Below, one piece after another: positions 1 through 64,000 of a stretch of DNA of 64,000 nucleotides; position 1 is the stretch's first letter; each line of letters starts with the position of its first letter. The DNA comes from Nitrospirales bacterium (GTDB taxonomy: Bacteria > Nitrospirota > Nitrospiria > Nitrospirales > UBA8639), in contig JAJDBP010000003.1 in the NCBI GenBank assembly GCA_029261295.1, forward strand, positions 1 to 64,000. Reading direction: 5' to 3'. The position numbers and the translations under genes are program-made. The notes beneath the pieces were generated by a model, which ran no database searches, was not told the origin of the DNA, and saw only the letters and a list, made by a program, of their open reading frames with translations.

Positions 1-74
1 TACTCATAATGGTCGCTCCCCTCGTTGGTCTGTGGTCTAACTAATTAAGCAAATTATACAATACAAAGATATAG

Positions 75-109
75 ATTGAGGGAAAGAAGTCTGGCTTCTT
101 CCCCTCAAT
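75..109 (-). terminator. Probable terminator of metK
   Basis: An inverted repeat with 15-base arms (75-89 and 95-109) and one mismatch surrounds a 5-base loop just downstream of the metK stop codon. Read on the minus strand it is followed by a T-rich but interrupted stretch, so it is a good hairpin with an imperfect U-tract. No gene is visible between it and the window edge. Confidence 0.55.
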
Positions 110-134
110 TCAGCTGAAACGCTATTTTATAAAA

Positions 135-1286
135 TTATAACCCAGCTTCGCGTCGTAGCAAGGCAGCTTTGTCAGTCTTTTCCCAGCTAAACCCTGGTTC
201 GTTTCGCCCAAAATGTCCATAGGCAGCCGTTTGTTTGTAGATGGGACGGCGCAATTTGAGGTGTTCAATAATACCCTTTGGGGTTAAGGAAAAATTCTTG
301 CGCACGAGTTTTTCAATGCGTTCCACGTTGGTTTTTTCTGTTCCTTTGGTATCCACTAAGACTGAGACAGGTTCAGCCACGCCAATGGCGTAGGCCAATT
401 GCACTTCGCATTTTTCAGCCAACCGGGCGGCAATGATATTTTTGGCAATATAGCGGGCCATGTAAGAGGCTGACCGATCGACTTTGCTCGGATCTTTTCC
501 AGAAAAGGCTCCTCCACCGTGGCTGCCTACACCACCATAGGTGTCGACAATAATTTTACGGCCTGTGAGTCCTGCGTCACCCATTGGTCCTCCCACGACA
601 AATCGTCCTGTTGGATTAATGTGAAATTTGACGTTTTTAGGATTAAACAATTTCTTGGGCATGACGGGAATAATCACTTTTTCCATGATATCTTTTTCGA
701 TCTTCTTGGATGTGACTGCGTCACTATGTTGGGTAGAAACCACGATCGTATTGATTCCGATGGGCTTGCCATTTTTGTATTCAATAGTAACTTGGGCTTT
801 TCCATCTGGGCGTACCCAATTCAAAATGTTTTTCTTGCGCACTTCGGCTAATCTGCGAGTCAATTTGTGGGCGAGGACAATGGTCATTGGCATCAGTTCT
901 GCAGTTTCATTGGAAGCGTAACCAAACATGAGGCCTTGGTCTCCTGCCCCTCCGGTATCCACGCCCATCGCGATATCGCCAGACTGGTTATCAATTGAGG
1001 TCAAGACAGAGCAGGTACGATGATCAAACCCCCAGGTTGCATCTGAATACCCTACACCTTTAATGGTTTCACGAATAATGTCAGGAATTTCGACGTAGGC
1101 TTTGGTGGAAATTTCACCGGAAACTAAGGCTAATCCAGTCGTAATCAGGGTTTCGCACGCTACGCGACAGTTCTTGTCCTTAGCCATAATGGCGTCCAAA
1201 ACGCCGTCAGAAATTTGGTCAGCAATTTTATCTGGATGTCCTTCTGTGACTGATTCTGAAGTAAACAGATAACTGGATTGTCTCAT
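135..1286 (-). CDS. metK: S-adenosylmethionine synthetase
   Basis: Makes S-adenosylmethionine from methionine and ATP in the cytoplasm, the methyl and radical donor used by the many SAM enzymes in this window. The 383-residue length is normal. The N-terminus has the family signature [17 protein letters not shown], followed by the [12 protein letters not shown] motif near residue 115 and the glycine-rich phosphate loop [17 protein letters not shown] near residue 255. The start is supported by an AGGGGG ribosome-binding site about 5 bases upstream. A hairpin follows the stop. The gene that usually follows metK (ahcY) would lie outside the window, if present. Identification is secure. Confidence 0.98.
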
Positions 1287-1896
1287 TAAATCCCCCTAAA
1301 CAATTTTGTCGAGCCTCTTGCTCCTCCCGGACCAGGACCCTAAGTTGATAATGCAAAAACCAAAACCCTTACTATACGTCAAAACTTGGATCTATGCAAA
1401 ATCAGTAAAAATTACCGGTATAACGAGAATGATCTGGAGCGTAGATAGCGGTACGTAGTATTTTCGGCCAAAAGTAGGAAGGAGTTTAGAGCCTATATGT
1501 GCACTTTTAAGTGCTAATGGGGGATCTTAGGGTAAATTAATCAAGTTTCAAGTTTGGGCCTTTAAGAGTATATGATTTTCCCTCATCTAGACCTCTTCGA
1601 TTGTTTAATATGAATTACCTAATTTAAATTTAATGAATATACTTAGGTATCAAAGATGTGGTTCTTGAGTATGGACTCGAAATTCTAAGACAAAAACACT
1701 TGAAAAATAGGTAGTTTTCTCTTTTAACTTCAGTGCACACTCTAAGGGGTTTGGCTTGCATAACAGAAATTCAGGGTGGTAAGATCCGCTGTTATTTTGC
1801 GGATAAATATTAGGCATATCTGCGATTTCCCTGAAGAGAAAAGCAAGCGGCGTACAGTCGCTTTTTTCATGGAAATTCCAGTAAGGAGGCTCGTGA
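1287..1896. other. 610-bp divergent intergenic region
   Basis: AT-rich region between the divergent metK and stress-protein operons, with no convincing gene. Close to the plus-strand gene it holds a short inverted repeat, ATCCGC/GCGGAT at 1784-1789 and 1799-1804. It also holds a 5-bp hairpin (1845-1849 with 1859-1863) followed by a run of T to 1867, about 30 bases before the start codon. That hairpin could act as a weak attenuator, but the stem is short. Confidence 0.4.
1371..1399 (-). promoter_or_regulatory. Possible sigma-70 promoter for metK
   Basis: On the minus strand a TTGCAT -35-like box (1394-1399) is separated by exactly 17 bases from a TATAGT -10-like box (1371-1376), about 85 bases upstream of the metK start. 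The -10 box matches consensus at 5 of 6 positions, the -35 at 3 of 6. I saw no recognisable SAM or SAH riboswitch in the leader. Confidence 0.4.
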
Positions 1897-3993
1897 ATGT
1901 ATAAAACTATATATGTCCCAGTTGATAATTCTGACCATTCCAATATGGCCGTTGAATTGGGGGTTCAATTTGCAAAAGTGTTCGGGTCAAAAATGGTTGG
2001 GAGCCATGTGTATGCTGCCAAGATGCACGATAAGCGGTTTAAGCAAATGGAAGCTGGTCTCCCTGAGGAATATCATGATGAAAAGGAATTAGATCGACAG
2101 CGGCAAATCCATGATTCTCTTATTACACGGGGCCTCCAGATTATTACCGATTCGTATTTAGATTATGTTGGCGAGAAGTGTGATGAAGCCAATATCCCTC
2201 TAGAGCGGCGTTCCTTGGAGGGGCGTAATTGGAAAGCTATTGCGGAAGATATCACTAAAAATGGTTATGACCTCACCATTATGGGGGCTTTGGGCGTAGG
2301 AGCCGTCAAGGACTCGCTCATTGGGAGCAATACTGAACGTGTCATACGACGGGTGCGAAATTCAGACATGTTTATTGTCAAAGATACAAAACCCATGAGT
2401 GATGGCAAAATTGTAGTGGCGGTAGATGGTAGTCATTATTCTTTTGGAGGTTTAAAAACCGCTCTGGCTCTTGGCAAGGCTTTGAATAAGCCTGTGGAAG
2501 CAATTTCCGCTTTTGATCCGTATTTTCACTATGCTGCCTTCCACAGTATTTCCGGTGTGCTAAACGAAGAGGCCGGTAAAGTCTTCCGATTTAAAGAACA
2601 AGAAAAATTGCATGAAGAAGTGATTGATAGTGGATTAGCCAAAATCTATCAATCTCACTTAGATGTCTCTCGGGATGTTGCTCAGGATGAAGGCGCTGAT
2701 ATTAAAACAACTTTATTGGATGGCAAGGCCTTTGAGAAGGTTATCCAATACGTTCGGAAGGAGCAGCCATGGCTCCTTATTGTCGGACGCATTGGAGTTC
2801 ATAGTGATGAGGATATGGATATTGGGAGTAATGCTGAGAATCTCTTGCGTTCGGCTCCTTGCAATGTCTTGATTTCCAATAGAAAGTTTGTGCCCCCTAT
2901 TGATACACAGGCGGAATACACCATTGCCTGGACTGAAGAGTCACTACGACGAATGGAAAAAATTCCCGTTTTTGCCAGAGGTGTAGCGAAAACAGCCATT
3001 CATCGATATGCCATTGAAAAAGGTCATACGATCATCAGTAATTCAGTTATTGATGAGGCAGTAGGAGATATTCTCCCGGCTGGTGCCATGGATGCCATGA
3101 AAAATCTTGGAGGAACTTTGGATGCTGCCGGTGTTGATCGGAACACCATGCAAGCTGACAATCAAGTAGCTCAAGACTTAATGGGATCGACAATGAGTGG
3201 CATGATGTCACAGGTTGTAGAAGAGAAACCAACTGCCGCTGCCCCATTGAGTGCCGGGAATCAAAATTATCTAGATCGGATGTCCCGAGATTATTATGTG
3301 TGTGGGGGCTGCGGCTATATTGGAAAAGGGGCGCATCCGGTTATGTGTCCTGTTTGTAGTCTTGATGGGGCGCAATTTAAACAAGTGGATAAATCTATTT
3401 TCGATGCAGCAGCCAAAGCGGAAGGTGGTCTCGAAACCGACGTGGCTTATGACGATATTCCCATGCAATGGACGAAAGATGCACGAGAAGCTATTCGTGC
3501 GGTTCCTGCAGGATTTCAGCGTCGGCGTGCAAAAGCAAAAATTGAAAAGACCGCGAGAAAGCTAGGAATAACAACGATTAGTTTGGAGTATGCGGCCCCG
3601 ATGATTCAAGAGGCGGCGGCCGAAGACTATACCCCAATCTTTGCTAATAAAACTGCTGGGGAGGCCTCAACTATGGGTTCTGATTCGAAGAATGATCAAG
3701 CGCCTGAGGCCAAAGAATCTGATCCGTATACCTGGGAACCTGATGCCCTCCAACGACTTGAACGGGCTCCGGCTGGGTTTATGCGAGATTGCACTAAAGC
3801 GTTAATCATTAAGCATGCGGACAAAATGGGCATCACGACTATCAGCCTTGATGTGGCAAACGAAGGTATTGAGCAAGCGAAGGAAACCATGGAAGAAGCC
3901 ATGAAGACCGGTAATGTCAAAGATATTGTCGCAAAATTGACCGGGACAGGGGCTCCCTCCGAAGCCCAATCCGGAGCTGGCAATAATGGGTAA
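1897..3993 (+). CDS. Tandem universal stress protein fused to zinc ribbon and three PCP_red domains
   Basis: A 698-residue multidomain protein. Residues 1 to about 310 hold two UspA-type nucleotide-binding domains (MYKTIYVPVDNSDHS start, then GKIVVAVDGSHYS near 167). A PCP_red-like segment (domain of the C-terminus of protochlorophyllide reductase BchB) follows at about 339-393, with the pattern W-x(3)-S-x(2)-R-x-E-x-IPVFARG. A rubredoxin-like zinc ribbon follows with CGGC at 469-472 and CPVC in the 480s. Two further PCP_red-like segments lie at about 523-575 and 610-660 (VPAGFQRRRAK, APAGFMRDC). An AAGGAGG site 7 bases upstream fixes the start. The 3' end overlaps the next gene by 8 bases, so the two are probably translated together. 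The USP and zinc-ribbon folds are clear. The PCP_red calls rest on motif similarity. A tetrapyrrole or redox-related role is inference, and the substrate is unknown. Confidence 0.85.
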   Translation: MYKTIYVPVDNSDHSNMAVELGVQFAKVFGSKMVGSHVYAAKMHDKRFKQMEAGLPEEYHDEKELDRQRQIHDSLITRGLQIITDSYLDYVGEKCDEANIPLERRSLEGRNWKAIAEDITKNGYDLTIMGALGVGAVKDSLIGSNTERVIRRVRNSDMFIVKDTKPMSDGKIVVAVDGSHYSFGGLKTALALGKALNKPVEAISAFDPYFHYAAFHSISGVLNEEAGKVFRFKEQEKLHEEVIDSGLAKIYQSHLDVSRDVAQDEGADIKTTLLDGKAFEKVIQYVRKEQPWLLIVGRIGVHSDEDMDIGSNAENLLRSAPCNVLISNRKFVPPIDTQAEYTIAWTEESLRRMEKIPVFARGVAKTAIHRYAIEKGHTIISNSVIDEAVGDILPAGAMDAMKNLGGTLDAAGVDRNTMQADNQVAQDLMGSTMSGMMSQVVEEKPTAAAPLSAGNQNYLDRMSRDYYVCGGCGYIGKGAHPVMCPVCSLDGAQFKQVDKSIFDAAAKAEGGLETDVAYDDIPMQWTKDAREAIRAVPAGFQRRRAKAKIEKTARKLGITTISLEYAAPMIQEAAAEDYTPIFANKTAGEASTMGSDSKNDQAPEAKESDPYTWEPDALQRLERAPAGFMRDCTKALIIKHADKMGITTISLDVANEGIEQAKETMEEAMKTGNVKDIVAKLTGTGAPSEAQSGAGNNG

Positions 3994-5374
3994 ATCGCTT
4001 CCGGTTCTCAATTCAGTCTTCAATAGTCTGGCTTCAATAGGTTCGAGTGCCGTCTCTAAGTTTGAATCGTTGCGACCAGGTCCTGGGCTTGATGCACCAG
4101 GTGATGGTCGAACTGTTGATGATTTCAAGCCGTACCTAGTCGCCCTAAATCTCACCAGCCGCTGTAACCTTAAATGTGATCATTGCTATTTGGATGCAAC
4201 GACGAAAATGGGTGGTGGGCATGATGAACTTACCACCGAAGAATGCTTTCGCCTCATCGACCAAATTGCCGAAGTGAATCGGGGAAGTTTGTTAGTGATT
4301 ACGGGTGGAGAACCCTTAGTGCGTCCCGACATTTTGGATATTGCTCGTCATGCTGTGAAACAGCAATTTATGGTGGTCTTTGGCACCAATGGTATGTTGA
4401 TTGACGATGCTATGGCGCAAGAGATGGTCAAGATCGGTGTCATGGGAGTTGGTATCAGCATCGACTCGCTCGATCCAGCCAAACACAATACATTTCGTGG
4501 ATTGCCGAACGCCTGGGAAGGTGCTTTGGCAGGCATCGAAGCCTGTAAGCGTAATGGGCTCCAATTCCAAGTGCATTTCAGCGCACAGCCCATGAACTAT
4601 AAAGAATTACCGGCTGTCATCGATTGGTCCCATGACCTTGGAGCCAAGGTGTTAAATGTCTTTTTCATGGTCTGTACGGGACGTGGAGAAGAACTCACAG
4701 ACATTACCCCTTCGCAATACGAAGAAGTGTTAAGCCATTTAATTGAATCCCAAGATAAATACCAAGATATGTTAGTTCGAGCTCGATGTGCGCCGCATTT
4801 TAAGCGCCTAGCTTATGAAAAAGACCCGAATTCCCCCATCACCAAAGCCCAAGGCTATATGGGTGGTGGATGTCTTGCCGGAACGAACTACGCGCGGGTA
4901 ACCCCAAATGGCGATCTGACGCCCTGTCCTTACATGCCATTATCAGCGGGAAATATCAAAGATACTAGTTTTGTGGATTTGTGGGAGAAGTCAGATATAT
5001 TTGATTCCTTTCGGTATCCGCATCTGAAGGGCAAATGTGGTGATTGTGAGTACAGTGAGATTTGTGGCGGTTGCAGAGCACGTCCATATGTGGATCATGG
5101 GGATTGGATGGATGAGGATGAATGGTGCCTCTATACCCCGAAGGGTGGTGAAAAAATCCAGGTTGCTTTTAATGTCCCAGAAGCTTCTACAGTAGAATGG
5201 GATGAGGCTTCAGAAGAACGGTTAAGTCGTATTCCGTATTTCCTCAGGGCCATGGTCAAAAAGGGTGTAGAGCGTCATGCTACGGAAGAGGGCATCCCAG
5301 TCGTTACCATTGAATTAATGGAAGAACTCCGTAAGCGTCGATTTGGCAACGAAAAGCCAGTCTTTAAGTTCTAA
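3986..5374 (+). CDS. Radical SAM/SPASM protein with C-terminal PCP_red domain
   Basis: A 462-residue enzyme. The radical SAM cluster motif CNLKCDHC sits at residues 60-67, followed by the GGEPL SAM-contact motif. A SPASM-type auxiliary-cluster region has Cys in GGGC, PCPYM and a KCGDCEYSEICGGC block. This layout resembles the haem-pathway enzymes NirJ, AhbC and AhbD, but the reaction cannot be fixed from sequence alone. The last 60 residues carry a PCP_red-like domain (VEWDEASEERLSRIPYFLR), the same domain found three times in the upstream partner. It overlaps that gene by 8 bases, and its TAA stop shares one base with the next ATG (TAATG). These overlaps argue for a tightly coupled three-gene unit, perhaps in tetrapyrrole or haem maturation (inference). 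Confidence 0.85.
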   Translation: MGKSLPVLNSVFNSLASIGSSAVSKFESLRPGPGLDAPGDGRTVDDFKPYLVALNLTSRCNLKCDHCYLDATTKMGGGHDELTTEECFRLIDQIAEVNRGSLLVITGGEPLVRPDILDIARHAVKQQFMVVFGTNGMLIDDAMAQEMVKIGVMGVGISIDSLDPAKHNTFRGLPNAWEGALAGIEACKRNGLQFQVHFSAQPMNYKELPAVIDWSHDLGAKVLNVFFMVCTGRGEELTDITPSQYEEVLSHLIESQDKYQDMLVRARCAPHFKRLAYEKDPNSPITKAQGYMGGGCLAGTNYARVTPNGDLTPCPYMPLSAGNIKDTSFVDLWEKSDIFDSFRYPHLKGKCGDCEYSEICGGCRARPYVDHGDWMDEDEWCLYTPKGGEKIQVAFNVPEASTVEWDEASEERLSRIPYFLRAMVKKGVERHATEEGIPVVTIELMEELRKRRFGNEKPVFKF

Positions 5375-5901
5375 TGGAATCCCTTCTAGGGGTTATCACC
5401 GACCTCAATCAACTTATTCCTATTTTAGTCCATTGGCTGCACTTGCTGTCCGCAGTTGTGTGGATCGGTGGTCTTGCCTTTCTGGTCATGGCTGTCACTC
5501 CTTGCCTAAAAACCACTGTGCCAAAAGAATTGATCAAACCCATTTCAGACACCTTTTACAAGCAATATAAACGTGTGGTGGGAATACTCTTGGTTGTCAT
5601 TCTCTTTACCGGAGGTCTGAATCTCCATTATGTGAGTGAAGGAATGTTCATGGCGACAGGAGAAGGCGTGGCCCACCATGCCAAATATCTTACGGTCTTT
5701 TTTATAAAACTATTCCTGGTTCTTGGAATCCTGACTATTTTTCTTTACACAATCATTTTTAAAAATGATCCAACGGGCCATGAAGACCAAGAAGAGTTAG
5801 AAGAAATGGCTGTAGAACCTGTTCCATTTCAGCGAGTAGCCCTATGGATGGGTGTTTTTATTATTTTATGTGCAGCAGCGATGAAACATCTTCATACCTA
5901 A
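5374..5901 (+). CDS. CopD-like four-helix membrane protein
   Basis: A 175-residue integral membrane protein with four predicted helices (about residues 17-42, 62-82, 105-130 and 150-170). The first helix, HWLHLLSAVVWIGGLAFLV, matches CopD/DUF4149-type proteins, whose conserved histidines suggest haem or metal handling. HemJ, the protoporphyrinogen oxidase, has a similar start and is an alternative I cannot exclude. The start codon overlaps the stop of the radical SAM gene by one base, so expression depends on that operon. The cytoplasmic tail before the last helix is acidic (EDQEELEEM). The membrane character is certain. The function is inferred from context. Confidence 0.7.
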   Translation: MESLLGVITDLNQLIPILVHWLHLLSAVVWIGGLAFLVMAVTPCLKTTVPKELIKPISDTFYKQYKRVVGILLVVILFTGGLNLHYVSEGMFMATGEGVAHHAKYLTVFFIKLFLVLGILTIFLYTIIFKNDPTGHEDQEELEEMAVEPVPFQRVALWMGVFIILCAAAMKHLHT

Positions 5902-6018
5902 ATAGAGGATATTCGGTTCAGCTCCGGCCAGAAAAGTGTTTTCCCCTCTTTCTTCCCTCAAACCCAATTTGAATAGATCGTATCTTTCATGACGGAATCA
6001 TGTAGAAAGGAAGAAGGC

Positions 6019-6936
6019 ATGTTTTTTTTGACACGACAAAACCAAAAAATAGCAATTGAGAATAAAGGTGGAAGTTTTTTAAAACGTGCAAGGTTTGTCA
6101 TGGCCCTCCTGAGTATGATCGTGTTTCTCAATGGAAGTTGGGAAACATGGGCTAATACTCCGGTGAACATGGAAGATCCCGAGACCGTTATTCGGAAGAT
6201 TGTCAAAGCTAATGCCGAAATGGATTTGAAGACACTTGAAATGCATATGGCTGCGGATGAGGATACGGTGGGCTATACCATTGGCGGTCGTAAATACATC
6301 GGATGGAAAGATGTTAAAAAATCCTTTGAGGAAGAGTTCACCATGTTGAGCGGGTTAACCATTGATATTCTCAATCTCAAAGTTTGGCAAGAAGGTGAAG
6401 TGGCTTGGTTTGCCATGGAAATCGATTACAACCGCCAAGTACAAACGGCAGATGGCCCAGTCAAAAAAACCTGGCCCTTGCGCGATACGGGTGTCTTGAA
6501 TCGTCGGGATGGAAAGTGGATGCTCGTGAATTGGCACGAATCCATGCGGGAACCTATCAAGCCATTGGCTGTTGAGCGAGAAGCCTCGTCCACCCAAGCT
6601 GTCTCCAAAGCCAATTTGGTGGAGGTTAACCTGGCTGGAGTATGGGAAATTCAGGAAGAAGACAAAGCGTATCAAGCGACTCTAGATGTCAAAGGCAATG
6701 GTTCCTACAATTGGCAGGAAGGGCGGTTTCAGACGGAAAAAGTAGAAGACCGTTATTGGTCGGGAACGTGGCATCAAAAAGGCAATGATCGGGAAGGTGG
6801 GTTTGAGGTGCTCTTGTCCGAAGATGGAAAGACCGCCGAAGGAATCTGGTGGTATACTCGAGTTGGGGGGTACTCCGAAAATATTCCCCCACGTCAAGAA
6901 GGCGGCACCTACAAGATTAAACGTCTATCTCCTTAA
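6019..6936 (+). CDS. Secreted SnoaL/NTF2-like domain protein
   Basis: About 305 residues. The ATG at 6019 is preferred over one 30 bases upstream because it follows an AAGGAAGAAGG site. Residues about 20-45 form a signal peptide (hydrophobic MALLSMIVFLNGS, cleavage near WANT). Residues 50-180 look like a SnoaL/DUF4440 nuclear-transport-factor-2 fold: VIRKIVKANAEMD, then YIGWKDVKKSFEEEF, and a W-F-A-M-E-I-D-Y strand. The C-terminal 100 residues (GVWEIQEEDKAY to the end) are beta-rich and lipocalin-like. NTF2-like domains often serve as binding modules or small-molecule isomerases, and no catalytic residue is evident here. It is a single gene with gaps on both sides. The precise role is unknown. 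Confidence 0.65.
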   Translation: MFFLTRQNQKIAIENKGGSFLKRARFVMALLSMIVFLNGSWETWANTPVNMEDPETVIRKIVKANAEMDLKTLEMHMAADEDTVGYTIGGRKYIGWKDVKKSFEEEFTMLSGLTIDILNLKVWQEGEVAWFAMEIDYNRQVQTADGPVKKTWPLRDTGVLNRRDGKWMLVNWHESMREPIKPLAVEREASSTQAVSKANLVEVNLAGVWEIQEEDKAYQATLDVKGNGSYNWQEGRFQTEKVEDRYWSGTWHQKGNDREGGFEVLLSEDGKTAEGIWWYTRVGGYSENIPPRQEGGTYKIKRLSP

Positions 6937-7162
6937 CTTACAGCGCAATTTCCGATTTCATTTGACTCGATAGAGGGAGATCTGGCCCTTCAGTACCCCT
7001 TTTCGCTACCCCTAGTTTTGTTCTTACAAGAAGAACTTGGGCAACATCTTTCATGAGAGTTCTACGCGGTCTATTGACGATATCCATGTAGGAACACTAT
7101 GGCTCTAATGAACCGCACAAAAAGAAGTTTGAATAGTATTTAAATAGTAAAAGTCATTTTAA

Positions 7163-8572
7163 ATGAAACGTTCTTCCCGTTTACGACCTACTGTAGAACC
7201 CCAATCCCTCCAACCGGATTTATCCGATCCGGAGGGTGGCAAAGATCTGCAACCACATAAGCCAGTGGTAGTCATAGTGGGGCGCCCTAATGTCGGAAAA
7301 TCTACTCTCTTCAATAGAATCGTCGGTCATCGAACCGCCATTGTGGATGATGTCTCGGGAGTCACACGCGATCGCAATATGGCGGAGTGCGAATATCAAA
7401 ATCGCCTCTTTACCTTGGTCGATACTGGGGGGTTAGATCTTAATGCCGAAGATGTCATTGTGTCTCAGATAAAAGAACAAACCAAAATCGCCATGGCGGA
7501 AGCGGATTTAGTCATCGCTGTCATGGATGGGCGGGTTGGCTTATCTCCATTAGATACCGAATTGGCTGAACTGTTACGCCCTATCACAACTCCCGTATTT
7601 TTGGCTGTTAACAAAATTGATACTCCAAAGTCTGAACCTCTTCTCGCAGATTTTTACCAATTGGGTGTAAAGGACATTTTTCCGATTTCTGCTGAAGGCG
7701 GCATGGGAGTAGATGAACTGCTCGAAGCACTTTTTCCCTATCTGCCTCTCGCTCCTGATGAATCAGCCAAACTGGAGATTCCTCGAATTGCCGTTGTGGG
7801 TAGACCGAATGTCGGCAAATCAACGTTGGTCAATGCCATTTTGGGTGAACAACGGCTCATCGTGAGTGATATCCCTGGGACAACCCGTGATCCTATTGAT
7901 TCGCTCCTTACTCGTAAAGGGCAAAACTATATCTTTACCGATACTGCAGGGATTCGAAGACGTGGAAGGATCGATCGCGGCATAGAAGGCTATAGTGTTG
8001 TGCGCGCAATGCGTGCCTTGGGTCGCTCGGATGTGGCAGTTTTAGTGTTGGATGGTATTGAGGGTGTCACAGAACAGGACACCAAAATTGCCGGATTAAT
8101 TAGTAAACAAGGGCGCGGGTGCGTCATCCTAGTGAATAAATGGGATGTGCGTGAAGATGATCCCGAAGCTCACCCAACCTATAATTTAGCCCTATCACGG
8201 CGCTTTCCCTTCTTTGCCCATGTTCCAGTGCTGTTTGGCGCAGCGGTTCAACAGGAAACGCTTCCTCACTTGTTTGCCAAAATAGATCAGGTGGTTGCAT
8301 TTTTCGGAAAACGAATTCAGACACGAAAACTTAATTTGTTTCTGCAGCAACTCTTAGAAAAAAATCCCCTTTCCTTACATCGCGGCAATCCAAAAAAATC
8401 CATGTTTATGACACAAGTTGCCACAAAGCCTCCTACATTTGCTTTATTTGTCAAAGGAGCAGAGAAGATTCCTACGGCCTACCTTCGGTATCTGGAAAAG
8501 TCCATACGTGCAGAATATGGATTTCAAGGAATTCCGATAAAAATATTATTGCGAGGCAGAGGAAAAAAATAA
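7163..8572 (+). CDS. der: Ribosome-assembly GTPase Der (EngA)
   Basis: A tandem-GTPase that acts in maturation of the 50S ribosomal subunit. Two complete G domains are visible. The first has GRPNVGKSTLFN, a DTGGLD G3 box and NKID. The second has GRPNVGKSTLVN, DTAGIRRRG and NKWD. A KH-like C-terminal domain follows. At 469 residues it carries roughly 30 extra N-terminal residues before the first P-loop. No good ribosome-binding site precedes 7163, and no better internal start with a site was found. Identification is secure. Only the start is uncertain. Confidence 0.95.
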   Translation: MKRSSRLRPTVEPQSLQPDLSDPEGGKDLQPHKPVVVIVGRPNVGKSTLFNRIVGHRTAIVDDVSGVTRDRNMAECEYQNRLFTLVDTGGLDLNAEDVIVSQIKEQTKIAMAEADLVIAVMDGRVGLSPLDTELAELLRPITTPVFLAVNKIDTPKSEPLLADFYQLGVKDIFPISAEGGMGVDELLEALFPYLPLAPDESAKLEIPRIAVVGRPNVGKSTLVNAILGEQRLIVSDIPGTTRDPIDSLLTRKGQNYIFTDTAGIRRRGRIDRGIEGYSVVRAMRALGRSDVAVLVLDGIEGVTEQDTKIAGLISKQGRGCVILVNKWDVREDDPEAHPTYNLALSRRFPFFAHVPVLFGAAVQQETLPHLFAKIDQVVAFFGKRIQTRKLNLFLQQLLEKNPLSLHRGNPKKSMFMTQVATKPPTFALFVKGAEKIPTAYLRYLEKSIRAEYGFQGIPIKILLRGRGKK

Positions 8573-8691
8573 GGGAAAACCCAAGGCGCTACGGAGAAAG
8601 TGTTAAAGCAACATCTCTAGGACTCGCAATGTGTTTGCTTGCATCTGTTCCTTAGGCTTCGTTGCATAGAAATGCCATCTGGGAATCATGC

Positions 8692-10053
8692 TTACATGCG
8701 ACTTAAGGCGTGGAAGTATTCGACGAAAGCATGGATGCCCCCAGAGGCTTGCCCCCAGTCGAAGTATTCATTCGGAGCATGGTAGCCATGTTCTGGCAGA
8801 CTCAATCCCATAAATAAAATAGGGACTTTCCAGGCACGTTGCAAGGTGGCAACTGCTCCTATGGAGCCGCCTTCTCGGACGAATACTGGGCGACGGCCGA
8901 ATCCTTTTTCGACTGCATTCTGTAATGCTTCGGCATAAGGTCCTTCGGAAATACCGCGAAAGGGTTCTAGGGCTCCGTCGGCGATTACTTCAATATCCGG
9001 ATTGCGCTCACGGAGATGCTTTTTTAAGAGACGGAAAATTTTTTGTGGTTTCTGATTTGGGACCAAACGCATACTAACTTTGAGTTCTCCCCAAGCGGGA
9101 ACAATGGTCTTCACTCCAGGTCCTGTATGTCCACCTGTTAGCCCATGCACTTCAAAGGTGGGCCATGCCCAAATGCGCTTGAGCAGTTCTTTAGGGTCGG
9201 AAGTGCGCAGCGAACGTAATTGATAGGCTTCTTTAAATTTCCTTACTTGAAAGCCCGAAGCGACGAAGTCTTTCATTTCTGCCCGAGTGGGAGCGACAAC
9301 ATCATCATAAAAACCTGGGATTTTCACACGTCCAGTTTTCGCATCCACGCATGAATAGGCGGCATCACATAATTCAGCGAGGGGATTGCGGGCCCCTCCC
9401 CCGGTGAGGCCAGAATGAATGTCGGTTTCCCCGGTTCTCAGGATCAGGCGAGCTCCTAATAACCCACGAAGCCCGCAAGACAATGCCGGCCGATTCTTAG
9501 CAACCCAAATGGTATCGGAGATCAACACCGAATCGGAGGGGGGAACAGTTTTGCGATTGTGGAGCACTTCAGAAAAATGTGGGCTCCCGATCTCTTCTTC
9601 TGATTCCCAGAGCACTCGAATGTTCAGAGGGATGCCAGCTTCTCTAGCAAATCGTGCCGCAAATAGGGCAGTGAGCGCAGGGCCTTTATCATCTGTGGCA
9701 CCTCGCCCACAATACCGGTCGCCGTCTTTGTGAAAAGCAAACGGCGCTTGCCGCCATTCAGGTTCAAGAGCGGGTTGAACATCTAGGTGATTATAGATGG
9801 TTACGGAGGGGTATTTCCGCCCCGCCCACCATTCACCAGCAACACTTGGGTAGCCCTTGGTTTTCACAATTGCCGCCCTTGCCCCAAATTGTTCTAGATA
9901 GTCCACCGCCAATTCGGCGGTCTTCTGCATATCCGAGGCATGTTTGGGATCAGAGCTGACTGATGGGGTTTCTACCATCTGACCCAACATATCTTCAAAA
10001 TATGGGCGCTGCTCAAGAATGTAGCTTTTTATTTGGGAGGCTTGAAGTGCCAT
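8692..10053 (-). CDS. M20 family metallopeptidase (dipeptidase)
   Basis: A 453-residue cytoplasmic zinc peptidase of the M20A/dipeptidase group. Metal ligands are visible in YNHLDVQP (His), GRGATDDKG (Asp), ESEEEIGS (catalytic Glu and ligand Glu) and the late GYHAPNE segment (His). The dimerisation insert carries the GGHTGPG motif. The length is normal. It lies 96 bases downstream of the site-2 protease gene on the same strand but has no coupled start, so co-transcription is possible but unproven. Substrate specificity (dipeptide, acyl amino acid or other) cannot be told. Confidence 0.9.
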   Translation of the reverse strand: MALQASQIKSYILEQRPYFEDMLGQMVETPSVSSDPKHASDMQKTAELAVDYLEQFGARAAIVKTKGYPSVAGEWWAGRKYPSVTIYNHLDVQPALEPEWRQAPFAFHKDGDRYCGRGATDDKGPALTALFAARFAREAGIPLNIRVLWESEEEIGSPHFSEVLHNRKTVPPSDSVLISDTIWVAKNRPALSCGLRGLLGARLILRTGETDIHSGLTGGGARNPLAELCDAAYSCVDAKTGRVKIPGFYDDVVAPTRAEMKDFVASGFQVRKFKEAYQLRSLRTSDPKELLKRIWAWPTFEVHGLTGGHTGPGVKTIVPAWGELKVSMRLVPNQKPQKIFRLLKKHLRERNPDIEVIADGALEPFRGISEGPYAEALQNAVEKGFGRRPVFVREGGSIGAVATLQRAWKVPILFMGLSLPEHGYHAPNEYFDWGQASGGIHAFVEYFHALSRM

Positions 10054-10149
10054 AGCGAATTAATCCTTTTTTTATTGAGAAATCCAGAAGACAGTGTTTT
10101 CTAAGATTCCAAAATGAAAAATTTTGGATTAAATTTCCCTTCTCTCGTA

Positions 10150-11298
10150 TTACCCAACCGAAAAAGGAACTGGAGCAAATGTGGTGATAAAAATAACCAG
10201 AGCACCCCAGGCTACCCAGCGTCTGCCTTTTCCTAATACAGTATTGGGGTCGCTAATTGGAGGATGGGCCAGCCCAACAAAACTTGCCATTCCTACCCAA
10301 ACAATCCAGCCAGGCCAACCAGTGAAGCCAAGATAAATGAGAATGGGGACTGTGGCATAGGCCACCTGTTTTTGCTGCTGCCCCAAAACCGCAAAGGCCA
10401 CATGTCCACCGTCTAGTTGACCCAAGGGTAGCAAATTAATAGCGGTGACGAAAAACCCAAACCAAGCTGCAAAGGCAATAGGGTGGAGAACGAGGTCGTG
10501 GGTTTTCGGAATAGGACCAAACATGAGCCAGGCGAATCCCTGTAAGAGTAGGGGTTCGCCAAGTTGGAGACCGAAAACTTGATCTTTGGGAACGACATAG
10601 GAAAATGAGAGACCAACGATTACGGCGACTACCGCGGCAATAAATCCTGCTATTGGTCCGGCCACTCCAATATCAAAAAGGGCTTGACGTTTCATAATTG
10701 GCGAACGCATACGAATGACAGCTCCAAAAGTTCCAATGAATTGTGGCGGTCCCGGGATAAAAAGTGGAAAGGATGCAGGCACCCGATGGATACGCGCAAG
10801 GACGTAATGCCCCAGTTCGTGGATAACTAATATGCCTAAGAGGGTTGCGGCGAAGGGTAAGCCATTGAGCAAAGAATCAGGGTATTTGGTAAGAAAGTCC
10901 CAGGCGCCGGTCACAGGTTTTGTGTTGACCTGATAGGCTCCAGCCCACAGGGTCGTGAACGCGGTGAGTACAAAAAGGATGATGGGCAGTCCCCAAGCTG
11001 AAAATGTACTTGGTGGTGGACGCAAGTCCTGATAATACGAGTGTCTAGGAAGCCCCATTTCTTCCTGGGCTGAATTTGCCGTCCACGTGATGCGATGGGG
11101 GTTTTGCAGCATCCGACTCCGAATAACTTCTTCTTTAGAAATTGGTGCTATGAGAGATCCTGAAGGAATCGTGTGGGAAAGGTCTGGATCTGAAGAATCT
11201 GACGAAGGGGGATTGGATTGCGAGTCAGCAGAAGGAAATGGAACTTGAGATGGGGAGTCTTGGGGTTGCGGATCATCCCTGTCTGAAGAAGGTGTCAT
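10150..11298 (-). CDS. Site-2-protease-type membrane metalloprotease (M50)
   Basis: About 382 residues from the ATG at 11298. A start at 11382 is also open but would overlap the upstream gene by 53 bases and lacks a ribosome-binding site. The N-terminus is long, soluble and rich in Pro, Ser and Asp. The membrane core contains the zinc motif HELGHYVLA and, much later, the third ligand in NLLPLGQLDGGHV, both diagnostic of M50 proteases. This resembles the plant and cyanobacterial EGY-like branch more than RseP, because no PDZ domain is visible. Its stop codon is followed by an M20 peptidase. It sits directly downstream of an HTH-metallo-beta-lactamase fusion, which makes a joint regulatory role conceivable. 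Targets are unknown. Confidence 0.85.
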   Translation of the reverse strand: MTPSSDRDDPQPQDSPSQVPFPSADSQSNPPSSDSSDPDLSHTIPSGSLIAPISKEEVIRSRMLQNPHRITWTANSAQEEMGLPRHSYYQDLRPPPSTFSAWGLPIILFVLTAFTTLWAGAYQVNTKPVTGAWDFLTKYPDSLLNGLPFAATLLGILVIHELGHYVLARIHRVPASFPLFIPGPPQFIGTFGAVIRMRSPIMKRQALFDIGVAGPIAGFIAAVVAVIVGLSFSYVVPKDQVFGLQLGEPLLLQGFAWLMFGPIPKTHDLVLHPIAFAAWFGFFVTAINLLPLGQLDGGHVAFAVLGQQQKQVAYATVPILIYLGFTGWPGWIVWVGMASFVGLAHPPISDPNTVLGKGRRWVAWGALVIFITTFAPVPFSVG

Positions 11299-11329
11299 GG
11301 AATAAAAAAGGCTTTCTATGCGTTCATGC

Positions 11330-12181
11330 TTATCCGAATGGATTGTGGCCCTGCTCTTCCGCCACGGTGGTCGGTGGCCCATGCCCGGGGAATAAGACAG
11401 TCTCTTTGGGGAGGTGCAATACTGTTTGCCTCACTGATTGAAGGTGTTGAGGATAGAGGGAAAATGGATTCGATCGGCCAACTGATCCAGAAAAAAGCGT
11501 GTCACCGACGAAACATAGGCTATGAGCTTTATGCGTGGTGAGATAACAAAAGCCTCCTGGTGTGTGCCCGGGAGTAGCTAAGCATTCTACGGTTAGTTCC
11601 CCAAGGGCAATTTTTTGATGATCGGTTGGAATTTTTAAGGAAGCCAGATCGGGTTTCCAAGGGAGTAAATCAAAGTCACCATTCCCTAGGTAAACGGGTA
11701 CTGGCCATTCAGCTAAAATTTTGTCTAACCCTCCAGCATGGTCAGCATGTCCGTGGGTGAGCCCAATTCCGATGAGAGTTAATTCGTGTTCTTTGATTGT
11801 TGCCAACATTTGTTGAGCATTATACCCGGTGTCAATCATAAGTGTATGCTTGGTGTCAGGATCTGTCAGAAGATACCCTTTAACTTCGTATCCACCAATA
11901 TCTCCGAGAATGGTTTCCACTAAATGGTCCTGAGTTGTCCAGCCCGGTTGAGGATGGGGAGCCCACCCTTCGAGGGTAATGTCCAATAAAGAATGAAATC
12001 GCAAATGCAGGATCTGACAAATGTGTTGAATTTCTGCCTTTGTTGGAAGACGGTGGCCTTTCTCAAGACCTTCCAGGCCTGAGGCCTCAATTTGAGTCAA
12101 TTCCGCCAAGGATTTAAGGCTATGCTCTTGTCCAAAACGTGCTTTTTTTAAAATATCGCAAAACTCATCTTCTAAATTCAT
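11330..12181 (-). CDS. HTH domain fused to metallo-beta-lactamase hydrolase
   Basis: A 283-residue protein. Residues about 5-65 form an XRE/Cro-like helix-turn-helix (SLKSLAELTQIEASGLEGLE, then GHRLPTKAEIQHICQIL). The rest is a metallo-beta-lactamase fold with the metal motif THGHADHAGG, the His-containing TPGHTPGG, GDTLF (bridging Asp) and the final FPGHGPPT. That set matches glyoxalase-II-like thioester or lactone hydrolases. The start has a GAGGA site 4-5 bases upstream. It overlaps or abuts the downstream membrane protease gene. The combination of DNA-binding and hydrolase domains suggests a metabolite-responsive regulator, or a hydrolase with a repurposed HTH. Both ideas are inference. 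Confidence 0.85.
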   Translation of the reverse strand: MNLEDEFCDILKKARFGQEHSLKSLAELTQIEASGLEGLEKGHRLPTKAEIQHICQILHLRFHSLLDITLEGWAPHPQPGWTTQDHLVETILGDIGGYEVKGYLLTDPDTKHTLMIDTGYNAQQMLATIKEHELTLIGIGLTHGHADHAGGLDKILAEWPVPVYLGNGDFDLLPWKPDLASLKIPTDHQKIALGELTVECLATPGHTPGGFCYLTTHKAHSLCFVGDTLFSGSVGRSNPFSLYPQHLQSVRQTVLHLPKETVLFPGHGPPTTVAEEQGHNPFG

Positions 12182-12462
12182 GAGGTCCTCGTATTCGTTT
12201 CCAGTTGTGCATTAATTCCTTATGAGTGATTGGAGTAGAATTCCCATCTAAACAAAAATTTGATGTTAGAGGAAAGGGGGGCTTGGCTCAGGCTATACAA
12301 GGAGTTAGATTATCATTCTAGACATCATTCATAGAATATGTACAATTGGCTACCTAAGGAAGTCTGTGAGGTTTGGCGTTAGGGTGGTTAAAGAACGTCA
12401 TTTAGGATTTAAAGTATCAATAATACAAACTATATCCTAATTATTCTGAAATGGGGTAAAAA
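12182..12462. other. Divergent intergenic region before the biosynthetic cluster
   Basis: AT-rich 281-bp gap between the HTH-hydrolase and the first cluster gene. No strong -35/-10 pair was found. A GGGG stretch 7 bases before 12463 acts as a ribosome-binding site. Nothing else is evident. Confidence 0.3.
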
Positions 12463-13764
12463 ATGAATTCCTCTATTGCTTGCGATGTGTTAGTGCTTGG
12501 GGGTGGGCCTGCGGGTTCTTCCATTGCAGCAGTCTTGGCAGAAAAGGGTTGGAAGGTCAACCTGTGGGAAAAAACCCCTCATCCGCGCTTTCACATTGGT
12601 GAGTCATTACTCCCTCACACGGTGCCGTATTTGAAACAGCTTGGTGTCTTTGAAGAGGTCGAACGTATCGGGTTGAAAAAATTTGGAGCGGAAGTGATGT
12701 CTCCATATCATGATGAGCCGGTGACGTTGTATTTTGACGAGGCGTTGAATAAAGCCTATCCCTATGCCTTTCAAGTGCGCCGCGCGGAGTTTGATAACAT
12801 TCTTTTGCAGAATTGCCAAAAAAAAGGCGTACAAGTTCGAGAAGGGTTGGAGGCCAAAGACGTGAGCTTCTCTAACCCAGGTCAGGCCATGATTCATGGG
12901 GTGACTGCCCAGGGTGAACCGATGAGACAGCAGACTCGATATGTCGTGGATGCGACCGGACGGCAGACGTTTCTGGCTAATCAATTACGCGTAAAACACC
13001 GAAACCCCAATCACAATAGTGCGGGCATCTTCGGCCACTTTAAGGGGGTTGCCAGACATTCAGGAAAAGATGAAGGCAATATTAGCCTCTGCTGGTTTGA
13101 CCATGGATGGTTTTGGATCATTCCCTTTCATGATGGCGTGACCAGTGTTGGAATGGTGTGTTGGCCCTCATATCTGAAATCTCGCATAGGTACTCTCGAA
13201 GAATTTTTCTGGCAAACCGTCCGTAGTTGTTCGCCAATGGTTGACCGTATGAAGGATGCGGAGGCGATCATCCCTATAGTGGCAACCGGGAATTATTCAT
13301 ATCAATCCAAGGTCATGATAGGGTCCCAATTCATGATGGTGGGTGATGCCTTTGCCTTTATCGATCCCGTCTTTTCGAGTGGGGTCCATTTGGCTTTACA
13401 TAGTGGAATTCGAGGTGCTGAGGTCGTGGATGCCTGTTTACATGGTCATGAGCAGGCTGAGCAAAAGGCTAGGCAATTTGAAAGGTCGGTTCGGCAAGGA
13501 TTGAAGACCTATTCCTGGTTTATCTATCGGTTTACCCAACCAGCCTTTCGCAATCTATTCATGTCTCCCAAAAATACCTTTCGAATCCAGGAGGGTGTGA
13601 TGTCGATTTTAGCGGGGGATTTGTTTGGCAATACACCAACACAACGTCCTATTCTTCTCTTTAAGTTTTTCTATTTTCTCTTTTCTATGCTTGACCTAAA
13701 AGCCAACCTCGTCCAATATCGAAAAAGAAAGCATGCCGTAGAAGAGAAGTCTGTGGTGTCGTAA
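12463..13764 (+). CDS. FAD-dependent halogenase-like oxidoreductase
   Basis: A 433-residue flavoprotein. The N-terminal FAD-binding motif GGGPAG is at residues 13-18. The FHIGESLLP segment follows at about 43-51, then lysines at 72-73 (GLKKFGAE) where flavin halogenases place the catalytic Lys. The halogenase signature WxWxIP is present as WFWIIP. The late GDAFAFIDPVFSSG motif closes the FAD site. This set matches PltA/CmlS-type halogenases better than plain monooxygenases, although some geranylgeranyl-reductase relatives are similar. It is transcribed together with the chorismatase gene 46 bases downstream. The expected role is halogenation of the aryl head group or chain of the polyene. Bromination, as in xanthomonadins, is possible but not shown. 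Confidence 0.75.
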   Translation: MNSSIACDVLVLGGGPAGSSIAAVLAEKGWKVNLWEKTPHPRFHIGESLLPHTVPYLKQLGVFEEVERIGLKKFGAEVMSPYHDEPVTLYFDEALNKAYPYAFQVRRAEFDNILLQNCQKKGVQVREGLEAKDVSFSNPGQAMIHGVTAQGEPMRQQTRYVVDATGRQTFLANQLRVKHRNPNHNSAGIFGHFKGVARHSGKDEGNISLCWFDHGWFWIIPFHDGVTSVGMVCWPSYLKSRIGTLEEFFWQTVRSCSPMVDRMKDAEAIIPIVATGNYSYQSKVMIGSQFMMVGDAFAFIDPVFSSGVHLALHSGIRGAEVVDACLHGHEQAEQKARQFERSVRQGLKTYSWFIYRFTQPAFRNLFMSPKNTFRIQEGVMSILAGDLFGNTPTQRPILLFKFFYFLFSMLDLKANLVQYRKRKHAVEEKSVVS

Positions 13765-13810
13765 GCATTAAGGAAATGGCCCCCCACAAATTGGTTGTTG
13801 GCGAAGAGTT

Positions 13811-14920
13811 ATGGATAGTCAGTTTTCACAAAAAAAAATCGAGGCAGGTTTTGCTATTGGTGTATCTTCAAATGGGGATCAACCGCCAGCCTTGTCCCTA
13901 TCGCTAAGTCCCGATGCGATAATGGTCAGGTATGTTCCTGTGTCCAGTTCTTCACAAGTATTCGATTTTGAAGCCCCTCATATCCTCGCAGTCATCAACC
14001 ATGGGGGGAGGCATTCTGAATCAGTAAATGAGAACGGGCTGAATATTGATGTCAATCTTCCACAAGTGTTCAGACCGGGAGTGCTCGAAGTCTGGAGTAG
14101 TGCAGCTCCAGTATTGTGTGAGCAGGTCCACGGCATAAAATCTGCCTTTACGGATGAGACGGTCTTTGGCTGCTTAGAGGTTCAAGAATCATCTGAAACG
14201 GCTCTGGAGGATATGGCTCGTTTGGCGTACGAGCAAATCTTTGAGTATTGTGCCCAGTCTGGATTTCCCCACCTTTTACGTATGTGGAACTATTTCCCAC
14301 ACATAAATAGAGATCAAAGTGGGCTAGAACGATATAAACGATTTTGTATGGGAAGGCATCAAGCGTTCTCGACGTATTACAAAGATTTTGCCTCCATGCT
14401 TCCTGCAGCCAGTGCTGTTGGAACTCAAGATGGCCCTTTCCAAGTACTGTTTTTGGCCGGCAAACAATCAGGAAAGCCTCTAGAGAATCCTCGACAAATT
14501 AGTGCCTATGAGTATCCCCCTATGTATGGGCCGGAAAGTCCTTCTTTTTCCCGAGCGACTTTTCATCGAACGGCTAACGGCGGTCAATTGTTTCTTGCGG
14601 GGACGGCAAGCATTGTGGGCCATGCCACTCAACACAAGGGGGATTTAGCCAAACAGACTTTGGAGACCTTGTCGAACATTGCTGCGGTCCTGCATCGAGT
14701 TCGTCATGAGGAGCTGGAATCCTGTGGCGGGCAATCGGCTGAAGGTCTTTTAAAAGTTTTTGTACGGAATCAAGAAGATATGGGAGAGGTCAAGAAAGTG
14801 TTAGAGGCCCATGACCTAGGAAGAGGCCCAATATTGTATCTGCAAGGGGAGATGTGTCGAAAAGAATTGTTGGTGGAAATCGAGGGAATATGGAATTTAG
14901 AATTCATTCCTTCTAGGTAA
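13811..14920 (+). CDS. FkbO/Hyg5/XanB2-type chorismatase
   Basis: A 369-residue enzyme expected to cut chorismate, releasing pyruvate and giving hydroxybenzoate or a related cyclohexadiene acid. Family landmarks are MWNYFPHIN near 158, ERYKRFCMGRHQAF near 175, ENPRQISAYEYP and YGPESPSFSRA in the middle, then AGTASIVGHATQHKGD. The end has CRKELLVEIEG with Cys349 and Glu356. As I recall, a Cys seven residues before the conserved Glu marks the benzoate-forming Hyg5 branch rather than the diol-forming FkbO branch, and that should be verified. In Xanthomonas the homologue XanB2 supplies the starter for xanthomonadin, so this gene ties the neighbouring type II synthase genes to an aryl polyene product. 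Confidence 0.88.
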   Translation: MDSQFSQKKIEAGFAIGVSSNGDQPPALSLSLSPDAIMVRYVPVSSSSQVFDFEAPHILAVINHGGRHSESVNENGLNIDVNLPQVFRPGVLEVWSSAAPVLCEQVHGIKSAFTDETVFGCLEVQESSETALEDMARLAYEQIFEYCAQSGFPHLLRMWNYFPHINRDQSGLERYKRFCMGRHQAFSTYYKDFASMLPAASAVGTQDGPFQVLFLAGKQSGKPLENPRQISAYEYPPMYGPESPSFSRATFHRTANGGQLFLAGTASIVGHATQHKGDLAKQTLETLSNIAAVLHRVRHEELESCGGQSAEGLLKVFVRNQEDMGEVKKVLEAHDLGRGPILYLQGEMCRKELLVEIEGIWNLEFIPSR

Positions 14921-15081
14921 TGACAATGCTAGCGTTTTTTCCCCTAATTATTTAACATATTGAATTACTGATTTGATTCCCATACTAAAGGTTTTATCCA
15001 GGGATGGGGAATGGAACAACCATGATGGGATGGATCCAATATCCATCCTGCAAATGAAATTACTATAAGGAGGGTTGTCCG

Positions 15082-15495
15082 ATGAAAAGCCGTTCATTGA
15101 ATCTATTAATCTTTTTAGTCGCCAGCATGGTATTGTTAGGGGGGTGTCGAACCGGACCCCCGGTCTTTAATGTCGAAAATGCGACTATTAACACCGTATC
15201 CGGTACAGAACCAAAATTAGAGGATGTTACTCGAGCTATTATAAGTGCAGCTGGAAATTCAAATCCTCCCTGGAATATGCAGGTCATTAAACCTGGGCAC
15301 ATTGTTGCCACGTTACATAATCGTACCCATATGGCTCAGGTAGATGTTGAATACACAACCAAGGGATACAAGATCACCCGAAAAGATTCGGCTGATCTAA
15401 ATTATGACCCGGAGAAAGGGACCATTCACTCGGGTTACAACAAATGGGTTCAACGTTTGGATAGTAACATTCGAATAAAATTGAATTTGCTGTAA
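15082..15495 (+). CDS. Small lipoprotein of unknown function
   Basis: A 137-residue protein with a classic lipoprotein signal: basic MKSRS start, hydrophobic core, and lipobox LGGC with the modified Cys near residue 22. The mature part is short and beta-rich (HIVATLHNRTHMAQVDVEY, YKITRKDS), ending in charged strands. It resembles small periplasmic lipoproteins found widely in Gram-negative bacteria, with no assigned function. A strong AAGGAGG site precedes the start. It lies at the end of the plus-strand arm of the biosynthetic cluster and is followed at once by a strong terminator. Whether it belongs to the pathway is uncertain. Confidence 0.75.
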   Translation: MKSRSLNLLIFLVASMVLLGGCRTGPPVFNVENATINTVSGTEPKLEDVTRAIISAAGNSNPPWNMQVIKPGHIVATLHNRTHMAQVDVEYTTKGYKITRKDSADLNYDPEKGTIHSGYNKWVQRLDSNIRIKLNLL

Positions 15496-15513
15496 ATTTT
15501 TTTCGCAAAAGTG

Positions 15514-15556
15514 AAAAAACCGTCTATGGGTATATAGCCCATGGGCGGTTTTTTTA
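15514..15556. terminator. Strong bidirectional terminator
   Basis: A 17-bp stem with two G-T wobbles and a 7-base loop, flanked by A6 on the left and T7 on the right, so it can stop transcription from both sides. It separates the converging lipoprotein and glycosyltransferase genes. The stop codon of the glycosyltransferase lies inside its right edge. Confidence 0.9.
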
Positions 15557-16351
15557 TTGGTGAGATGAATGGGATGAGGCAACCTTTTGAAGGTTGGATC
15601 TTTGTTGGGCAAGAGGCTGTCCAAATAGGGCATGATACAAATTTCGGAGTGCTAATCCTTTTGCCAATAGTTTCCCGGCAATCATGCGTGTAATACGGGC
15701 AATATCCACTACAGGCCGGAAATAACTGGGTCTGGGGGATTGGCGAGGGTCGGATTCAATGGGAACTGATAGACTCCAAAATCCCAGCTTTGCCCCTTCG
15801 ACCAAAATTTCACTTTCAAAGACAAAGCTTCTTTCACGGTTTGTGGGAATGTTGAGTTGGGTAATAAGGGACATAGGATAGACCCGGAATCCCGACTGAC
15901 TATCGGCAATGGGGTGCCCTGAAGCCCATGAAACCCAAAAGTCGGCAATACGATTGGCTAGGATACGGTGCCATGTGTGGCGCGTCCATGGTCTTCGGCG
16001 TGCCCCGATAGTGATACGAGAGGAAATCGATTCAGCTCGTGCAATCAGTCGGGGAATATCTGCAGGGGAATGTTGGCCATCACCATCTAACGTCACAACG
16101 GCAGTGATGCCGCATTGTTTCGCATATTGAAATCCCTTCCAGAGACTAGCCGCTTTGCCACAATTGGTGCTGTTGTGAAGGACTGTCACCGGCAGGTGTT
16201 GTAAGACTTCTGCTGTCTGGTCGGTTGAACCGTCATCGACAACGATCACTGGCTGAACGTGTTGAAGGGATTCCTGGGCGACCGCCAGAATTGTGGTCTC
16301 TTCATTGAAAGCTGGGATCACGACTGCATAAATTGGCTGTTGGTCATTCAT
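15554..16351 (-). CDS. Family 2 glycosyltransferase
   Basis: A 265-residue GT-A fold enzyme of the dolichyl-phosphate-mannose synthase-like GT2 group. Key motifs are VVIPAFNEE near the start, VVDDGSTD near residue 35, and the metal-binding TLDGDGQHSP near residue 87. No transmembrane helices are evident. It is the last gene of the long minus-strand operon and overlaps the ketoreductase gene by 4 bases (ATGA). GT2 enzymes are regular members of aryl-polyene clusters, where they are thought to help build the lipid or sugar anchor. That role is inferred here. Confidence 0.88.
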   Translation of the reverse strand: MNDQQPIYAVVIPAFNEETTILAVAQESLQHVQPVIVVDDGSTDQTAEVLQHLPVTVLHNSTNCGKAASLWKGFQYAKQCGITAVVTLDGDGQHSPADIPRLIARAESISSRITIGARRRPWTRHTWHRILANRIADFWVSWASGHPIADSQSGFRVYPMSLITQLNIPTNRERSFVFESEILVEGAKLGFWSLSVPIESDPRQSPRPSYFRPVVDIARITRMIAGKLLAKGLALRNLYHALFGQPLAQQRSNLQKVASSHSSHQ

Positions 16352-17070
16352 GAGGCCATGGCTCCGTTCACACCTATAATTTGCCCGGAGAGATAACTCG
16401 CTTTTTCTGAAGCCAAAAATCCCACCACGGAGGCGACTTCTTGAGGCTGCCCCACACGTTTCATGGGTACCATACTCTCAATTTGTTGTTCCGTAAATGC
16501 ATATTCGGTGGAAGGGGAATGGATCAGCCCTGGTGCCACAACATTCACCGTAATGCCCCGAGAGGCGACCTCTGTTGCGAGCGAGCGAGCTGCGCCATGA
16601 AGCCCGGATTTTGCCGCAGAATAATTGGTTTGGCCTCGGTGGCCAATCATTCCTGAGAGAGAAGAAATGGCGACGATTCGTCCCCAGCGTGTTCGGATCA
16701 TAGGAAGTAATAACGGTTGGGACACATGAAAAAATCCGTGAAGCGAGACATCAATTACATCATGCCATTGTTGAGCCGTCATTCCGGCCATAGGTGCATC
16801 GTGAAAGATGCCTGCATTATGGACAATTATCTGAATAGGGCCGTTTTCCAGGAGTTGGTTCATGATGAGTTCCGTCCTCTCACGATCTGAAAGGTCGCAA
16901 TAAATGGATTCGGCTGATCCTCCTGTTTGGATCAATTGCCTTGTAACTTCATCGCATTTTTCCTGGTGGCTGTGTCCATGAACGATAACGTGAAGACCCA
17001 TCGAAGCCAACTCTTGGCTAATAGCGGTGCCGATTGGACTATTACCGCCTGTGACAAGGGCTCGTTTCAT
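16348..17070 (-). CDS. 3-oxoacyl-ACP reductase (FabG-like SDR)
   Basis: A 240-residue short-chain dehydrogenase. The NADPH-binding TGGNSPIG is at residues 7-14, NAG at 85-87, and the catalytic set is Ser137, Tyr150 and Lys154 in the pattern SSLSG and YSAAK. The C-terminal half keeps the FabG GITVNVVAPGLI signature. It overlaps genes on both sides by 4 bases. In this operon it would reduce the beta-keto group after each condensation during polyene chain growth. Confidence 0.92.
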   Translation of the reverse strand: MKRALVTGGNSPIGTAISQELASMGLHVIVHGHSHQEKCDEVTRQLIQTGGSAESIYCDLSDRERTELIMNQLLENGPIQIIVHNAGIFHDAPMAGMTAQQWHDVIDVSLHGFFHVSQPLLLPMIRTRWGRIVAISSLSGMIGHRGQTNYSAAKSGLHGAARSLATEVASRGITVNVVAPGLIHSPSTEYAFTEQQIESMVPMKRVGQPQEVASVVGFLASEKASYLSGQIIGVNGAMAS

Positions 17071-17516
17071 AGGTTGGTCTCGGTCCCTTGAATAAAAATC
17101 GAGGCCCGTCCCTGGAGAAGGATGTTTTCGAGTACCTTTATGGAAAAGGTATAGATGAAACTCATGGGTTGCTCGAGTATTAATTTTGCTTCAATAATGA
17201 GATCTTCAGGGATTTGTTGAAATGTTGAGCAGTATACCTGAATGTCCCGAATGGCTCCAAGATAACCGATGGAGGCGTTATGTTCGGAAATGTTTTGGGT
17301 CAGCCCGACGTGGACCCCCATGGTTTGGGCTGCGTATTCCAACCCTGAGAGCATTTCCAAAGTTCCGTGCCGTCGTAAGGGGTTGTCTTGGTCTCGGTGG
17401 GTTGAAGTAAAACAGACGATTGATATTTCATCCCAATCTTCAACAGAAGATAGCAGGCACATATTATGGCCATGTGGGAGGAATTTAGCCAGTTCGAGTT
17501 TGGTTAGGGCAGGCAT
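17067..17516 (-). CDS. ApeP-like hotdog dehydratase
   Basis: A 149-residue single hotdog domain. The N-terminus has LPHGHNMCLL with the probable catalytic His15 or His17, and the HGTLEMLSGLEYAAQ helix carries the acidic partner, as in the FabA/ApeP-type aryl-polyene dehydratases. It overlaps the ketosynthase-like partner gene by 13 bases and the reductase by 4. It should remove water from the 3-hydroxyacyl-ACP. Together with the second dehydratase near 26.9 kb this fits the paired dehydratases of aryl-polyene synthases. A thioesterase-like hotdog is a less likely alternative. Confidence 0.8.
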   Translation of the reverse strand: MPALTKLELAKFLPHGHNMCLLSSVEDWDEISIVCFTSTHRDQDNPLRRHGTLEMLSGLEYAAQTMGVHVGLTQNISEHNASIGYLGAIRDIQVYCSTFQQIPEDLIIEAKLILEQPMSFIYTFSIKVLENILLQGRASIFIQGTETNL

Positions 17517-18313
17517 GGCTGGTGATCAATGCGAAGTTGAAGATTATCTAAAAAATCCACATAGACAGAATCAGCCAGCTTTAGGGTCATATTTCGTAAG
17601 AGTGGAAGACTTCGTGCTGCAGGATTGCCCAACCGTAATCGTTCTAATGAGGAGTGCGCCATCGTCGTGGGTACGTGGTTCGAGGGTGTTGGCAGGAGGG
17701 TGATATTTAACATAGACACGCTATTCGGTAAAGACCGTTTGCTCAGCACAAAAGCCACAGCGAATGGAGCAAGAAGTGGTCGGGTGTCATGCAACGGAAA
17801 GGGAGCAGGTGTATCATACGTGACGAACAGGACACTTTCTTCCTGGTCCGCAGACAGCAATGTGACCGCTTCCAGCAATCCTCCCCCAAATGATGAATCA
17901 TAACACGCCAGGCTTGTGGACGAACGTTGCGACCCAGAGGCAATGCTCCAATACCCGGCGGCCGCATTATGAACGGATTGATGAAATAAGGTTGGGGAAA
18001 CAAGAGGGGTGGGAGATTCTAATGACTGGCAAATCTTGTGGAGGATGCCGACTTCCCCTCCCGATGAGGCAAACACAGTAGCCATTGTTTTTGGATCAAG
18101 CTGACTATGTTGCACAGCTTCCTGGGCGACTTGTAGTGACCATCGAACGACATCGCTACTCCGGCGACATTCATTTGCGGGTAGGATCGAGGGCATGGGG
18201 TCTGGCATCACGGAGTCATCATAGGGTTTCTGTTCTTTAAACAGCAGTTGGCACGATTCCCAATTTGTAATCCCTGGTCCAAGTACCCCCACGCTATGAA
18301 CAACCATCTTCAT
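17504..18313 (-). CDS. Chain-length-factor-like ketosynthase partner
   Basis: A 269-residue protein covering only the N-terminal half of a ketosynthase fold (Ketoacyl-synt_2 type). Recognisable segments are FASSGGEVGILHKI near 81, the SPTLFHQSVHNAAAGYWSI helix near 106-124, and SLACYDSSFGGG near 135. Cys137 sits where the nucleophile is expected, but the C-terminal half with the two catalytic histidines is missing. It should therefore be an inactive or modified partner of the full ketosynthase upstream, setting chain length. The 4-base overlap with that gene supports a stoichiometric complex. Confidence 0.82.
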   Translation of the reverse strand: MKMVVHSVGVLGPGITNWESCQLLFKEQKPYDDSVMPDPMPSILPANECRRSSDVVRWSLQVAQEAVQHSQLDPKTMATVFASSGGEVGILHKICQSLESPTPLVSPTLFHQSVHNAAAGYWSIASGSQRSSTSLACYDSSFGGGLLEAVTLLSADQEESVLFVTYDTPAPFPLHDTRPLLAPFAVAFVLSKRSLPNSVSMLNITLLPTPSNHVPTTMAHSSLERLRLGNPAARSLPLLRNMTLKLADSVYVDFLDNLQLRIDHQPCLP

Positions 18314-19509
18314 CTGCGTTTTCCTAATATTAAGGTGCAGTTGTTTCCACCAAATCCGAAAAAATTGCTCATGATGTGTTGGATCGGCCGTTCCTGATTG
18401 TGGACCAGGATTTGACTAGAGAAGGTGGGATCGACCGTGCTGGTATTTAGACAGCCCGGTAGAAAACCATGTTCTAGGCAGAGATCTCCCAATACGACGG
18501 CAACGGCGCCCGCCGCGCCAAGTGTATGCCCCGTCCAGCCTTTCGTAGAACTGCAAGGGGTTGAATTCTGGAACATGGTGGCAATGGCGCGGTCTTCGGT
18601 TTGATCATTCGCTACGGTCGCGGTTCCATGCATGTGAATATAGTCGATATCGGATGGGGAAAGAGCGCTACGATCTAGTGATGCCTGCATGGATAGGAGG
18701 GCACCTTGGCCGGTAGGATGAGGGTGAGACATATGGTAGGCATCGGCACTTTCCCCATAGCCCAACAATACGGTGTTTGGCTCTTTTTTGTTGATGTTAC
18801 TTTTTTCTAAAAACACAAAGGCTGCTGCTTCTCCAATCGTTAAACCGTCCCGATTAGCATCACAGGGACGACAGGGTCCTTGGGCAGTTAATTGCAAGGC
18901 TGAAAATCCGTATAAGGTGGTGAGGCAGAGACTATCCACTCCACCAACAACAACAGCTTCGCAAAGTCCTGATTCGATATACCGTGAAGCTGTTGCAAAG
19001 ACTTTGGCGCTCGAGGAACAGGCAGTAGAAATGACTACGGCTGGGCCAGTGAGCCCAAGATATTTTCGAACAAAATGTGCGACGGAAAAGGTATCTTGGG
19101 TATACTCACCTCTTGGGATAAAGGTGGCTGGGAGCTTTTTGGTGACGGGGTCTTTTTTTTGATAGGCATGCTCCGTTTCCAGGATTCCTGATGTGCTTGT
19201 TCCAATGAGTACTCCGATCCTATGGGCACCGTACCGTCGGCGAGCCGCGGCTATCTGGTCGTCAAAGCCATCTTGTTGAAGGCCTAATAACGCTAATTGG
19301 TTGTTTCGGCATGTGAAATGGCTAAGGCTGGATTTCAGTGAAACCTCCTCAACTCCTTCTACTTTTCCCATGTAAGTTGGAAGTTTTCTCCCTTCGAAGT
19401 CACACGGCTGCAGCCCGGATTGTCGTTCCCGTAGCGCGGAAAAATGAGCGTGTCTCCCACGCCCAATTGAGGAGACTATTGTGGCATGTCCGAAGTAAAG
19501 AGGAGTCAT
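18310..19509 (-). CDS. Beta-ketoacyl-ACP synthase II-like (aryl-polyene KS)
   Basis: A 399-residue ketosynthase with an intact triad: Cys164 in STACSSSAK, His294 in HMHGTAT and His328 in GHTLGAAG. The glycine-rich end FFGFGGNN is also kept. It lies 9 bases after the second halogenase gene and overlaps its partner by 4 bases. Expected to extend the hydroxybenzoyl starter with malonyl-ACP units. Housekeeping FabF is an alternative on sequence alone, but the operon context and the adjacent half-ketosynthase argue for the pathway-specific enzyme. Confidence 0.92.
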   Translation of the reverse strand: MTPLYFGHATIVSSIGRGRHAHFSALRERQSGLQPCDFEGRKLPTYMGKVEGVEEVSLKSSLSHFTCRNNQLALLGLQQDGFDDQIAAARRRYGAHRIGVLIGTSTSGILETEHAYQKKDPVTKKLPATFIPRGEYTQDTFSVAHFVRKYLGLTGPAVVISTACSSSAKVFATASRYIESGLCEAVVVGGVDSLCLTTLYGFSALQLTAQGPCRPCDANRDGLTIGEAAAFVFLEKSNINKKEPNTVLLGYGESADAYHMSHPHPTGQGALLSMQASLDRSALSPSDIDYIHMHGTATVANDQTEDRAIATMFQNSTPCSSTKGWTGHTLGAAGAVAVVLGDLCLEHGFLPGCLNTSTVDPTFSSQILVHNQERPIQHIMSNFFGFGGNNCTLILGKRR

Positions 19510-19518
19510 GCGGAATGA

Positions 19519-21084
19519 TTATGCTGAGGACTTGAGTGTCAGAAAGTGTGAAAGAGGAAGGGGATGGAGGGTTTCAGTGACGCCAAGGAGTTGGTTGGCT
19601 TGTTCCTGGCAGCGATTAAATATCTCATGAAGTCGGGAAAAAAATTGACGGGGAGTTTGCGGTTGCCCAACTTCTTCCAACCATTCGATTCCTTCTACAG
19701 CATTGGTAAATTGTCCAAGGTTTCCTTGAAAGTACGTTTTGGTGTGATGAAGGTGCTGTTCAACTTTTTGAAAAAGTTGGGAGAAATTCGAAAGGGCATT
19801 GAGCACGGTATCCTGTTCCTGAATTTTCTCAGTGAGAAACTCCTGGTTGAGATGTAAATCTTGCATAAACTCTGAAAGCCAGATGTGATAATACGATGGG
19901 AAATCTAATTGCCATTTCAATTTGAGGAGTTCATAGCTACCAAAGAGGGAATAAAGGTTACGATACAGACGCATACTGGCTTCAAAACGAAAGTCCATGT
20001 ACGCGTTTGATTGATCAACCAGATCATGCAATTTCTTTTTCGAAATTCCTTCTTCTTCATAGCGAATTATATTTGTCAGAAAATCGTTTTCCAAGGCAAT
20101 AAAATCAGACCCGGGGCTATAAAATGGATCAGAAAATGCGGCTGCTTCGCCTGTGAGCCCCCATCGGTTGTGGCTAAAATATTGTCGGGTCCCATAGGTC
20201 AAATTTTGAAAACTGCCAATGTCCAGGAGGGTGGCCTCTTGGAGGAGTGACCAGGCTGCACTGTGCTGTTTTAGAAAGCTCAAAAACCCTTCTTGTTTGC
20301 ACAGACGATCCTGCCATCCGGCTGTTCGTTCCATCACGATTCCCACGCTGACGATTTCCTGACTAATTGGAATAAACCAAATCCAATATCCTGGATAACA
20401 AAAATGGGTGGTTGAGGTGTGTCGGCTGGTGCCGTTTACCCGCTGTCGGAATGTCTCCGGACCGACTTCGTCTAAGTTGATTACATTTTTGAACCGTCCC
20501 CATACAGCGGCCATAGAATGGTGCGACTCGGGGATACGCAAATTCTCCTGCTTCGCCAAGACAGAGGATCGGCCACTGGCATCAATGAGCCATCGACACT
20601 GTCCATTCCATTTTTTGGCGTTGGTTTCCACTGAAAATTGATGGGGATTGGAAGTAGAACTCAATTGGATATCAAAGACCCGACTTCCCAGGTGAAGTTC
20701 CACGCCGTCTTCTTGGTTCATTTTGAGAAGATCAGTTTCTAGACGTGAACGATCCAGTTGAAACGCTTTGAAAAAGGGGTGTTCGGTTCCGCCGATTTCA
20801 CTCATCTCAATAAGGGGAGCTTGCCGGTTTTCCTGGTCAAAGAAAAACCGCAGGCCGTTTTTCACAATGTGATGATCCGTCAAATAGTTCTCAAGACCAA
20901 GCCGCCTTGTGAGGTAATTCCCGGTGATTTCAACCGTGGATTCTCCTACTTTAAATGATGTGGATTGACGTTTTTCAAACATCCCAACGGTAAGATGAGG
21001 GAAGGTCTGCCGGAGTTGTCGAGAAAGCAAGTTTCCGGCAAGGCCTGCACCAAGAATGGCGATATCAAGATGATGTCGGGGCAT
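19519..21084 (-). CDS. Tryptophan-halogenase-family flavoenzyme, copy 1
   Basis: A 521-residue protein of the tryptophan halogenase family. It has GAGLAG (FAD) at residues 12-17, VGESTVE near 46-52, Lys75 in IVKNGLRFFF at the place of the PrnA catalytic Lys, the WxWxIP signature as WIWFIP near 240, and a GEAAAFSDPFYSPG FAD-closing motif. The C-terminal 150 residues are helical and shared with copy 2. No good ribosome-binding site was seen at the chosen ATG, whose MPRH start matches the paralogue. It abuts the ketosynthase gene by 9 bases. A halogenation role on the polyene is inferred. A monooxygenase role is possible if the Lys is not catalytic. Confidence 0.8.
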   Translation of the reverse strand: MPRHHLDIAILGAGLAGNLLSRQLRQTFPHLTVGMFEKRQSTSFKVGESTVEITGNYLTRRLGLENYLTDHHIVKNGLRFFFDQENRQAPLIEMSEIGGTEHPFFKAFQLDRSRLETDLLKMNQEDGVELHLGSRVFDIQLSSTSNPHQFSVETNAKKWNGQCRWLIDASGRSSVLAKQENLRIPESHHSMAAVWGRFKNVINLDEVGPETFRQRVNGTSRHTSTTHFCYPGYWIWFIPISQEIVSVGIVMERTAGWQDRLCKQEGFLSFLKQHSAAWSLLQEATLLDIGSFQNLTYGTRQYFSHNRWGLTGEAAAFSDPFYSPGSDFIALENDFLTNIIRYEEEGISKKKLHDLVDQSNAYMDFRFEASMRLYRNLYSLFGSYELLKLKWQLDFPSYYHIWLSEFMQDLHLNQEFLTEKIQEQDTVLNALSNFSQLFQKVEQHLHHTKTYFQGNLGQFTNAVEGIEWLEEVGQPQTPRQFFSRLHEIFNRCQEQANQLLGVTETLHPLPLSHFLTLKSSA

Positions 21085-21309
21085 GAGTCAAGCCTTAACA
21101 GAAACCAATATTAAACAAGGAAATTACGATGGGAAGCAAAACCTTTCTTCCCCTTCTTATTTCAACAAGAATTTATTTGAGCATAATCAAGCTTCCGTTT
21201 GGAAGCAAGATGGTAAGAGCATGTCATTCATTTTCAGGGGAAGAAGCAAAGTAGCTTAAGAAAATCAAAATAAGGTAGATGGGTACTCGCCAAATCTTAT
21301 GATGTGAGG

Positions 21310-22860
21310 TTATCCAACAGGAGATGTCGTCTGGTCCCTCTCTCTGTCTGATGGGGTTTTGAGAAGATCGTTAGCTTGTTCGAAACTGCGACGGAATATT
21401 TCTCGGAGCCGGGTCACCGACTGCTGAGGAGTCAGAGGTTGTCCCACTTCTTTGATCCAGTCTATGCCTTCGAAGGCATCTGTGAAATTTCCAAGGTTTG
21501 CCCGATACAAGGACTGGGTTGCCTGAAGATGTCGTTCTACTCGTTTAAAAAGCTGCGAGAACGTCGAAAGGGAATTGAGAGCTTGCTGTTGTCCCTGAAC
21601 CTGATTAGCGAGGAATTCGTGGTTGAGATGAAGGTCCTGCATAAATTCCGAAAGCCAGATATGATAGTACAACGGTAGATCCCATTGGAATTTCAATTTG
21701 AATAACTCATAGCTGCTAAGTAGGGAATAGAGGTCACGATATAAATAGAGGCTAGCCTCATAACGAAAATGCATGTAGGCGTTGGAAAGATTGACGAGAC
21801 GGTGCAGTTGTTGAGGGGAGGTACCTTCGAGTTCATGGCGAATCAGATTTGTGAGGAAATCATTTTCCAAGGAAATAAAGTCTGACCCGGGACTGTAGAA
21901 CGGGTCAGTGAAGGCTGCGGCCTCACCGGTTAACCCCCATCGATGTTGACTGAAGAATTGTCTCGTTCCATAGGCCAGATGCTGAAAGCTGCCGATATCT
22001 AGCAGTTGGGCTTCTTGGAGGAGTGACCATGGTGCATGGTGTTGTTTGAGAAAAACCAAGAACCCATTGGGCTTCCTGAGCCCTTCCTGCCATCCGGCTG
22101 TTCGTTCCATGACCACTCCCACACTGACGACTTCCTGACTTATGGGGATGAACCAAATCCAATATCCGGGATAGCAAAAATGGGTGGTTGAAGTGTGCCG
22201 TCGGGTGCCGTTTACTCGTTGGCGAAATGTCTCCGGACCGACTTCGTCTAAGTTGATTACATTTTTGAAGCGTCCCCATACAGCGGCTACAGAGTGCCGT
22301 AATTCCGGAATTCGTAAATTTTCTTGTTTGGCGAGGATTGAGGATCGGCCACTGGCATCGATGAGCCATCTGCATTGGATTTGCCATTTTTTTGAGGGGG
22401 ATTCTGTGGAAAATTGATGAGGGGAGGAATCGTGGCTGAGCTGAATATCAAAGACCTGGGTTCCCAGGTAAAGTTCCACCCCGTCCTCTTGATTCATTCG
22501 TAGGAGGTCAGCTTCCAACCTAGAGCGATCAAGTTGATAACTCTTGTATAGAGGTGGAGTGATTCCCCCAATTTCACTCATTTCAATCAAAGGAGCTTGA
22601 CGATTTTCTTGGTCAAAGAAAAACCGAAGGCCATGTTTCAGGAAATGATGTTGGGCTAGATAATTTCCCAGACCAAGTCGTCTGATCAGGTAATTCCCTG
22701 TCACTTCCACAGTGGACTCTCCCACTTTAAATGAAGTGGAATTATTTTTTTCAAACATCCCGATCTTTAGGTGAGGGAAGGTTTGTCGGAGTTGCCTCGC
22801 TACTAGGTTGCCGGCAAGGCCAGCTCCAAGTATGGCAATATCAAGGTAATGCCGTGGCAT
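21310..22860 (-). CDS. Tryptophan-halogenase-family flavoenzyme, copy 2
   Basis: About 516 residues from the ATG at 22860, whose product starts MPRHYLD like copy 1. A TTG at 22866, directly after the upstream stop, has a better-spaced AAGAGG site and is an alternative start. GAGLAG, VGESTVE, Lys75 in FLKHGLRFFF, WIWFIP and GEAAAFTDPFYSPG are all kept. It follows the MMPL exporter gene without a gap. Both copies are intact, so redundancy is not decay. They may act on different positions or work as a pair (inference). Confidence 0.8.
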   Translation of the reverse strand: MPRHYLDIAILGAGLAGNLVARQLRQTFPHLKIGMFEKNNSTSFKVGESTVEVTGNYLIRRLGLGNYLAQHHFLKHGLRFFFDQENRQAPLIEMSEIGGITPPLYKSYQLDRSRLEADLLRMNQEDGVELYLGTQVFDIQLSHDSSPHQFSTESPSKKWQIQCRWLIDASGRSSILAKQENLRIPELRHSVAAVWGRFKNVINLDEVGPETFRQRVNGTRRHTSTTHFCYPGYWIWFIPISQEVVSVGVVMERTAGWQEGLRKPNGFLVFLKQHHAPWSLLQEAQLLDIGSFQHLAYGTRQFFSQHRWGLTGEAAAFTDPFYSPGSDFISLENDFLTNLIRHELEGTSPQQLHRLVNLSNAYMHFRYEASLYLYRDLYSLLSSYELFKLKFQWDLPLYYHIWLSEFMQDLHLNHEFLANQVQGQQQALNSLSTFSQLFKRVERHLQATQSLYRANLGNFTDAFEGIDWIKEVGQPLTPQQSVTRLREIFRRSFEQANDLLKTPSDRERDQTTSPVG

Positions 22861-22866
22861 AACCAA

Positions 22867-25203
22867 TTAGGTTGCCTCTTGAATTAGGGTTGGTGAACAC
22901 ATTGCGGCAAAGAGAAAACAACTGAGCGAGCCAAAGAATGCTGTTAAGCCAATACCTTGAAGAACCGGCGTCTGTGAGCAAGCTAACAATCCAAATACCG
23001 CAATAGTTGTAAGACTGCACACCATGATGGCTGAAATCGTTTGCTGACGTTCGACGACGGTGTTATGGGCCCGTTGAAAAAAAAGGGTGTAATCTAATCC
23101 AATACCAAACACCAACAATAAGGCAGCCAGGTGAAATAAGGACAGGCGTTCGCCAAGGGCATGAAGGATACTGAGGTCGAGCAGGATTGCCCCAGCAATG
23201 GGAAGTAAGACCGTGGCGACTCTGGTAAGGGAATGTAATCCAATGCCCAAAATTGTCATCAAACAACCAAGTCCAATCACTAAGTAGGTCATGACTTCTT
23301 GTCGGTAGGTGGTGACCATATGGTTTGATTCATATTTCAAATCCAGATAATGCACAGATGGAAGTGTCTCGGTACGTATAGCTTGCTGAATGGCCTTTCG
23401 ATTCTTCACATCACGTATGAGAATTGTTCCTACCCATTGATCGTTAAGAGGATACAGCAGTGACCGGATTTTTTTTTCTAAGGGAGTACCATGAATGGTT
23501 TCAATTTCCAATGGTGCCAGATTTTTTGTCGCGGTCATGCTTTGGACAAACGGATCAAATAGTCCAGGCTTAAATGGCAAATCCCGTTGGGCTTCTTTGA
23601 GATAGCTTCGTAGGGTGTTTTGATCGGGTAAGGCGTCCTGTCTTAATTGTTGTAATCGAATGCTGGGAAGATAATCGGCGGCCATTTCATATCCGGCCAT
23701 ATGTCCGTGATTGACTAGCTGCTCTAAGGTCAGTTTGAGGCCTTCACTCTGTTCTAAAACTTGTTGGGCATCTGGTGCCACCACCACGATCATGTCTCGC
23801 ACAGCTGGCGCACCGAGGTCTTTTCGTAACCAGGCATCCTGATCGCGCAGTTCTTTGGGAACCGGGCTGAGATTAGCGATATCCATCTCCCAAAATGGTT
23901 TTTCTGACCAGACCAAATACGATAAGGACATAATCATGATAATAGGCATAACCACAATGGCAGGTTTAGTTCCCACGAATTGAAGCGGGAGGTATGAGGC
24001 CCAGGAAATAGGCTTTGTCACTTTCCTAGGAACTAGGACAGGAAGGAGCCATCGTGTTGCTGCGGCTGCCGTTAAAAGGCCGACGATGGCAAATAGTCCC
24101 AATTGTGAGAGGCCAGGAAAGCTTGAAAATAACATAGCCCCATAGCCGATTGCTGTGGTGGTCGCGCCTAATCGAATGGTGGGCCAGACTCCCATGATGG
24201 TTTTTCTGGCCGAACGGCCAGCTTCCAGATGTGCACAGGCATGGAGGGGATAGTCAATTGCGACACCTATTAAGGTGGCACCAAATGCCAAAGTCATGCC
24301 ATGGATGAAACCAAATACCCAGAAGACGGTAATCCCGGCTACGAGCAGACCCGTGACGAGAGGCACAAGACTGAGGCAGAGAATCGTCAATGATCGGTAG
24401 GTGACCAAGAGCAGCGCAATGACGAATCCTGCGCCAAGCGTAGAAAGCCAGGTTGCGTCTTGCTTAATCACCTTTCGTGATTGGACGGCGAAAACCGACG
24501 GGCCGGAACGGATTAAGGTCAGGGATGATGAGGGTGAGACCTTGGTCTGAATTTCTTCCATTGTCGTGGTTAAAAATGTTTGGATGGCCTCTTGGGCATC
24601 GAGATCAAAGCCTCCTACGGCTGTCTCGGCGACAAGCAACGCCACCGGTCGATCTGCAGAAAACCAGACGCCATGAGCGATCTTGACTATATTGGCTGTT
24701 CTCCATTGGTTGAGTAGGCTTTGGAAGGCTCCCGTGGGATCTTCAGGGATTCGTTTTTTGAAAAACGAGGGGAGGGGATTCGCGATGTCTTGGAGTCGAT
24801 GTTGCAGGCTTTCACGTAAACTTTTAGTGGTGAATTGATCAGCAGACACCGTAGGGCTGAGAAGATATCGGTATTGATACAGAAGGTCATGATCGAGAGC
24901 AGGTTGAGTCTGTTCACCATTGTAGACGTGAAGAAATTTCCCATGGTTCCGCATGGCCCTTGCGAGTTTTTTGCTCGCTTTTTCCAGGATAGAAGGTTCT
25001 GCTCCTTGGATTCCAAGAAGGAGGATCCGTGAAGTAGGGCCCGACTGTAGTTGGTCCACGAATAATTGTTGTGAGAATGATCCCGAAGATGGAAGTAGGA
25101 GTGGCAATTCTGTCTGTATCGGGATAGAGGTGACCGCAAAGGCGGAACCGAGTGTGATACTCGCAAACCAAAGCAACCAGGGGGTGAAGGGAATCTTTCT
25201 CAC
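22867..25203 (-). CDS. MMPL/RND-type lipid exporter of the aryl-polyene cluster
   Basis: A 778-residue inner-membrane transporter. It has one N-terminal helix, a large periplasmic domain (about 35-240), a block of five to six helices to about 410, a second periplasmic loop, and a final helix block near 640-770. This is the usual MMPL arrangement. The helix segment with GVAIDYPLHACAH carries the acidic proton-relay type residues, mirrored by GIGLDYTLFFQ in the second half. It overlaps the LolA-like gene by 4 bases. Such transporters in aryl-polyene clusters are thought to move the lipid-linked pigment toward the outer membrane with the LolA-like carrier. Confidence 0.88.
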   Translation of the reverse strand: MRKIPFTPWLLWFASITLGSAFAVTSIPIQTELPLLLPSSGSFSQQLFVDQLQSGPTSRILLLGIQGAEPSILEKASKKLARAMRNHGKFLHVYNGEQTQPALDHDLLYQYRYLLSPTVSADQFTTKSLRESLQHRLQDIANPLPSFFKKRIPEDPTGAFQSLLNQWRTANIVKIAHGVWFSADRPVALLVAETAVGGFDLDAQEAIQTFLTTTMEEIQTKVSPSSSLTLIRSGPSVFAVQSRKVIKQDATWLSTLGAGFVIALLLVTYRSLTILCLSLVPLVTGLLVAGITVFWVFGFIHGMTLAFGATLIGVAIDYPLHACAHLEAGRSARKTIMGVWPTIRLGATTTAIGYGAMLFSSFPGLSQLGLFAIVGLLTAAAATRWLLPVLVPRKVTKPISWASYLPLQFVGTKPAIVVMPIIMIMSLSYLVWSEKPFWEMDIANLSPVPKELRDQDAWLRKDLGAPAVRDMIVVVAPDAQQVLEQSEGLKLTLEQLVNHGHMAGYEMAADYLPSIRLQQLRQDALPDQNTLRSYLKEAQRDLPFKPGLFDPFVQSMTATKNLAPLEIETIHGTPLEKKIRSLLYPLNDQWVGTILIRDVKNRKAIQQAIRTETLPSVHYLDLKYESNHMVTTYRQEVMTYLVIGLGCLMTILGIGLHSLTRVATVLLPIAGAILLDLSILHALGERLSLFHLAALLLVFGIGLDYTLFFQRAHNTVVERQQTISAIMVCSLTTIAVFGLLACSQTPVLQGIGLTAFFGSLSCFLFAAMCSPTLIQEAT

Positions 25204-25865
25204 GGCACCGGTAGGTCAAGTTGAAGTTCGGAGCGGTCGCCGTTCTTTTCCTCTATTGAAATAGTATGAAGGTGTGTACTGCTTCCGGCGAGACGAATGC
25301 ATTCCACGCCGTCTTCCTCCCCGTCTTCTTCATTTTGAATAATTGGAGCAAGATGTAATGTCCAAGCTGGCAGGGTGCCGGCTACCGAAATCTCAAAGAA
25401 TTTTTGTAGTGTGTGTTTGTTGTTGTTAAAGATAGCTCTCAAGCCTTCAATCAGAATGGCTAAAGCTGGATAGTCTTCAAGAGAAAAGGTCTGGGAAATT
25501 TCCCGTGCAGGATTTTCATAAAGCAGGCTGTTCCCATTGATGATAAAAGATTCTTCAGTAGGGATCCGCACATGTTTTTCCAAACGGTCCGGTGGGAAAA
25601 AGAGGAGTGTTCCTTCTTTATGTGAAGGGGTCATGAGCATGCCTGAATAGTAGGTTTCATGAAAGGTCTGCTCAAAGAGGGTTGACTGTTCCAGGCTTTT
25701 CAGCACTACGTCTAAGCTTACTGGGCTCTCATTATTCGGAGTAGGCTGTTCGGTGTTTCCCCAATTCTCGCAGGCATAGGAAAGTGCGAGCGACCCAGGT
25801 AGGAAAAGTGCACAGCAGGCAAGGCTCCAAACGAAAGTCTTACTTATCTGTTTCCCAAAAGTCAT
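25200..25865 (-). CDS. LolA-like periplasmic carrier
   Basis: A 221-residue exported protein. The signal peptide spans about residues 10-30 (WSLACCALFLPGSLALS). The mature part shows the LolA-like unclosed-barrel pattern: SLEQSTLFEQTFHETYYSG, GTLLFFPPDRLEKHV, and INGNSLLYENP. It overlaps the exporter by 4 bases and the acyltransferase by 26. The pair would ferry the lipophilic polyene across the periplasm. The fold call is confident, the cargo is inferred. Confidence 0.82.
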   Translation of the reverse strand: MTFGKQISKTFVWSLACCALFLPGSLALSYACENWGNTEQPTPNNESPVSLDVVLKSLEQSTLFEQTFHETYYSGMLMTPSHKEGTLLFFPPDRLEKHVRIPTEESFIINGNSLLYENPAREISQTFSLEDYPALAILIEGLRAIFNNNKHTLQKFFEISVAGTLPAWTLHLAPIIQNEEDGEEDGVECIRLAGSSTHLHTISIEEKNGDRSELQLDLPVP

Positions 25866-26736
25866 AAAAATTAAACCAATTATTGGGGGCCATTTGGCAA
25901 TAGGTTTCTAAGCGAAGGGCATAACGCTGTGTCCATTCCTGTAAGCCTTGGGCGCGATTATCTCTTGGGATCGTGATTGCTTCTGCAAATAATTCGAAAT
26001 AAATATCGTACTGTCCGTCCCCGCGATACAGACAAAAAAATAACACGACAGGCACTTTGAGGATACTGGCTAGTAACATTGGGCCCGAGGGGAATTGAGC
26101 CGAATGACCCAAAAAATTACAGAACACGACCTTTTCATCTTTAAGCGGGCGATCACCAAGCATGCCGACCAGTCCTCCAGCATCCAAACATTCTTTGGCT
26201 CGTAACATGGTATCGGGTTCGCCTACTGGAATAATACAATCCAACATGGTGGGGTCGAGTTTTCCGAGAACTTCATTGAGAATAGGTGCGTTCTCTTGGT
26301 GCATAAGCAACTTGATGGGAGCATTTCTGGTGGCTAAACCCGTGGCTCGAAGAATATCAAAACTCCCTAAGTGGGAACCGAGCAGAATACAGCCTTGTTT
26401 ACGATCGACTCGGTCAAGGAGTATATCTAAATCGCGGATGTTCAAATCGAATTCGTCTCGTCGGTTGGCCAAAATAAACGTTCTATCTAAAAGGGTTGAG
26501 GCGAAGGCATGATACTGGGAAAACAGATCTTTGAGGGTCACTCGACGCTGTAACACACGTCGTAAAAAGGCCTTAATACCTTTGCTGGCGTTCCAGGAAA
26601 ACAAGACATAATATGTGCAAATGGGATACAACAACGCCCGAGCGGTCTTTCGTCCTATGCGAAGGGCGACCCACAGCATGAATTGGTAGGCCCAACGATT
26701 CCCTCTTTCCCGCTGAGCGAGCCAACGTTTACTCAT
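25840..26736 (-). CDS. LpxL/HtrB-like lipid acyltransferase
   Basis: A 298-residue membrane-associated acyltransferase of the lipid A late acyltransferase family. The HX4D catalytic motif is HLGSFD near residue 121. GMLGDRPLKDEKVVFCNFLG near 190-210 is the expected second motif region. An N-terminal helix (LMWVALRIGRK region) anchors it. In aryl-polyene clusters such enzymes probably transfer the polyene acyl chain to a lipid or sugar acceptor. It sits in the operon between the dehydratase and the LolA-like gene. Confidence 0.86.
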   Translation of the reverse strand: MSKRWLAQRERGNRWAYQFMLWVALRIGRKTARALLYPICTYYVLFSWNASKGIKAFLRRVLQRRVTLKDLFSQYHAFASTLLDRTFILANRRDEFDLNIRDLDILLDRVDRKQGCILLGSHLGSFDILRATGLATRNAPIKLLMHQENAPILNEVLGKLDPTMLDCIIPVGEPDTMLRAKECLDAGGLVGMLGDRPLKDEKVVFCNFLGHSAQFPSGPMLLASILKVPVVLFFCLYRGDGQYDIYFELFAEAITIPRDNRAQGLQEWTQRYALRLETYCQMAPNNWFNFYDFWETDK

Positions 26737-27059
26737 GGTTCTGAGAGAGAGGTTTGATCAATTGCTTGAAAGATGAATTGACCAGACACAATTCGTCTGG
26801 TTCCGATCTGGCAGAAAAAGGTGATGACCTGCGCGGGAAGGAGATCGAAATGAAGCTGTACTAATTCGTTGGGACGAAGCGGAGAATGAAATTTTACCAC
26901 CGGGACGTTGGAAATTCTCAAGGGATGCCCGAGTGATTGGCAAATAGATTCAAGAATTTCCCCTAAAAGGACGACGCCGGGAACGATAGGGTTTCCGGGG
27001 AAATGTCCAGACAATGAGGGGTGAAATGGGTCAATGAGGAAGTTTTTTTCAATGGTCAT
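26733..27059 (-). CDS. FabZ-like 3-hydroxyacyl-ACP dehydratase
   Basis: A compact 108-residue hotdog protein. The FabZ/ApeI signature GHFPGNPIVPGVVLLGE holds catalytic His19 and Glu34. It is shorter than housekeeping FabZ (about 150 residues), like the ApeI subunit that pairs with an ApeP-type partner. Overlaps of 4 bases on both sides place it firmly in the operon. Expected to dehydrate 3-hydroxyacyl-ACP during polyene elongation. Confidence 0.86.
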   Translation of the reverse strand: MTIEKNFLIDPFHPSLSGHFPGNPIVPGVVLLGEILESICQSLGHPLRISNVPVVKFHSPLRPNELVQLHFDLLPAQVITFFCQIGTRRIVSGQFIFQAIDQTSLSEP

Positions 27060-28420
27060 TGAGGGTATGGTGGGTTCGGTGAACTGGTTACATTTGGTTG
27101 TGCTCGCATGAGGGTTTCGGCGTCCTTTTTGAGGAATTTACCAGTATGGGTTCGAGGAAGCGAATCAATTAGGTAAACGGGGCGTGGCAAAAACACCGGC
27201 GCAATTTTTGTTCGGAGTTCGGAAAGGATAGACTCAGATGTTTTTCCAGGCGCAACGACAAAAGCTACCAAGCGTGTGACCGATTCTTCATTTTCCTCTG
27301 GCATGAAAAATGTCCCATCCACGACTCCGTCAAGAGAGAGGATTTGCGCATTCAAGGCATCTAAGGATGCACGATGTCCACCAATATTTATAAGATGAGT
27401 GGGTCGCCCTTTCAAACTAAATTGCTGAGCTTTTTCGGATTGAATGGTATCAGGAATAGGGATGGGCTCAGGGTAATAGGGTCCGCTAACTGCAAAGTCG
27501 TCTGGGCTGGACTCGAGGGACAGACCGGACAACAAATTCCAATGATCTTCCTGAGTTGGTTGTCGGGTGGCGATGGTGCCGGCTTCTGCGAAACCATAAA
27601 TCTCGACCATCGTCGTATGAAGCAATTCTTCTACTTGTTGAGCGAGGTGTTTGCTAAGGGGAGCGGTGGCGGACAAAGTATAGGTCACTTCTGGAAACTG
27701 AGATTGAGCCATCACGCAGGCGCGGAGATGAATAGGCGTAGAAACTAAGATGCGGGGTGGGAGTGGCTCCAGCAATACAGACGCAATGTCTTCTGGGAAA
27801 AAGGGACGTTCTGAATGAATTGCCCACCCTTGTTGGAGTGGGAGCATTATAGAAGTTTCCAACCCATACATATGTTGGTGAGGAACGGTTGCCACAATGG
27901 TAGGCTGGCTACCTTGGGAAAGAGCGAGTCGTTCTCCTGTTTTTTTGGCAATTTGGACCATCGATCCCCAAGATTTCGGATTTGGGCGTGGGGTGCCAGT
28001 GGTTCCGGACGTAAATGCTATGGCCGCAACATGGGAATCTGAAAATTGGGGATTCTCTATTATTGATGTTGGATCAGGGCTCGAATCTAAATTGAGAATC
28101 AGGCTCTCCACTTCTTCGATTTGCTGTGGGGTATCAAGTAGGACATAACAATCGGGAAATTCCCGTGAGAGTTTTTGTACCATATCAGGTGATGGCGTGG
28201 GTGGCAGCAACGTTGTTTGGTTATGGCAAAGACTGGCAGCAAATCCCACTAAAAACGCATAGCGATTTTGACACATATTTACGACATAACGCTTGTGAGG
28301 TAATTGATCAAGAACGAAGTCTATATGCGATAAAACCGTGCGAGCAGACATGGGTTTACCGTGATGCCAAGCGACGGTGTTATGGGGTTGATAGGGACCG
28401 AGAAAGGGGGAGCACACCAT
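27056..28420 (-). CDS. AMP-dependent acyl ligase loading the aryl starter
   Basis: A 454-residue adenylate-forming enzyme. The ATP-binding core AFTSGTTGTPRPNPKSW is near residue 134, the adenine-contact region EIYGFAEAG near 267, and the catalytic Lys region RTHTGKFLKKD close to the C-terminus. It is shorter than typical acyl-CoA ligases (500-550), as expected for aryl-polyene AMP ligases. It should activate the hydroxybenzoate made by the chorismatase and transfer it to the adjacent ACP. The ribosome-binding site is weak, and a 141-bp gap separates it from the ACP gene. Confidence 0.86.
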   Translation of the reverse strand: MVCSPFLGPYQPHNTVAWHHGKPMSARTVLSHIDFVLDQLPHKRYVVNMCQNRYAFLVGFAASLCHNQTTLLPPTPSPDMVQKLSREFPDCYVLLDTPQQIEEVESLILNLDSSPDPTSIIENPQFSDSHVAAIAFTSGTTGTPRPNPKSWGSMVQIAKKTGERLALSQGSQPTIVATVPHQHMYGLETSIMLPLQQGWAIHSERPFFPEDIASVLLEPLPPRILVSTPIHLRACVMAQSQFPEVTYTLSATAPLSKHLAQQVEELLHTTMVEIYGFAEAGTIATRQPTQEDHWNLLSGLSLESSPDDFAVSGPYYPEPIPIPDTIQSEKAQQFSLKGRPTHLINIGGHRASLDALNAQILSLDGVVDGTFFMPEENEESVTRLVAFVVAPGKTSESILSELRTKIAPVFLPRPVYLIDSLPRTHTGKFLKKDAETLMRAQPNVTSSPNPPYPQ

Positions 28421-28561
28421 AGATTTGAGTGAATTTATGGGTTTTTTCAGGGTGGATCTTCTTGATAGAAAACGTGTCTCAATGTGATGGTTGCCTCAGG
28501 AAAAGGCAATGGTCTAGGGATTGACTTTTTTAGAATTGAGGAAAATTTGTACGCATGTTAG

Positions 28562-28846
28562 TTAAGTTGTTGTCCGGTTCTTCTGAACAGCTTCACAGAG
28601 AGAGCGGAGGGATGCGAATATTGTTGTATTATCTGGATCATCAGATCGTAATTTGTACCCGTAATGTTGATGAATCACCAATGCAATTTCTAGTGCATCA
28701 ATGGAGTCTAATCCTAACCCTTCCCCAAATAATGGGTCTAGGGGTGGAATTTCTCCAGGTTCTACCTTCAAGTTCAATGTGGTCACAAGAAGTTGAGCAA
28801 TTTCAGTTTCAAATGGTGACTGGTCAGACAACGAATGTTCCTCCAT
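28562..28846 (-). CDS. Acyl carrier protein of the aryl-polyene synthase
   Basis: A 94-residue acidic carrier protein with the phosphopantetheine site GLGLDSIDALE (Ser48). The length and the three-helix spacing are typical. It is the first gene of the minus-strand operon. A promoter-like pair lies about 37 bases upstream. The ribosome-binding site is poor. It would carry the aryl starter and the growing polyene chain. Confidence 0.9.
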   Translation of the reverse strand: MEEHSLSDQSPFETEIAQLLVTTLNLKVEPGEIPPLDPLFGEGLGLDSIDALEIALVIHQHYGYKLRSDDPDNTTIFASLRSLCEAVQKNRTTT

Positions 28847-28882
28847 GAATCGGATTTGTTATGTCATATGCAGCTCATACCG

Positions 28883-28911
28883 ATTGTCCTGTTTGGGTCC
28901 AGAGATGTCAA
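28883..28911 (-). promoter_or_regulatory. Likely sigma-70 promoter of the aryl-polyene operon
   Basis: On the minus strand TTGACA (28906-28911) is a perfect -35 box. It is followed after exactly 17 bases by GACAAT (28883-28888), 4 of 6 to the -10 consensus. The start point would fall near 28876, giving a leader of about 30 bases before the ACP gene. Confidence 0.6.
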
Positions 28912-29047
28912 TATGAGGGTATCCAAAGAAAGAAAATGATAGAAGGTGCTTTGTTTGAAGCCACAAAATTCTGTTAGTACAGTACGAATCCGATTATGGC
29001 CAGGTAATAATGTGGAACGGGGATATCAGTCATCGGCTGAAGAGGAC

Positions 29048-29076
29048 TTGACACCTTTCGGGTGGCTCCGTAGGGT
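29048..29076 (+). promoter_or_regulatory. Possible promoter of the first B12 radical SAM gene
   Basis: A perfect TTGACA (29048-29053) lies 17 bases before TAGGGT (29071-29076), a weak -10 with the first, second and last positions conserved. The leader to the ATG at 29200 would be about 115 bases. Confidence 0.4.
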
Positions 29077-29199
29077 GACCCTTAGACAGGCATGACTGTA
29101 TCCTGAGTTGTGCACCGTCAATCCCTCTACCCTTTTTTCTTTTTCCCACATTCGTCGAGCCTGCATGGCAAATACAAACCTCATTTCTTGGGCTGCTCG

Positions 29200-30927
29200 A
29201 TGAAATCCAATCAATCATTTCGTGTGGTGCTCATTAAACCCTCTCATTACGATGATGAGGGATACGTCATTCAATGGGGACGGCCCGCGCTTCCCTCAAA
29301 CAGCCTGGCAACTTTGAATTCCCTCGTGATGGACTGTGTAGCACGACAGGTGTTGGGCCCAAATGTCACTATTCACGTGGAGACCTATGATGAAAGTCAT
29401 TTCACCATCCACACGAAGCGAATTATCAAGCGCATTCGCAAGGGTTTGGGAGGCATGATCGGTTTTGTCGGCGTGCAATCCAACCAATTTCCACGCTCAC
29501 TGGATTTAGGAAAGGTCTTTCTTCAGGCCGGTATTCCTGTGGTTATTGGGGGCTTTCATGTGAGTGGATGTTACGCGATGTTGAAAGAAATGCCTCCGGA
29601 TATTCAACAGGCTTTAGCGGATGGGTTTACCCTCGTTGCGGGTGAAGCCGAAGGGCATTTAGAGACGATTCTCAAAGATGCCTATGAAAAACGCTTGAAG
29701 TCTTCCTATAATTTTTTAAACAACACACCAGTATTAGAAGGTGCCACGGCTCCCTTCCTCCCTGCCAGGTTGGTGAAGAAAACCTTTCGACGCCTCTCCA
29801 GTTTTGATGCTGGGCGCGGGTGCCCTTTTCAATGCAGCTTTTGCACCATTATCAATGTGCAAGGCCGAACGTCCCGGTCTAGGTCCGCTGATGATATCGA
29901 GGCATTGATTCGGGAAAATCTTCGGCAAGGCATTTGGCGATTTTTCATTACGGATGATGATTTTGCTCGGAATAGGAGTTGGGAGTCTATTTTAGACAGA
30001 ATAATTCATCTCCGGGAAGAAGAAGGTTTTCGGCTTTCCCTTATCATCCAAGTTGATACGATGTGTCATAAAATTCCTCGGTTCATTGAGAAAGCTGTAC
30101 GAGCGGGATGCCATAATATTTTTATTGGTTTGGAAAGCCTGAATCCTGAATCGTTGGTCGGGGCGAAAAAACGGCAGAACAAAATCGGGGAATATCGAAA
30201 AATGTTACAAATCTGGAAAAACCATGGCTGTACCACCGTGGGTGGCTACATTCTTGGGTTTCCGGCCGATACGCCAGAGAGCATTGCCCATGATATTGAG
30301 ATTATCAAAAAAGAACTTCCTGTTGATATCGTAGAATTTTTTATTCTGACGCCCTTGCCGGGTTCTGAAGATCATCAACAACTCTATGAACGGGGTGTGT
30401 GGATGGAACCGGACTTAAATGTCTATGATTTATTACACGTCACCATGGCACATCCGCAGATGACCAAGATGGAATTAGCCGAGGCCTATCGTATGGCATG
30501 GCAAAGCTATTACACATGGGATCATATGGAGACCCTGATGCGTCGAGCGGCTGCGACGGGGGAACCAGTCGTCAAGCTCATGTTTTTATTATTGTGTTTC
30601 TATGGGTGCATCATGTTTGAGAACATACATCCGTTAGAAGGCGGCGTGGTTCGGTGGCGGGGTCGGAGGTCTCGCCGTCCAGGCATGCCCAGGGAATCTG
30701 CCTGGATATTTTGGCCTACCCAGATTTGGGGTGCATTCACAACGGGATGGCGATGGTGTGCATTGGGGTGGAAGCTGAATCAACTTCGAAGAAAGGTTGA
30801 AAATGATCCTTCCAAGCTCCAATACTCTGATGTGTCCCTTTTGTCCTTCCCAGAGGAGTCTGAAGATCAACTAGATTTGTATCAGACTTATAATCCTCTT
30901 CTTACCGTTAAACGTCTCGCAAAATAA
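29200..30927 (+). CDS. B12-binding-type radical SAM protein
   Basis: About 575 residues from the ATG at 29200. A GTG 90 bases upstream is also open but adds a phenylalanine-rich tail unlike the family. The N-terminal third resembles a cobalamin-binding fold (GFVGVQSNQFPRSLDLGK, then VVIGGFHVSG and VAGEAEG). The radical SAM cluster motif is CPFQCSFC, followed by ITDDDFARN and FIGLESLNPESL. The C-terminal part has YILGFPADTPESI and TPLPGSEDHQ, as in many B12 radical SAM methylases and rearrangement enzymes of unknown substrate. A hydrophobic LMFLLLCFYGC segment lies near residue 465. It is divergent from the aryl-polyene operon, so a tailoring role is possible but unsupported by direct evidence. 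Confidence 0.82.
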   Translation: MKSNQSFRVVLIKPSHYDDEGYVIQWGRPALPSNSLATLNSLVMDCVARQVLGPNVTIHVETYDESHFTIHTKRIIKRIRKGLGGMIGFVGVQSNQFPRSLDLGKVFLQAGIPVVIGGFHVSGCYAMLKEMPPDIQQALADGFTLVAGEAEGHLETILKDAYEKRLKSSYNFLNNTPVLEGATAPFLPARLVKKTFRRLSSFDAGRGCPFQCSFCTIINVQGRTSRSRSADDIEALIRENLRQGIWRFFITDDDFARNRSWESILDRIIHLREEEGFRLSLIIQVDTMCHKIPRFIEKAVRAGCHNIFIGLESLNPESLVGAKKRQNKIGEYRKMLQIWKNHGCTTVGGYILGFPADTPESIAHDIEIIKKELPVDIVEFFILTPLPGSEDHQQLYERGVWMEPDLNVYDLLHVTMAHPQMTKMELAEAYRMAWQSYYTWDHMETLMRRAAATGEPVVKLMFLLLCFYGCIMFENIHPLEGGVVRWRGRRSRRPGMPRESAWIFWPTQIWGAFTTGWRWCALGWKLNQLRRKVENDPSKLQYSDVSLLSFPEESEDQLDLYQTYNPLLTVKRLAK

Positions 30928-31032
30928 AAGATCAGCATCGTTCGTCTCGTGCTTGTCCAATCACTGGGAATAAGGAAAAACTTTGATAAGCTATCTTGAT
31001 GTTGTAGATAAAACCAGAATCTTGGAGGGACG

Positions 31033-31653
31033 ATGAAACGATTAGCTTTGAGATATCTGCTTAGCGTTGTGATTGGGCTAGGGATTGTTGGGGGGGTCTC
31101 AAAAATCGTCGAGGCCAAAGGCATCGATTCTGATGATTCAGTGGTCATTTCTGGTGGCGGAGGGATTTTTTATCCCTTTAACGGCAAGTCCGGTTTCAAT
31201 GCGGTTGTTCAAGCCGCAGGAAAAATTTCTCCTCAGGAACGCCTAGGTGTTGAATTGGAATACCGAAATTACGAAACAGAGCTCTTTAATGCCAAAGACA
31301 TTGATACGCAGTCCTATATTGTGCGGGGGATTGGCCAGTATTTTTTTCGGCCTCATGGTATCTCTCCATACCTTGGTCTTGGTATCAACTTTGCCATCAA
31401 TGTGTTTGACGGAGACGAAATTGAAAGAAAAAGATCTTCGATCAATATTACACAGGGTTGGGGCTTTGGATATGGGATCATGGGAATGGCGGGGGTTGAG
31501 TTCCCCATAGGAAGTGCAGCTTTTTTTCTGGAAGGACGAGCGAGCGGGGACTTTCAATTGACCCGTTTTAAGAATCGATCTGGAAAGAATAGACTCAGAT
31601 TTGAAAGTTTAAGTGGGCTAACTGGAATGGGTGGTATTCGGATGCGATTTTGA
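31033..31653 (+). CDS. Outer-membrane beta-barrel protein
   Basis: A 206-residue exported protein. The signal peptide spans residues 1-28 (hydrophobic YLLSVVIGLGIVGG, cleavage near EAKG). The rest shows alternating amphipathic strands and glycine-rich turns (VVISGGGGIFYPF, GVELEYRNYETE, YLGLGINFAINVF) and ends with MRMRF-like chemistry: the final residue is Phe, the usual signal for Bam-dependent barrel assembly. An eight-stranded OmpA/OmpW-like barrel is likely. GGAGG lies 6 bases before the start. The function is unknown. Confidence 0.75.
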   Translation: MKRLALRYLLSVVIGLGIVGGVSKIVEAKGIDSDDSVVISGGGGIFYPFNGKSGFNAVVQAAGKISPQERLGVELEYRNYETELFNAKDIDTQSYIVRGIGQYFFRPHGISPYLGLGINFAINVFDGDEIERKRSSINITQGWGFGYGIMGMAGVEFPIGSAAFFLEGRASGDFQLTRFKNRSGKNRLRFESLSGLTGMGGIRMRF

Positions 31654-32201
31654 CAAAGTAATTTTGTCACAAGTCCTAGGCGTTTAGACTTTTCTTACAT
31701 ATAAAAAGTTTCCCAGTTGTTGTATTGATCCAATTCGGGAATTTATCAAATTATTGCTGAAGCTTCGTAGTACTCGGCAACGTTGCAGCTTTTTCCCAAC
31801 CCACCGTGCCGCCAAATCCCTCAGATTTGTCTTGAACAGGTTCACTATTGGTCTTCTTTGTTTTAACAGTCCTCTAGTTGAGACAGGTGCATTCGAAGCT
31901 AAGCATCTTCATAGGGACTCCTAATGGAGATAGCCTGGATACTCCGAAATGACGAACGAAACTCATTTCATTTTTCCATGATCTTGCATTATTATAGAGG
32001 GCTATTTTCAAAGAGATAGGGAACAATTTCGAAAAGGGGAATTCCGAAGGACCGTCCCTGGATGTAACTTTAACTGGTTATTCCCCAAGCACATAGATTG
32101 CCATGTCACACAACAAAGCATTTTGATTGCCAATTCCAAAACAAGCATAGTGCAAAGTTATTTCACAAAACTTTTTCGCATTCAAACCTAAGAAAATCAC
32201 C
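31654..32201. other. 548-bp AT-rich gap
   Basis: No full-length gene is visible. On the minus strand it contains one small frame interrupted by a TAG (31751-31912), listed separately. The remainder shows nothing recognisable on either strand. Confidence 0.4.
31751..31912 (-). pseudogene. Small ORF with in-frame TAG
   Basis: On the minus strand an ATG at 31912 follows a well-placed AGGAG site (5-base spacing) and opens a frame that meets TAG after 12 codons (31874-31876). The same frame then continues for 37 more codons to a TAA, with protein-like composition (segment KSEGFGGTVGWEKAA). This could be a recently inactivated small gene, a readthrough candidate or chance. I do not recognise a family. 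Confidence 0.3.
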
Positions 32202-32861
32202 ATGGTGATTGAAAAAATCTTTGGAACATGTATACGAAACATTCCATCGACAGAGAACGTCCTCTATCTCACATTTGATGATGGTCCACATGAATATTGC
32301 ACTCCCACGGTTCTCGACCTTCTTGCGCGACATCAGGTCCAAGCCACATTTTTTGTCGTGGCCGAAGCCTTACAAAGAAATCTTTCCGTGGGTCGCTCGA
32401 TTGTGGCCCAGGGGCATCATCTGGGCAATCATTCTTTAGACCACAAATATCATCATTTCTTTGGGAATGATCGTTACCTCAAGAAATGGGTAGGGCGCGC
32501 CCGAGACTTCATCGAGCAGTCACTTCAAGTGCAAACCATTGGATTTCGATCACCCTTAGGAATTCAGACTCCTCATTTGAGAATGGCATTACGAGACCTA
32601 CAATATCCATTGGTCCATTGGAATCAACGGTTTTTCGATACGCAAAGAGGACTTCCTCGAACCGCAATTTTACATAGAGTTCCCCAGTTTCAATCTGGGG
32701 ACATCCTTCTGCTGCATGACACGCATATCAAGTATGGCCATTCATTTCTTGAGGGGTTGGAATTCTTAATCACCTACACAAAAAAAGTAGGATTTACCTT
32801 CAAAGTCATTCCCAGCGATTTAGTTCCTTCCAATTTGGAGGTCACTGCTCGTTGTCTATAA
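32202..32861 (+). CDS. Polysaccharide deacetylase (NodB domain)
   Basis: A 219-residue carbohydrate esterase family 4 protein. The metal and catalytic motifs are complete: TFDDGPH near residue 24, HSLDH near 76, GFRSPLG near 114, and LLHDTH near 172. There is no signal peptide or membrane helix, so it may act in the cytoplasm or be exported another way. No clear ribosome-binding site precedes the ATG. The substrate (an N- or O-acetylated sugar) cannot be told. It is a single gene flanked by long gaps, and any link to the polyene glycan is speculative. Confidence 0.85.
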   Translation: MVIEKIFGTCIRNIPSTENVLYLTFDDGPHEYCTPTVLDLLARHQVQATFFVVAEALQRNLSVGRSIVAQGHHLGNHSLDHKYHHFFGNDRYLKKWVGRARDFIEQSLQVQTIGFRSPLGIQTPHLRMALRDLQYPLVHWNQRFFDTQRGLPRTAILHRVPQFQSGDILLLHDTHIKYGHSFLEGLEFLITYTKKVGFTFKVIPSDLVPSNLEVTARCL

Positions 32862-32929
32862 ATTTCGTAGAAACTCAGGGGGAAACATGCTGGTTGTCCA
32901 TCGATGCTTACGATAACTGTCCCCTGCCT

Positions 32930-32940
32930 CCCCCCCCCCC
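32930..32940. repeat. C11 homopolymer tract
   Basis: Eleven consecutive C in the 335-bp gap after the deacetylase gene. Such tracts are prone to slippage and may also reflect assembly error. It is about 255 bases upstream of the second B12 radical SAM gene, too far to set promoter spacing directly. Confidence 0.8.
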
Positions 32941-33083
32941 TCATGGTGATCACTGAGACAACTGATTGCTCCAAGGGCAGTTCTTTGGTATGGTTTTAAT
33001 CTAGTAATACCCCTGTCTGAAATTCATCCGGCCCTCTTTACGAAGTTAAATTGGGAAAACGCATGTGAGAGCAACTGACTCAA

Positions 33084-33206
33084 ATGTCCGATATGCCGAT
33101 GGTGTATCCGGCCAACTCTTTTTGGTCCCGTAAGCCAGTTGAACGATTTATGAATCCTTGCCCATTTAATCAAAATCGTGTTGCAGGAGACTCGTTATGG
33201 CCATAA
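33084..33206 (+). CDS. Possible 40-residue peptide overlapping a radical SAM gene
   Basis: An ATG at 33084 opens 40 codons that end with TAA at 33204-33206, inside the first codons of the next gene in another frame. The product is rich in Pro, Phe, Asn and Arg and includes NSFWSRKPVERFMNPCP, with a single Cys near residue 26. The codon use looks like its neighbours. The ribosome-binding site is weak (GAGAG about 13 bases upstream). The overlap would couple its translation to the radical SAM enzyme, so a leader or substrate peptide is possible. It could also be chance. Confidence 0.3.
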   Translation: MSDMPMVYPANSFWSRKPVERFMNPCPFNQNRVAGDSLWP

Positions 33207-34774
33207 CAAATTCTCTACTTCAGATCGACAAACGTGAGGTGAGTAGTTGGGGCAACAACTTACTGGATACACAGCAGGCTAAAGATAGTGTGAAAAGGAA
33301 AATTTTGCTGATTCACCCAATGGGAGAATGCTGGATAGCAGGTGAGAAGGATGTATCGCGTATCGCGAATATCATGCCGCCTCTAGGACTCTGTAGTCTA
33401 GCCGCCTGGGTTGAACAACATGGTCACCAAGCTTTCATTCACGACTGTTATGCCCACCCAGGTGACTATGAGAAGATTTATGATTTTGTGCGGACAGAGC
33501 AGCCCGAGTTTGTCGGTGTTACCGCGACCACTTCAGCTTTTCTCGAGGGTATACGTATCACGGAAAAAATTAAAGCCATCGCACCCAACACCACCATCGT
33601 TTATGGCGGTGCCCATATCTCTGCCCTTCGTGAATCGTTGATGAAAGATTACCCGGTGATTGATTATGGGGTTGTGGGTGAGGGGGAGAATACGCTGCTT
33701 TTTTTAATGCAACAAGATCTGAAGGGCTCGGAGGCTCCAGGGCCTTTTGAGAAGCATGGTCTGTTATATCGCCAGGATGGCCAAGTGGTTTTTACCGGGT
33801 TTCTTCCACGCCAGGAGGCCCTCGATTTAGATACCTTGCCTTACCCCGCGTACGAAAAATTGGCCGGTTTCCCTGAAGCGTATAACCTGCCTATCTTTAA
33901 TTATCCGAAAGGGCCGGGCACCACCATTGTCTCTAGTCGTGGCTGTCCCTATACCTGCTCGTATTGTGATCGAACCGTTTTTAAATCGTCTTTTCGTTAT
34001 AATGCACCTGCCTATATGTTGAAAATGTTGCTCCAACTAAAAGAGCGCTATGGTATTCGCCATATCAATTTTTATGACGATCTTTTCACCCTGCACAAAA
34101 AACGAGTGTTGGAGTTCTGCAATTTAATGATTGAGAGCAAGACCGGAGTTACGTGGAATTGTGCCGTTCGCGCGGAACATATTGATCTTGATTTATTGAA
34201 GTTAATGAAAAAGGCTGGTTGCTGGATGATAAGTCTGGGTATTGAGACCGGTGATCCCGAGTTGTTGAAATTGCACCGTTCCAATTCCGATCTGGATATG
34301 ATTCGGAATAAGGTGAAACTCATCAAACAAGCAGGGATTCGTACTAAGGGGCTGTTTATTTTGGGGCTCCCAGGAGAGACGGAAGAAAGTATCGAACGTA
34401 CCTTTAATTATGCATTAGAGTTGCCCCTAGATGATCTGAATTTGGCCAAATATACGCCATTTCCAGGTGCCCCGTCCTACGAAGGGGTGCGGGAGCATGG
34501 CACGTTTAATGAAGACTGGGAGTTAATGAATTGTGTCAACTTTGTGTTCATTCCCAATGGATTGACCAAGGAGCGTATGGAGGTGCGGTACAAGGAGTTT
34601 TATTATCGTCATCATCAACGATTTCATATTCTATTCGACTACTTTACGATGTTGTGGCGTTCACCAAATAGTTGGTATCGACTATTACGCAATTTAAAAG
34701 ATTTCTGGCATGTTAGAAAGAGTTTTATCGCAGGCATACGAGAGAATACAGAAACAGAGTGTCAGCAGGGTTAA
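33197..34774 (+). CDS. B12-binding domain radical SAM protein
   Basis: A 525-residue enzyme. Residues about 35-190 form a cobalamin-binding domain (ILLIHPMGE, IMPPLGLCSLAAWVEQHG, GVTATTSAF, YGGAHIS, VVGEGE). The radical SAM domain has CPYTCSYC near residue 257, NFYDDLFT, and SLGIETGDPELL. The C-terminal region has GLFILGLPGETEESI and a helical, aromatic-rich tail. The layout matches BchE/HpnP/methylase-type class B enzymes, and the substrate cannot be assigned. A GGAG site 9 bases upstream supports the ATG. It stands alone with large gaps on both sides, apart from the small overlapping ORF. Confidence 0.87.
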   Translation: MAITNSLLQIDKREVSSWGNNLLDTQQAKDSVKRKILLIHPMGECWIAGEKDVSRIANIMPPLGLCSLAAWVEQHGHQAFIHDCYAHPGDYEKIYDFVRTEQPEFVGVTATTSAFLEGIRITEKIKAIAPNTTIVYGGAHISALRESLMKDYPVIDYGVVGEGENTLLFLMQQDLKGSEAPGPFEKHGLLYRQDGQVVFTGFLPRQEALDLDTLPYPAYEKLAGFPEAYNLPIFNYPKGPGTTIVSSRGCPYTCSYCDRTVFKSSFRYNAPAYMLKMLLQLKERYGIRHINFYDDLFTLHKKRVLEFCNLMIESKTGVTWNCAVRAEHIDLDLLKLMKKAGCWMISLGIETGDPELLKLHRSNSDLDMIRNKVKLIKQAGIRTKGLFILGLPGETEESIERTFNYALELPLDDLNLAKYTPFPGAPSYEGVREHGTFNEDWELMNCVNFVFIPNGLTKERMEVRYKEFYYRHHQRFHILFDYFTMLWRSPNSWYRLLRNLKDFWHVRKSFIAGIRENTETECQQG

Positions 34775-35243
34775 AATTTGCTTCCCCGATCCCTTCCTTA
34801 GCCTGAAGGACAGAGCCAGCGTATAACCTTCTTTTCTTAAAGGGTTCCCACACAAAAAATTGCTTTCCCTTTTCGCATCTTCGCTTCATGATAGCTTGGA
34901 CAAGTCTTAATTCGCACCATTTCTCCTTTAGACTCCACTACTTCTGCGGTTTTCCTCCTTCAGGTCACAAAATTTTTTCGGTTCGACTACCATACCTTAT
35001 GAAAGCAATCTTCTATTGTCACTTATAGATCTAAACACTTTCATTAGAGCAGGCTAAGGGTATGCAAGTTGATTTTGTAAGCGAACGCTTAGACGACTTT
35101 TTTGTGAGGTTGTTGGTTCAGGTGGTATGTGCACCTATACAATGCGCGAGCAATGGGATAGGCAGACAAGAAACTGGAGACAAAAGCTGCAGAATTAAGG
35201 CTAGGGAAAGGATGATGGATAACTAAGAGGATCGTTTATTAGT
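34775..35243. other. 469-bp intergenic region
   Basis: Mostly AT-rich non-coding sequence between convergent genes. A 54-codon frame on the plus strand (35062-35226) starts after AAGGG, which is too close to the ATG, and its product matches nothing I know, so it is not called. No terminator with a clear U-tract was found. Confidence 0.35.
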
Positions 35244-36008
35244 TTAGGGTTTGCGCCCTGAATAGTCCCTGAGTAATCCTCCGAAGAGGGTATATTGCTG
35301 GCTTTGAACGAAGCCGGCTTCTTCAAGTGATTGGAGAATGGTCTCAGGTGGAACGCACGTTTCAATCGTATCCCAATAATATTTCATGAGCTTGTGAGCA
35401 TGTGGGTTTTTGGTTCCAAAATGCGCCATCCATGGGACAATCTGTTTTAAAAAGAGTTTGCTTATCTGATAGGGAAGAGAGGAATCAGGCCTCGAGATTT
35501 CTAAGATAAGGACTTGCCCCTCAGGTTTTAATACTCGAAGGTATTCCCTAAATGTGAAGGTGAGATCAGTGACATGACGAAGCGCATAGCCCATACTGAT
35601 GAAATCAAAAGTTGAGTCAGGAAAGGGAAGATTTTCGGCTTTGCCTTGTACGACCATCAAGGTCCCTTGTTTTTTTGCTTCGGTTACCATTCCGATACTT
35701 GGATCCAATCCAACTACTCTGCCAGTTTTCCCGACGATTTGCTGGGCGGAAATGGAGACAGTGCCTGGGCCACACGCGATATCAAGAATCGTATCCCCTG
35801 CTGTCAGTCCTGTCCGTTTCAATGCCTCCCGTCGATAACGCTTTCCTGAACCAAAAGATGAGGCTTGAGTAATCCAATTGTAATCGGGTGCGACATGATC
35901 AAATTGTAAATCTAAAAGTTTTCTCCGTTGTTCCTCGGTTTGATAATAATCCCGAAGAGGCGGGTGTGGGGCACTTGCGGAGGGTGATTTCCTAATGTCA
36001 GAAGCCAT
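35244..36008 (-). CDS. UbiE/MenG-like SAM-dependent methyltransferase
   Basis: A 254-residue class I methyltransferase. Motif I is ILDIACGPGTVSIS near 94, motif II GLDPSIGM near 120, and the PFPDSTFDFISMGYALRHV segment near 148 is typical of UbiE/MenG quinone methylases. The C-terminal GGLLRDYSGRKP resembles the closing GIVALHxGxK of that family. Nitrospirota use menaquinone, so demethylmenaquinone methylation is plausible. The start lacks a good ribosome-binding site. Gene context gives no further help. Confidence 0.72.
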   Translation of the reverse strand: MASDIRKSPSASAPHPPLRDYYQTEEQRRKLLDLQFDHVAPDYNWITQASSFGSGKRYRREALKRTGLTAGDTILDIACGPGTVSISAQQIVGKTGRVVGLDPSIGMVTEAKKQGTLMVVQGKAENLPFPDSTFDFISMGYALRHVTDLTFTFREYLRVLKPEGQVLILEISRPDSSLPYQISKLFLKQIVPWMAHFGTKNPHAHKLMKYYWDTIETCVPPETILQSLEEAGFVQSQQYTLFGGLLRDYSGRKP

Positions 36009-36186
36009 GATTGAAGACTGTTAAATACCTATTGGATGGTTGGCTTCGCGTGTTTAAAATGAAACGTTTGAGATGGGTTTCGCAGCAAAATCATTTTGAA
36101 GACATAATATCTCATGTTCACCTTGGCGATGACAATATGTCTAGAGCTCTGCAGGTGGTGGTCTTGGCCGCTTTCCTTAGGAATGA

Positions 36187-38094
36187 TCAGAAGTAGCCAT
36201 GAAAAACAGCTAAAACCTCGTTGTCTCGATCATGATGAGTGTAAACGGTGCGGAATGAAAAATTTTTTGCGAAAGTCCATCGTTGCCCTATGGAGATATT
36301 TATATCATCAGAACGATCTCCAAATAGATACCCGAGGTATCCTCCTGAAACGAGCCATTTCCAATTATCAATTATATTAGCCACAATTCCGCCAGACAGC
36401 CCCCCCCCGATTCTATGATGTTCGTCATAGGCTCCACTCACATTGACGTCCGCTTCACTAAAAAGAAAAAAGACCTCTCGCTGAAAAATCTTGGTCTCGA
36501 ATGCTCCACCGACTCCAGCGTTTAGATATCCATTTGAGCAGAGATCGCACGACCGTGATTTGACGGTATTCATACCGAATTGGATTTTCCATGACGGGCG
36601 ATGAAACCACGAATCCATGGGGGCAAGCGACAACACATTGACCAGCGTAAACTGTTCAATGCGGAATTGGTTGCGACGATGATAATGCCTCAATGATAGG
36701 GCGCCCAATTCAACTTGAGAGTCGGGGGTGTAACCTGGACTGGGATCCAGTAAGTCATGATAAACCGCCCGAATATCGATGTGTTCAAAGAGTTCGTCAT
36801 TCCGCCAGCCAATTCCGATTCCCATACGAGCTGTTTCGTGGCCACGGTCAGGAGAGAGAGTAAACGGTTCAGTCGAAAACGCGGGAGAAGGTACTTGAAT
36901 CTGGCTTCGTTTTAATAGGACGGATTGAATTTTCGTTTGATATTCATCTGCTAAATTCTTATCCATTCGGCTTTGATATCGAAGGTAGTCAGAGGCCAAA
37001 TCCAGTAAAAAAATTTGTCGGGCTTGCGGTATTTGAAGAAATTCCGTAGTTGAAGCAAAGGATGGATCTTGCGTTAGATGATGAAGTGAAGATACTTCTG
37101 TTGGCTCCAATGTCGCACGTTTGCGTTTGAGGTTGGTACTTCCTGCCGGACGATAACTGATATCTCGGACAAAGTCTTCTTGTTGGATGATGAGACGAAT
37201 AGTATCTGCGGGGATGGTCCAAAAATGAAATTGGTCTGTGAGGTGTAATTGGGGATCTGCTATTTCTAATAAAGAAAGAATATGGTACGCACAATTTTCC
37301 TTGAAGAAAAAATAATCAAAATAACCATTGCCCATTTCCCATGTGTGCATGAGCAATCGGTGAATTTGTTCAGATGAAAAATTTAAGCGGTATTCCCAAA
37401 TATCTCGATTTTCAATGTCTCGATATTCCTGAACTTTTATATAATAGGGAATGGTGGAGAAAAATCCTTTGTACCCGCCTAGTACACCTTTGAATGCGAA
37501 CTCTACTCCCGCATTGGGTGGTACATCTGCTGCATAATTTATTGTATAAGCTAAAATTCGTGTGTGCTCAGTTTGACCTTGTTGATCGATCCGAAGAAAT
37601 GAGTGCCCAAACATAGAGACCGGATTGTTCATAAATGCAGATGGGAAAATCAGAGTCATGGAGGCTGGGTTAAGTTCTTTTACCCAATTTTCAAACCGTT
37701 TACACTTTTGAATTGGTAAGCGGTTTTCATCGAATTGTAGGTGATGGCGAAGCCAATGAAATCTTGCTTTAAATGCACACTGCGCAACTTGCTTTGATCT
37801 CCCGACCAATTCGGGTGAAAAAAATTGATCCAGGGTCGCCTGCAGCTCAGCTTTTGGATCAGTTTTTCCTTCTTGAGAATTGAAAAATCCCGGGTCATCC
37901 ACCTCGCTTGTAAGGCCACCTAGAACGTTCTGACGATAATGTAAGAGCAGTTGCCAATAGCGGTGCTGGTGAAGATTTTTTTTATCGGCGGCGTCTAAAA
38001 GGTCTTGGAGATAAGTCGAGGAGGTATCTTGGGGGTAAGCTATCAACGGCAGGAGCAACAGTCCTACAAGAAACAGGGATATTCTTTTTGCCAC
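36187..38094 (-). CDS. DUF4105 (Lnb-like) envelope protein with C-terminal barrel
   Basis: A 635-residue exported protein starting with GTG. The signal peptide is residues 1-21 (ISLFLVGLLLLPLIAYP). The DUF4105 domain (about 120-400) shows the conserved NPVSMFGHSFLRID near 160, with probable catalytic His, and FFKENCAYHILSLLE with Asn-Cys near 275. This is similar to the N-terminal domain of Lnb-type enzymes. The last 200 residues are beta-rich and end in Phe, suggesting an outer-membrane barrel. A run of nine G in the coding strand (36400-36408) lies in the barrel part. It is 72 bases downstream of the DUF3015 gene and may share its transcript. The enzymatic role is unproven. Confidence 0.8.
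   Translation of the reverse strand: MAKRISLFLVGLLLLPLIAYPQDTSSTYLQDLLDAADKKNLHQHRYWQLLLHYRQNVLGGLTSEVDDPGFFNSQEGKTDPKAELQATLDQFFSPELVGRSKQVAQCAFKARFHWLRHHLQFDENRLPIQKCKRFENWVKELNPASMTLIFPSAFMNNPVSMFGHSFLRIDQQGQTEHTRILAYTINYAADVPPNAGVEFAFKGVLGGYKGFFSTIPYYIKVQEYRDIENRDIWEYRLNFSSEQIHRLLMHTWEMGNGYFDYFFFKENCAYHILSLLEIADPQLHLTDQFHFWTIPADTIRLIIQQEDFVRDISYRPAGSTNLKRKRATLEPTEVSSLHHLTQDPSFASTTEFLQIPQARQIFLLDLASDYLRYQSRMDKNLADEYQTKIQSVLLKRSQIQVPSPAFSTEPFTLSPDRGHETARMGIGIGWRNDELFEHIDIRAVYHDLLDPSPGYTPDSQVELGALSLRHYHRRNQFRIEQFTLVNVLSLAPMDSWFHRPSWKIQFGMNTVKSRSCDLCSNGYLNAGVGGAFETKIFQREVFFLFSEADVNVSGAYDEHHRIGGGLSGGIVANIIDNWKWLVSGGYLGYLFGDRSDDINISIGQRWTFAKNFSFRTVYTHHDRDNEVLAVFHGYF
36400..36408 (-). repeat. 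G9 tract within a coding region
   Basis: Nine consecutive G (coding strand) encode three glycines in the barrel region of the DUF4105 gene. Slippage here would truncate the barrel, so it is a candidate phase-variation site or a sequencing-error hotspot. The frame is intact in this assembly. Confidence 0.75.
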
Positions 38095-38166
38095 TGCAAG
38101 TCGGGGAGAAGCGAAAAGTGGAGATAGGCCCCGGCTTGATTCCGGAGCCCATCTCTACAGATACCG

Positions 38167-38679
38167 CTATTTTATGGAAGCTTGAGCTAAAACAGGGTGG
38201 TCATTCATGGCACTATAAATCGCCTTCACTACGGCTTTGGAAGAGACTTCCCCGGATTGGATCAAGTTTGTGTATCTTTCTTGCGCCATGGCAAAAAAGA
38301 CCTGGTGTTGCTCAGTCGGAATTTCCATTAAAGTGGCCAAAGAGGTTAAATGTTCGCCTCTGCCTTGAGCCATTTCCTGTGAAATATTGTCAAAATTTAC
38401 TGCCGCAAAGACATTGACCTTTTCTGAGGCAAAAATAGTTCCGTCATTGGTACACCCAGAAGTCCCAGAACTGATGCCAAATGTTTGTGATCCAAAAGTA
38501 CCATTCGTTGTGGCTTGAAAAACTTGTGATCCAATAGATTGCTGTCCCGGATAGGAACTCCAGGCAAGTTTTCCAAGGCCACATCCAGGGCCATTGTCAG
38601 GATGTGCCCCAAGTGATATTCCAGTTAATCCAAAAATAAACAATACGGTAGCTAATACCAGAAGAGTACGGTTAACCAT
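38167..38679 (-). CDS. DUF3015 family exported protein
   Basis: A 170-residue protein. The ATG at 38679 has a perfect AAGGAGG site 6 bases upstream, so the longer frame to 38721 is rejected. Signal peptide at residues 1-24 (LLVLATVLFIFGLTGISLGA). The mature part begins with GPGCGLGKLAWS and has TFGISSGTSGCTNDGTI, both typical of DUF3015. The rest is helical. Members are periplasmic and of unknown function. The DUF4105 gene follows on the same strand. Confidence 0.85.
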   Translation of the reverse strand: MVNRTLLVLATVLFIFGLTGISLGAHPDNGPGCGLGKLAWSSYPGQQSIGSQVFQATTNGTFGSQTFGISSGTSGCTNDGTIFASEKVNVFAAVNFDNISQEMAQGRGEHLTSLATLMEIPTEQHQVFFAMAQERYTNLIQSGEVSSKAVVKAIYSAMNDHPVLAQASIK

Positions 38680-39106
38680 GTGGTTCCTCCTTAAAAAGAT
38701 AGTTGAAGAGGGGGATTCCATGTCCCACTAAAAAACAGTATAGCAGGTTTAATGGAGTTGAAAAGTTAAAGTTGACGAAAGATGATTAGATTGTGAGGTT
38801 GTTCCTTTAGTAATGAATGTTAAATGATAGGGATGAGAAATCTCAATGGTCATTGAGGTGAATAGAAGTTATTAGATTGATGTTCTATAGAGAATATTTC
38901 CATTTGGTAATGTTTCTATCAATCATAATGTTGTCGTTCGAATGGGTATTAAAGTTTCCGTCTATTCCCCTCCAACAAGGAACGGGAAAATTTTTTCATG
39001 AATAGGAATTTTCCTAAAAATTGTGTTGGGAGAAATGCCTGCTTATTTATCAACAGTTCTGGTTTGGAGCTGTCTGTGTAATAGAAGAAATGGGACTGAA
39101 GGGGTT
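38680..39106. other. 427-bp AT-rich intergenic region
   Basis: Holds the ribosome-binding site of the DUF3015 gene at its left edge. No other gene, promoter of convincing quality or repeat was recognised. Confidence 0.35.
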
Positions 39107-39613
39107 TTAGGCAAAGAGGTCAATGTGTGAAGAAAAAGGTGTAGCTGTCTTTTTTCCTTCGGAGGGAGCACCTTCTTTTTCCTCCTTTTGGCGTTCTTGT
39201 TTGGCTTGGGTTTCTAAGGCAGTTGCTGTGGCTGCTACGGCACGGTCTTGCGCTGATGGATTGGAAGGCGCTAGGGCCGCAGCTCGAATTTGTTTGGCTT
39301 TTCGAATTGTGGCTTCAGGATTACCTGATACGGGAGAGGTGTCAATGCTGACTTCCCCACCTACTGCGTATTGTTTCCCGTCGGGCCCCCGTTGAAAGGA
39401 AAATGTCGCTCCACCATTTGCAATACCTCCTGCCGCAGCGAGATGGGCTTGTTCGTGATTTCGAACTTCCTGATCTTGCTTCCGTAGTTTAGCGAGTTCA
39501 ATCCGTTCTTCTGCCCCCTGTTTGGAATAGAGCGGTTGCTCTTGGGAGGAATGAGGATTGCGGGGAATGAACGGGGATAAAAAGGTCTGATGTGGTGTAG
39601 GGGAAATTTCCAT
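39107..39613 (-). CDS. SprA-related putative metalloprotease
   Basis: About 168 residues from the ATG at 39613. A TTG start at 39682 is less likely. The conserved block runs from LRKQDQEVRNHEQAHLAAAG through FSFQRGPDGKQYAVGGEV to IDTSPVSGNPEATI and SAQDRAVAATATALE. The HEQAH sequence looks like a zinc-metallopeptidase HExxH motif, and the family is annotated as a putative catalytic metalloprotease. The N-terminus is poorly conserved and Pro/Gln-rich, the C-terminus charged. It carries no signal peptide. Substrate unknown. Confidence 0.85.
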   Translation of the reverse strand: MEISPTPHQTFLSPFIPRNPHSSQEQPLYSKQGAEERIELAKLRKQDQEVRNHEQAHLAAAGGIANGGATFSFQRGPDGKQYAVGGEVSIDTSPVSGNPEATIRKAKQIRAAALAPSNPSAQDRAVAATATALETQAKQERQKEEKEGAPSEGKKTATPFSSHIDLFA

Positions 39614-39849
39614 CAAAAATAATCCTGAAGGATTCTTTCGGATTTGATGATGGAAATATTGATGTTGTCTTTCCAAACCCAAGTGAAATGAAAAATATTT
39701 CTTTGGATTTGGAAAATGAGGGTTCAGTTATATTTTAATTTTGATCATTGCTCTTTATTGTAGTCTGTTAATGATTTGTCTTAATCGTTTAGTGTGGGTG
39801 CCTGCGCTGGTTCTTATTATTAATCGTGAAATTTGAATGATAGGAATTC

Positions 39850-40107
39850 CTACTTGCAATGGCGTCGTAATCTCTTAATAACCTTTTCTGTTTGCATCAG
39901 AGGTTTTGATGGCCACAAAGAGATGGCCCCCATTAATATGCTGACAATGACTAAAAGTAAAATTGTGGTGGTCGTGTCGGGCCGATTGATCGGGTCGGCA
40001 TATAACGTGTGGGCGTTGGCGAGGACTTGATCCGCAGCTGAGGCGCCACCTAGGAGCATCATGGTCATCATAGACCCAATGATCATTCCACCAAATATTT
40101 TTAGCAT
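39850..40107 (-). CDS. Small exported membrane protein
   Basis: An 85-residue protein with a Met-rich signal-like start (MLKIFGGMIIGSMMTMMLLGGASA) and one further helix (ILLLVIVSILMGAISLW) before a basic tail (KVIKRLRRH). A GAGGAG site 7 bases upstream supports it. No family recognised. The neighbours give no functional hint. Confidence 0.6.
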   Translation of the reverse strand: MLKIFGGMIIGSMMTMMLLGGASAADQVLANAHTLYADPINRPDTTTTILLLVIVSILMGAISLWPSKPLMQTEKVIKRLRRHCK

Positions 40108-40413
40108 GATTTTTCTCCTCTATAGACGATAATGACTAATTCCGACAGACCAACTTGGCTATTTTAAATCAAGGTTTTCAGTTTCAAAGACTCCTAGGCA
40201 TTCACCCAGGGCCAAGAGCTCAATTTCTCTATTTATTAAGAGATATCGAGATGGAGGGAGAGGAGTAAATACCGCAGACGGGTTAGCGGGTGAAAGATAT
40301 TTGCGTAATATCAATCAAAATGGCCTATTGGTGAAATGGAAGGGACCTATCTGGGGAGATAGGAAGAAAAGAATCAAAGGAAGAGGAACTATTTTAGGGG
40401 GGAGGTGAAGCTG
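40108..40413. other. 306-bp intergenic region
   Basis: AT-rich at the left and purine-rich at the right. No gene or clear signal was recognised besides the ribosome-binding site of the left-hand gene. Confidence 0.3.
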
Positions 40414-40782
40414 CTAGCCTTGTAGGGCTAGTTGTACCATGGAAAGAAATTCACTGAAATTACAAGGTTTATCCAATATAGCAAAGACTCCGGCTTGGCG
40501 TGCGCGAAGCTTATCTTGTTCGTTGAGATGGCCACTTAAGAGGATTACCGGGGATTCATTCGGAGGGTTTTGCTGAAGTTGGATTTGATCAATAAAGTCT
40601 AATCCAGTTAATACAGGCATTTGATTGTCAGAGATGATCAGATCAACCTGATTAGATTCTAACCAATTAATAGCCTCAGAACCATTCCCAACTCCGATGC
40701 ATTGAATATGTTGGGACTCCAAAACAAGTCGAAGGGCTTCACGGGCACTCGTGTCATCATCAACTAACAGCACTTTTTTCAT
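40414..40782 (-). CDS. Stand-alone response regulator receiver protein
   Basis: About 122 residues from the ATG at 40782. A start at 40824 adds 14 residues not typical of the fold. It is a CheY-like receiver with the acidic cluster Asp8-Asp10 (LLVDDD), the phosphorylation site Asp52 (IISDNQMP), Ser in LLSGH, and Lys in LDKPCNF. No output domain is attached, and no histidine kinase is encoded nearby. It probably works by protein interaction with an unlinked partner. Confidence 0.88.
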   Translation of the reverse strand: MKKVLLVDDDTSAREALRLVLESQHIQCIGVGNGSEAINWLESNQVDLIISDNQMPVLTGLDFIDQIQLQQNPPNESPVILLSGHLNEQDKLRARQAGVFAILDKPCNFSEFLSMVQLALQG

Positions 40783-41020
40783 AAGTGATTTTACCCTTTC
40801 GCCATGTCGTATCATCGTGTCCATTAGCCAATTTTCTAAACTGGCATGTGTATGCTACGACGTCCATCCCTCGCATGGACTATGATTGTTCCTTTTAGAA
40901 ACCATCACGGATGGTTATTATGTAGTCGTAAAAAAGCGAAATTATAATGACTTGTCTGCTGATATTCAATCATGAAGTGTGTTGAGTAAGATCTTCTTCA
41001 AGCTGAAGGCCATGGTTGTA

Positions 41021-41800
41021 TTACGTCTCTTCCTCAATTTGCGTCAGGCTCCAGGTGGCCCAAAAGTGAACGGTTGGAGTGGAGTCTGTTTCCCTAGCTT
41101 GGCGAAGGGCAGGAAGGTCCGCAGAGCTTCCTAGTTTTCCCAAACGAAATGCAGCTTCTGCCCGAACGCCAACATTCGAATCTTGCAGGAGGTGGGTACG
41201 CATAACCAAGAGCCCACGCGGATCTCCTAACTCACCGAGACCGACAATGGCGGTTTGACGGATGAGGGGGTCAGGGCTTTTGAGTGCTTCAATGAATAGG
41301 TTGTAGGCAAAGGGAAATTCAAATTGGGCGAGGGCTTGGATTATCGTAAGTTGGGTAGCATGAGTCGAAATGGAGTAGGCCTCGGCTAATACTTTTATGA
41401 CTTCTTCAGAAATCGTTGTGCGACTTAACGCAAGTACCACGGCCTGCCGAACGGAGTCTGAAGGATCAGCAATATGCTGAACTAAATTCACAAGGGCTTC
41501 AGTGGTTAGTGCATCTTCAAGATTGCCTAAGGCCCAAGCACTGGCTTGGCGCACCTCTTCATCGGGATCAGATAAGGCGGCAATTAAGGGGGCCATGCTC
41601 TGAGGGTTACTGATTTTCCCTAAAGATAAAGCAGCTGTTCGTCGAGTATCAGGTTGAGGGTCGTTTAATAACTCAATGAGGCGTTCTGTAATTTTTGCTG
41701 AGGGATCGGGTGTTGTTTCAACCACGCACCCCAAAAGGGTAAAGAAACAAATCGATCCAATTATGGTTTCGAGATAGAAGGAGAAAGAGAAAATTCGCAA
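41021..41800 (-). CDS. HEAT-repeat lipoprotein
   Basis: A 259-residue protein with a TTG start, 7 bases after the stop of the TatA-like gene, so translation may depend on coupling. The signal ends in a TLLGC lipobox (Cys near 25). The rest is about six HEAT/PBS-lyase-like repeats (DTRRTAALSLGKI, EVRQASAWALGNL, SVRQAVVLALSRT, LIRQTAIVGLGEL, GVRAEAAFRLGKL). It should be a periplasmic scaffold anchored in a membrane. The link to Tat export is positional only. Confidence 0.82.
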   Translation of the reverse strand: MRIFSFSFYLETIIGSICFFTLLGCVVETTPDPSAKITERLIELLNDPQPDTRRTAALSLGKISNPQSMAPLIAALSDPDEEVRQASAWALGNLEDALTTEALVNLVQHIADPSDSVRQAVVLALSRTTISEEVIKVLAEAYSISTHATQLTIIQALAQFEFPFAYNLFIEALKSPDPLIRQTAIVGLGELGDPRGLLVMRTHLLQDSNVGVRAEAAFRLGKLGSSADLPALRQARETDSTPTVHFWATWSLTQIEEET

Positions 41801-41807
41801 GAAAGAA

Positions 41808-42611
41808 CTACACGGACCCAGAGGGTTCCTTTGGAGCCATTGGCTGCTTGGCGACTTCGATAGACTCTTTCACCTCTTGTTCGGCCGACTCCAATTCCGC
41901 TTGGATTGTGCGCATTTGAGGGTCTATGGAGTTTTGGATATCAGCGGCTGCATCTCGAAAAGTGCGCACGGCACTTCCTAATCCTTCACCCAACGATTGC
42001 ATATCTTGAGGGGCTACAGTGGCTGCCTGAGCTTTTCTGGCCGCCTGTTGGGCTTGGACCCTGGCAACCGCCTGTTTATTGACAATAGCGGAAGGCCGTT
42101 TGGCTAAGGGTTTGGTTTGAGCTCCAGGAGGGAGGGGAGGGTATTGAGCTGAGGCCATTGGTGCTGGTTGAGTGAGTCGGTCATCCATGGACACCGGTCC
42201 GGGAACTGTCACATTTGGCTGCTGAGATGGGGAAGCGGATAAATTAACAGGTTGCCCGGCTTGTTGAACAGGTTTTGGCCCAGCTCCTTGATAAAGTAGA
42301 GCTGCAGCTGTGCCTGGTGTCTGCTCCGGCCCAGGTTGATAGGGTTGATTGGCTTGTACAACAGGAGGGACGCCTGAATCTGGTGCCTGGGTTTGGGAGG
42401 TTGATGTCTCTCCCGCCAATTCACCGGTGGGGGGATTGGCTTGAGGATCATTGGGGTCCATGGCAGACGGGAGATCGGCAACCTCTTTTTTGAAACCTTT
42501 TAGGGCCTTTCCTACGCCTTCACCAATTTGAGGTAGGCGACCAGCCCCAAAAATAATCAAGATAATCACCAAAATGATCATCAATTCTGAGAACCCCATA
42601 GTGCCAAACAT
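41808..42611 (-). CDS. tatA: Twin-arginine translocase subunit TatA/B, extended
   Basis: A 267-residue protein, far longer than usual TatA (60-90) or TatB (about 170). Residues 7-21 form the short membrane helix (FSELMIILVIILIIF), followed by the FGAGRLP hinge and the amphipathic helix GEGVGKALKGFKKEVAD (30-46). About 150 residues rich in Pro, Gln and Ala follow. Then a second copy of the amphipathic segment appears near 208-231 (GEGLGSAVRTFRDAAAD), and a charged helix ends the protein. A GGGG site lies about 10 bases upstream. Two Tat-signal proteins are encoded at 56-57 kb. tatC is not in the window. The symbol is a family-level call: TatB is possible. Confidence 0.85.
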   Translation of the reverse strand: MFGTMGFSELMIILVIILIIFGAGRLPQIGEGVGKALKGFKKEVADLPSAMDPNDPQANPPTGELAGETSTSQTQAPDSGVPPVVQANQPYQPGPEQTPGTAAALLYQGAGPKPVQQAGQPVNLSASPSQQPNVTVPGPVSMDDRLTQPAPMASAQYPPLPPGAQTKPLAKRPSAIVNKQAVARVQAQQAARKAQAATVAPQDMQSLGEGLGSAVRTFRDAAADIQNSIDPQMRTIQAELESAEQEVKESIEVAKQPMAPKEPSGSV

Positions 42612-42797
42612 GGGCTGACCCCTTCTTTAATTCAGCAAAAATCCTATAATTTATTACCAATCAACTGAAAAGACTCTATCGTCCAAGATTGACGAGTGTC
42701 AACCCAAATGCGGTAGGCTTTATCCCTGTCGTATCAGGAGGTTCTATCTGCAATTGTCTCTTAGCAATCTTCGTTAAGTAAGGTGGATGGTTCTTTA

Positions 42798-43256
42798 ATG
42801 TCACTTCTTTCCCCGCCCAAAATTCCGTTGTTTCGGATTACTCTCTTTTACGGTCCGGAAACATTTGAGGGTGATTCTGAAACCATACACTGTGTCTTTA
42901 ATGTCAAAAAACGATCCTGGAAGGGCGGAGTCCAGGTCGACATTGTGGTGGGCAAAAGTCAGATTCAACGTCTCGAAAAATCCTTGGGATTTGGCGCATG
43001 GATTGATGACATACTTCGGGTAGTTCCTGGTCATGATCGGGAAGATTATTTCAAACGAGGGTTTGATTTATTCTCTCAATTCATTTGTTTCCATAAGCTA
43101 GAGATGTATATCAGACAAGGAATAAGGCAGGAGAATACCCAAGTACCAGCCAGTTGTCTCATTGAGGAAACTGAAGAGGCTATTCAACAGGAGACGGAGA
43201 AAATTAAACAGCAGATTATGATCGAATTAGATGTTGAGGAATTTGAAGAAGGTTAA
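42798..43256 (+). CDS. Conserved hypothetical protein
   Basis: About 152 residues from the ATG at 42798 (AAGGTGG about 12 bases upstream). A GTG 15 bases earlier is also open. The N-terminal half is beta-rich (FRITLFYGPETFE, KGGVQVDIVVGKSQI). The C-terminal half is helical and strongly acidic (IEETEEAIQQETEKIKQQI, ELDVEEFEEG). No signal peptide or membrane helix. No family recognised. It is divergent from the tatA gene. Confidence 0.6.
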   Translation: MSLLSPPKIPLFRITLFYGPETFEGDSETIHCVFNVKKRSWKGGVQVDIVVGKSQIQRLEKSLGFGAWIDDILRVVPGHDREDYFKRGFDLFSQFICFHKLEMYIRQGIRQENTQVPASCLIEETEEAIQQETEKIKQQIMIELDVEEFEEG

Positions 43257-43383
43257 ATTCAACCTCGGCATAAACTTTGCTGCCCCTGTATACTTTAACA
43301 TAGAAAAAGATAAAATTATTTAGTTGGTACCTATCAATCAATGAGATTTGTTGTGGACACAAGAAAAAGGAGGATTAGGTAAG

Positions 43384-43794
43384 ATGAAACAGACAAATTC
43401 TTTTTTGCGAGAATTCATGAAGCAAGGAATTGGGGCATTGGTTCTCTGTTCGTTTGTGGTGGTGGTTAGTCTTGGCCTTCCAGGTATGAGTTGGGCTGGG
43501 GAGGACGATTCAAGCCAGAGTAATGAAGCAGCATTGGGTTTAGGAAGTGGACTTCTGACCTTTTTATATCTTCCTGCCAAGGTTGTGTACGCGACGTTAG
43601 GGGGAATTGTAGGAAGCTTTACCTACGGCCTTACTGGGGGAAACCTAGATGCAGCCCAATCAGTTTGGGAGCCAAGCTTCTATGGAACTTACGTGATCAC
43701 TCCGGAACATCTGAAAGGTAATGAACCTGTTCGATTTTATGGGCCTTCTCCTTATGATGAAGAAGAGGAATATATAACAGAAAGAGTGGATTAA
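43384..43794 (+). CDS. Exported small hypothetical protein
   Basis: A 136-residue protein. The ATG at 43384 follows AGGAGG. It has an N-terminal signal peptide (GIGALVLCSFVVVVSLGLPG, cleavage near SWAG) and a second hydrophobic segment (GLLTFLYLPAKVVYATLGGIVGS). The GLTGGNLDAAQSVWEPSFYGTYVITPEHL block recurs, as I recall, in small proteins of Nitrospirota and Deltaproteobacteria of unknown role. It ends in an acidic tail. The next gene starts at once in another frame. Confidence 0.65.
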   Translation: MKQTNSFLREFMKQGIGALVLCSFVVVVSLGLPGMSWAGEDDSSQSNEAALGLGSGLLTFLYLPAKVVYATLGGIVGSFTYGLTGGNLDAAQSVWEPSFYGTYVITPEHLKGNEPVRFYGPSPYDEEEEYITERVD

Positions 43795-43837
43795 GGTTCT
43801 GCGTCCTTCGAATAAAACTGGGAAGCCTGTTATAGGG

Positions 43838-44563
43838 GTGACTCCGGATTTCAATGCCGGCACTCGCAAAGACATGGGAGGAAAAGAGCCCACCTATTTT
43901 TTGCGAGCCCGGTATCTTCAAGCCATTCAAGAGGTAGGGGGAGTGCCCTTGGTGCTCCCTCTAGTTGTAGGCCGAGCTCAACAAACCTTTCTTTTGCAGC
44001 GGCTAGATGGGTTACTGGTAACTGGTAGTGGCTCGGATTTGGCTCCGCAGTTCTATGGAGAATCTCAACAGTACCCCTTTCAGCAAATGAGTGACGAGCG
44101 GGCTCGGTTAGAACTGGGGCTTTCTAAATTAGCTTTTGAACATCAGGTGCCTACATTAGGAATTTGCGGGGGGATGCAATCCATGAATGTGGCCTTGGGT
44201 GGAACGCTCATTCAAGATATCCCAGCTCAAATTCCTACAAAGATTCAACATCTACAGAAAAATTCAGCCGAAAACACCGTACATCCCATTCATATTGAAC
44301 CAAAGACCTTGCTTCGGCGAATAATCAAAAAATCTAGCATTCGGGTGAATAGTTCTCATCACCAATCAGTGAAAACGATTCCCAGCTTATTTGGAGTAAA
44401 TGCCCTTGCTCCCGATGGAGTGATTGAGGGCATTGAGGCTGCTAGTCATCCCTTTTGGTTAGGAGTGCAGTGGCATCCAGAATTTCTTTACCGCAAAGAT
44501 GCTCTACAGAAGCGTCTTTTCTCAGCTTTCATTAAAGCTGCACGCCAGTTTGCCAATCAATAA
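43838..44563 (+). CDS. Peptidase C26 glutamine amidotransferase (PuuD-like)
   Basis: A class I glutamine amidotransferase-fold hydrolase of the gamma-glutamyl-GABA hydrolase type. The nucleophile Cys is in LGICGGMQ, the catalytic His and Glu in GVQWHPEF, and VTGSGSDLAP near residue 60 is the family loop. The GTG start at 43838 cuts off the usual first strand. The codons just upstream in the same frame read KPVIGVTPDF, as in relatives, but contain no ATG, GTG or TTG before a stop at 43775. The true start may be ATT (43790) or CTG (43799), or an error may hide it. Substrate could be a gamma-glutamyl amine or peptide. Confidence 0.82.
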   Translation: MTPDFNAGTRKDMGGKEPTYFLRARYLQAIQEVGGVPLVLPLVVGRAQQTFLLQRLDGLLVTGSGSDLAPQFYGESQQYPFQQMSDERARLELGLSKLAFEHQVPTLGICGGMQSMNVALGGTLIQDIPAQIPTKIQHLQKNSAENTVHPIHIEPKTLLRRIIKKSSIRVNSSHHQSVKTIPSLFGVNALAPDGVIEGIEAASHPFWLGVQWHPEFLYRKDALQKRLFSAFIKAARQFANQ

Positions 44564-44630
44564 AACATACGAGAGTTTTTTGGTACGTTGATGGCCCTCA
44601 CATGGGGAAGCATGAACGAAAGTACACCTT

Positions 44631-45032
44631 CTACGAGGCAGGGGTTTTTTCTGTGGACGGGTCATCGACTTTGGGCGGAGTGGTGGGTGGAGAGGAAGCC
44701 ACAGGCTTTTCAGTGGCCGAATTTTCGGTTGCGGGTTTAGGAGCAGCAGGTTTTGGGGGTGGTTTGGGTTTCTCAGGTTTGATTCCCCCTTCCCAGTGAG
44801 GACCAGTGTACATTTCGTCAGCCAAGCCTGCTTCCTTCCATCTTTTTTCAAAGTCAGCAGCAGCTCGGTTAGGGGAATCACCTATTCCAACAGTCCGATT
44901 CCATGGATAAATGCGGGGTGAGATTTGGCAGATGGATTCATCTTGCCGCATGTACAGGGCAATGGGGTTCCCACGATAGGGCCCAAGGATAATATGCACC
45001 GTTCCAACGAGTTCGGGAAGAGATTCCATCAT
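44631..45032 (-). CDS. Hypothetical protein with Pro/Lys/Thr-rich tail
   Basis: A 133-residue protein. The first 80 residues look folded (TVHIILGPYRGNPIALYM, DESICQISPRIYPWN, AAADFEKRWKEAG). The rest is a disordered Pro-, Lys- and Thr-rich tail. Two adjacent ATG codons start it, with a weak GGA site. No signal peptide. No family recognised. Confidence 0.5.
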   Translation of the reverse strand: MMESLPELVGTVHIILGPYRGNPIALYMRQDESICQISPRIYPWNRTVGIGDSPNRAAADFEKRWKEAGLADEMYTGPHWEGGIKPEKPKPPPKPAAPKPATENSATEKPVASSPPTTPPKVDDPSTEKTPAS

Positions 45033-45188
45033 TCACATCCATTAATAGGCGATACGAAATGGGAGGTAATAGTGCCACAGCCTTTTGCGGAGTGCAAGGT
45101 TGCTAAAGAGAGAAAACACAAAGAATAGGAGGGAATTTTACGGCCTTCGAAAATAGACGGGAATACTAGCCTGCGGGGAAAGAAAACG

Positions 45189-45668
45189 TTATTTAGTCAG
45201 AAGTTGTTCTACAGGTTGTTCCGTCTTTTTCAAAAGAAATAAGGCCACCATAAGAACAAGGATAACGATGACATGCAGTCCCATGTCCATGAGATAATGG
45301 CGAAAGACCTCTTCCGGGACATTGTCTTGGTGTGAAAATTCGGCACCGGCCGTGAGAATTCGACGGACGGAAGCAATAATTCCTACGTGCAGGAAAGGTT
45401 CGAGTCGAATCCGGTCGGACTGCAAAAACCCTAAGACCGTGCGGAAAAGTTCTAACAGGATAATGACGAACAATAAATCATTGAGTAATGTAATGGTGGC
45501 AGGTAAAAAAGCCTTTTCGACCGATTGCACATATGCGAACCAGCTGTACCCAAACACGAGCATTCCGACGAGGAGAAAGCTCAAACAGGCCGTAATGTAG
45601 CCCCATCTATCGAGGAACTGCATCCACTTGACCCACTGCTTGATGGATTCTGGGGACCAACCCAACAT
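45189..45668 (-). CDS. PsiE family membrane protein
   Basis: A 159-residue protein from the ATG at 45668 (AAAGGAAG site). The longer frame to 45755 overlaps the upstream gene and is rejected. Four helices are visible (ITACLSFLLVGMLVFGYSW, ITLLNDLLFVIILLELFRTV, and two later). The RLEPFLHVGIIASVRRIL motif is characteristic of PsiE (phosphate-starvation-inducible). Function in the family is not established. It follows the CCG-motif gene by 16 bases and is probably co-transcribed. Confidence 0.85.
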   Translation of the reverse strand: MLGWSPESIKQWVKWMQFLDRWGYITACLSFLLVGMLVFGYSWFAYVQSVEKAFLPATITLLNDLLFVIILLELFRTVLGFLQSDRIRLEPFLHVGIIASVRRILTAGAEFSHQDNVPEEVFRHYLMDMGLHVIVILVLMVALFLLKKTEQPVEQLLTK

Positions 45669-45684
45669 ATTCAGACGTCTTCCT

Positions 45685-46086
45685 TTATGCGGTTCCTTGG
45701 TGTGGAGTATTAGGAGCGGGTTCTGAAACTTTATCTTCGGACCGCATTTGGCCAAATTTCAAATCTTGCATGGCACTAGCCCCGATAGTATTCCCGCAGC
45801 ACATGACTTTCTCAAACCCTTCGCCACCTCCCATTATCATTAATCGAAGACCACAAGAATCGTTAGAAACTCGTTTCTCGTCAATGGGCATACCCATGAC
45901 CAACGGGCCTTTTTTTCGGCCTCGCCCTTGGTTCAGGGAAGGCACGACGTCGTCTTCGGTCAATTCATGCCCACAACAGACAATTTTTTCAAATCCTTCG
46001 CCGCCGTTCATCACCTTGACGACTAAACCACAGGAATCAGGGTACCGCTTGTGTTCATCAATGATATCACCTTTTTTTAAAGCCAT
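45685..46086 (-). CDS. Duplicated CCG-motif (desulfoferrodoxin-N-like) protein
   Basis: A 133-residue protein made of two repeats. Each has D-S-C-G-L followed by a variable strand and GGEGFEK-(I/V)-(V/M)-CCG (about residues 17-39 and 76-98). The GGEGFEK..CCG stretch resembles the end of the desulfoferrodoxin N-terminal zinc/iron knuckle, but each repeat has three Cys instead of four. Metal binding is plausible, perhaps between repeats. AAGGAGAG precedes the start. It lies upstream of psiE in the same orientation. Confidence 0.65.
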   Translation of the reverse strand: MALKKGDIIDEHKRYPDSCGLVVKVMNGGEGFEKIVCCGHELTEDDVVPSLNQGRGRKKGPLVMGMPIDEKRVSNDSCGLRLMIMGGGEGFEKVMCCGNTIGASAMQDLKFGQMRSEDKVSEPAPNTPHQGTA

Positions 46087-46252
46087 CCGTTCTCTCCTTC
46101 ATATGTAAGAAAATACCTATGTATAGGAATGAGGTCATAGAGCATGAAAATAAGTCGTATGGAGAATATTGAAAAAGTCTCGATGGATAGCTAAACAAAT
46201 TGCTAAGGGGAATGTCCAGGAAGGGTCATTGGCCTCTTGGTCAATAGGAGGT

Positions 46253-47341
46253 TTATACAATCATATCAGTTGGATTCATAATCTGAGCGAGGATCGCACG
46301 GTGAGAAGGAATGCCGACCATAGTTGAGAGGGTGGAACTATCAATTGGGTGATACGGATAGACAAATTGCTGTTTCACGGCATGAATTCTGGCCAAGCTG
46401 GCTGCCACTTGATTGGTGTCTAGCTGATGCGAGGAGAGTGCGTGACCTAAAGCTTGAAAGGTGTCCGTCGCCAGAGCTCGACTTTTACAGACAAGCAACA
46501 TATCGGCACCAGCTTGCAAAGAACGAATGGCGGCATCACCAATAGGTGCATGGTCTAAAATCGCGCGCATTTCCAAATCGTCACTGAGGATCACACCCGA
46601 AAAACCTAAGTCCTGGCGCAGGAGTTCTGACAAAATTGTTGAAGAAAGTGTCGCCGGATACGTGGGATCTAGAGCTGGATAATGAACATGGGCGGTCATC
46701 ATTGCCTGAAGACCGTGATTAATGGCGTAACGAAATGGTTCTAATTCTATTTCTTCCAGCCGGTGACGAGAGGCAGACACAGTGGGAAGTTCAAAGTGCG
46801 AGTCTGTACTGGTATCGCCATGTCCTGGGAAATGTTTCCCGCAGGCCAAGACTCGATGATCTTGGAGTCCGGCGATCGTGGCAGCACCCATCTGGCAGAC
46901 TTGTTCCGGCTTTGTCCCAAAGGCACGATTCCCAATGATGGGATTAGCTGGGTTGGTATGAATATCCAGCACAGGGGCCATATTCATATTGATGCCGACA
47001 CTTCGCAATTCTTTCGCAGTGACCGCGGCGGCTTGATAGGCCATGTCCGTTGAGCCAGATTGAGCGACGGTGGAGGCTGGGGGGAAAATCGTAAAATCAG
47101 ATGGTAGGCGCGAGACTCGTCCTCCTTCTTGATCAATGGCTATCAGTAGGGAGGTGTCACCCGCTACTGCTTGCAAATCGTTGGTCAGCTGGGCGATTTG
47201 TTCAGGGTTCACCAAATTGCGCGAAAAGAGAATTACACCACCGGGGCGGAAATCCTGCATCCAGGTTCGAAGATCCGGAGTGACCTCCGTCTCTTCGAAC
47301 CCGATCATGCATAATTGTCCGATATCGTTGATGGGATTCAC
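46253..47341 (-). CDS. nagZ: Beta-N-acetylhexosaminidase (GH3)
   Basis: A 362-residue glycoside hydrolase family 3 enzyme. The signature KHFPGHGDTSTDSH near 171 holds the catalytic His-Asp dyad, and VILSDDLEMRAI near 245 holds the nucleophile Asp. In Gram-negatives NagZ removes GlcNAc from anhydro-muropeptides in peptidoglycan recycling. The start is a GTG, 13 bases downstream of the pepA stop, with a poor ribosome-binding site, so coupled translation is likely. Cytoplasmic (no signal peptide). Confidence 0.92.
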   Translation of the reverse strand: MNPINDIGQLCMIGFEETEVTPDLRTWMQDFRPGGVILFSRNLVNPEQIAQLTNDLQAVAGDTSLLIAIDQEGGRVSRLPSDFTIFPPASTVAQSGSTDMAYQAAAVTAKELRSVGINMNMAPVLDIHTNPANPIIGNRAFGTKPEQVCQMGAATIAGLQDHRVLACGKHFPGHGDTSTDSHFELPTVSASRHRLEEIELEPFRYAINHGLQAMMTAHVHYPALDPTYPATLSSTILSELLRQDLGFSGVILSDDLEMRAILDHAPIGDAAIRSLQAGADMLLVCKSRALATDTFQALGHALSSHQLDTNQVAASLARIHAVKQQFVYPYHPIDSSTLSTMVGIPSHRAILAQIMNPTDMIV

Positions 47342-47354
47342 GCAATCTCGATGC

Positions 47355-48863
47355 TTAAGATCCGTTTGCGCGGTTGATCAGATATTGAATCAGGAGTCGA
47401 GTGCCAGTACCGGTGGGGCCTTTCGAGAAACACGCGCGTTCACTGGCGCTCCAATCAGTGGCGGCAATATCCAAATGGACCCACGGATGATCACCGGTAA
47501 ATTTACTCAGGAACATGGCGGCGGTAATCATGCCGCCTCCGCGTCCGCCGATATTGCGCATATCAGCCACATCACTTTTTAATTGTTCAAAATATTCATC
47601 CCACAACGGCATTTCCCAGACGCGTTCGCCGGAATCATTCCCAGCTTGCCGCATGGCGGTTTTCAGAGCATCGTCATTGCCAAGCATGCCGATGGCAACG
47701 TTTCCGAGTGCGACCATGGCCGCGCCGGTTAAGGTGGCAATGTCGATCACGCAGGCTGGTTTCAAACGTGTGGCGTAGGCCAAACCATCAGCCAAAATCA
47801 GGCGTCCTTCGGCATCGGTGTTGAGGACCTCGACGGTTTTTCCCGAAAGCATGGTGAGCACGTCGCCGGGCTTCGTGGCCCGTCCTCCTGGCATATTTTC
47901 GGTCACAGGAAGCAATCCGATCACATTCATGGAAAGTTTGAGTAGTGAAACAGCACGAATGGCTGCCAAGACTTCAGCACCTCCGGTCATATCGGCCTTC
48001 ATATGATCCATATTTTCTGATGGTTTCAATGAGATACCGCCAGAATCAAACGTGACGGTTTTGCCGACTAAGACCACAGGGCGTTGAGCCTTTGGACCTC
48101 CGGAGTATTCCAAAATAATAAAATGCGGTGGTTCAATGCTGCCTTGCGCCACGCCCAACAGCCCACCCATGCCCAGCTTTACCATATGCTGGCGTTCGAG
48201 TACTTTCATGCGAATTTTGGATTCTTTAGCAATGGCCTTAGCTTCTGCGACCACGCGGGAGGGTTTCATCACATTGGCAGGATGGTTGCACATATTTCGG
48301 ACAAAGCATGTCGCTTCCCCGAGGATCTGTCCACGTTTGGCCCCGGTGGTGACTTTAGCTTGGCTAGCTGAGGTTGGGGCTAACACGGTACACGATTGCA
48401 AGGTTTTGCGATCGGCGGTGTGGTCCGTGCGATATTCAGAAAAACGATAATCTCCTACGACCAGGCCTTCCGCCATGGCTTGGGCCACTTTATCAAGCTT
48501 GTCTATGGCTTTAGGGACATCAGGCATCACACAAGTGATCCCTTTGGCTTTCACGCGTCTTGCCTGTTTCACCGCGGTGCCCATGGCCTGTCGTACGCGT
48601 TCAAGAGTCATGGTATCCCATGCCCCGAGCCCTACAAGCAACACCCGTTTGGCTCCAACTTTCCCATTGATATGTAATAGGGTCGTCTGGTTAGCTTTTC
48701 CTGAAAATTCACCGGATTTCCTAAGATCGGTCAACTGTCCACCCAATTTTTTGTCTATGGGCCGGATGGCCTTGCTCCAAGCCTTTTCTTGTTCGTAGCC
48801 CAAACAGACCAACACATCCGTTGTAATCGTGGTGACTTCACCACTCTTAACCTGAATATTCAT
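47355..48863 (-). CDS. pepA: Leucyl aminopeptidase (M17)
   Basis: A 502-residue cytosolic dizinc aminopeptidase. The M17 signature NTDAEGRL near 346 is intact, with GKTVTFDSGGISLKP near 267 and KADMTGGAEV near 289 providing the other metal ligands. AAGGAGG lies 3-4 bases before the ATG. It releases N-terminal residues from peptides. nagZ follows directly and queE precedes it by 65 bases. Confidence 0.96.
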   Translation of the reverse strand: MNIQVKSGEVTTITTDVLVCLGYEQEKAWSKAIRPIDKKLGGQLTDLRKSGEFSGKANQTTLLHINGKVGAKRVLLVGLGAWDTMTLERVRQAMGTAVKQARRVKAKGITCVMPDVPKAIDKLDKVAQAMAEGLVVGDYRFSEYRTDHTADRKTLQSCTVLAPTSASQAKVTTGAKRGQILGEATCFVRNMCNHPANVMKPSRVVAEAKAIAKESKIRMKVLERQHMVKLGMGGLLGVAQGSIEPPHFIILEYSGGPKAQRPVVLVGKTVTFDSGGISLKPSENMDHMKADMTGGAEVLAAIRAVSLLKLSMNVIGLLPVTENMPGGRATKPGDVLTMLSGKTVEVLNTDAEGRLILADGLAYATRLKPACVIDIATLTGAAMVALGNVAIGMLGNDDALKTAMRQAGNDSGERVWEMPLWDEYFEQLKSDVADMRNIGGRGGGMITAAMFLSKFTGDHPWVHLDIAATDWSASERACFSKGPTGTGTRLLIQYLINRANGS

Positions 48864-48928
48864 ATGCCTCCTTCGAAAAATAGGATAAGGGTTTTCAAAT
48901 GGTAAGAAACGTATTCTGAAAAATGACG

Positions 48929-49576
48929 CTAGACACCTCGAGTGTCAGGATCCCAAATCAACTTATGTAATTGCACTTGAACGCGAACAGGAAGCCGGTC
49001 ACTCAGAACCCACTCGGCTAAGGGCCGTAGCTCAAGGGAGCCAAAGACCGGGCTAAACAATACGGCACACCGGTCTCCCAATCCATACTTGGTCACAATG
49101 TTTTTACTCCACTCATAATCCGCCTGGTCCTTCAAGACAAATTTTACTTCATCTTTTTTGGAGAGGTGTTCAATATTGGCCCATCGCATTCTATCAGTCA
49201 TCCCGCTGCCAGGGCATTTCACATCCATGATAATAGACACGCGTGGATCTATAGCAGAGATATCAAAAGTTCCGCTGGTTTCAATCATGACCTGATGCCC
49301 GACATCACACAACTTCTTTAACAATACCAAAGCTTCTGGCTGATGCAACGGTTCGCCACCAGTGACTTCGACCAAAGGACAGCCATAAGACTGCACGCGT
49401 TCCATTACCGAGTCGAAGGTCATGGGTTCTCCACCATGAAAGGCATATTCTGTATCACACCAGGTGCAGCGAAGAGGACAACCAGTTAGGCGAATAAACA
49501 CACAAGGTTCTCCAATTCGAGTGGATTCACCTTGAATGCTATGAAAAATTTCCGTGATTTGCAGAGTTTGCGACAT
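48929..49576 (-). CDS. queE: 7-carboxy-7-deazaguanine synthase
   Basis: A 215-residue radical SAM enzyme of queuosine/7-deazaguanine biosynthesis. It has SIQGEST near the start, the cluster motif CPLRCTWC near 32-40 with the following DTEYAF, and VTGGEPL near 70. The length suits QueE. It converts carboxytetrahydropterin to 7-carboxy-7-deazaguanine. Other queuosine genes are not in the window. Confidence 0.93.
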   Translation of the reverse strand: MSQTLQITEIFHSIQGESTRIGEPCVFIRLTGCPLRCTWCDTEYAFHGGEPMTFDSVMERVQSYGCPLVEVTGGEPLHQPEALVLLKKLCDVGHQVMIETSGTFDISAIDPRVSIIMDVKCPGSGMTDRMRWANIEHLSKKDEVKFVLKDQADYEWSKNIVTKYGLGDRCAVLFSPVFGSLELRPLAEWVLSDRLPVRVQVQLHKLIWDPDTRGV

Positions 49577-49715
49577 GGCCTTTATGGAGAATGAATCAAC
49601 GTAGTGCTTTGGATTCTATTGAATCTCCGTTTAGTAGGGAAAAGAAATCAAAGAAATAAGATGTGTACAAAAAGGCTTGTACGTATCAGAGAAAATTGGC
49701 TAGAGAGGAATGGTC

Positions 49716-49814
49716 AAAAAGTCGTCCAGCAAGGCCGCAGCCATGTAGACGCGTGGAGCGTACGCCAGTACGTGAGCACGGCAAAATGGCGAGAACGCCC
49801 CTGGTGACTTTTTT
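49716..49814. repeat. Palindromic intergenic element (REP/MITE-like)
   Basis: About 99 bp bounded by imperfect inverted ends (AAAAAGTCGTCCAG at 49716-49729 and CTGGTGACTTTTTT at 49801-49814). Inside are short hairpins, CGTAC/GTACG near 49759-49772 and GGCG/CGCC near 49788-49799. It resembles dispersed intergenic repeats I remember from Nitrospira genomes. That memory is unverified, and no second copy was found in this window. It may also end transcripts of the flanking genes. Confidence 0.5.
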
Positions 49815-49825
49815 CAGCATTCCTT

Positions 49826-50521
49826 TTAGGCCCATTGAGTGACGGGCCATCCCTGTTGCTTCGCAATGCGCGCCATTCCACGAATGGGATTCACTACAAA
49901 AGGATGCCCAACCAATTGTAAGGCCTCAAAATCACCAGGGCTGTCTCCATAGGCGTAACTTCGGCTCAGGTCCAGATTATACTGAGCGGCCAATCGTTCG
50001 ATATATCGACCTTTCCCTTCACCATAAGGCAGGGGAGCAAAGACCCGGCCAGTATAGAGCCCCGATTGGGTTTCTAATTTGGCACCAAACACCAAAGACA
50101 CGCCAAGTTTCTCGGCCAAAGGTTTGACCAAACAGTCAGGTGACCCGCTCACGACCGCCACAACATGCTCCGAATTTTTGTGATGTGCGAGGCGGCTTAG
50201 GGCTCGAGAGGCTACACGGGGCCAAACGAACAGTTCCACATATTCCTTAGCCAGGTGTTCAATGTGGGAGACCTCTAGTCCTTGCAGATAGATCTTATTC
50301 CCTCGGAGAGGACTGAGTGAGATGGGCGGCATGTGTCGAAGGGCATAGCGGAAACTCTTCCACAATTCCGGCCAACCCACCACACCGTCTTGCCACAAAT
50401 AGCGAAAAAACCCAATTTCAATAGATGGTCCAGGAACTAAGGTATTGTCCATATCAAAAAACGCACCGACCCAATGTTGCGCTTGAGTCAGGGGGGTGGC
50501 TGATGAAGAGGAGGTCGTCAT
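49826..50521 (-). CDS. HAD-IB family phosphatase (SerB-like)
   Basis: A 231-residue haloacid-dehalogenase hydrolase. Motif I is FFDMDNTLV near 18, motif II VVSGSP near 121, Lys in GEGKGRY near 172, and motif III YGDSPGD near 194. This matches the HAD-IB subfamily of SerB-like phosphatases, whose substrates include phosphoserine and lipid-linked phosphates. The substrate here is unknown. No good ribosome-binding site. Confidence 0.87.
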   Translation of the reverse strand: MTTSSSSATPLTQAQHWVGAFFDMDNTLVPGPSIEIGFFRYLWQDGVVGWPELWKSFRYALRHMPPISLSPLRGNKIYLQGLEVSHIEHLAKEYVELFVWPRVASRALSRLAHHKNSEHVVAVVSGSPDCLVKPLAEKLGVSLVFGAKLETQSGLYTGRVFAPLPYGEGKGRYIERLAAQYNLDLSRSYAYGDSPGDFEALQLVGHPFVVNPIRGMARIAKQQGWPVTQWA

Positions 50522-50588
50522 ACGGGTGTGTGTACGAGAGAGAGTAAAAAATGATGGGTTCCAGCGATTCTACCCGCCATTCTATGCG

Positions 50589-50617
50589 TTGACAAGGACT
50601 GCAGGAGGTTTCATAAT
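50589..50617 (+). promoter_or_regulatory. Sigma-70 promoter of tRNA-Leu
   Basis: Perfect TTGACA (50589-50594), 17-base spacer, CATAAT (50612-50617, 5 of 6 to consensus). The tRNA begins 14 bases after the -10 box, so the transcript probably starts a few bases before it. Confidence 0.85.
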
Positions 50618-50630
50618 CGAAGTATTGAGT

Positions 50631-50714
50631 GCCGAAGTGGTGGAATGGCAGACACGCACGTTTAAGGGGCGTGTGGGGAAACCCATGCGGGTTCAAGTCC
50701 CGCCTTCGGCACCA
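50631..50714 (+). tRNA. tRNA-Leu, anticodon read as AAG
   Basis: Complete tRNA with encoded CCA. The 7-bp acceptor stem is GCCGAAG/CTTCGGC, discriminator A. The 3-bp D stem is GTG/CAC, and the anticodon stem is CACGT/GCGTG with a terminal T-G pair. The loop is TTAAGGG, the long variable arm a GGG/CCC stem typical of class II tRNAs, and the T arm is GCGGG-TTCAAGT-CCCGC. The loop places AAG at positions 34-36. Aligned against E. coli tRNA-Leu(GAG) from memory, only this register gives a paired anticodon stem. Leucine identity is strong. The unusual A34 is discussed under findings. Confidence 0.93.
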
Positions 50715-50948
50715 AATTAGTTCCTCCCGACGTCACAATCGATTTCATCTTCAGAAGCCACATCGACAACAATCAAAAGAGTGGAACGTGAACAGAGGCT
50801 TTGAAGGGGGACATTCCCTCTTCGTGAATGTCCTCCCCTTCATGGGGTGACCGGAGCCTTGCGGAGGCACGAGGGGGCGTGGCCCCCTTGTGGGAGCAGG
50901 AGCCAGGTATCCGCTCATGCGACTTCAAGTCCCGCCTTCGGCACCAAA
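50684..50948 (+). repeat. 33-bp direct repeat of the tRNA-Leu 3' end
   Basis: The last 31 bases of the tRNA plus two following bases (50684-50716) recur at 50916-50948 with two mismatches. The 199 bp between contain two hairpins: 50803-50841 (about 14-bp arms) and GGGGGC/GCCCCC-like at 50872-50887. This is the pattern left by site-specific integration at a tRNA gene, or by partial tRNA duplication. No integrase gene is present. Confidence 0.75.
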
Positions 50949-51234
50949 AGTCGAAGGGTTCGAGCAAGATCTGCCCAATGATCAGAGCGTCCGTCCCATC
51001 GAATTTTCAGCAGACATCAATTATCTGAAATTTGACTGATATAAGGTATGTACTGAATCCTCACATTCCTACCCAAGGCTGTTAATTTCCTTTTCTGAAT
51101 TTGGAAGAAAGAAAAATCTTCTGGATACCCTTCAAATCCTTCTCGTTTCTTAATACATTGATAGGGACAGGTGTTGGTTTATTGATTAGGTGGCTTTCTG
51201 GCTTCCCTAGTGCTTTAGACAGGAGAATCTAAGA
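50715..51234. other. 520-bp non-coding region downstream of tRNA-Leu
   Basis: Contains the hairpins and the second copy of the tRNA-end repeat up to 50948. The rest to 51234 is AT-rich with no gene. A GGAG site close to the right edge belongs to the TPR gene. Confidence 0.5.
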
Positions 51235-53199
51235 GTGAGGGATGTTGGCAACCAAAAAAGACCAAAAATTGTACTGATCATAATGTGCGCTGGGCTGGTG
51301 AGCCTAGCGATGCTTCTTTGCGCTTTTGCCCTTGCCGCTGACCCTTTGGAGGGTTCGTTTCCCTTAGTCGAGGAGGAATTCGATGTGGCGGAAGAGCATC
51401 TGCGGCTGGGGGTGGATTTTTTTCTGACGGATGAATTGGATGTGGCCATTGATGAGTTTCGCGAAGCGGCTCAGCAACAACCAGACTATTCCGATGCCTA
51501 TCACAATCTGGGTGTGGCATTGGCCAAGACCGGAAATTTAACCGGTGCGCTCAAGGCTTGGACGGAGGCTGAACGGCTTGATCCGGAAGGCATGTCCTTA
51601 GGCTATTCCCTTTCGGCCGTAGTGGCCTATAACTATGGGGTGTCGTTGGTTCGGGCTGGAAAAATTGTTGAAGCTATGAAGGAGTGGCAGAAGGCTCTTC
51701 GTATTCAATCACACTTTCCAGAAGCTCACTACGGGTTGGGATTAGGTTTTTTGGCGAAACAGAATCCGGCTGTGGCGACGGCACATTTGTTGTCGGCACT
51801 TTCGTTGGCTCCGGATTGGGCCCAAGCCCATATGGCTTTGGGGCAGGCGTACTATGAATCTCATGAGTATGCTCTCGCACGGCAAGCTTGGGTGAAAGTG
51901 TTGGCCTTACTTCCGGGTGACGCACGGACGTATGCCAATCTTGGCCACTTGGCTATACAAGAAGGGAATTATCAGGAAGCCATTGATTTTGTTCATCAAG
52001 CAATTGCTGTTCAACCTGATTTCGTTCATGCACATTTTCATTTAGGTGTGGCTTTACTGGCTAAGGGGGAAGTGCAAGCGAGTGTGGACGCATTTGAGCA
52101 GGTGTTGGCTTTGGATGCTCGCTTTATCCCCGCTCGTTTATTGCTGGGCGAAGCTTGGAGCCGAACGGGAAATTGGGCTCAGGCTGCCCAGAGCTGGCGA
52201 AAAGGAATTCAGCAAGATCCGTTTGATCCAAATGTCTTTTGGCTTCATGCCAACTTAGGGATGGCGTTAACAGCAGTAGGGCATTTTCAGGATGCCAGGA
52301 AAGAATTTGAATGGGTTGTAGAAGAGCGTCCGGAATGGGCTGAAGGGTGGTCGAGGTTAGGCGTTTCCCTGATGTCGGAGCGGAGGTGGGATGAGGCTGT
52401 GTTGGCGTTAAAAACCGCCGCTCACCTAAGACCGCATTTGGCCAATCAGCATTTTACTTTGGGGAAAGCCTATGCTGGGCAAGGGGAATTAGCGTTAGCC
52501 TTAGAGGCCTTTCGGGAAGCTGTCCGTATTGCACCGAATTTTGTCGCAGCTCAGTTTCATTTGGGTATCGTACTGCGAGCACAAAATCAGGTGGATGAAG
52601 CGATTGAGCCCCTTGGCTTGGCTGCCGAAGGTGGGTCCAGGGAGGCTCAGGGATTGTTAGCATCAATGTATGTCAATGGCCATGGGATTGATCGCAATGT
52701 CCCGTTAGCGATGTTGTGGTGGTCTCGCAGTGGTCGGGGAGCAATTTCCGACACGATTACTCGAACGGCTCAAAACCAGTTAAGCCAGTTGCGTCGAAGA
52801 CTTCACCAACAACAATTCACGCCAACAGAGCAGCAGGATGTGGTGACTGGATTTGAAATGATACGCCAGGACCTTGCCAATCATGCTCCTGTTCAGCTTC
52901 GAGGAAAGACAGGATCCAAGAACCCTTCAGTCGTGAATCGTGAACTTCCTCAAAAAACTCGTCTCCGGTGGATGGTAGAGCGCGCCTTGGCGATGGATAC
53001 CCTGGCTCAGGAGAAGCTACGGGAGTGGTTTGTTCAAGGCATGGACGGACCCATGTCGCCGCATCAAGATTTTCTTCAACACTATTGGGTGCAAGTGGCG
53101 AAAGAAGGAGATCGGCAAGGGTGCGAGCTTATTCATAATTTAACTCCTCAAGAAAATTTTTCTGTGGTACGGCAAGCCTGTCAGTCCCTTAGTCAATAA
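51235..53199 (+). CDS. Exported TPR/Sel1-repeat protein
   Basis: A 654-residue protein starting with GTG after an AGGAG site (9-base spacing). Residues 12-35 form a signal peptide or anchor (IVLIIMCAGLVSLAMLLCAFALA). About a dozen tetratricopeptide repeats follow, recognisable by A-Y-x-N-L-G-x-x-L/A and P-x-(F/Y)-x-x-A-H/Y phases, from about 55 to 445. A Sel1-like repeat is near 465-490 (AQGLLASMYVNGHGIDRNVPLAMLWW). The C-terminal 150 residues are helical. It is a protein-protein interaction scaffold on the outer face of the inner membrane or in the periplasm. The sigma-54 activator gene follows 19 bases later, suggesting a joint signalling role. Confidence 0.85.
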   Translation: MRDVGNQKRPKIVLIIMCAGLVSLAMLLCAFALAADPLEGSFPLVEEEFDVAEEHLRLGVDFFLTDELDVAIDEFREAAQQQPDYSDAYHNLGVALAKTGNLTGALKAWTEAERLDPEGMSLGYSLSAVVAYNYGVSLVRAGKIVEAMKEWQKALRIQSHFPEAHYGLGLGFLAKQNPAVATAHLLSALSLAPDWAQAHMALGQAYYESHEYALARQAWVKVLALLPGDARTYANLGHLAIQEGNYQEAIDFVHQAIAVQPDFVHAHFHLGVALLAKGEVQASVDAFEQVLALDARFIPARLLLGEAWSRTGNWAQAAQSWRKGIQQDPFDPNVFWLHANLGMALTAVGHFQDARKEFEWVVEERPEWAEGWSRLGVSLMSERRWDEAVLALKTAAHLRPHLANQHFTLGKAYAGQGELALALEAFREAVRIAPNFVAAQFHLGIVLRAQNQVDEAIEPLGLAAEGGSREAQGLLASMYVNGHGIDRNVPLAMLWWSRSGRGAISDTITRTAQNQLSQLRRRLHQQQFTPTEQQDVVTGFEMIRQDLANHAPVQLRGKTGSKNPSVVNRELPQKTRLRWMVERALAMDTLAQEKLREWFVQGMDGPMSPHQDFLQHYWVQVAKEGDRQGCELIHNLTPQENFSVVRQACQSLSQ

Positions 53200-53218
53200 C
53201 AATGGAAAGCATTCTGTT

Positions 53219-55810
53219 ATGAGTGAGCAATATAAAGGGTTTTCAGTAAAGCAGATGTTATGGAGTTTGGGTTTTGTGGTGTTCTGCGCTGGTGTGAGTT
53301 TTAGTTTTTCGCACATGTTTCCTCAAGTCGAGAGGTGGTTGGCTGATTGGCAATTAACGAATCGCCCTCACCAATCCCTTACGTCTTCGATTGTCATGAT
53401 TCGAGCTGGGGAACAGAGTGCAGCCTTCTGTGGAAAAGGACGATGGAATGTTGAGGTGTTGCAAGGTACGGTGGCCGCTCTTAAGCAGGCCGGGGCATCG
53501 ATCATTGCGCCCATGGTTGAGGTGTCTTTGCCTGTAACTTCGGAATGTGGAGGGTTATCAGGTCTTGTGCAATTAGCCGAAACCACAAAGCAGGCGGGAG
53601 CAGTGGTGTATCCCGATTCAGTTCCTTCTGCCTTGAAACAAGCAGCAATGCAAATTGGCCATCTTGAGTTGCCCCTCGATGTACAAGAGCGAATCGGTGG
53701 CTTCACATTCAATGCGTCTTCTTTGTCTTTCCCTAAAGTGCCTTTTGGAATAGCCGTGGTTTCTTCCATCGAAACTCATGTGATCCAGTCACCGACCAAT
53801 TCATTTCTTCATATCCCAAGTACGGTCTCTCCACAGGAGAAGGTCGTTTCTTCTTGGCATCAGTTCACTGACGTATTTCGGTTAATCCAAGATGGAAAAC
53901 GAAATGAATTAGCTCGTCTTTTTAAGGACAAAATTGTCTTTCTCTATTCAGCTTCTTCAATGAGTTTAACTTCACCCGCCGCTAAGATTTCTGACCCTCC
54001 GATAGCTTCTCTCCATGCAAGGTTGGCCCAGGCGTATTGGAATAACTCATGGGTGGTTCCTGCTCCATTCCTCCTTTCCTTTCTGGTGGCTGTCAGTTTT
54101 GGGTGTGTGATGGTGGTCCTGATGATGAGTGAGTTTTCTGTATTCCGTGTCGGTGGCCTGTGTGTGTCAGCCCTTCTGCTTGTCAGTGTGTTTTTCCTGT
54201 TGGGATTCCAGCGGGAATGGCTGTGGCCTCTTTTTAGTATGGGTGTAGCTGTGGGAATGACGATCATTGGGATGGGTGCCTGGAACGTGTGGGTGTCTCG
54301 TTCAACGGTGCACCAAAGAATTGTCATCAGGGAGCAGCAACTCACGAAACTTGGAGATGAACTATCAGAAAAGGAGCAGCATGCTCGACAATTAGAAGAA
54401 CAACTTTCCCAAGCCCAATACCAGTTCAGTCAATCTGGATCAGTCATCCAGAAATTAGAGATAGCGCAGCATACTTCATTGTCCAAGTTGGAGAAGTCCC
54501 AGGGTGAGATGCAGGAAACTCGGCGAAAGATTGAATGTCTTCAAGATGAATTGAAAGACCTGCGCCAGTATGCGCCGGTCAATCTGGAAGAAGCTTCTTG
54601 GGAGGTATTAAGTATCGATGACCAAGCGCTACTTCGAGAAAGTAACGCATTCAATATTGTGACCAGGGATCCTACGGTTCTTAGACTTTTTTCTAATCTC
54701 AAAAAAGCAGCTGTTACTCAAGTCCCCCTATTATTTTTAGGAGAAACCGGGACAGGTAAAGAGGTTTTTGCTAAGGCTGCTCATGCGTTGAGCCCTCGTC
54801 GACATGGCCCCTTTATTTCCGTAAATATGGCTGCGATTCGTGCTGAATTATTTGAAGGCGAACTGTTTGGTCATGTGAAAGGCGCGTTTACCGGAGCAGT
54901 GGGCCGTACTGGTTTTTTGGAATCAGCTCATGATGGCACACTTTTTTTAGATGAAGTTGGAGATCTTCCCCTCGACTTACAAGCCAAACTCTTGCGTTTT
55001 TTAGAAGACGGGGGTTTTCATCGTGTGGGACAGAGTGCGGTTACCCATGTGGATGTGCGTATTGTGGCTGCCACCAATCGTGATCTACAAAAGGAAGTGC
55101 GTGCAGGGCGGTATCGTGAAGACCTGTATTACCGGTTGCGCAGTGTTGTGTTAACCCTTCCGCCCCTTCGGGACAGGAGTCCTGCCGACCACATTTTGTT
55201 AGCTGATTTGTTTTTACGACACTGTGCTCAGTTGCAGGATCGAGCTGATTTGGCCTTCTCGCAAGGTGCCTTGGATGCGATTGTGGCGTATCAATGGCCT
55301 GGGAATATTCGCGAGCTTCGTCAGACGATTGCGCAGGCAGTTGCGCTCGCCAATGGACCTGTTATTACGGAAGCCGAATTACAACTCGATGAAGGAAGAA
55401 CAGCAAAAGTCCACGAAAAATGGGTCAAAGACGATTTGGGCCAGCGAGAAGACGCCATGGTATTGGAATGTTTGCGTCAGCATAAATTTGACATGCAGGC
55501 TACCGCTGCAATTCTGGGTTGGGATCGGGGAACTGTGACTCAGCGATTGAAAGGCCTGGGGTTTCAGGCCCTGACAGACAGCCAAGGGGATGTGCATGCG
55601 GCGGCCCTGGCCTTGGCTGGAAATAAGCAGTTCGTGCGTGTGGTTGAAGGGCGGTTACGGGAATATATGAATAATTTAGTCCCCACCTCAAAACGCTACG
55701 GATCAGTGGAGGAGGCTATTGCTGACTGCCGGAAACGCTTTCGGAATTTACCTGAGCGGCATTTCCCAGCTGTGGAGCAATTGATTCACGCCCGTTTTGC
55801 TGCTACGTGA
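53219..55810 (+). CDS. Membrane-bound sigma-54 activator with CHASE2-like sensor
   Basis: An 863-residue regulator. A first helix (about 12-32) and a cluster of three helices (about 280-365) enclose a periplasmic region resembling CHASE2 (EVLQGTVAALKQAGASIIAP, then LARLFKDKIVFLYSAS). A coiled coil follows (about 380-450). The AAA+ domain has Walker A GETGTGKE, the sigma-54 contact loop GAFTGA and Walker B GTLFLDEVGD, all intact. R-finger-type LPPLRDRSPADH is also present. A Fis-type HTH (TAAILGWDRGTVTQRL) is followed by an unusual 80-residue extension. There is no receiver domain, so it appears to sense an envelope signal directly. It probably belongs with the preceding TPR gene. Target promoters were not found. 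Confidence 0.88.
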   Translation: MSEQYKGFSVKQMLWSLGFVVFCAGVSFSFSHMFPQVERWLADWQLTNRPHQSLTSSIVMIRAGEQSAAFCGKGRWNVEVLQGTVAALKQAGASIIAPMVEVSLPVTSECGGLSGLVQLAETTKQAGAVVYPDSVPSALKQAAMQIGHLELPLDVQERIGGFTFNASSLSFPKVPFGIAVVSSIETHVIQSPTNSFLHIPSTVSPQEKVVSSWHQFTDVFRLIQDGKRNELARLFKDKIVFLYSASSMSLTSPAAKISDPPIASLHARLAQAYWNNSWVVPAPFLLSFLVAVSFGCVMVVLMMSEFSVFRVGGLCVSALLLVSVFFLLGFQREWLWPLFSMGVAVGMTIIGMGAWNVWVSRSTVHQRIVIREQQLTKLGDELSEKEQHARQLEEQLSQAQYQFSQSGSVIQKLEIAQHTSLSKLEKSQGEMQETRRKIECLQDELKDLRQYAPVNLEEASWEVLSIDDQALLRESNAFNIVTRDPTVLRLFSNLKKAAVTQVPLLFLGETGTGKEVFAKAAHALSPRRHGPFISVNMAAIRAELFEGELFGHVKGAFTGAVGRTGFLESAHDGTLFLDEVGDLPLDLQAKLLRFLEDGGFHRVGQSAVTHVDVRIVAATNRDLQKEVRAGRYREDLYYRLRSVVLTLPPLRDRSPADHILLADLFLRHCAQLQDRADLAFSQGALDAIVAYQWPGNIRELRQTIAQAVALANGPVITEAELQLDEGRTAKVHEKWVKDDLGQREDAMVLECLRQHKFDMQATAAILGWDRGTVTQRLKGLGFQALTDSQGDVHAAALALAGNKQFVRVVEGRLREYMNNLVPTSKRYGSVEEAIADCRKRFRNLPERHFPAVEQLIHARFAAT

Positions 55811-55889
55811 AACGGGAAAGGAAAAGGCGAGTCGTTGGGTATGCGAACTAAGTCCTATCCTTTTCCACGCTTACCTTTTTCCAACACCA

Positions 55890-56399
55890 TTAGGCTGGAA
55901 CAAACTTCAGGGCTGCAGAGTTGATGCAATAGCGTAATCCAGTTGGCTGTGGGCCGTCATCAAATATGTGTCCCTGGTGTCCGCTACATCGAGCGCAATG
56001 CACTTCGGTCCGAGGATAAATAATTTTCCAATCAGTTTTCGTTTCGACAACCTCCGGTGAGACGGGCTCCCAAAAGCTGGGCCAGCCGGTTTTACTATCA
56101 AATTTCGTCTCAGAGGAAAACAGTGCCAGCGCACACCCAGCACATTCATAGATCCCCTTGGCTTTGCTGTCATGATATTCATTGGCAAATGGTCGTTCGG
56201 TCCCTTCTTGGCGCAAGACTTGGTATTGTTCGGGTGCCAGGAGGGCTTTCCATTCTTCATCTGTTTTCGTGATTTTTTGAATCCCAGAATTCTCCGGGAC
56301 AGGATTACTGGCTGCCAGAGAGACGCCTAAGGATTTTGCGAGGATTCCGAGGCTCAATGCGGTTCCAACTTTCATGAGATTCCTCCTATTTAACGACAT
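55890..56399 (-). CDS. msrB: Peptide-methionine (R)-S-oxide reductase, Tat-exported
   Basis: About 169 residues from the ATG at 56399, which has a perfect AAAGGAGG site. The longer frame to 56453 is rejected. The N-terminus SLNRRNLMKVG followed by a hydrophobic stretch is a Tat signal, so the enzyme acts in the periplasm. MsrB motifs are complete: CAGC and CARC for zinc, GWPSFWEP, GHIFDDGP, and the active-site RYCINSAALKF. It repairs oxidised methionine in exported proteins. It is convergent with the sigma-54 activator gene, and a GGAAAAGG/CCTTTTCC inverted repeat (55820-55866) lies between them. Confidence 0.94.
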   Translation of the reverse strand: MSLNRRNLMKVGTALSLGILAKSLGVSLAASNPVPENSGIQKITKTDEEWKALLAPEQYQVLRQEGTERPFANEYHDSKAKGIYECAGCALALFSSETKFDSKTGWPSFWEPVSPEVVETKTDWKIIYPRTEVHCARCSGHQGHIFDDGPQPTGLRYCINSAALKFVPA

Positions 56400-56676
56400 G
56401 TTAGACCTCCTTTTGGCTCGTTGTAGATCGTTTCTCTCTTCAAAATTACCCATATGTGGGTTCTCAATCTGATCTACACCAACAGTCTATCAAAGTTCAC
56501 AATTGTTACGGAAATAGGCTCAAATACTTTGACGCAACTCGGAATAATTTTTACAATATGGGTATCTCGAACAATAAAAAAAATAGGAGGTATTTTCGTC
56601 CATACAAGGTGAACCCATACAAGAGAACACGCTGTTCCGACCACGTTTAATCACATGAGTGACGGAAGGAGTTTGT

Positions 56677-57054
56677 ATGACTGGACAACCACTGGATATT
56701 AAAATTGAAAGCCGAAACGTTGGCATGACTCCACGATGGAAAGACGAAATTGAACGGCGAGTTCACGCCTTAGAATCCGGAATCATTCGTCCCACCCATG
56801 CTCGCGTCACCCTGACGAAAAATGCCCATCATAAAAAAGGCGCCGACAACGCCGAAGCCTTAGTCGTCATTACCCTCCCTCCTAAGCGAACAGTGACCGC
56901 GAGAAAAGAATCCAAAACATTCGAAGAAGCCATTCGTGCCGCCTTTCATGCCGTTGATCACGAATTAGAAAAAATCGAAGAAAAGCGCATAGCCCGAGCC
57001 GCGAAAGCTGCCGGGAAAAAAGCACTGAAAGTTGAGGCGTTGTCCGTGGCTTGA
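56677..57054 (+). CDS. Ribosome hibernation-promoting factor (HPF/RaiA family)
   Basis: About 125 residues from the ATG at 56677 (GAAGGAG, 6-base spacing). The S30AE domain shows the expected IKIESRNVGMTPRWKDEIERRV start, ARVTLTKNAHHKKG, and the FEEAIRAAFHAVDHELEKI helix, followed by a lysine- and alanine-rich tail (KRIARAAKAAGKKA). The short form corresponds to HPF or RaiA. It binds the 30S decoding region and protects idle ribosomes. It stands alone rather than next to rpoN. Confidence 0.87.
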   Translation: MTGQPLDIKIESRNVGMTPRWKDEIERRVHALESGIIRPTHARVTLTKNAHHKKGADNAEALVVITLPPKRTVTARKESKTFEEAIRAAFHAVDHELEKIEEKRIARAAKAAGKKALKVEALSVA

Positions 57055-57136
57055 TTGAGAACGTATGAGGTATACGTAATACATTCTTTTTTGTTTTCTC
57101 CCCCTATTTCTTCAACCTTTACTAGGAGGGGTAAAC

Positions 57137-57808
57137 ATGTCCCAGTCAATTTCACGCAGAAAATTTCTCGCGTTAGGAAGTACCCTGGCTGCTTTAGGGG
57201 CAGTTAGCTTTTCGCCCTATCTCACACCGGCATGGGGAAAGGACTCTAAACGCAAACGGCTTGGGCTGGATGTTTGTTGTAATGCCAACAGTATCCGATT
57301 TACCGGTCCACAAGGGCCGAATCCCAATGATCCTACTGATCTCGGTCCACATCCCTATTATGGTGCTTCGTTTGTGGTGCAGGGAACAATCTATCCTGAT
57401 GAGTTCTTTTCCTTAAATGGCAATAGCAGTGGATTGAACAAGGATGGAAGTCCTACTTTTCCGAATGACATGATCGGCACCTGGATTTGCCGAGGCTGGT
57501 TTGCTGGGGATAGTAACGGGGATGGGTCGATCACTTCTGAGGACAACGATGCTAAGGGTGGAATTTTAACACCATCAGGAAGATTTGTGGTGACCACCCA
57601 AATCTATGATTTAAATCTGGATCGTCCTGGCGCACAGACACTAATAAGTGATGGCAGCGAATTGATTGATATCAATGTTCCTTTTAAAAGAGCGGTGACA
57701 GGTGGGACAGGACGATTCAGAAATTCAAGAGGGGAAGTCACCCAAACAGCCATCGGGGCCAACGCCACGGGCCTCTTTAATTTCCAATTTGCCTTTAATC
57801 TTCGATAA
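57137..57808 (+). CDS. Tat-exported allene-oxide-cyclase/dirigent-like barrel protein
   Basis: A 223-residue protein with a clear Tat signal (ISRRKFLALGSTLAALGAV, cleavage near AWGK). The mature part is all-beta. YYGASFVVQGTIYPDEFF, IGTWICRGWF and AVTGGTGRFRNSRGEV are typical of the AOC/dirigent-type barrel. A DSNGDGSITSEDND stretch looks like a calcium-binding loop of dockerin/EF-hand type. It has an AGGAGGG site. Neither substrate nor partner is known. It may act in the periplasm as a binding or cyclising protein. Confidence 0.7.
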   Translation: MSQSISRRKFLALGSTLAALGAVSFSPYLTPAWGKDSKRKRLGLDVCCNANSIRFTGPQGPNPNDPTDLGPHPYYGASFVVQGTIYPDEFFSLNGNSSGLNKDGSPTFPNDMIGTWICRGWFAGDSNGDGSITSEDNDAKGGILTPSGRFVVTTQIYDLNLDRPGAQTLISDGSELIDINVPFKRAVTGGTGRFRNSRGEVTQTAIGANATGLFNFQFAFNLR

Positions 57809-57857
57809 GACCATTGAGTGAATATTCCGCTCTAGTCACTTAACTTTCCTTTAAAAT

Positions 57858-57889
57858 TTCCACGCCCATCAAAAACTGAGGGCGTGGAA
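57858..57889. terminator. Possible terminator hairpin
   Basis: Perfect 10-bp inverted repeat TTCCACGCCC/GGGCGTGGAA with a 12-base loop, 50 bases after the barrel-protein stop. No U-tract follows on the plus strand, so it may be a transcript-end stabiliser rather than a classical terminator. Confidence 0.45.
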
Positions 57890-58068
57890 CCGGGAAAGAA
57901 TTTTGAATGACTCTAGATGGCGATTCTTACAGATCAACAGATTTTCATTCCGTCTTAATGAGAAGTTCTAATTCCTACTCTATGGGCTTCCGCAATTGTT
58001 TTATTCTGATAGTTCAAAGGGGATAGGATTCGAACCTGAAGGGTAGAAAAAGAACGAATAATTTAGTT

Positions 58069-59490
58069 TTATACTATTTGGAGTAAATCGCGGCCGGCCT
58101 GCATGATGTCGGTGAGGCGTTCGGGGGTGGTGGCTTCGCCGTAGCAGCGGACTATGGGTTCGGTGCCGGATGGGCGAATGAGATACCAACTGCCATCTGG
58201 GAGTAGCCATTTACAGCCATCTAATTTATTGACCTGAATGGATTCCGTTCCGGCAAAAGTGGTTGGCGGATGGTCAATGATCTGTTTGACTTGCTCTTGG
58301 ATGTGCTTGCTAATGGACAGATCTTCGCGGGAGGAATGGAGCACTCCAACTCTTTCGAACAAATCTTTCAACAAGTCTTGAATAGTCTTTCCGGTAAAGG
58401 CCACCATTTCTGCCACTAAGGCTCCGGCCAGAATTCCATCTTTTTCGGGGACGTGGCCTCTAATCGACAACCCAGCACTTTCTTCCCCACCGAAAACAAC
58501 TTCGTTTTTGGCCAAGAGTTCCCCAATGAATTTAAACCCGACCGGGGTTTCATGTACCGACAAGCCATGATGTAAAGCCACCGCATCGATCAGATGGGTG
58601 GTGGCAACGGAGCGAGCTACCGCTCCGGCCCATTGCCGACTTTTGATCAGATAATCTAAGAGAACGGCTAATACATAATTGGCTTGAATAAACGTACCGT
58701 CAGCATCCACCACTCCGAACCGATCTCCGTCTCCATCAGTGGCGAGCCCAAGGTGCGCACCTTCCTTTTTTACCGTGTCTTTGAGTTCTTGCAAAGTTTC
58801 GTCGGTCGGTTCAGGCCTAAACCCGCCAAAGTAGGGATCGCGCCAATGATGGAGGATGGCCATTTTTGCCCCGGCTCCCCGGAGAAATTCGTCGAGATAA
58901 TTTCGTGTGGTGCCAAATAGGGGATCAAAAATGATGCGGATCCGCCCATTGCGGATGCGGTCTCGGTCAACCAGTTTTTCTAAGGCTTTGAGATAATCTG
59001 GCTGCGGATCAAAATAGCGGACCATCCCGTCTTTTTGAGCTTGTTCCCAGGGCGACCATTTCAGGTGTTCTCCATGCAACAACGGGAGGATTCGCAGCTC
59101 AATAGCCTTGGTGGTTTCAGGCAATGCCGGCCCTCCCCAGTCCGGGGTAAATTTAATGCCATTCCATTCTGGTGGATTATGGCTGGCTGAGATATTAATT
59201 CCCCCAGCAAGCTTTCGATTGATCACATGGTAAGAAATCGTCGGAGTGGGTGTGTCTCGATCGCAGAGTAAGCAAGGAATGCCATGGGCGGCCATCACTT
59301 CTGCTACGACTTTGGCAAAGCGTTCTCCTAAAAACCTGGCATCGTAGCCAATGAGAAGCCCCTGTTGACCGATTTTTTGTTGGCGGAGATATTGCGCGAT
59401 ACCTTGGCAGACAATGCGGACATTCTGGACCGTAAAGTCTTCCGCCACAATGGCGCGCCAACCTGAAGTCCCGAATTTTATAGAGTCCAT
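58069..59490 (-). CDS. Phosphoglucomutase/phosphomannomutase
   Basis: A 473-residue alpha-D-phosphohexomutase. The catalytic phosphoserine loop is ISASHNPPEWNGIK near 100, the metal loop DGDGDRFG near 243, the sugar-binding loop GGEESAG near 328, and the phosphate-binding RPSGTEP near 440. All four family motifs are present, so it is active. Glucose versus mannose preference cannot be decided. A single gene on the minus strand. Confidence 0.93.
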   Translation of the reverse strand: MDSIKFGTSGWRAIVAEDFTVQNVRIVCQGIAQYLRQQKIGQQGLLIGYDARFLGERFAKVVAEVMAAHGIPCLLCDRDTPTPTISYHVINRKLAGGINISASHNPPEWNGIKFTPDWGGPALPETTKAIELRILPLLHGEHLKWSPWEQAQKDGMVRYFDPQPDYLKALEKLVDRDRIRNGRIRIIFDPLFGTTRNYLDEFLRGAGAKMAILHHWRDPYFGGFRPEPTDETLQELKDTVKKEGAHLGLATDGDGDRFGVVDADGTFIQANYVLAVLLDYLIKSRQWAGAVARSVATTHLIDAVALHHGLSVHETPVGFKFIGELLAKNEVVFGGEESAGLSIRGHVPEKDGILAGALVAEMVAFTGKTIQDLLKDLFERVGVLHSSREDLSISKHIQEQVKQIIDHPPTTFAGTESIQVNKLDGCKWLLPDGSWYLIRPSGTEPIVRCYGEATTPERLTDIMQAGRDLLQIV

Positions 59491-59625
59491 AAGAAGAGTC
59501 TACACAGTGAGATTCAAAAGTTAAGCAACATCAATAGAATAGGGCATTTCACAACAATTGCCAATGATTGAGAAGAATCCAAACTTTTACGATTGAGAGT
59601 TAGACGACAGGGGATTTCGATAACT

Positions 59626-60405
59626 CTAAAATTCTGTTTTTTCTAGTGTACACCAAACAGGGGTATGGTCTGAAGGTTTCTCCATTCCGCGAGGAGTTCG
59701 ATCAACTTCAGCAGTGACCAGCTGATCAGCCGCCTGGGGGGAAAGCATCAGATGATCAATGCGCAGGCCTTCGTCTCGGTTCCATCTCCCAGCTTGGTAA
59801 TCCCAATAAGTATAGAGTCCAAGTTCTGGATGAAGGGCTCGAAGTGCGTCGCTGTAACCTAAGTGGCAGAGTTCTCGAAAACGTGCGCGAGATTCCGGTC
59901 GGCAGAGGGCGTCGTCAGCAAAGCCTTTGGGGTCGTATACATCGTCATTGGTGGGGCAGACATTAAAGTCTCCAGCCAAGACGACAGGTTCTTCTAATGT
60001 AAGGAGGGATCGGGCATGGGCGATTAATCGGTCCATCCATTTGAGTTTATAGGAAAATTTTTCTGTTTCAACGGGATTGCCATTGGGTAAATAAATGGAG
60101 GCAATTCGAATTTTTCCTATGACAGCCTCTACATATCGGGCTTGTTCATCGGAGGAATCACCGGGAAGGGCAGTCTGTTCTACCTCGATTGGCATTTTGG
60201 AAAGGATGGCTACTCCGTTGTAAGTTTTTTGGCCAATGACCGTCATGTTGTACCCCAATTCGTCGACGGCCATTCTGGGGAATTGCTCCTCGGTTGTTTT
60301 CAATTCTTGGAGGAGGACGACATCTGGATCAGCTTGTGCAACCCATTCGATAAGATGGGGGATTCGGACTTTTATAGAGTTGACGTTCCAGGTGGCAATT
60401 TTCAT
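59626..60405 (-). CDS. xth: Exodeoxyribonuclease III
   Basis: A 259-residue AP endonuclease/3'-5' exonuclease of base-excision repair. It has MKIATWNVNSIKVR at the start, LLQELKTTEEQFP near 31, GDFNVCPTNDDVYDP near 145, and the C-terminal SDHTPVW with the catalytic Asp-His pair. Length and motifs match the family. It follows polA and a small membrane protein gene on the same strand, so the genes may share a transcript. Confidence 0.95.
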   Translation of the reverse strand: MKIATWNVNSIKVRIPHLIEWVAQADPDVVLLQELKTTEEQFPRMAVDELGYNMTVIGQKTYNGVAILSKMPIEVEQTALPGDSSDEQARYVEAVIGKIRIASIYLPNGNPVETEKFSYKLKWMDRLIAHARSLLTLEEPVVLAGDFNVCPTNDDVYDPKGFADDALCRPESRARFRELCHLGYSDALRALHPELGLYTYWDYQAGRWNRDEGLRIDHLMLSPQAADQLVTAEVDRTPRGMEKPSDHTPVWCTLEKTEF

Positions 60406-60433
60406 GGGATGAAAGTAAGCAACTTTTGAGCGA

Positions 60434-60724
60434 TTATGATGACGTGGAAGATGAGGGTGCTTCAGTATCGCGTTGAAAGAGGACTTGAAAGCCTAGAAAT
60501 TGTTTTTGAAATAAGGTCTTCAAAATAAAAGGGGTAATGCCAAAAAACAACACACAATAGATGCAGATTTCTAGCAAATATTGGGAGTCTTCTGAGACAG
60601 TACTGTTAAAGATCACAGGAACGGCCCATCCGACCGTCATGCTTACAAACATGAGAATGATCACATGCCTCCACACCAGAAACCACATGAGTTTCAACAG
60701 CTCTTTATATGATGGTATTTCCAT
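60434..60724 (-). CDS. Small two-helix membrane protein
   Basis: A 96-residue protein with two helices (LMWFLVWRHVIILMFVSMTVGW and ICIYCVLFFGITPFILKTLF) and a Ser/Thr-rich end. The ribosome-binding site is weak. It sits between polA and xth with gaps of about 30-40 bases and same orientation, which supports it as a real gene. No family recognised. Confidence 0.5.
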   Translation of the reverse strand: MEIPSYKELLKLMWFLVWRHVIILMFVSMTVGWAVPVIFNSTVSEDSQYLLEICIYCVLFFGITPFILKTLFQKQFLGFQVLFQRDTEAPSSSTSS

Positions 60725-60766
60725 TTTTCTTTGGCATCCTTTCGTTCAACAACATGTTCAGATTTT

Positions 60767-63628
60767 TCAATGCGCGTCATCCCAAGATGGGCCATGACCG
60801 ACATCGACGGTGAGGGGAATGGCTAGCTGGAGGGCTGGAAGTGTGGCCGATTCCATGACCTGCTTGATGACCTGAGCTGTCTGTTCCAGCGCCGATTCCT
60901 GAACTTCAAAGAGGAGTTCATCATGCACGGTTAACAACATGAACGCTTTGTCCTGTAAACCATGCTGTTTCAATGCTTGAGGTACACGGATCATCGCACG
61001 TTTTAAAATATCGGCGGCGGTGCCTTGTAAAGGCGCATTGATCGCGGCGCGTTCGGAAAAATTGCGTCGTGCTGGATTGGTGTCGTGAATGGCCGGGACG
61101 TGGCACCGACGACCAAAGAGGGTTTGCACATACCCGTGCTCTCGGCAATATTGTTTCGTGCGTTCCATATAGTCCTGAATCCCAGGATATCGCTCAAAGT
61201 AGGATTTGATATAGGAGGCGGCTTCTGATTGTTCCACCTTTAATTGTCTGGCTAAGCCAAATGCACTGATGCCATAGATGATGCCGAAGTTTATGGCCTT
61301 GGCTTTGCGCCGAATTCCAGAATCCATATTCTCTAATGGAATATCGAAAACCTGACTGGCGGTGAGGGCATGGATATCTTGTCCGTCCCAAAATGCCTGC
61401 TTTAACACGGCAATATCAGCCATATGTGCTAATAGTCGTAATTCGATTTGGGAATAGTCCAAAGACATCAGCATACAGCCAAGTTTTGCCACAAAGGCTC
61501 GACGAATTTTTCGTCCTTCTTCCGTGCGAATGGGAATGTTTTGAAGATTAGGATCGGTAGATGACAACCGCCCCGTTGCGGCTGACGCCATGGCATACGA
61601 CGTATGCACACGATTGGTCTGGGGATTGATTTGGTGAATGAGGGCTTTGGCATAGGTACTACGGAGTTTGTCCAAATGTCGCCACTCTAAAACTTTCTCC
61701 GGCAATTCATGCCCCTGTGCGGTCAAGGATTCTAAGACATCGACCCCGGTCGCGTAGCTCCCGGCCTTGCTTTTTTTCCCGCCTTCCATTTTGAGATCAT
61801 CAAAGAGCACTTCGCCCAATTGTTTGGGCGAACCCACATTGAATGTTTTTCCTGCTAACCGATGAATGTCTTGTTCCAAGGTCAGGAGTCGCTGTGAAAA
61901 TTCTTGGGAAACTTGTTTGAGTTGGGCCATGTCGACTTTGATGCCTGTTTGTTCCATGGCTGCCAACACGGGAATTAAAGGACGTTCGAGTGTTTCATAG
62001 GCCGTCGTCAAATGTTCCTTAAGGAGACGAGGCTTGAGAGTCTGGTGCAGGCGTAACGTAATGTCTGCGTCTTCCGCCGCATAATCCAGAGCTTGCTCCA
62101 AGGGAACGTGGTCAAAGGTGACTTGAGATTTGCCGGTGCCAGTGACTTCTTTAAATTTGATGGTCGTATGTCTCAAGTACAGGTCCGCTAGGTCGTCCAT
62201 GCCATGGCCATGCTTCCCGCCTTCTAACACATAGGAAAGGAGCATGGTGTCATCAACTGGAGAAACCTGGAGGCCATAGCGGGCCAAGACCACCATGTCG
62301 TATTTGATGTTGTGCCCGACCTTCAGAACGCTTGGGTTGGTGAGAACAGGCCGCAGCATATCGAGCACGGTTTGAATCGGAATTTGTTGGGGTCTTTCCG
62401 ATTCCGGTTCAGCGTGGTCCAATAAGTCCATAGACGTGGATGTCCCCGGTGCCATATGCCCGACAGGGATATAGCAGGCATGTCCTTGTTGGAGGCAGAG
62501 CGAGATGCCAACCAGTTCCGCTCGTGTTTGATCTAACGACGTGGTTTCCGTATCAATCGCCACCAGTCCTTGTTGAAGTGCGCTATCAACCCAGATTTGC
62601 AAGGCCTCCACTGTTTGAACCAATTCATAGAGCGGTTGAGTGGGTGGTTGAGGGATAGAAGCTTTTGTCTTGTCCGAATCTGTTGAGGGTGAGGGGTCCG
62701 GCGCCTGTGCATTGGGTGATGCTGAAGATGGTCCTTTAGGAGCCCGGCTTTGAATGCGAGCCAGGATCGATTTGAATCCTTGGTCCATAAGGAATTTTTC
62801 CAAATGGACCAGATCTGGTTCGCGTCGCCCTAGTTGGCTCAAAGGAATCGTGAGCGGGACGTCATCTCGTAAGCGAACCAGTTCACGTGAAAGGCGGGCC
62901 TTATCAGCATGCTCCAGGAGACTTTCACGTCGCTTGTTCTGCTTAATTTCTGAGGCGCGGGCGAGAAGAGTATCCAAATCTCCGTATTCCTGAATGAGCA
63001 GCGCAGCGGTTTTTATGCCGATTCCCGGAACTCCAGGTACATTGTCAGTGGAATCACCGGCTAATGATTGCACGTCCACGACCTTTTCAGGATAAACGCC
63101 GAATTTTTCATGAACTTGTTCCGGTCCGATCCTTCGGTTCTTAAAGGAATCAAACATGGTCACTCGATCCGAAACCAACTGCATCAGATCTTTATCCGAA
63201 GAAACAATAGTGACTTCCGCTCCCTCATTGACCGCCTCTTTGGTGTAGGTGGCAATGAGATCATCGGCTTCAAATCCCTGTAGTTCTATACAATCAAAGT
63301 TAAAGGCTCTTGTTGCTTCCCGTACAAGGGGAAATTGAGGCACTAATTCTTCAGGGGGTTCGCCTCGATTAGCCTTATAGGTTGGGTCAATGTCATTACG
63401 AAACGTTTTTCGTGCAGTATCGAAAATGATCGCGATGTGATCGGGTTGCATATCAACCAGCAATTTCATGAGCATCGTGATAAAGCCGTAGACTGCATTC
63501 ACCGGAGTCCCATCGGCACGAGGCTGGATTTGAATGGCATGGAAGGCACGAAAGATGAAGCCAGATGCGTCGACTAACACTACATGATGAATGGGTAGGT
63601 GTGAAGGTTGGTCGATTGGAGCGGTCAT
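60767..63628 (-). CDS. polA: DNA polymerase I
   Basis: A 953-residue polymerase. The 5'-3' exonuclease domain covers residues 1 to about 300 (DASGFIFRAFHA, SSDKDLMQLV, GVPGIGIKTAA). A Pro/Ser-rich linker follows. The 3'-5' exonuclease domain (about 330-540) keeps the catalytic DTET near 362. The polymerase domain carries motif A SLDYSQIELRLLAHMAD, motif B RRKAKAINFGIIYG and motif C TVHDELLFEV. All three activities therefore look intact. It is used in repair and Okazaki fragment processing. Confidence 0.98.
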   Translation of the reverse strand: MTAPIDQPSHLPIHHVVLVDASGFIFRAFHAIQIQPRADGTPVNAVYGFITMLMKLLVDMQPDHIAIIFDTARKTFRNDIDPTYKANRGEPPEELVPQFPLVREATRAFNFDCIELQGFEADDLIATYTKEAVNEGAEVTIVSSDKDLMQLVSDRVTMFDSFKNRRIGPEQVHEKFGVYPEKVVDVQSLAGDSTDNVPGVPGIGIKTAALLIQEYGDLDTLLARASEIKQNKRRESLLEHADKARLSRELVRLRDDVPLTIPLSQLGRREPDLVHLEKFLMDQGFKSILARIQSRAPKGPSSASPNAQAPDPSPSTDSDKTKASIPQPPTQPLYELVQTVEALQIWVDSALQQGLVAIDTETTSLDQTRAELVGISLCLQQGHACYIPVGHMAPGTSTSMDLLDHAEPESERPQQIPIQTVLDMLRPVLTNPSVLKVGHNIKYDMVVLARYGLQVSPVDDTMLLSYVLEGGKHGHGMDDLADLYLRHTTIKFKEVTGTGKSQVTFDHVPLEQALDYAAEDADITLRLHQTLKPRLLKEHLTTAYETLERPLIPVLAAMEQTGIKVDMAQLKQVSQEFSQRLLTLEQDIHRLAGKTFNVGSPKQLGEVLFDDLKMEGGKKSKAGSYATGVDVLESLTAQGHELPEKVLEWRHLDKLRSTYAKALIHQINPQTNRVHTSYAMASAATGRLSSTDPNLQNIPIRTEEGRKIRRAFVAKLGCMLMSLDYSQIELRLLAHMADIAVLKQAFWDGQDIHALTASQVFDIPLENMDSGIRRKAKAINFGIIYGISAFGLARQLKVEQSEAASYIKSYFERYPGIQDYMERTKQYCREHGYVQTLFGRRCHVPAIHDTNPARRNFSERAAINAPLQGTAADILKRAMIRVPQALKQHGLQDKAFMLLTVHDELLFEVQESALEQTAQVIKQVMESATLPALQLAIPLTVDVGHGPSWDDAH

Positions 63629-63776
63629 AATGGAAATTTTCAGGAGTGAATTAAGAGAGAAAAGATACCTGATAGGGAAGGCCGTGTCGACAAGTATTCA
63701 TTCCCATTCCTACAATAGGAATCTGGCATGCTAGAATAGCGAATCCCCTCGTTTTTCAAGGTAGGAACCCATTGTC

Positions 63777-64000
63777 ATGAGGAAATTTATGGTTGCTGTA
63801 GCCATTGTCTTGGTACTTCTTGTCTTGGTTCTTCTCTCTCTACCGTTTCTTCTTGATCTGAATCGGTATCGAGACCAATATTTGCCAATTCTTGAACAAG
63901 CCCTTCATCGAACTGTGGAGGTGCAAGATGTTCGACTCACTTTTTATCCGACATTAGGCGTTCAGTTACGTGAGGTGGCCATTGGAGATGATCCTGTCTT
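63777..64000 (+). CDS. AsmA-like protein, start only (truncated by window)
   Basis: The first 74 codons are visible. There is an N-terminal membrane helix (VAVAIVLVLLVLVLLSLPFLL) followed by DLNRYRDQYLPILEQAL, then LHRTVEVQDVRLTFYPTLGV, which matches the start of AsmA-family proteins involved in lipid or outer-membrane transport. The ribosome-binding site (GTAGGA) is moderate. The rest lies outside the window. Confidence 0.75.
   Translation, partial: MRKFMVAVAIVLVLLVLVLLSLPFLLDLNRYRDQYLPILEQALHRTVEVQDVRLTFYPTLGVQLREVAIGDDPV

Follow-up and report, generated by a model that had tools for sequence, protein, structure and literature searches.

Sixteen genes lie at positions 12463-28846 of the window, by which we mean the whole stretch of 64,000 nucleotides that was analysed (Table 1). 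They are arranged in two convergent groups facing one another, with three genes on the plus strand (12463-15495) and a run of 13 on the minus strand that extends from the acyl carrier protein (ACP) gene (28846) to the GT2 glycosyltransferase gene (15554). A preliminary description of this range had named a chorismatase, an AMP ligase, an ACP, a ketosynthase (KS) with a partner resembling a chain-length factor (CLF), a ketoreductase (KR), two hotdog dehydratases, an LpxL-like acyltransferase, a GT2 glycosyltransferase, a LolA-like carrier and an MMPL exporter. Pfam, NCBIfam and profile searches found every one of these classes where it had been placed, but the list left out four genes of the same range, namely that of an ApeA-like lipoprotein (15082-15495) and the halogenase genes hal1, hal2 and hal3. 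The halogenases, missed at that time, are the most distinctive part of the cluster. Overlaps of four bases, described earlier for most minus-strand junctions, are indeed present but at exactly half of them (6 of 12: lig/DH2, DH2/AT, LolA/MMPL, KS/CLF, DH1/KR and KR/GT2). Promoter matches in the DNA equalled the shuffled background, and terminator matches were moderately above it. The start of hal3 was set at the ATG at 22860; the called open reading frame opens with a TTG at 22866.

Table 1 Genes and spacer of the locus with the matches used to assign them
Feature	Position	Strand	Evidence
hal1, flavin-dependent halogenase adjoining chorismatase	12463..13764	+	Trp_halogenase PF04820 E 1e-24
Chorismatase, FkbO/Hyg5/XanB2 family	13811..14920	+	PF21168 E 1e-37; Hyg5 5ag3 E 3e-48
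ApeA-like lipoprotein, lipobox LGGC	15082..15495	+	34% to E. coli ApeA over 118 aa; profile E 4e-32
GT2 glycosyltransferase (GT2), N-terminal part of ApeJ	15554..16351	-	PF00535; ApeJ E 1e-21
Ketoreductase (KR), ApeQ-like	16348..17070	-	FabG family above cut-off; ApeQ E 2e-60
Hotdog dehydratase (DH1), ApeP-like	17067..17516	-	Profile match PDB 6qsr_B E 3e-11; ApeP profile E 3e-11
Short chain-length factor (CLF), ApeC/ArcJ/ORF16-like	17504..18313	-	PF13723 E 1e-28; PDB 6qsp_B; ApeC E 1e-11
Ketosynthase (KS), ApeO-like	18310..19509	-	NF006618 510 bits vs cut-off 407; ApeO 40%, E 8e-73
hal2, second-type flavin-dependent halogenase	19519..21084	-	PF04820 E 7e-9; WxWxIP, FxxPxxSxG; conserved Lys
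Spacer hal2/hal3	21085..21309		Trace of exporter gene's 3' part, 32-35 bp at 77-84%
hal3, tandem paralogue of hal2	21310..22860	-	76% to hal2; PDB CmlS E 4e-17
MMPL exporter (MMPL), ApeM-like	22867..25203	-	PF03176 E 1e-13; ApeM E 1e-26
LolA-like periplasmic carrier (LolA), ApeL-like	25200..25865	-	PF19574 LolA_3 E 1e-10; ApeL profile E 8e-23
LpxL-like acyltransferase (AT), C-terminal part of ApeJ	25840..26736	-	PF03279; ApeJ residues 247-550 E 2e-48
Hotdog dehydratase (DH2), ApeI-like	26733..27059	-	ApeI E 8e-9, profile E 7e-15; FabA-like PF07977 below cut-off
AMP-forming aryl-acid ligase (lig), ApeH-like	27056..28420	-	PF00501 E 9e-22; ApeH E 6e-25
Acyl carrier protein (ACP), ApeE-like	28562..28846	-	NF006617 116 bits vs cut-off 70; ApeE E 3e-16

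Two plus-strand genes were observed beyond the ACP gene. The first, adjoining it, encodes a radical SAM protein (29110-30927), and a homologue (58-59%) stands at the opposite end of the cluster in Nitrospiraceae loci L034, L036 and L037; as it flanks those clusters too, it may be part of the pathway. The second (32202-32861) encodes a polysaccharide deacetylase that is 29-38% identical to genes that many proteobacterial clusters carry between exporter and KS, and arcN of Azoarcus has the same annotation.

Relationship to characterised aryl-polyene pathways

The ape cluster of E. coli CFT073 (PMC8253772) served as yardstick, with Ape letters given by gene order and product names. Twelve of the 16 genes pair with 11 E. 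coli proteins (ApeA, C, E, H, I, J, L, M, O, P and Q), the GT2 glycosyltransferase and the acyltransferase corresponding to two parts of ApeJ. The locus therefore combines an ApeO-type KS and an ApeC-type chain-length factor with a KR, ApeP- and ApeI-type dehydratases, an ACP, an aryl ligase, ApeJ-type glycosyltransferase and acyltransferase functions and ApeM/ApeL export genes. The KS has a CSSS motif with Cys164 as well as His294 and His328, and the attachment serine of the ACP lies within DSI. The CLF and DH1 pair with the solved chains 6qsp_B and 6qsr_B, and the ApeP-like family PF22817 was found in 11 of 13 members of the DH1 family, the DH1 of the window falling below its cut-off. The ApeA-like lipoprotein (137 aa) is conserved at aryl-polyene loci of two phyla; its model (pLDDT 85) found no counterpart at E < 0.001 in a fold search.

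A different type II pathway, fatty-acid-like or leading to another polyketide, could resemble an aryl-polyene cluster, and the KR and KS do match the FabG and FabF models as well. However, the KS scores above the PRK09185 (NCBIfam) cut-off and below that of FabF, and the ApeC-type CLF, ApeP- and ApeI-type dehydratases, ApeH ligase, ApeM, ApeL and ApeA occur together, so that such a pathway is highly improbable. A placement of KS, CLF and ligase with other type II pathways, which the preliminary description had named as refuting its reading, was not seen. Genomes of the same genus have these genes in identical order, and so do Nitrospiraceae loci, except that hal2/hal3 are missing there. Gene order is kept across genera and families, and this recurring synteny excludes a chance assembly of the cluster.

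Counterparts of ApeR, ApeF, ApeK, ApeG, ApeN, ApeD and ApeB were not found in the cluster, nor were a second KS, a thioesterase, a second ACP or a linked methyltransferase, whereas a chorismatase for the starter unit and halogenases, in which it differs from E. coli, are present. The cluster therefore lies outside the E. coli/Xenorhabdus ape subtype, which is characterised by the priming ketosynthase ApeR and the thioesterase ApeK. A working cluster in Lysobacter has one KS, no thioesterase and no methyltransferase (PMC3691225), so ApeR and a thioesterase are not a general requirement for aryl polyenes. Measured against this cluster, the earlier statement that the locus is complete holds for the xanthomonadin type, but it does not hold for the ape type.

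The genes that do set this type apart are a XanB2-type chorismatase, recognised by family and active-site residues, and a halogenase gene, here hal1. In an alignment of the chorismatase to Hyg5 and FkbO, Cys349 corresponds to Cys in Hyg5 and to Ala in FkbO, Glu356 aligns with the catalytic Glu334 of Hyg5, and the GTAS motif has the Gly of Hyg5 where FkbO has Ala. These Gly and Cys residues are among the listed Hyg5-type characteristics (PMC7170507) and therefore favour a hydroxybenzoate over the FkbO product. This argues for a chorismatase that is predicted to form 3-hydroxybenzoate and to supply the starter, although the products of chorismatases cannot be accurately predicted from alignment (PMC3949708). 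Together with the gene matches, these residues bear out the earlier reading of a xanthomonadin-type aryl polyene with a chorismatase-fed starter. In the stretches read of two other Nitrospirales loci (L131 and L132), the core is present but chorismatase and hal1 are missing, and starter supply may therefore vary within the order.

The arc genes of Azoarcus sp. BH72 (PMC3949708) match the locus in a halogenase adjoining the chorismatase (arcA-arcB), KS, short CLF, two dehydratases, KR, glycosyltransferase, acyltransferase, LolA, exporter, ligase and ACP. Unlike the two loci of Azoarcus, the window has a single locus with hal2/hal3 in addition and without a linked methyltransferase or second acyltransferase. 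The xanthomonadin cluster of Xanthomonas and the Lysobacter enzymogenes cluster (PMC3691225) share with it a chorismatase-type starter gene, KS and short CLF, KR, two dehydratases, a LolA-like carrier and an exporter, and in Xanthomonas also a halogenase, the likeness being one of gene content rather than of aligned sequence or compared gene order; again hal2/hal3 are extra in the window. Genes of these kinds are required for the pigment in Lysobacter (PMC3691225) and Azoarcus (PMC3949708). Judged from its genes, the locus belongs among the aryl-polyene clusters of xanthomonadin/arcuflavin type and holds the gene set for a yellow membrane pigment resembling xanthomonadin. Alternatively, genes elsewhere in the genome could make a dialkylresorcinol to which the polyene is esterified, giving a hybrid of the flexirubin/arcuflavin type, as Azoarcus has its two polyene loci and its dialkylresorcinol genes at separate genome sites (PMC3949708). 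Of those genes of the window that were scanned, none was identified as a dialkylresorcinol gene, and we consider a hybrid product unlikely.

Two types of predicted halogenase

All three halogenase genes encode the features of predicted flavin-dependent halogenases, namely GxGxxG, WxWxIP, FxxPxxSxG and the conserved Lys, the last assigned by alignment only. The nearest PDB matches of hal1 are Mpy16, ChlB4 and PltA (E about 1e-57), which are carrier-protein-dependent pyrrole halogenases. Its WxWxIP and FxxPxxSxG motifs are kept in all 29 collected orthologues, and hal1 is the usual halogenase adjoining the chorismatase in such clusters.

Placed between KS and exporter (19519-22860), hal2 and hal3 group as a subfamily of their own in a tree with all subfamily copies. 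Over the aligned parts they share about 25% identity with hal1, and their nearest PDB match is CmlS. Among 296 genomes sampled from the phylum, a strong hal2/hal3-type match was confined to the window's genus. Such a gene was absent from the KS loci outside this genus (L030-L105) and from 37 whole genomes with related clusters (E up to 1e-30). Two genomes from another genus of the family have a single copy (55-56%). Nine KS-positive genomes of the family were inspected; each has at least one copy, and four (the window's, G005, G006 and G007) have two. Outside the family, none of the examined loci and genomes has the insertion, which is thus family-specific.

In L014, the stretch separating hal2 from hal3 codes for 81 aa left over from the C-terminal part of the MMPL exporter (E 1e-14), and the window's spacer holds a shorter trace. 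Such remnants are expected from a tandem duplication of the halogenase gene together with the end of its upstream neighbour and support the origin of the pair in this way. A plasmid search with hal3 retrieved distant homologues only. The best (36%) lies on a Janthinobacterium plasmid (L121, 11989-13587) beside a type I PKS gene and another near hpaB in Gloeothece, neither neighbourhood being that of an aryl-polyene cluster. When hal3 was modelled with AlphaFold together with seven close relatives, the result was too poor for use (pLDDT 32).

Whether hal2 and hal3 would halogenate can be weighed from several observations. Arcuflavin is not brominated although the arcA halogenase gene is in its cluster (PMC3949708), and the presence of hal genes therefore does not prove a halogenated product. 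Perhaps hal2 and hal3 belong to the same pathway as flavin monooxygenases, hydroxylating ring or chain for example, or are inactive. Their weak match to characterised halogenases (CmlS E 4e-17) and the hal2 copy of L026, which reads WIWFIA where other copies read WIWFIP, fit such a role as does the arcuflavin precedent. Both motifs are kept in both window copies, however, the Lys in all aligned copies, and at least one gene copy in every inspected KS-positive genome of the family, and we hold the absence of halogenation by these enzymes to be possible but somewhat improbable. Halogenation of the product is likely, though not certain, and the pigment of the window's family may be unusually halogenated by way of one or two extra halogenase genes. 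Only tentatively do we propose the fuller scenario, in which the family would have recruited a second halogenase subfamily into a xanthomonadin-type operon and duplicated it, for a lipid halogenated more heavily or differently than any characterised.

Host, distribution and predicted product

An nxrA-like open reading frame lies further along the same contig (93584-97021; phmmer E 0 against nitrite oxidoreductase subunit A, 7b04_B), followed at the contig end by the start of an nxrB-like gene (97090-97542, L119). A second nxrB-like open reading frame was seen at the start of contig C2. The window's nearest relatives are Nitrospirales. The nxrA-like gene and these relatives make a nitrite-oxidiser-type member of the Nitrospirales well supported as host, in line with the Nitrospirota origin suggested at the outset, and make contamination unlikely. 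Besides nxrA, flanks common to same-genus genomes led us to reject a contaminating contig.

The KS is present in 7 of 21 genomes of the window's genus and in 60 of 236 Nitrospirales genomes. Its distribution is patchy, G010 and G019, single-contig genomes of the same genus, being without it. A quickly computed KS tree unites 17 Nitrospirales sequences, that of the window among them, in a single group (SH-aLRT 94) that is separate from Proteobacteria. This grouping suggests old inheritance within the Nitrospirales with later losses, over recent import, and speaks against a recent transfer of the cluster from Proteobacteria. Two KS sequences of Nitrospira sp. RBC (L051 and L057) fall outside the main group near a betaproteobacterial KS and were possibly acquired separately. 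A contig of Nitrospinaceae (L080), a family of another phylum with nitrite oxidisers, was also seen to carry a cluster of this kind, including a chorismatase and a halogenase of the hal1 type.

Such a lipid had been thought notable for a nitrite-oxidiser-like lineage, an expectation that the KS counts above do not sustain. A 2022 report (PMC9765116) describes aryl-polyene clusters in four species, among them Nitrospira inopinata, N. lenta and N. japonica. These bacteria belong to the same taxonomic order as the window, and their clusters to the same product class by antiSMASH; the window lies in another family of that order and has the second halogenase type. An aryl-polyene match was also reported in a Nitrospiraceae MAG in 2026 (PMC13055281). 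Aryl-polyene clusters in Nitrospira were therefore already known, and what is new is the xanthomonadin-type assignment and a second subfamily of halogenases that is specific to the family.

Our direct results are the content and order of the genes, their homology, their key residues and their conservation, and from these we infer all chemistry and function. The chorismatase would convert chorismate to 3-hydroxybenzoate, possibly also 4-hydroxybenzoate, which the ligase would put onto the ACP. KS/CLF, KR and the two dehydratases would then build a conjugated polyene from repeated malonyl units, and the LpxL-like acyltransferase and the GT2 glycosyltransferase, jointly equivalent to ApeJ, would join it to a lipid anchor. 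The MMPL exporter, the LolA-like carrier and the ApeA-like lipoprotein would carry the product to the outer membrane. The aryl ring or the polyene would probably be halogenated by hal1, and in the window's family also by hal2/hal3, using FADH2, O2 and halide. The most likely product would be a membrane-anchored, probably halogenated hydroxyphenyl-polyene lipid. On this evidence, it is very probable that the product is an aryl-polyene lipid of xanthomonadin type and that the locus also directs it to the outer membrane.

This places a xanthomonadin-type pathway on an nxrA contig in a lineage central to nitrification, where the pigment would presumably serve, as it does in Xanthomonas and Lysobacter, as a shield against light and oxidants. 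If active, hal2 and hal3 would be new halogenases in polyene-lipid synthesis, and a halogenated pigment, if made, could mark the window's family.
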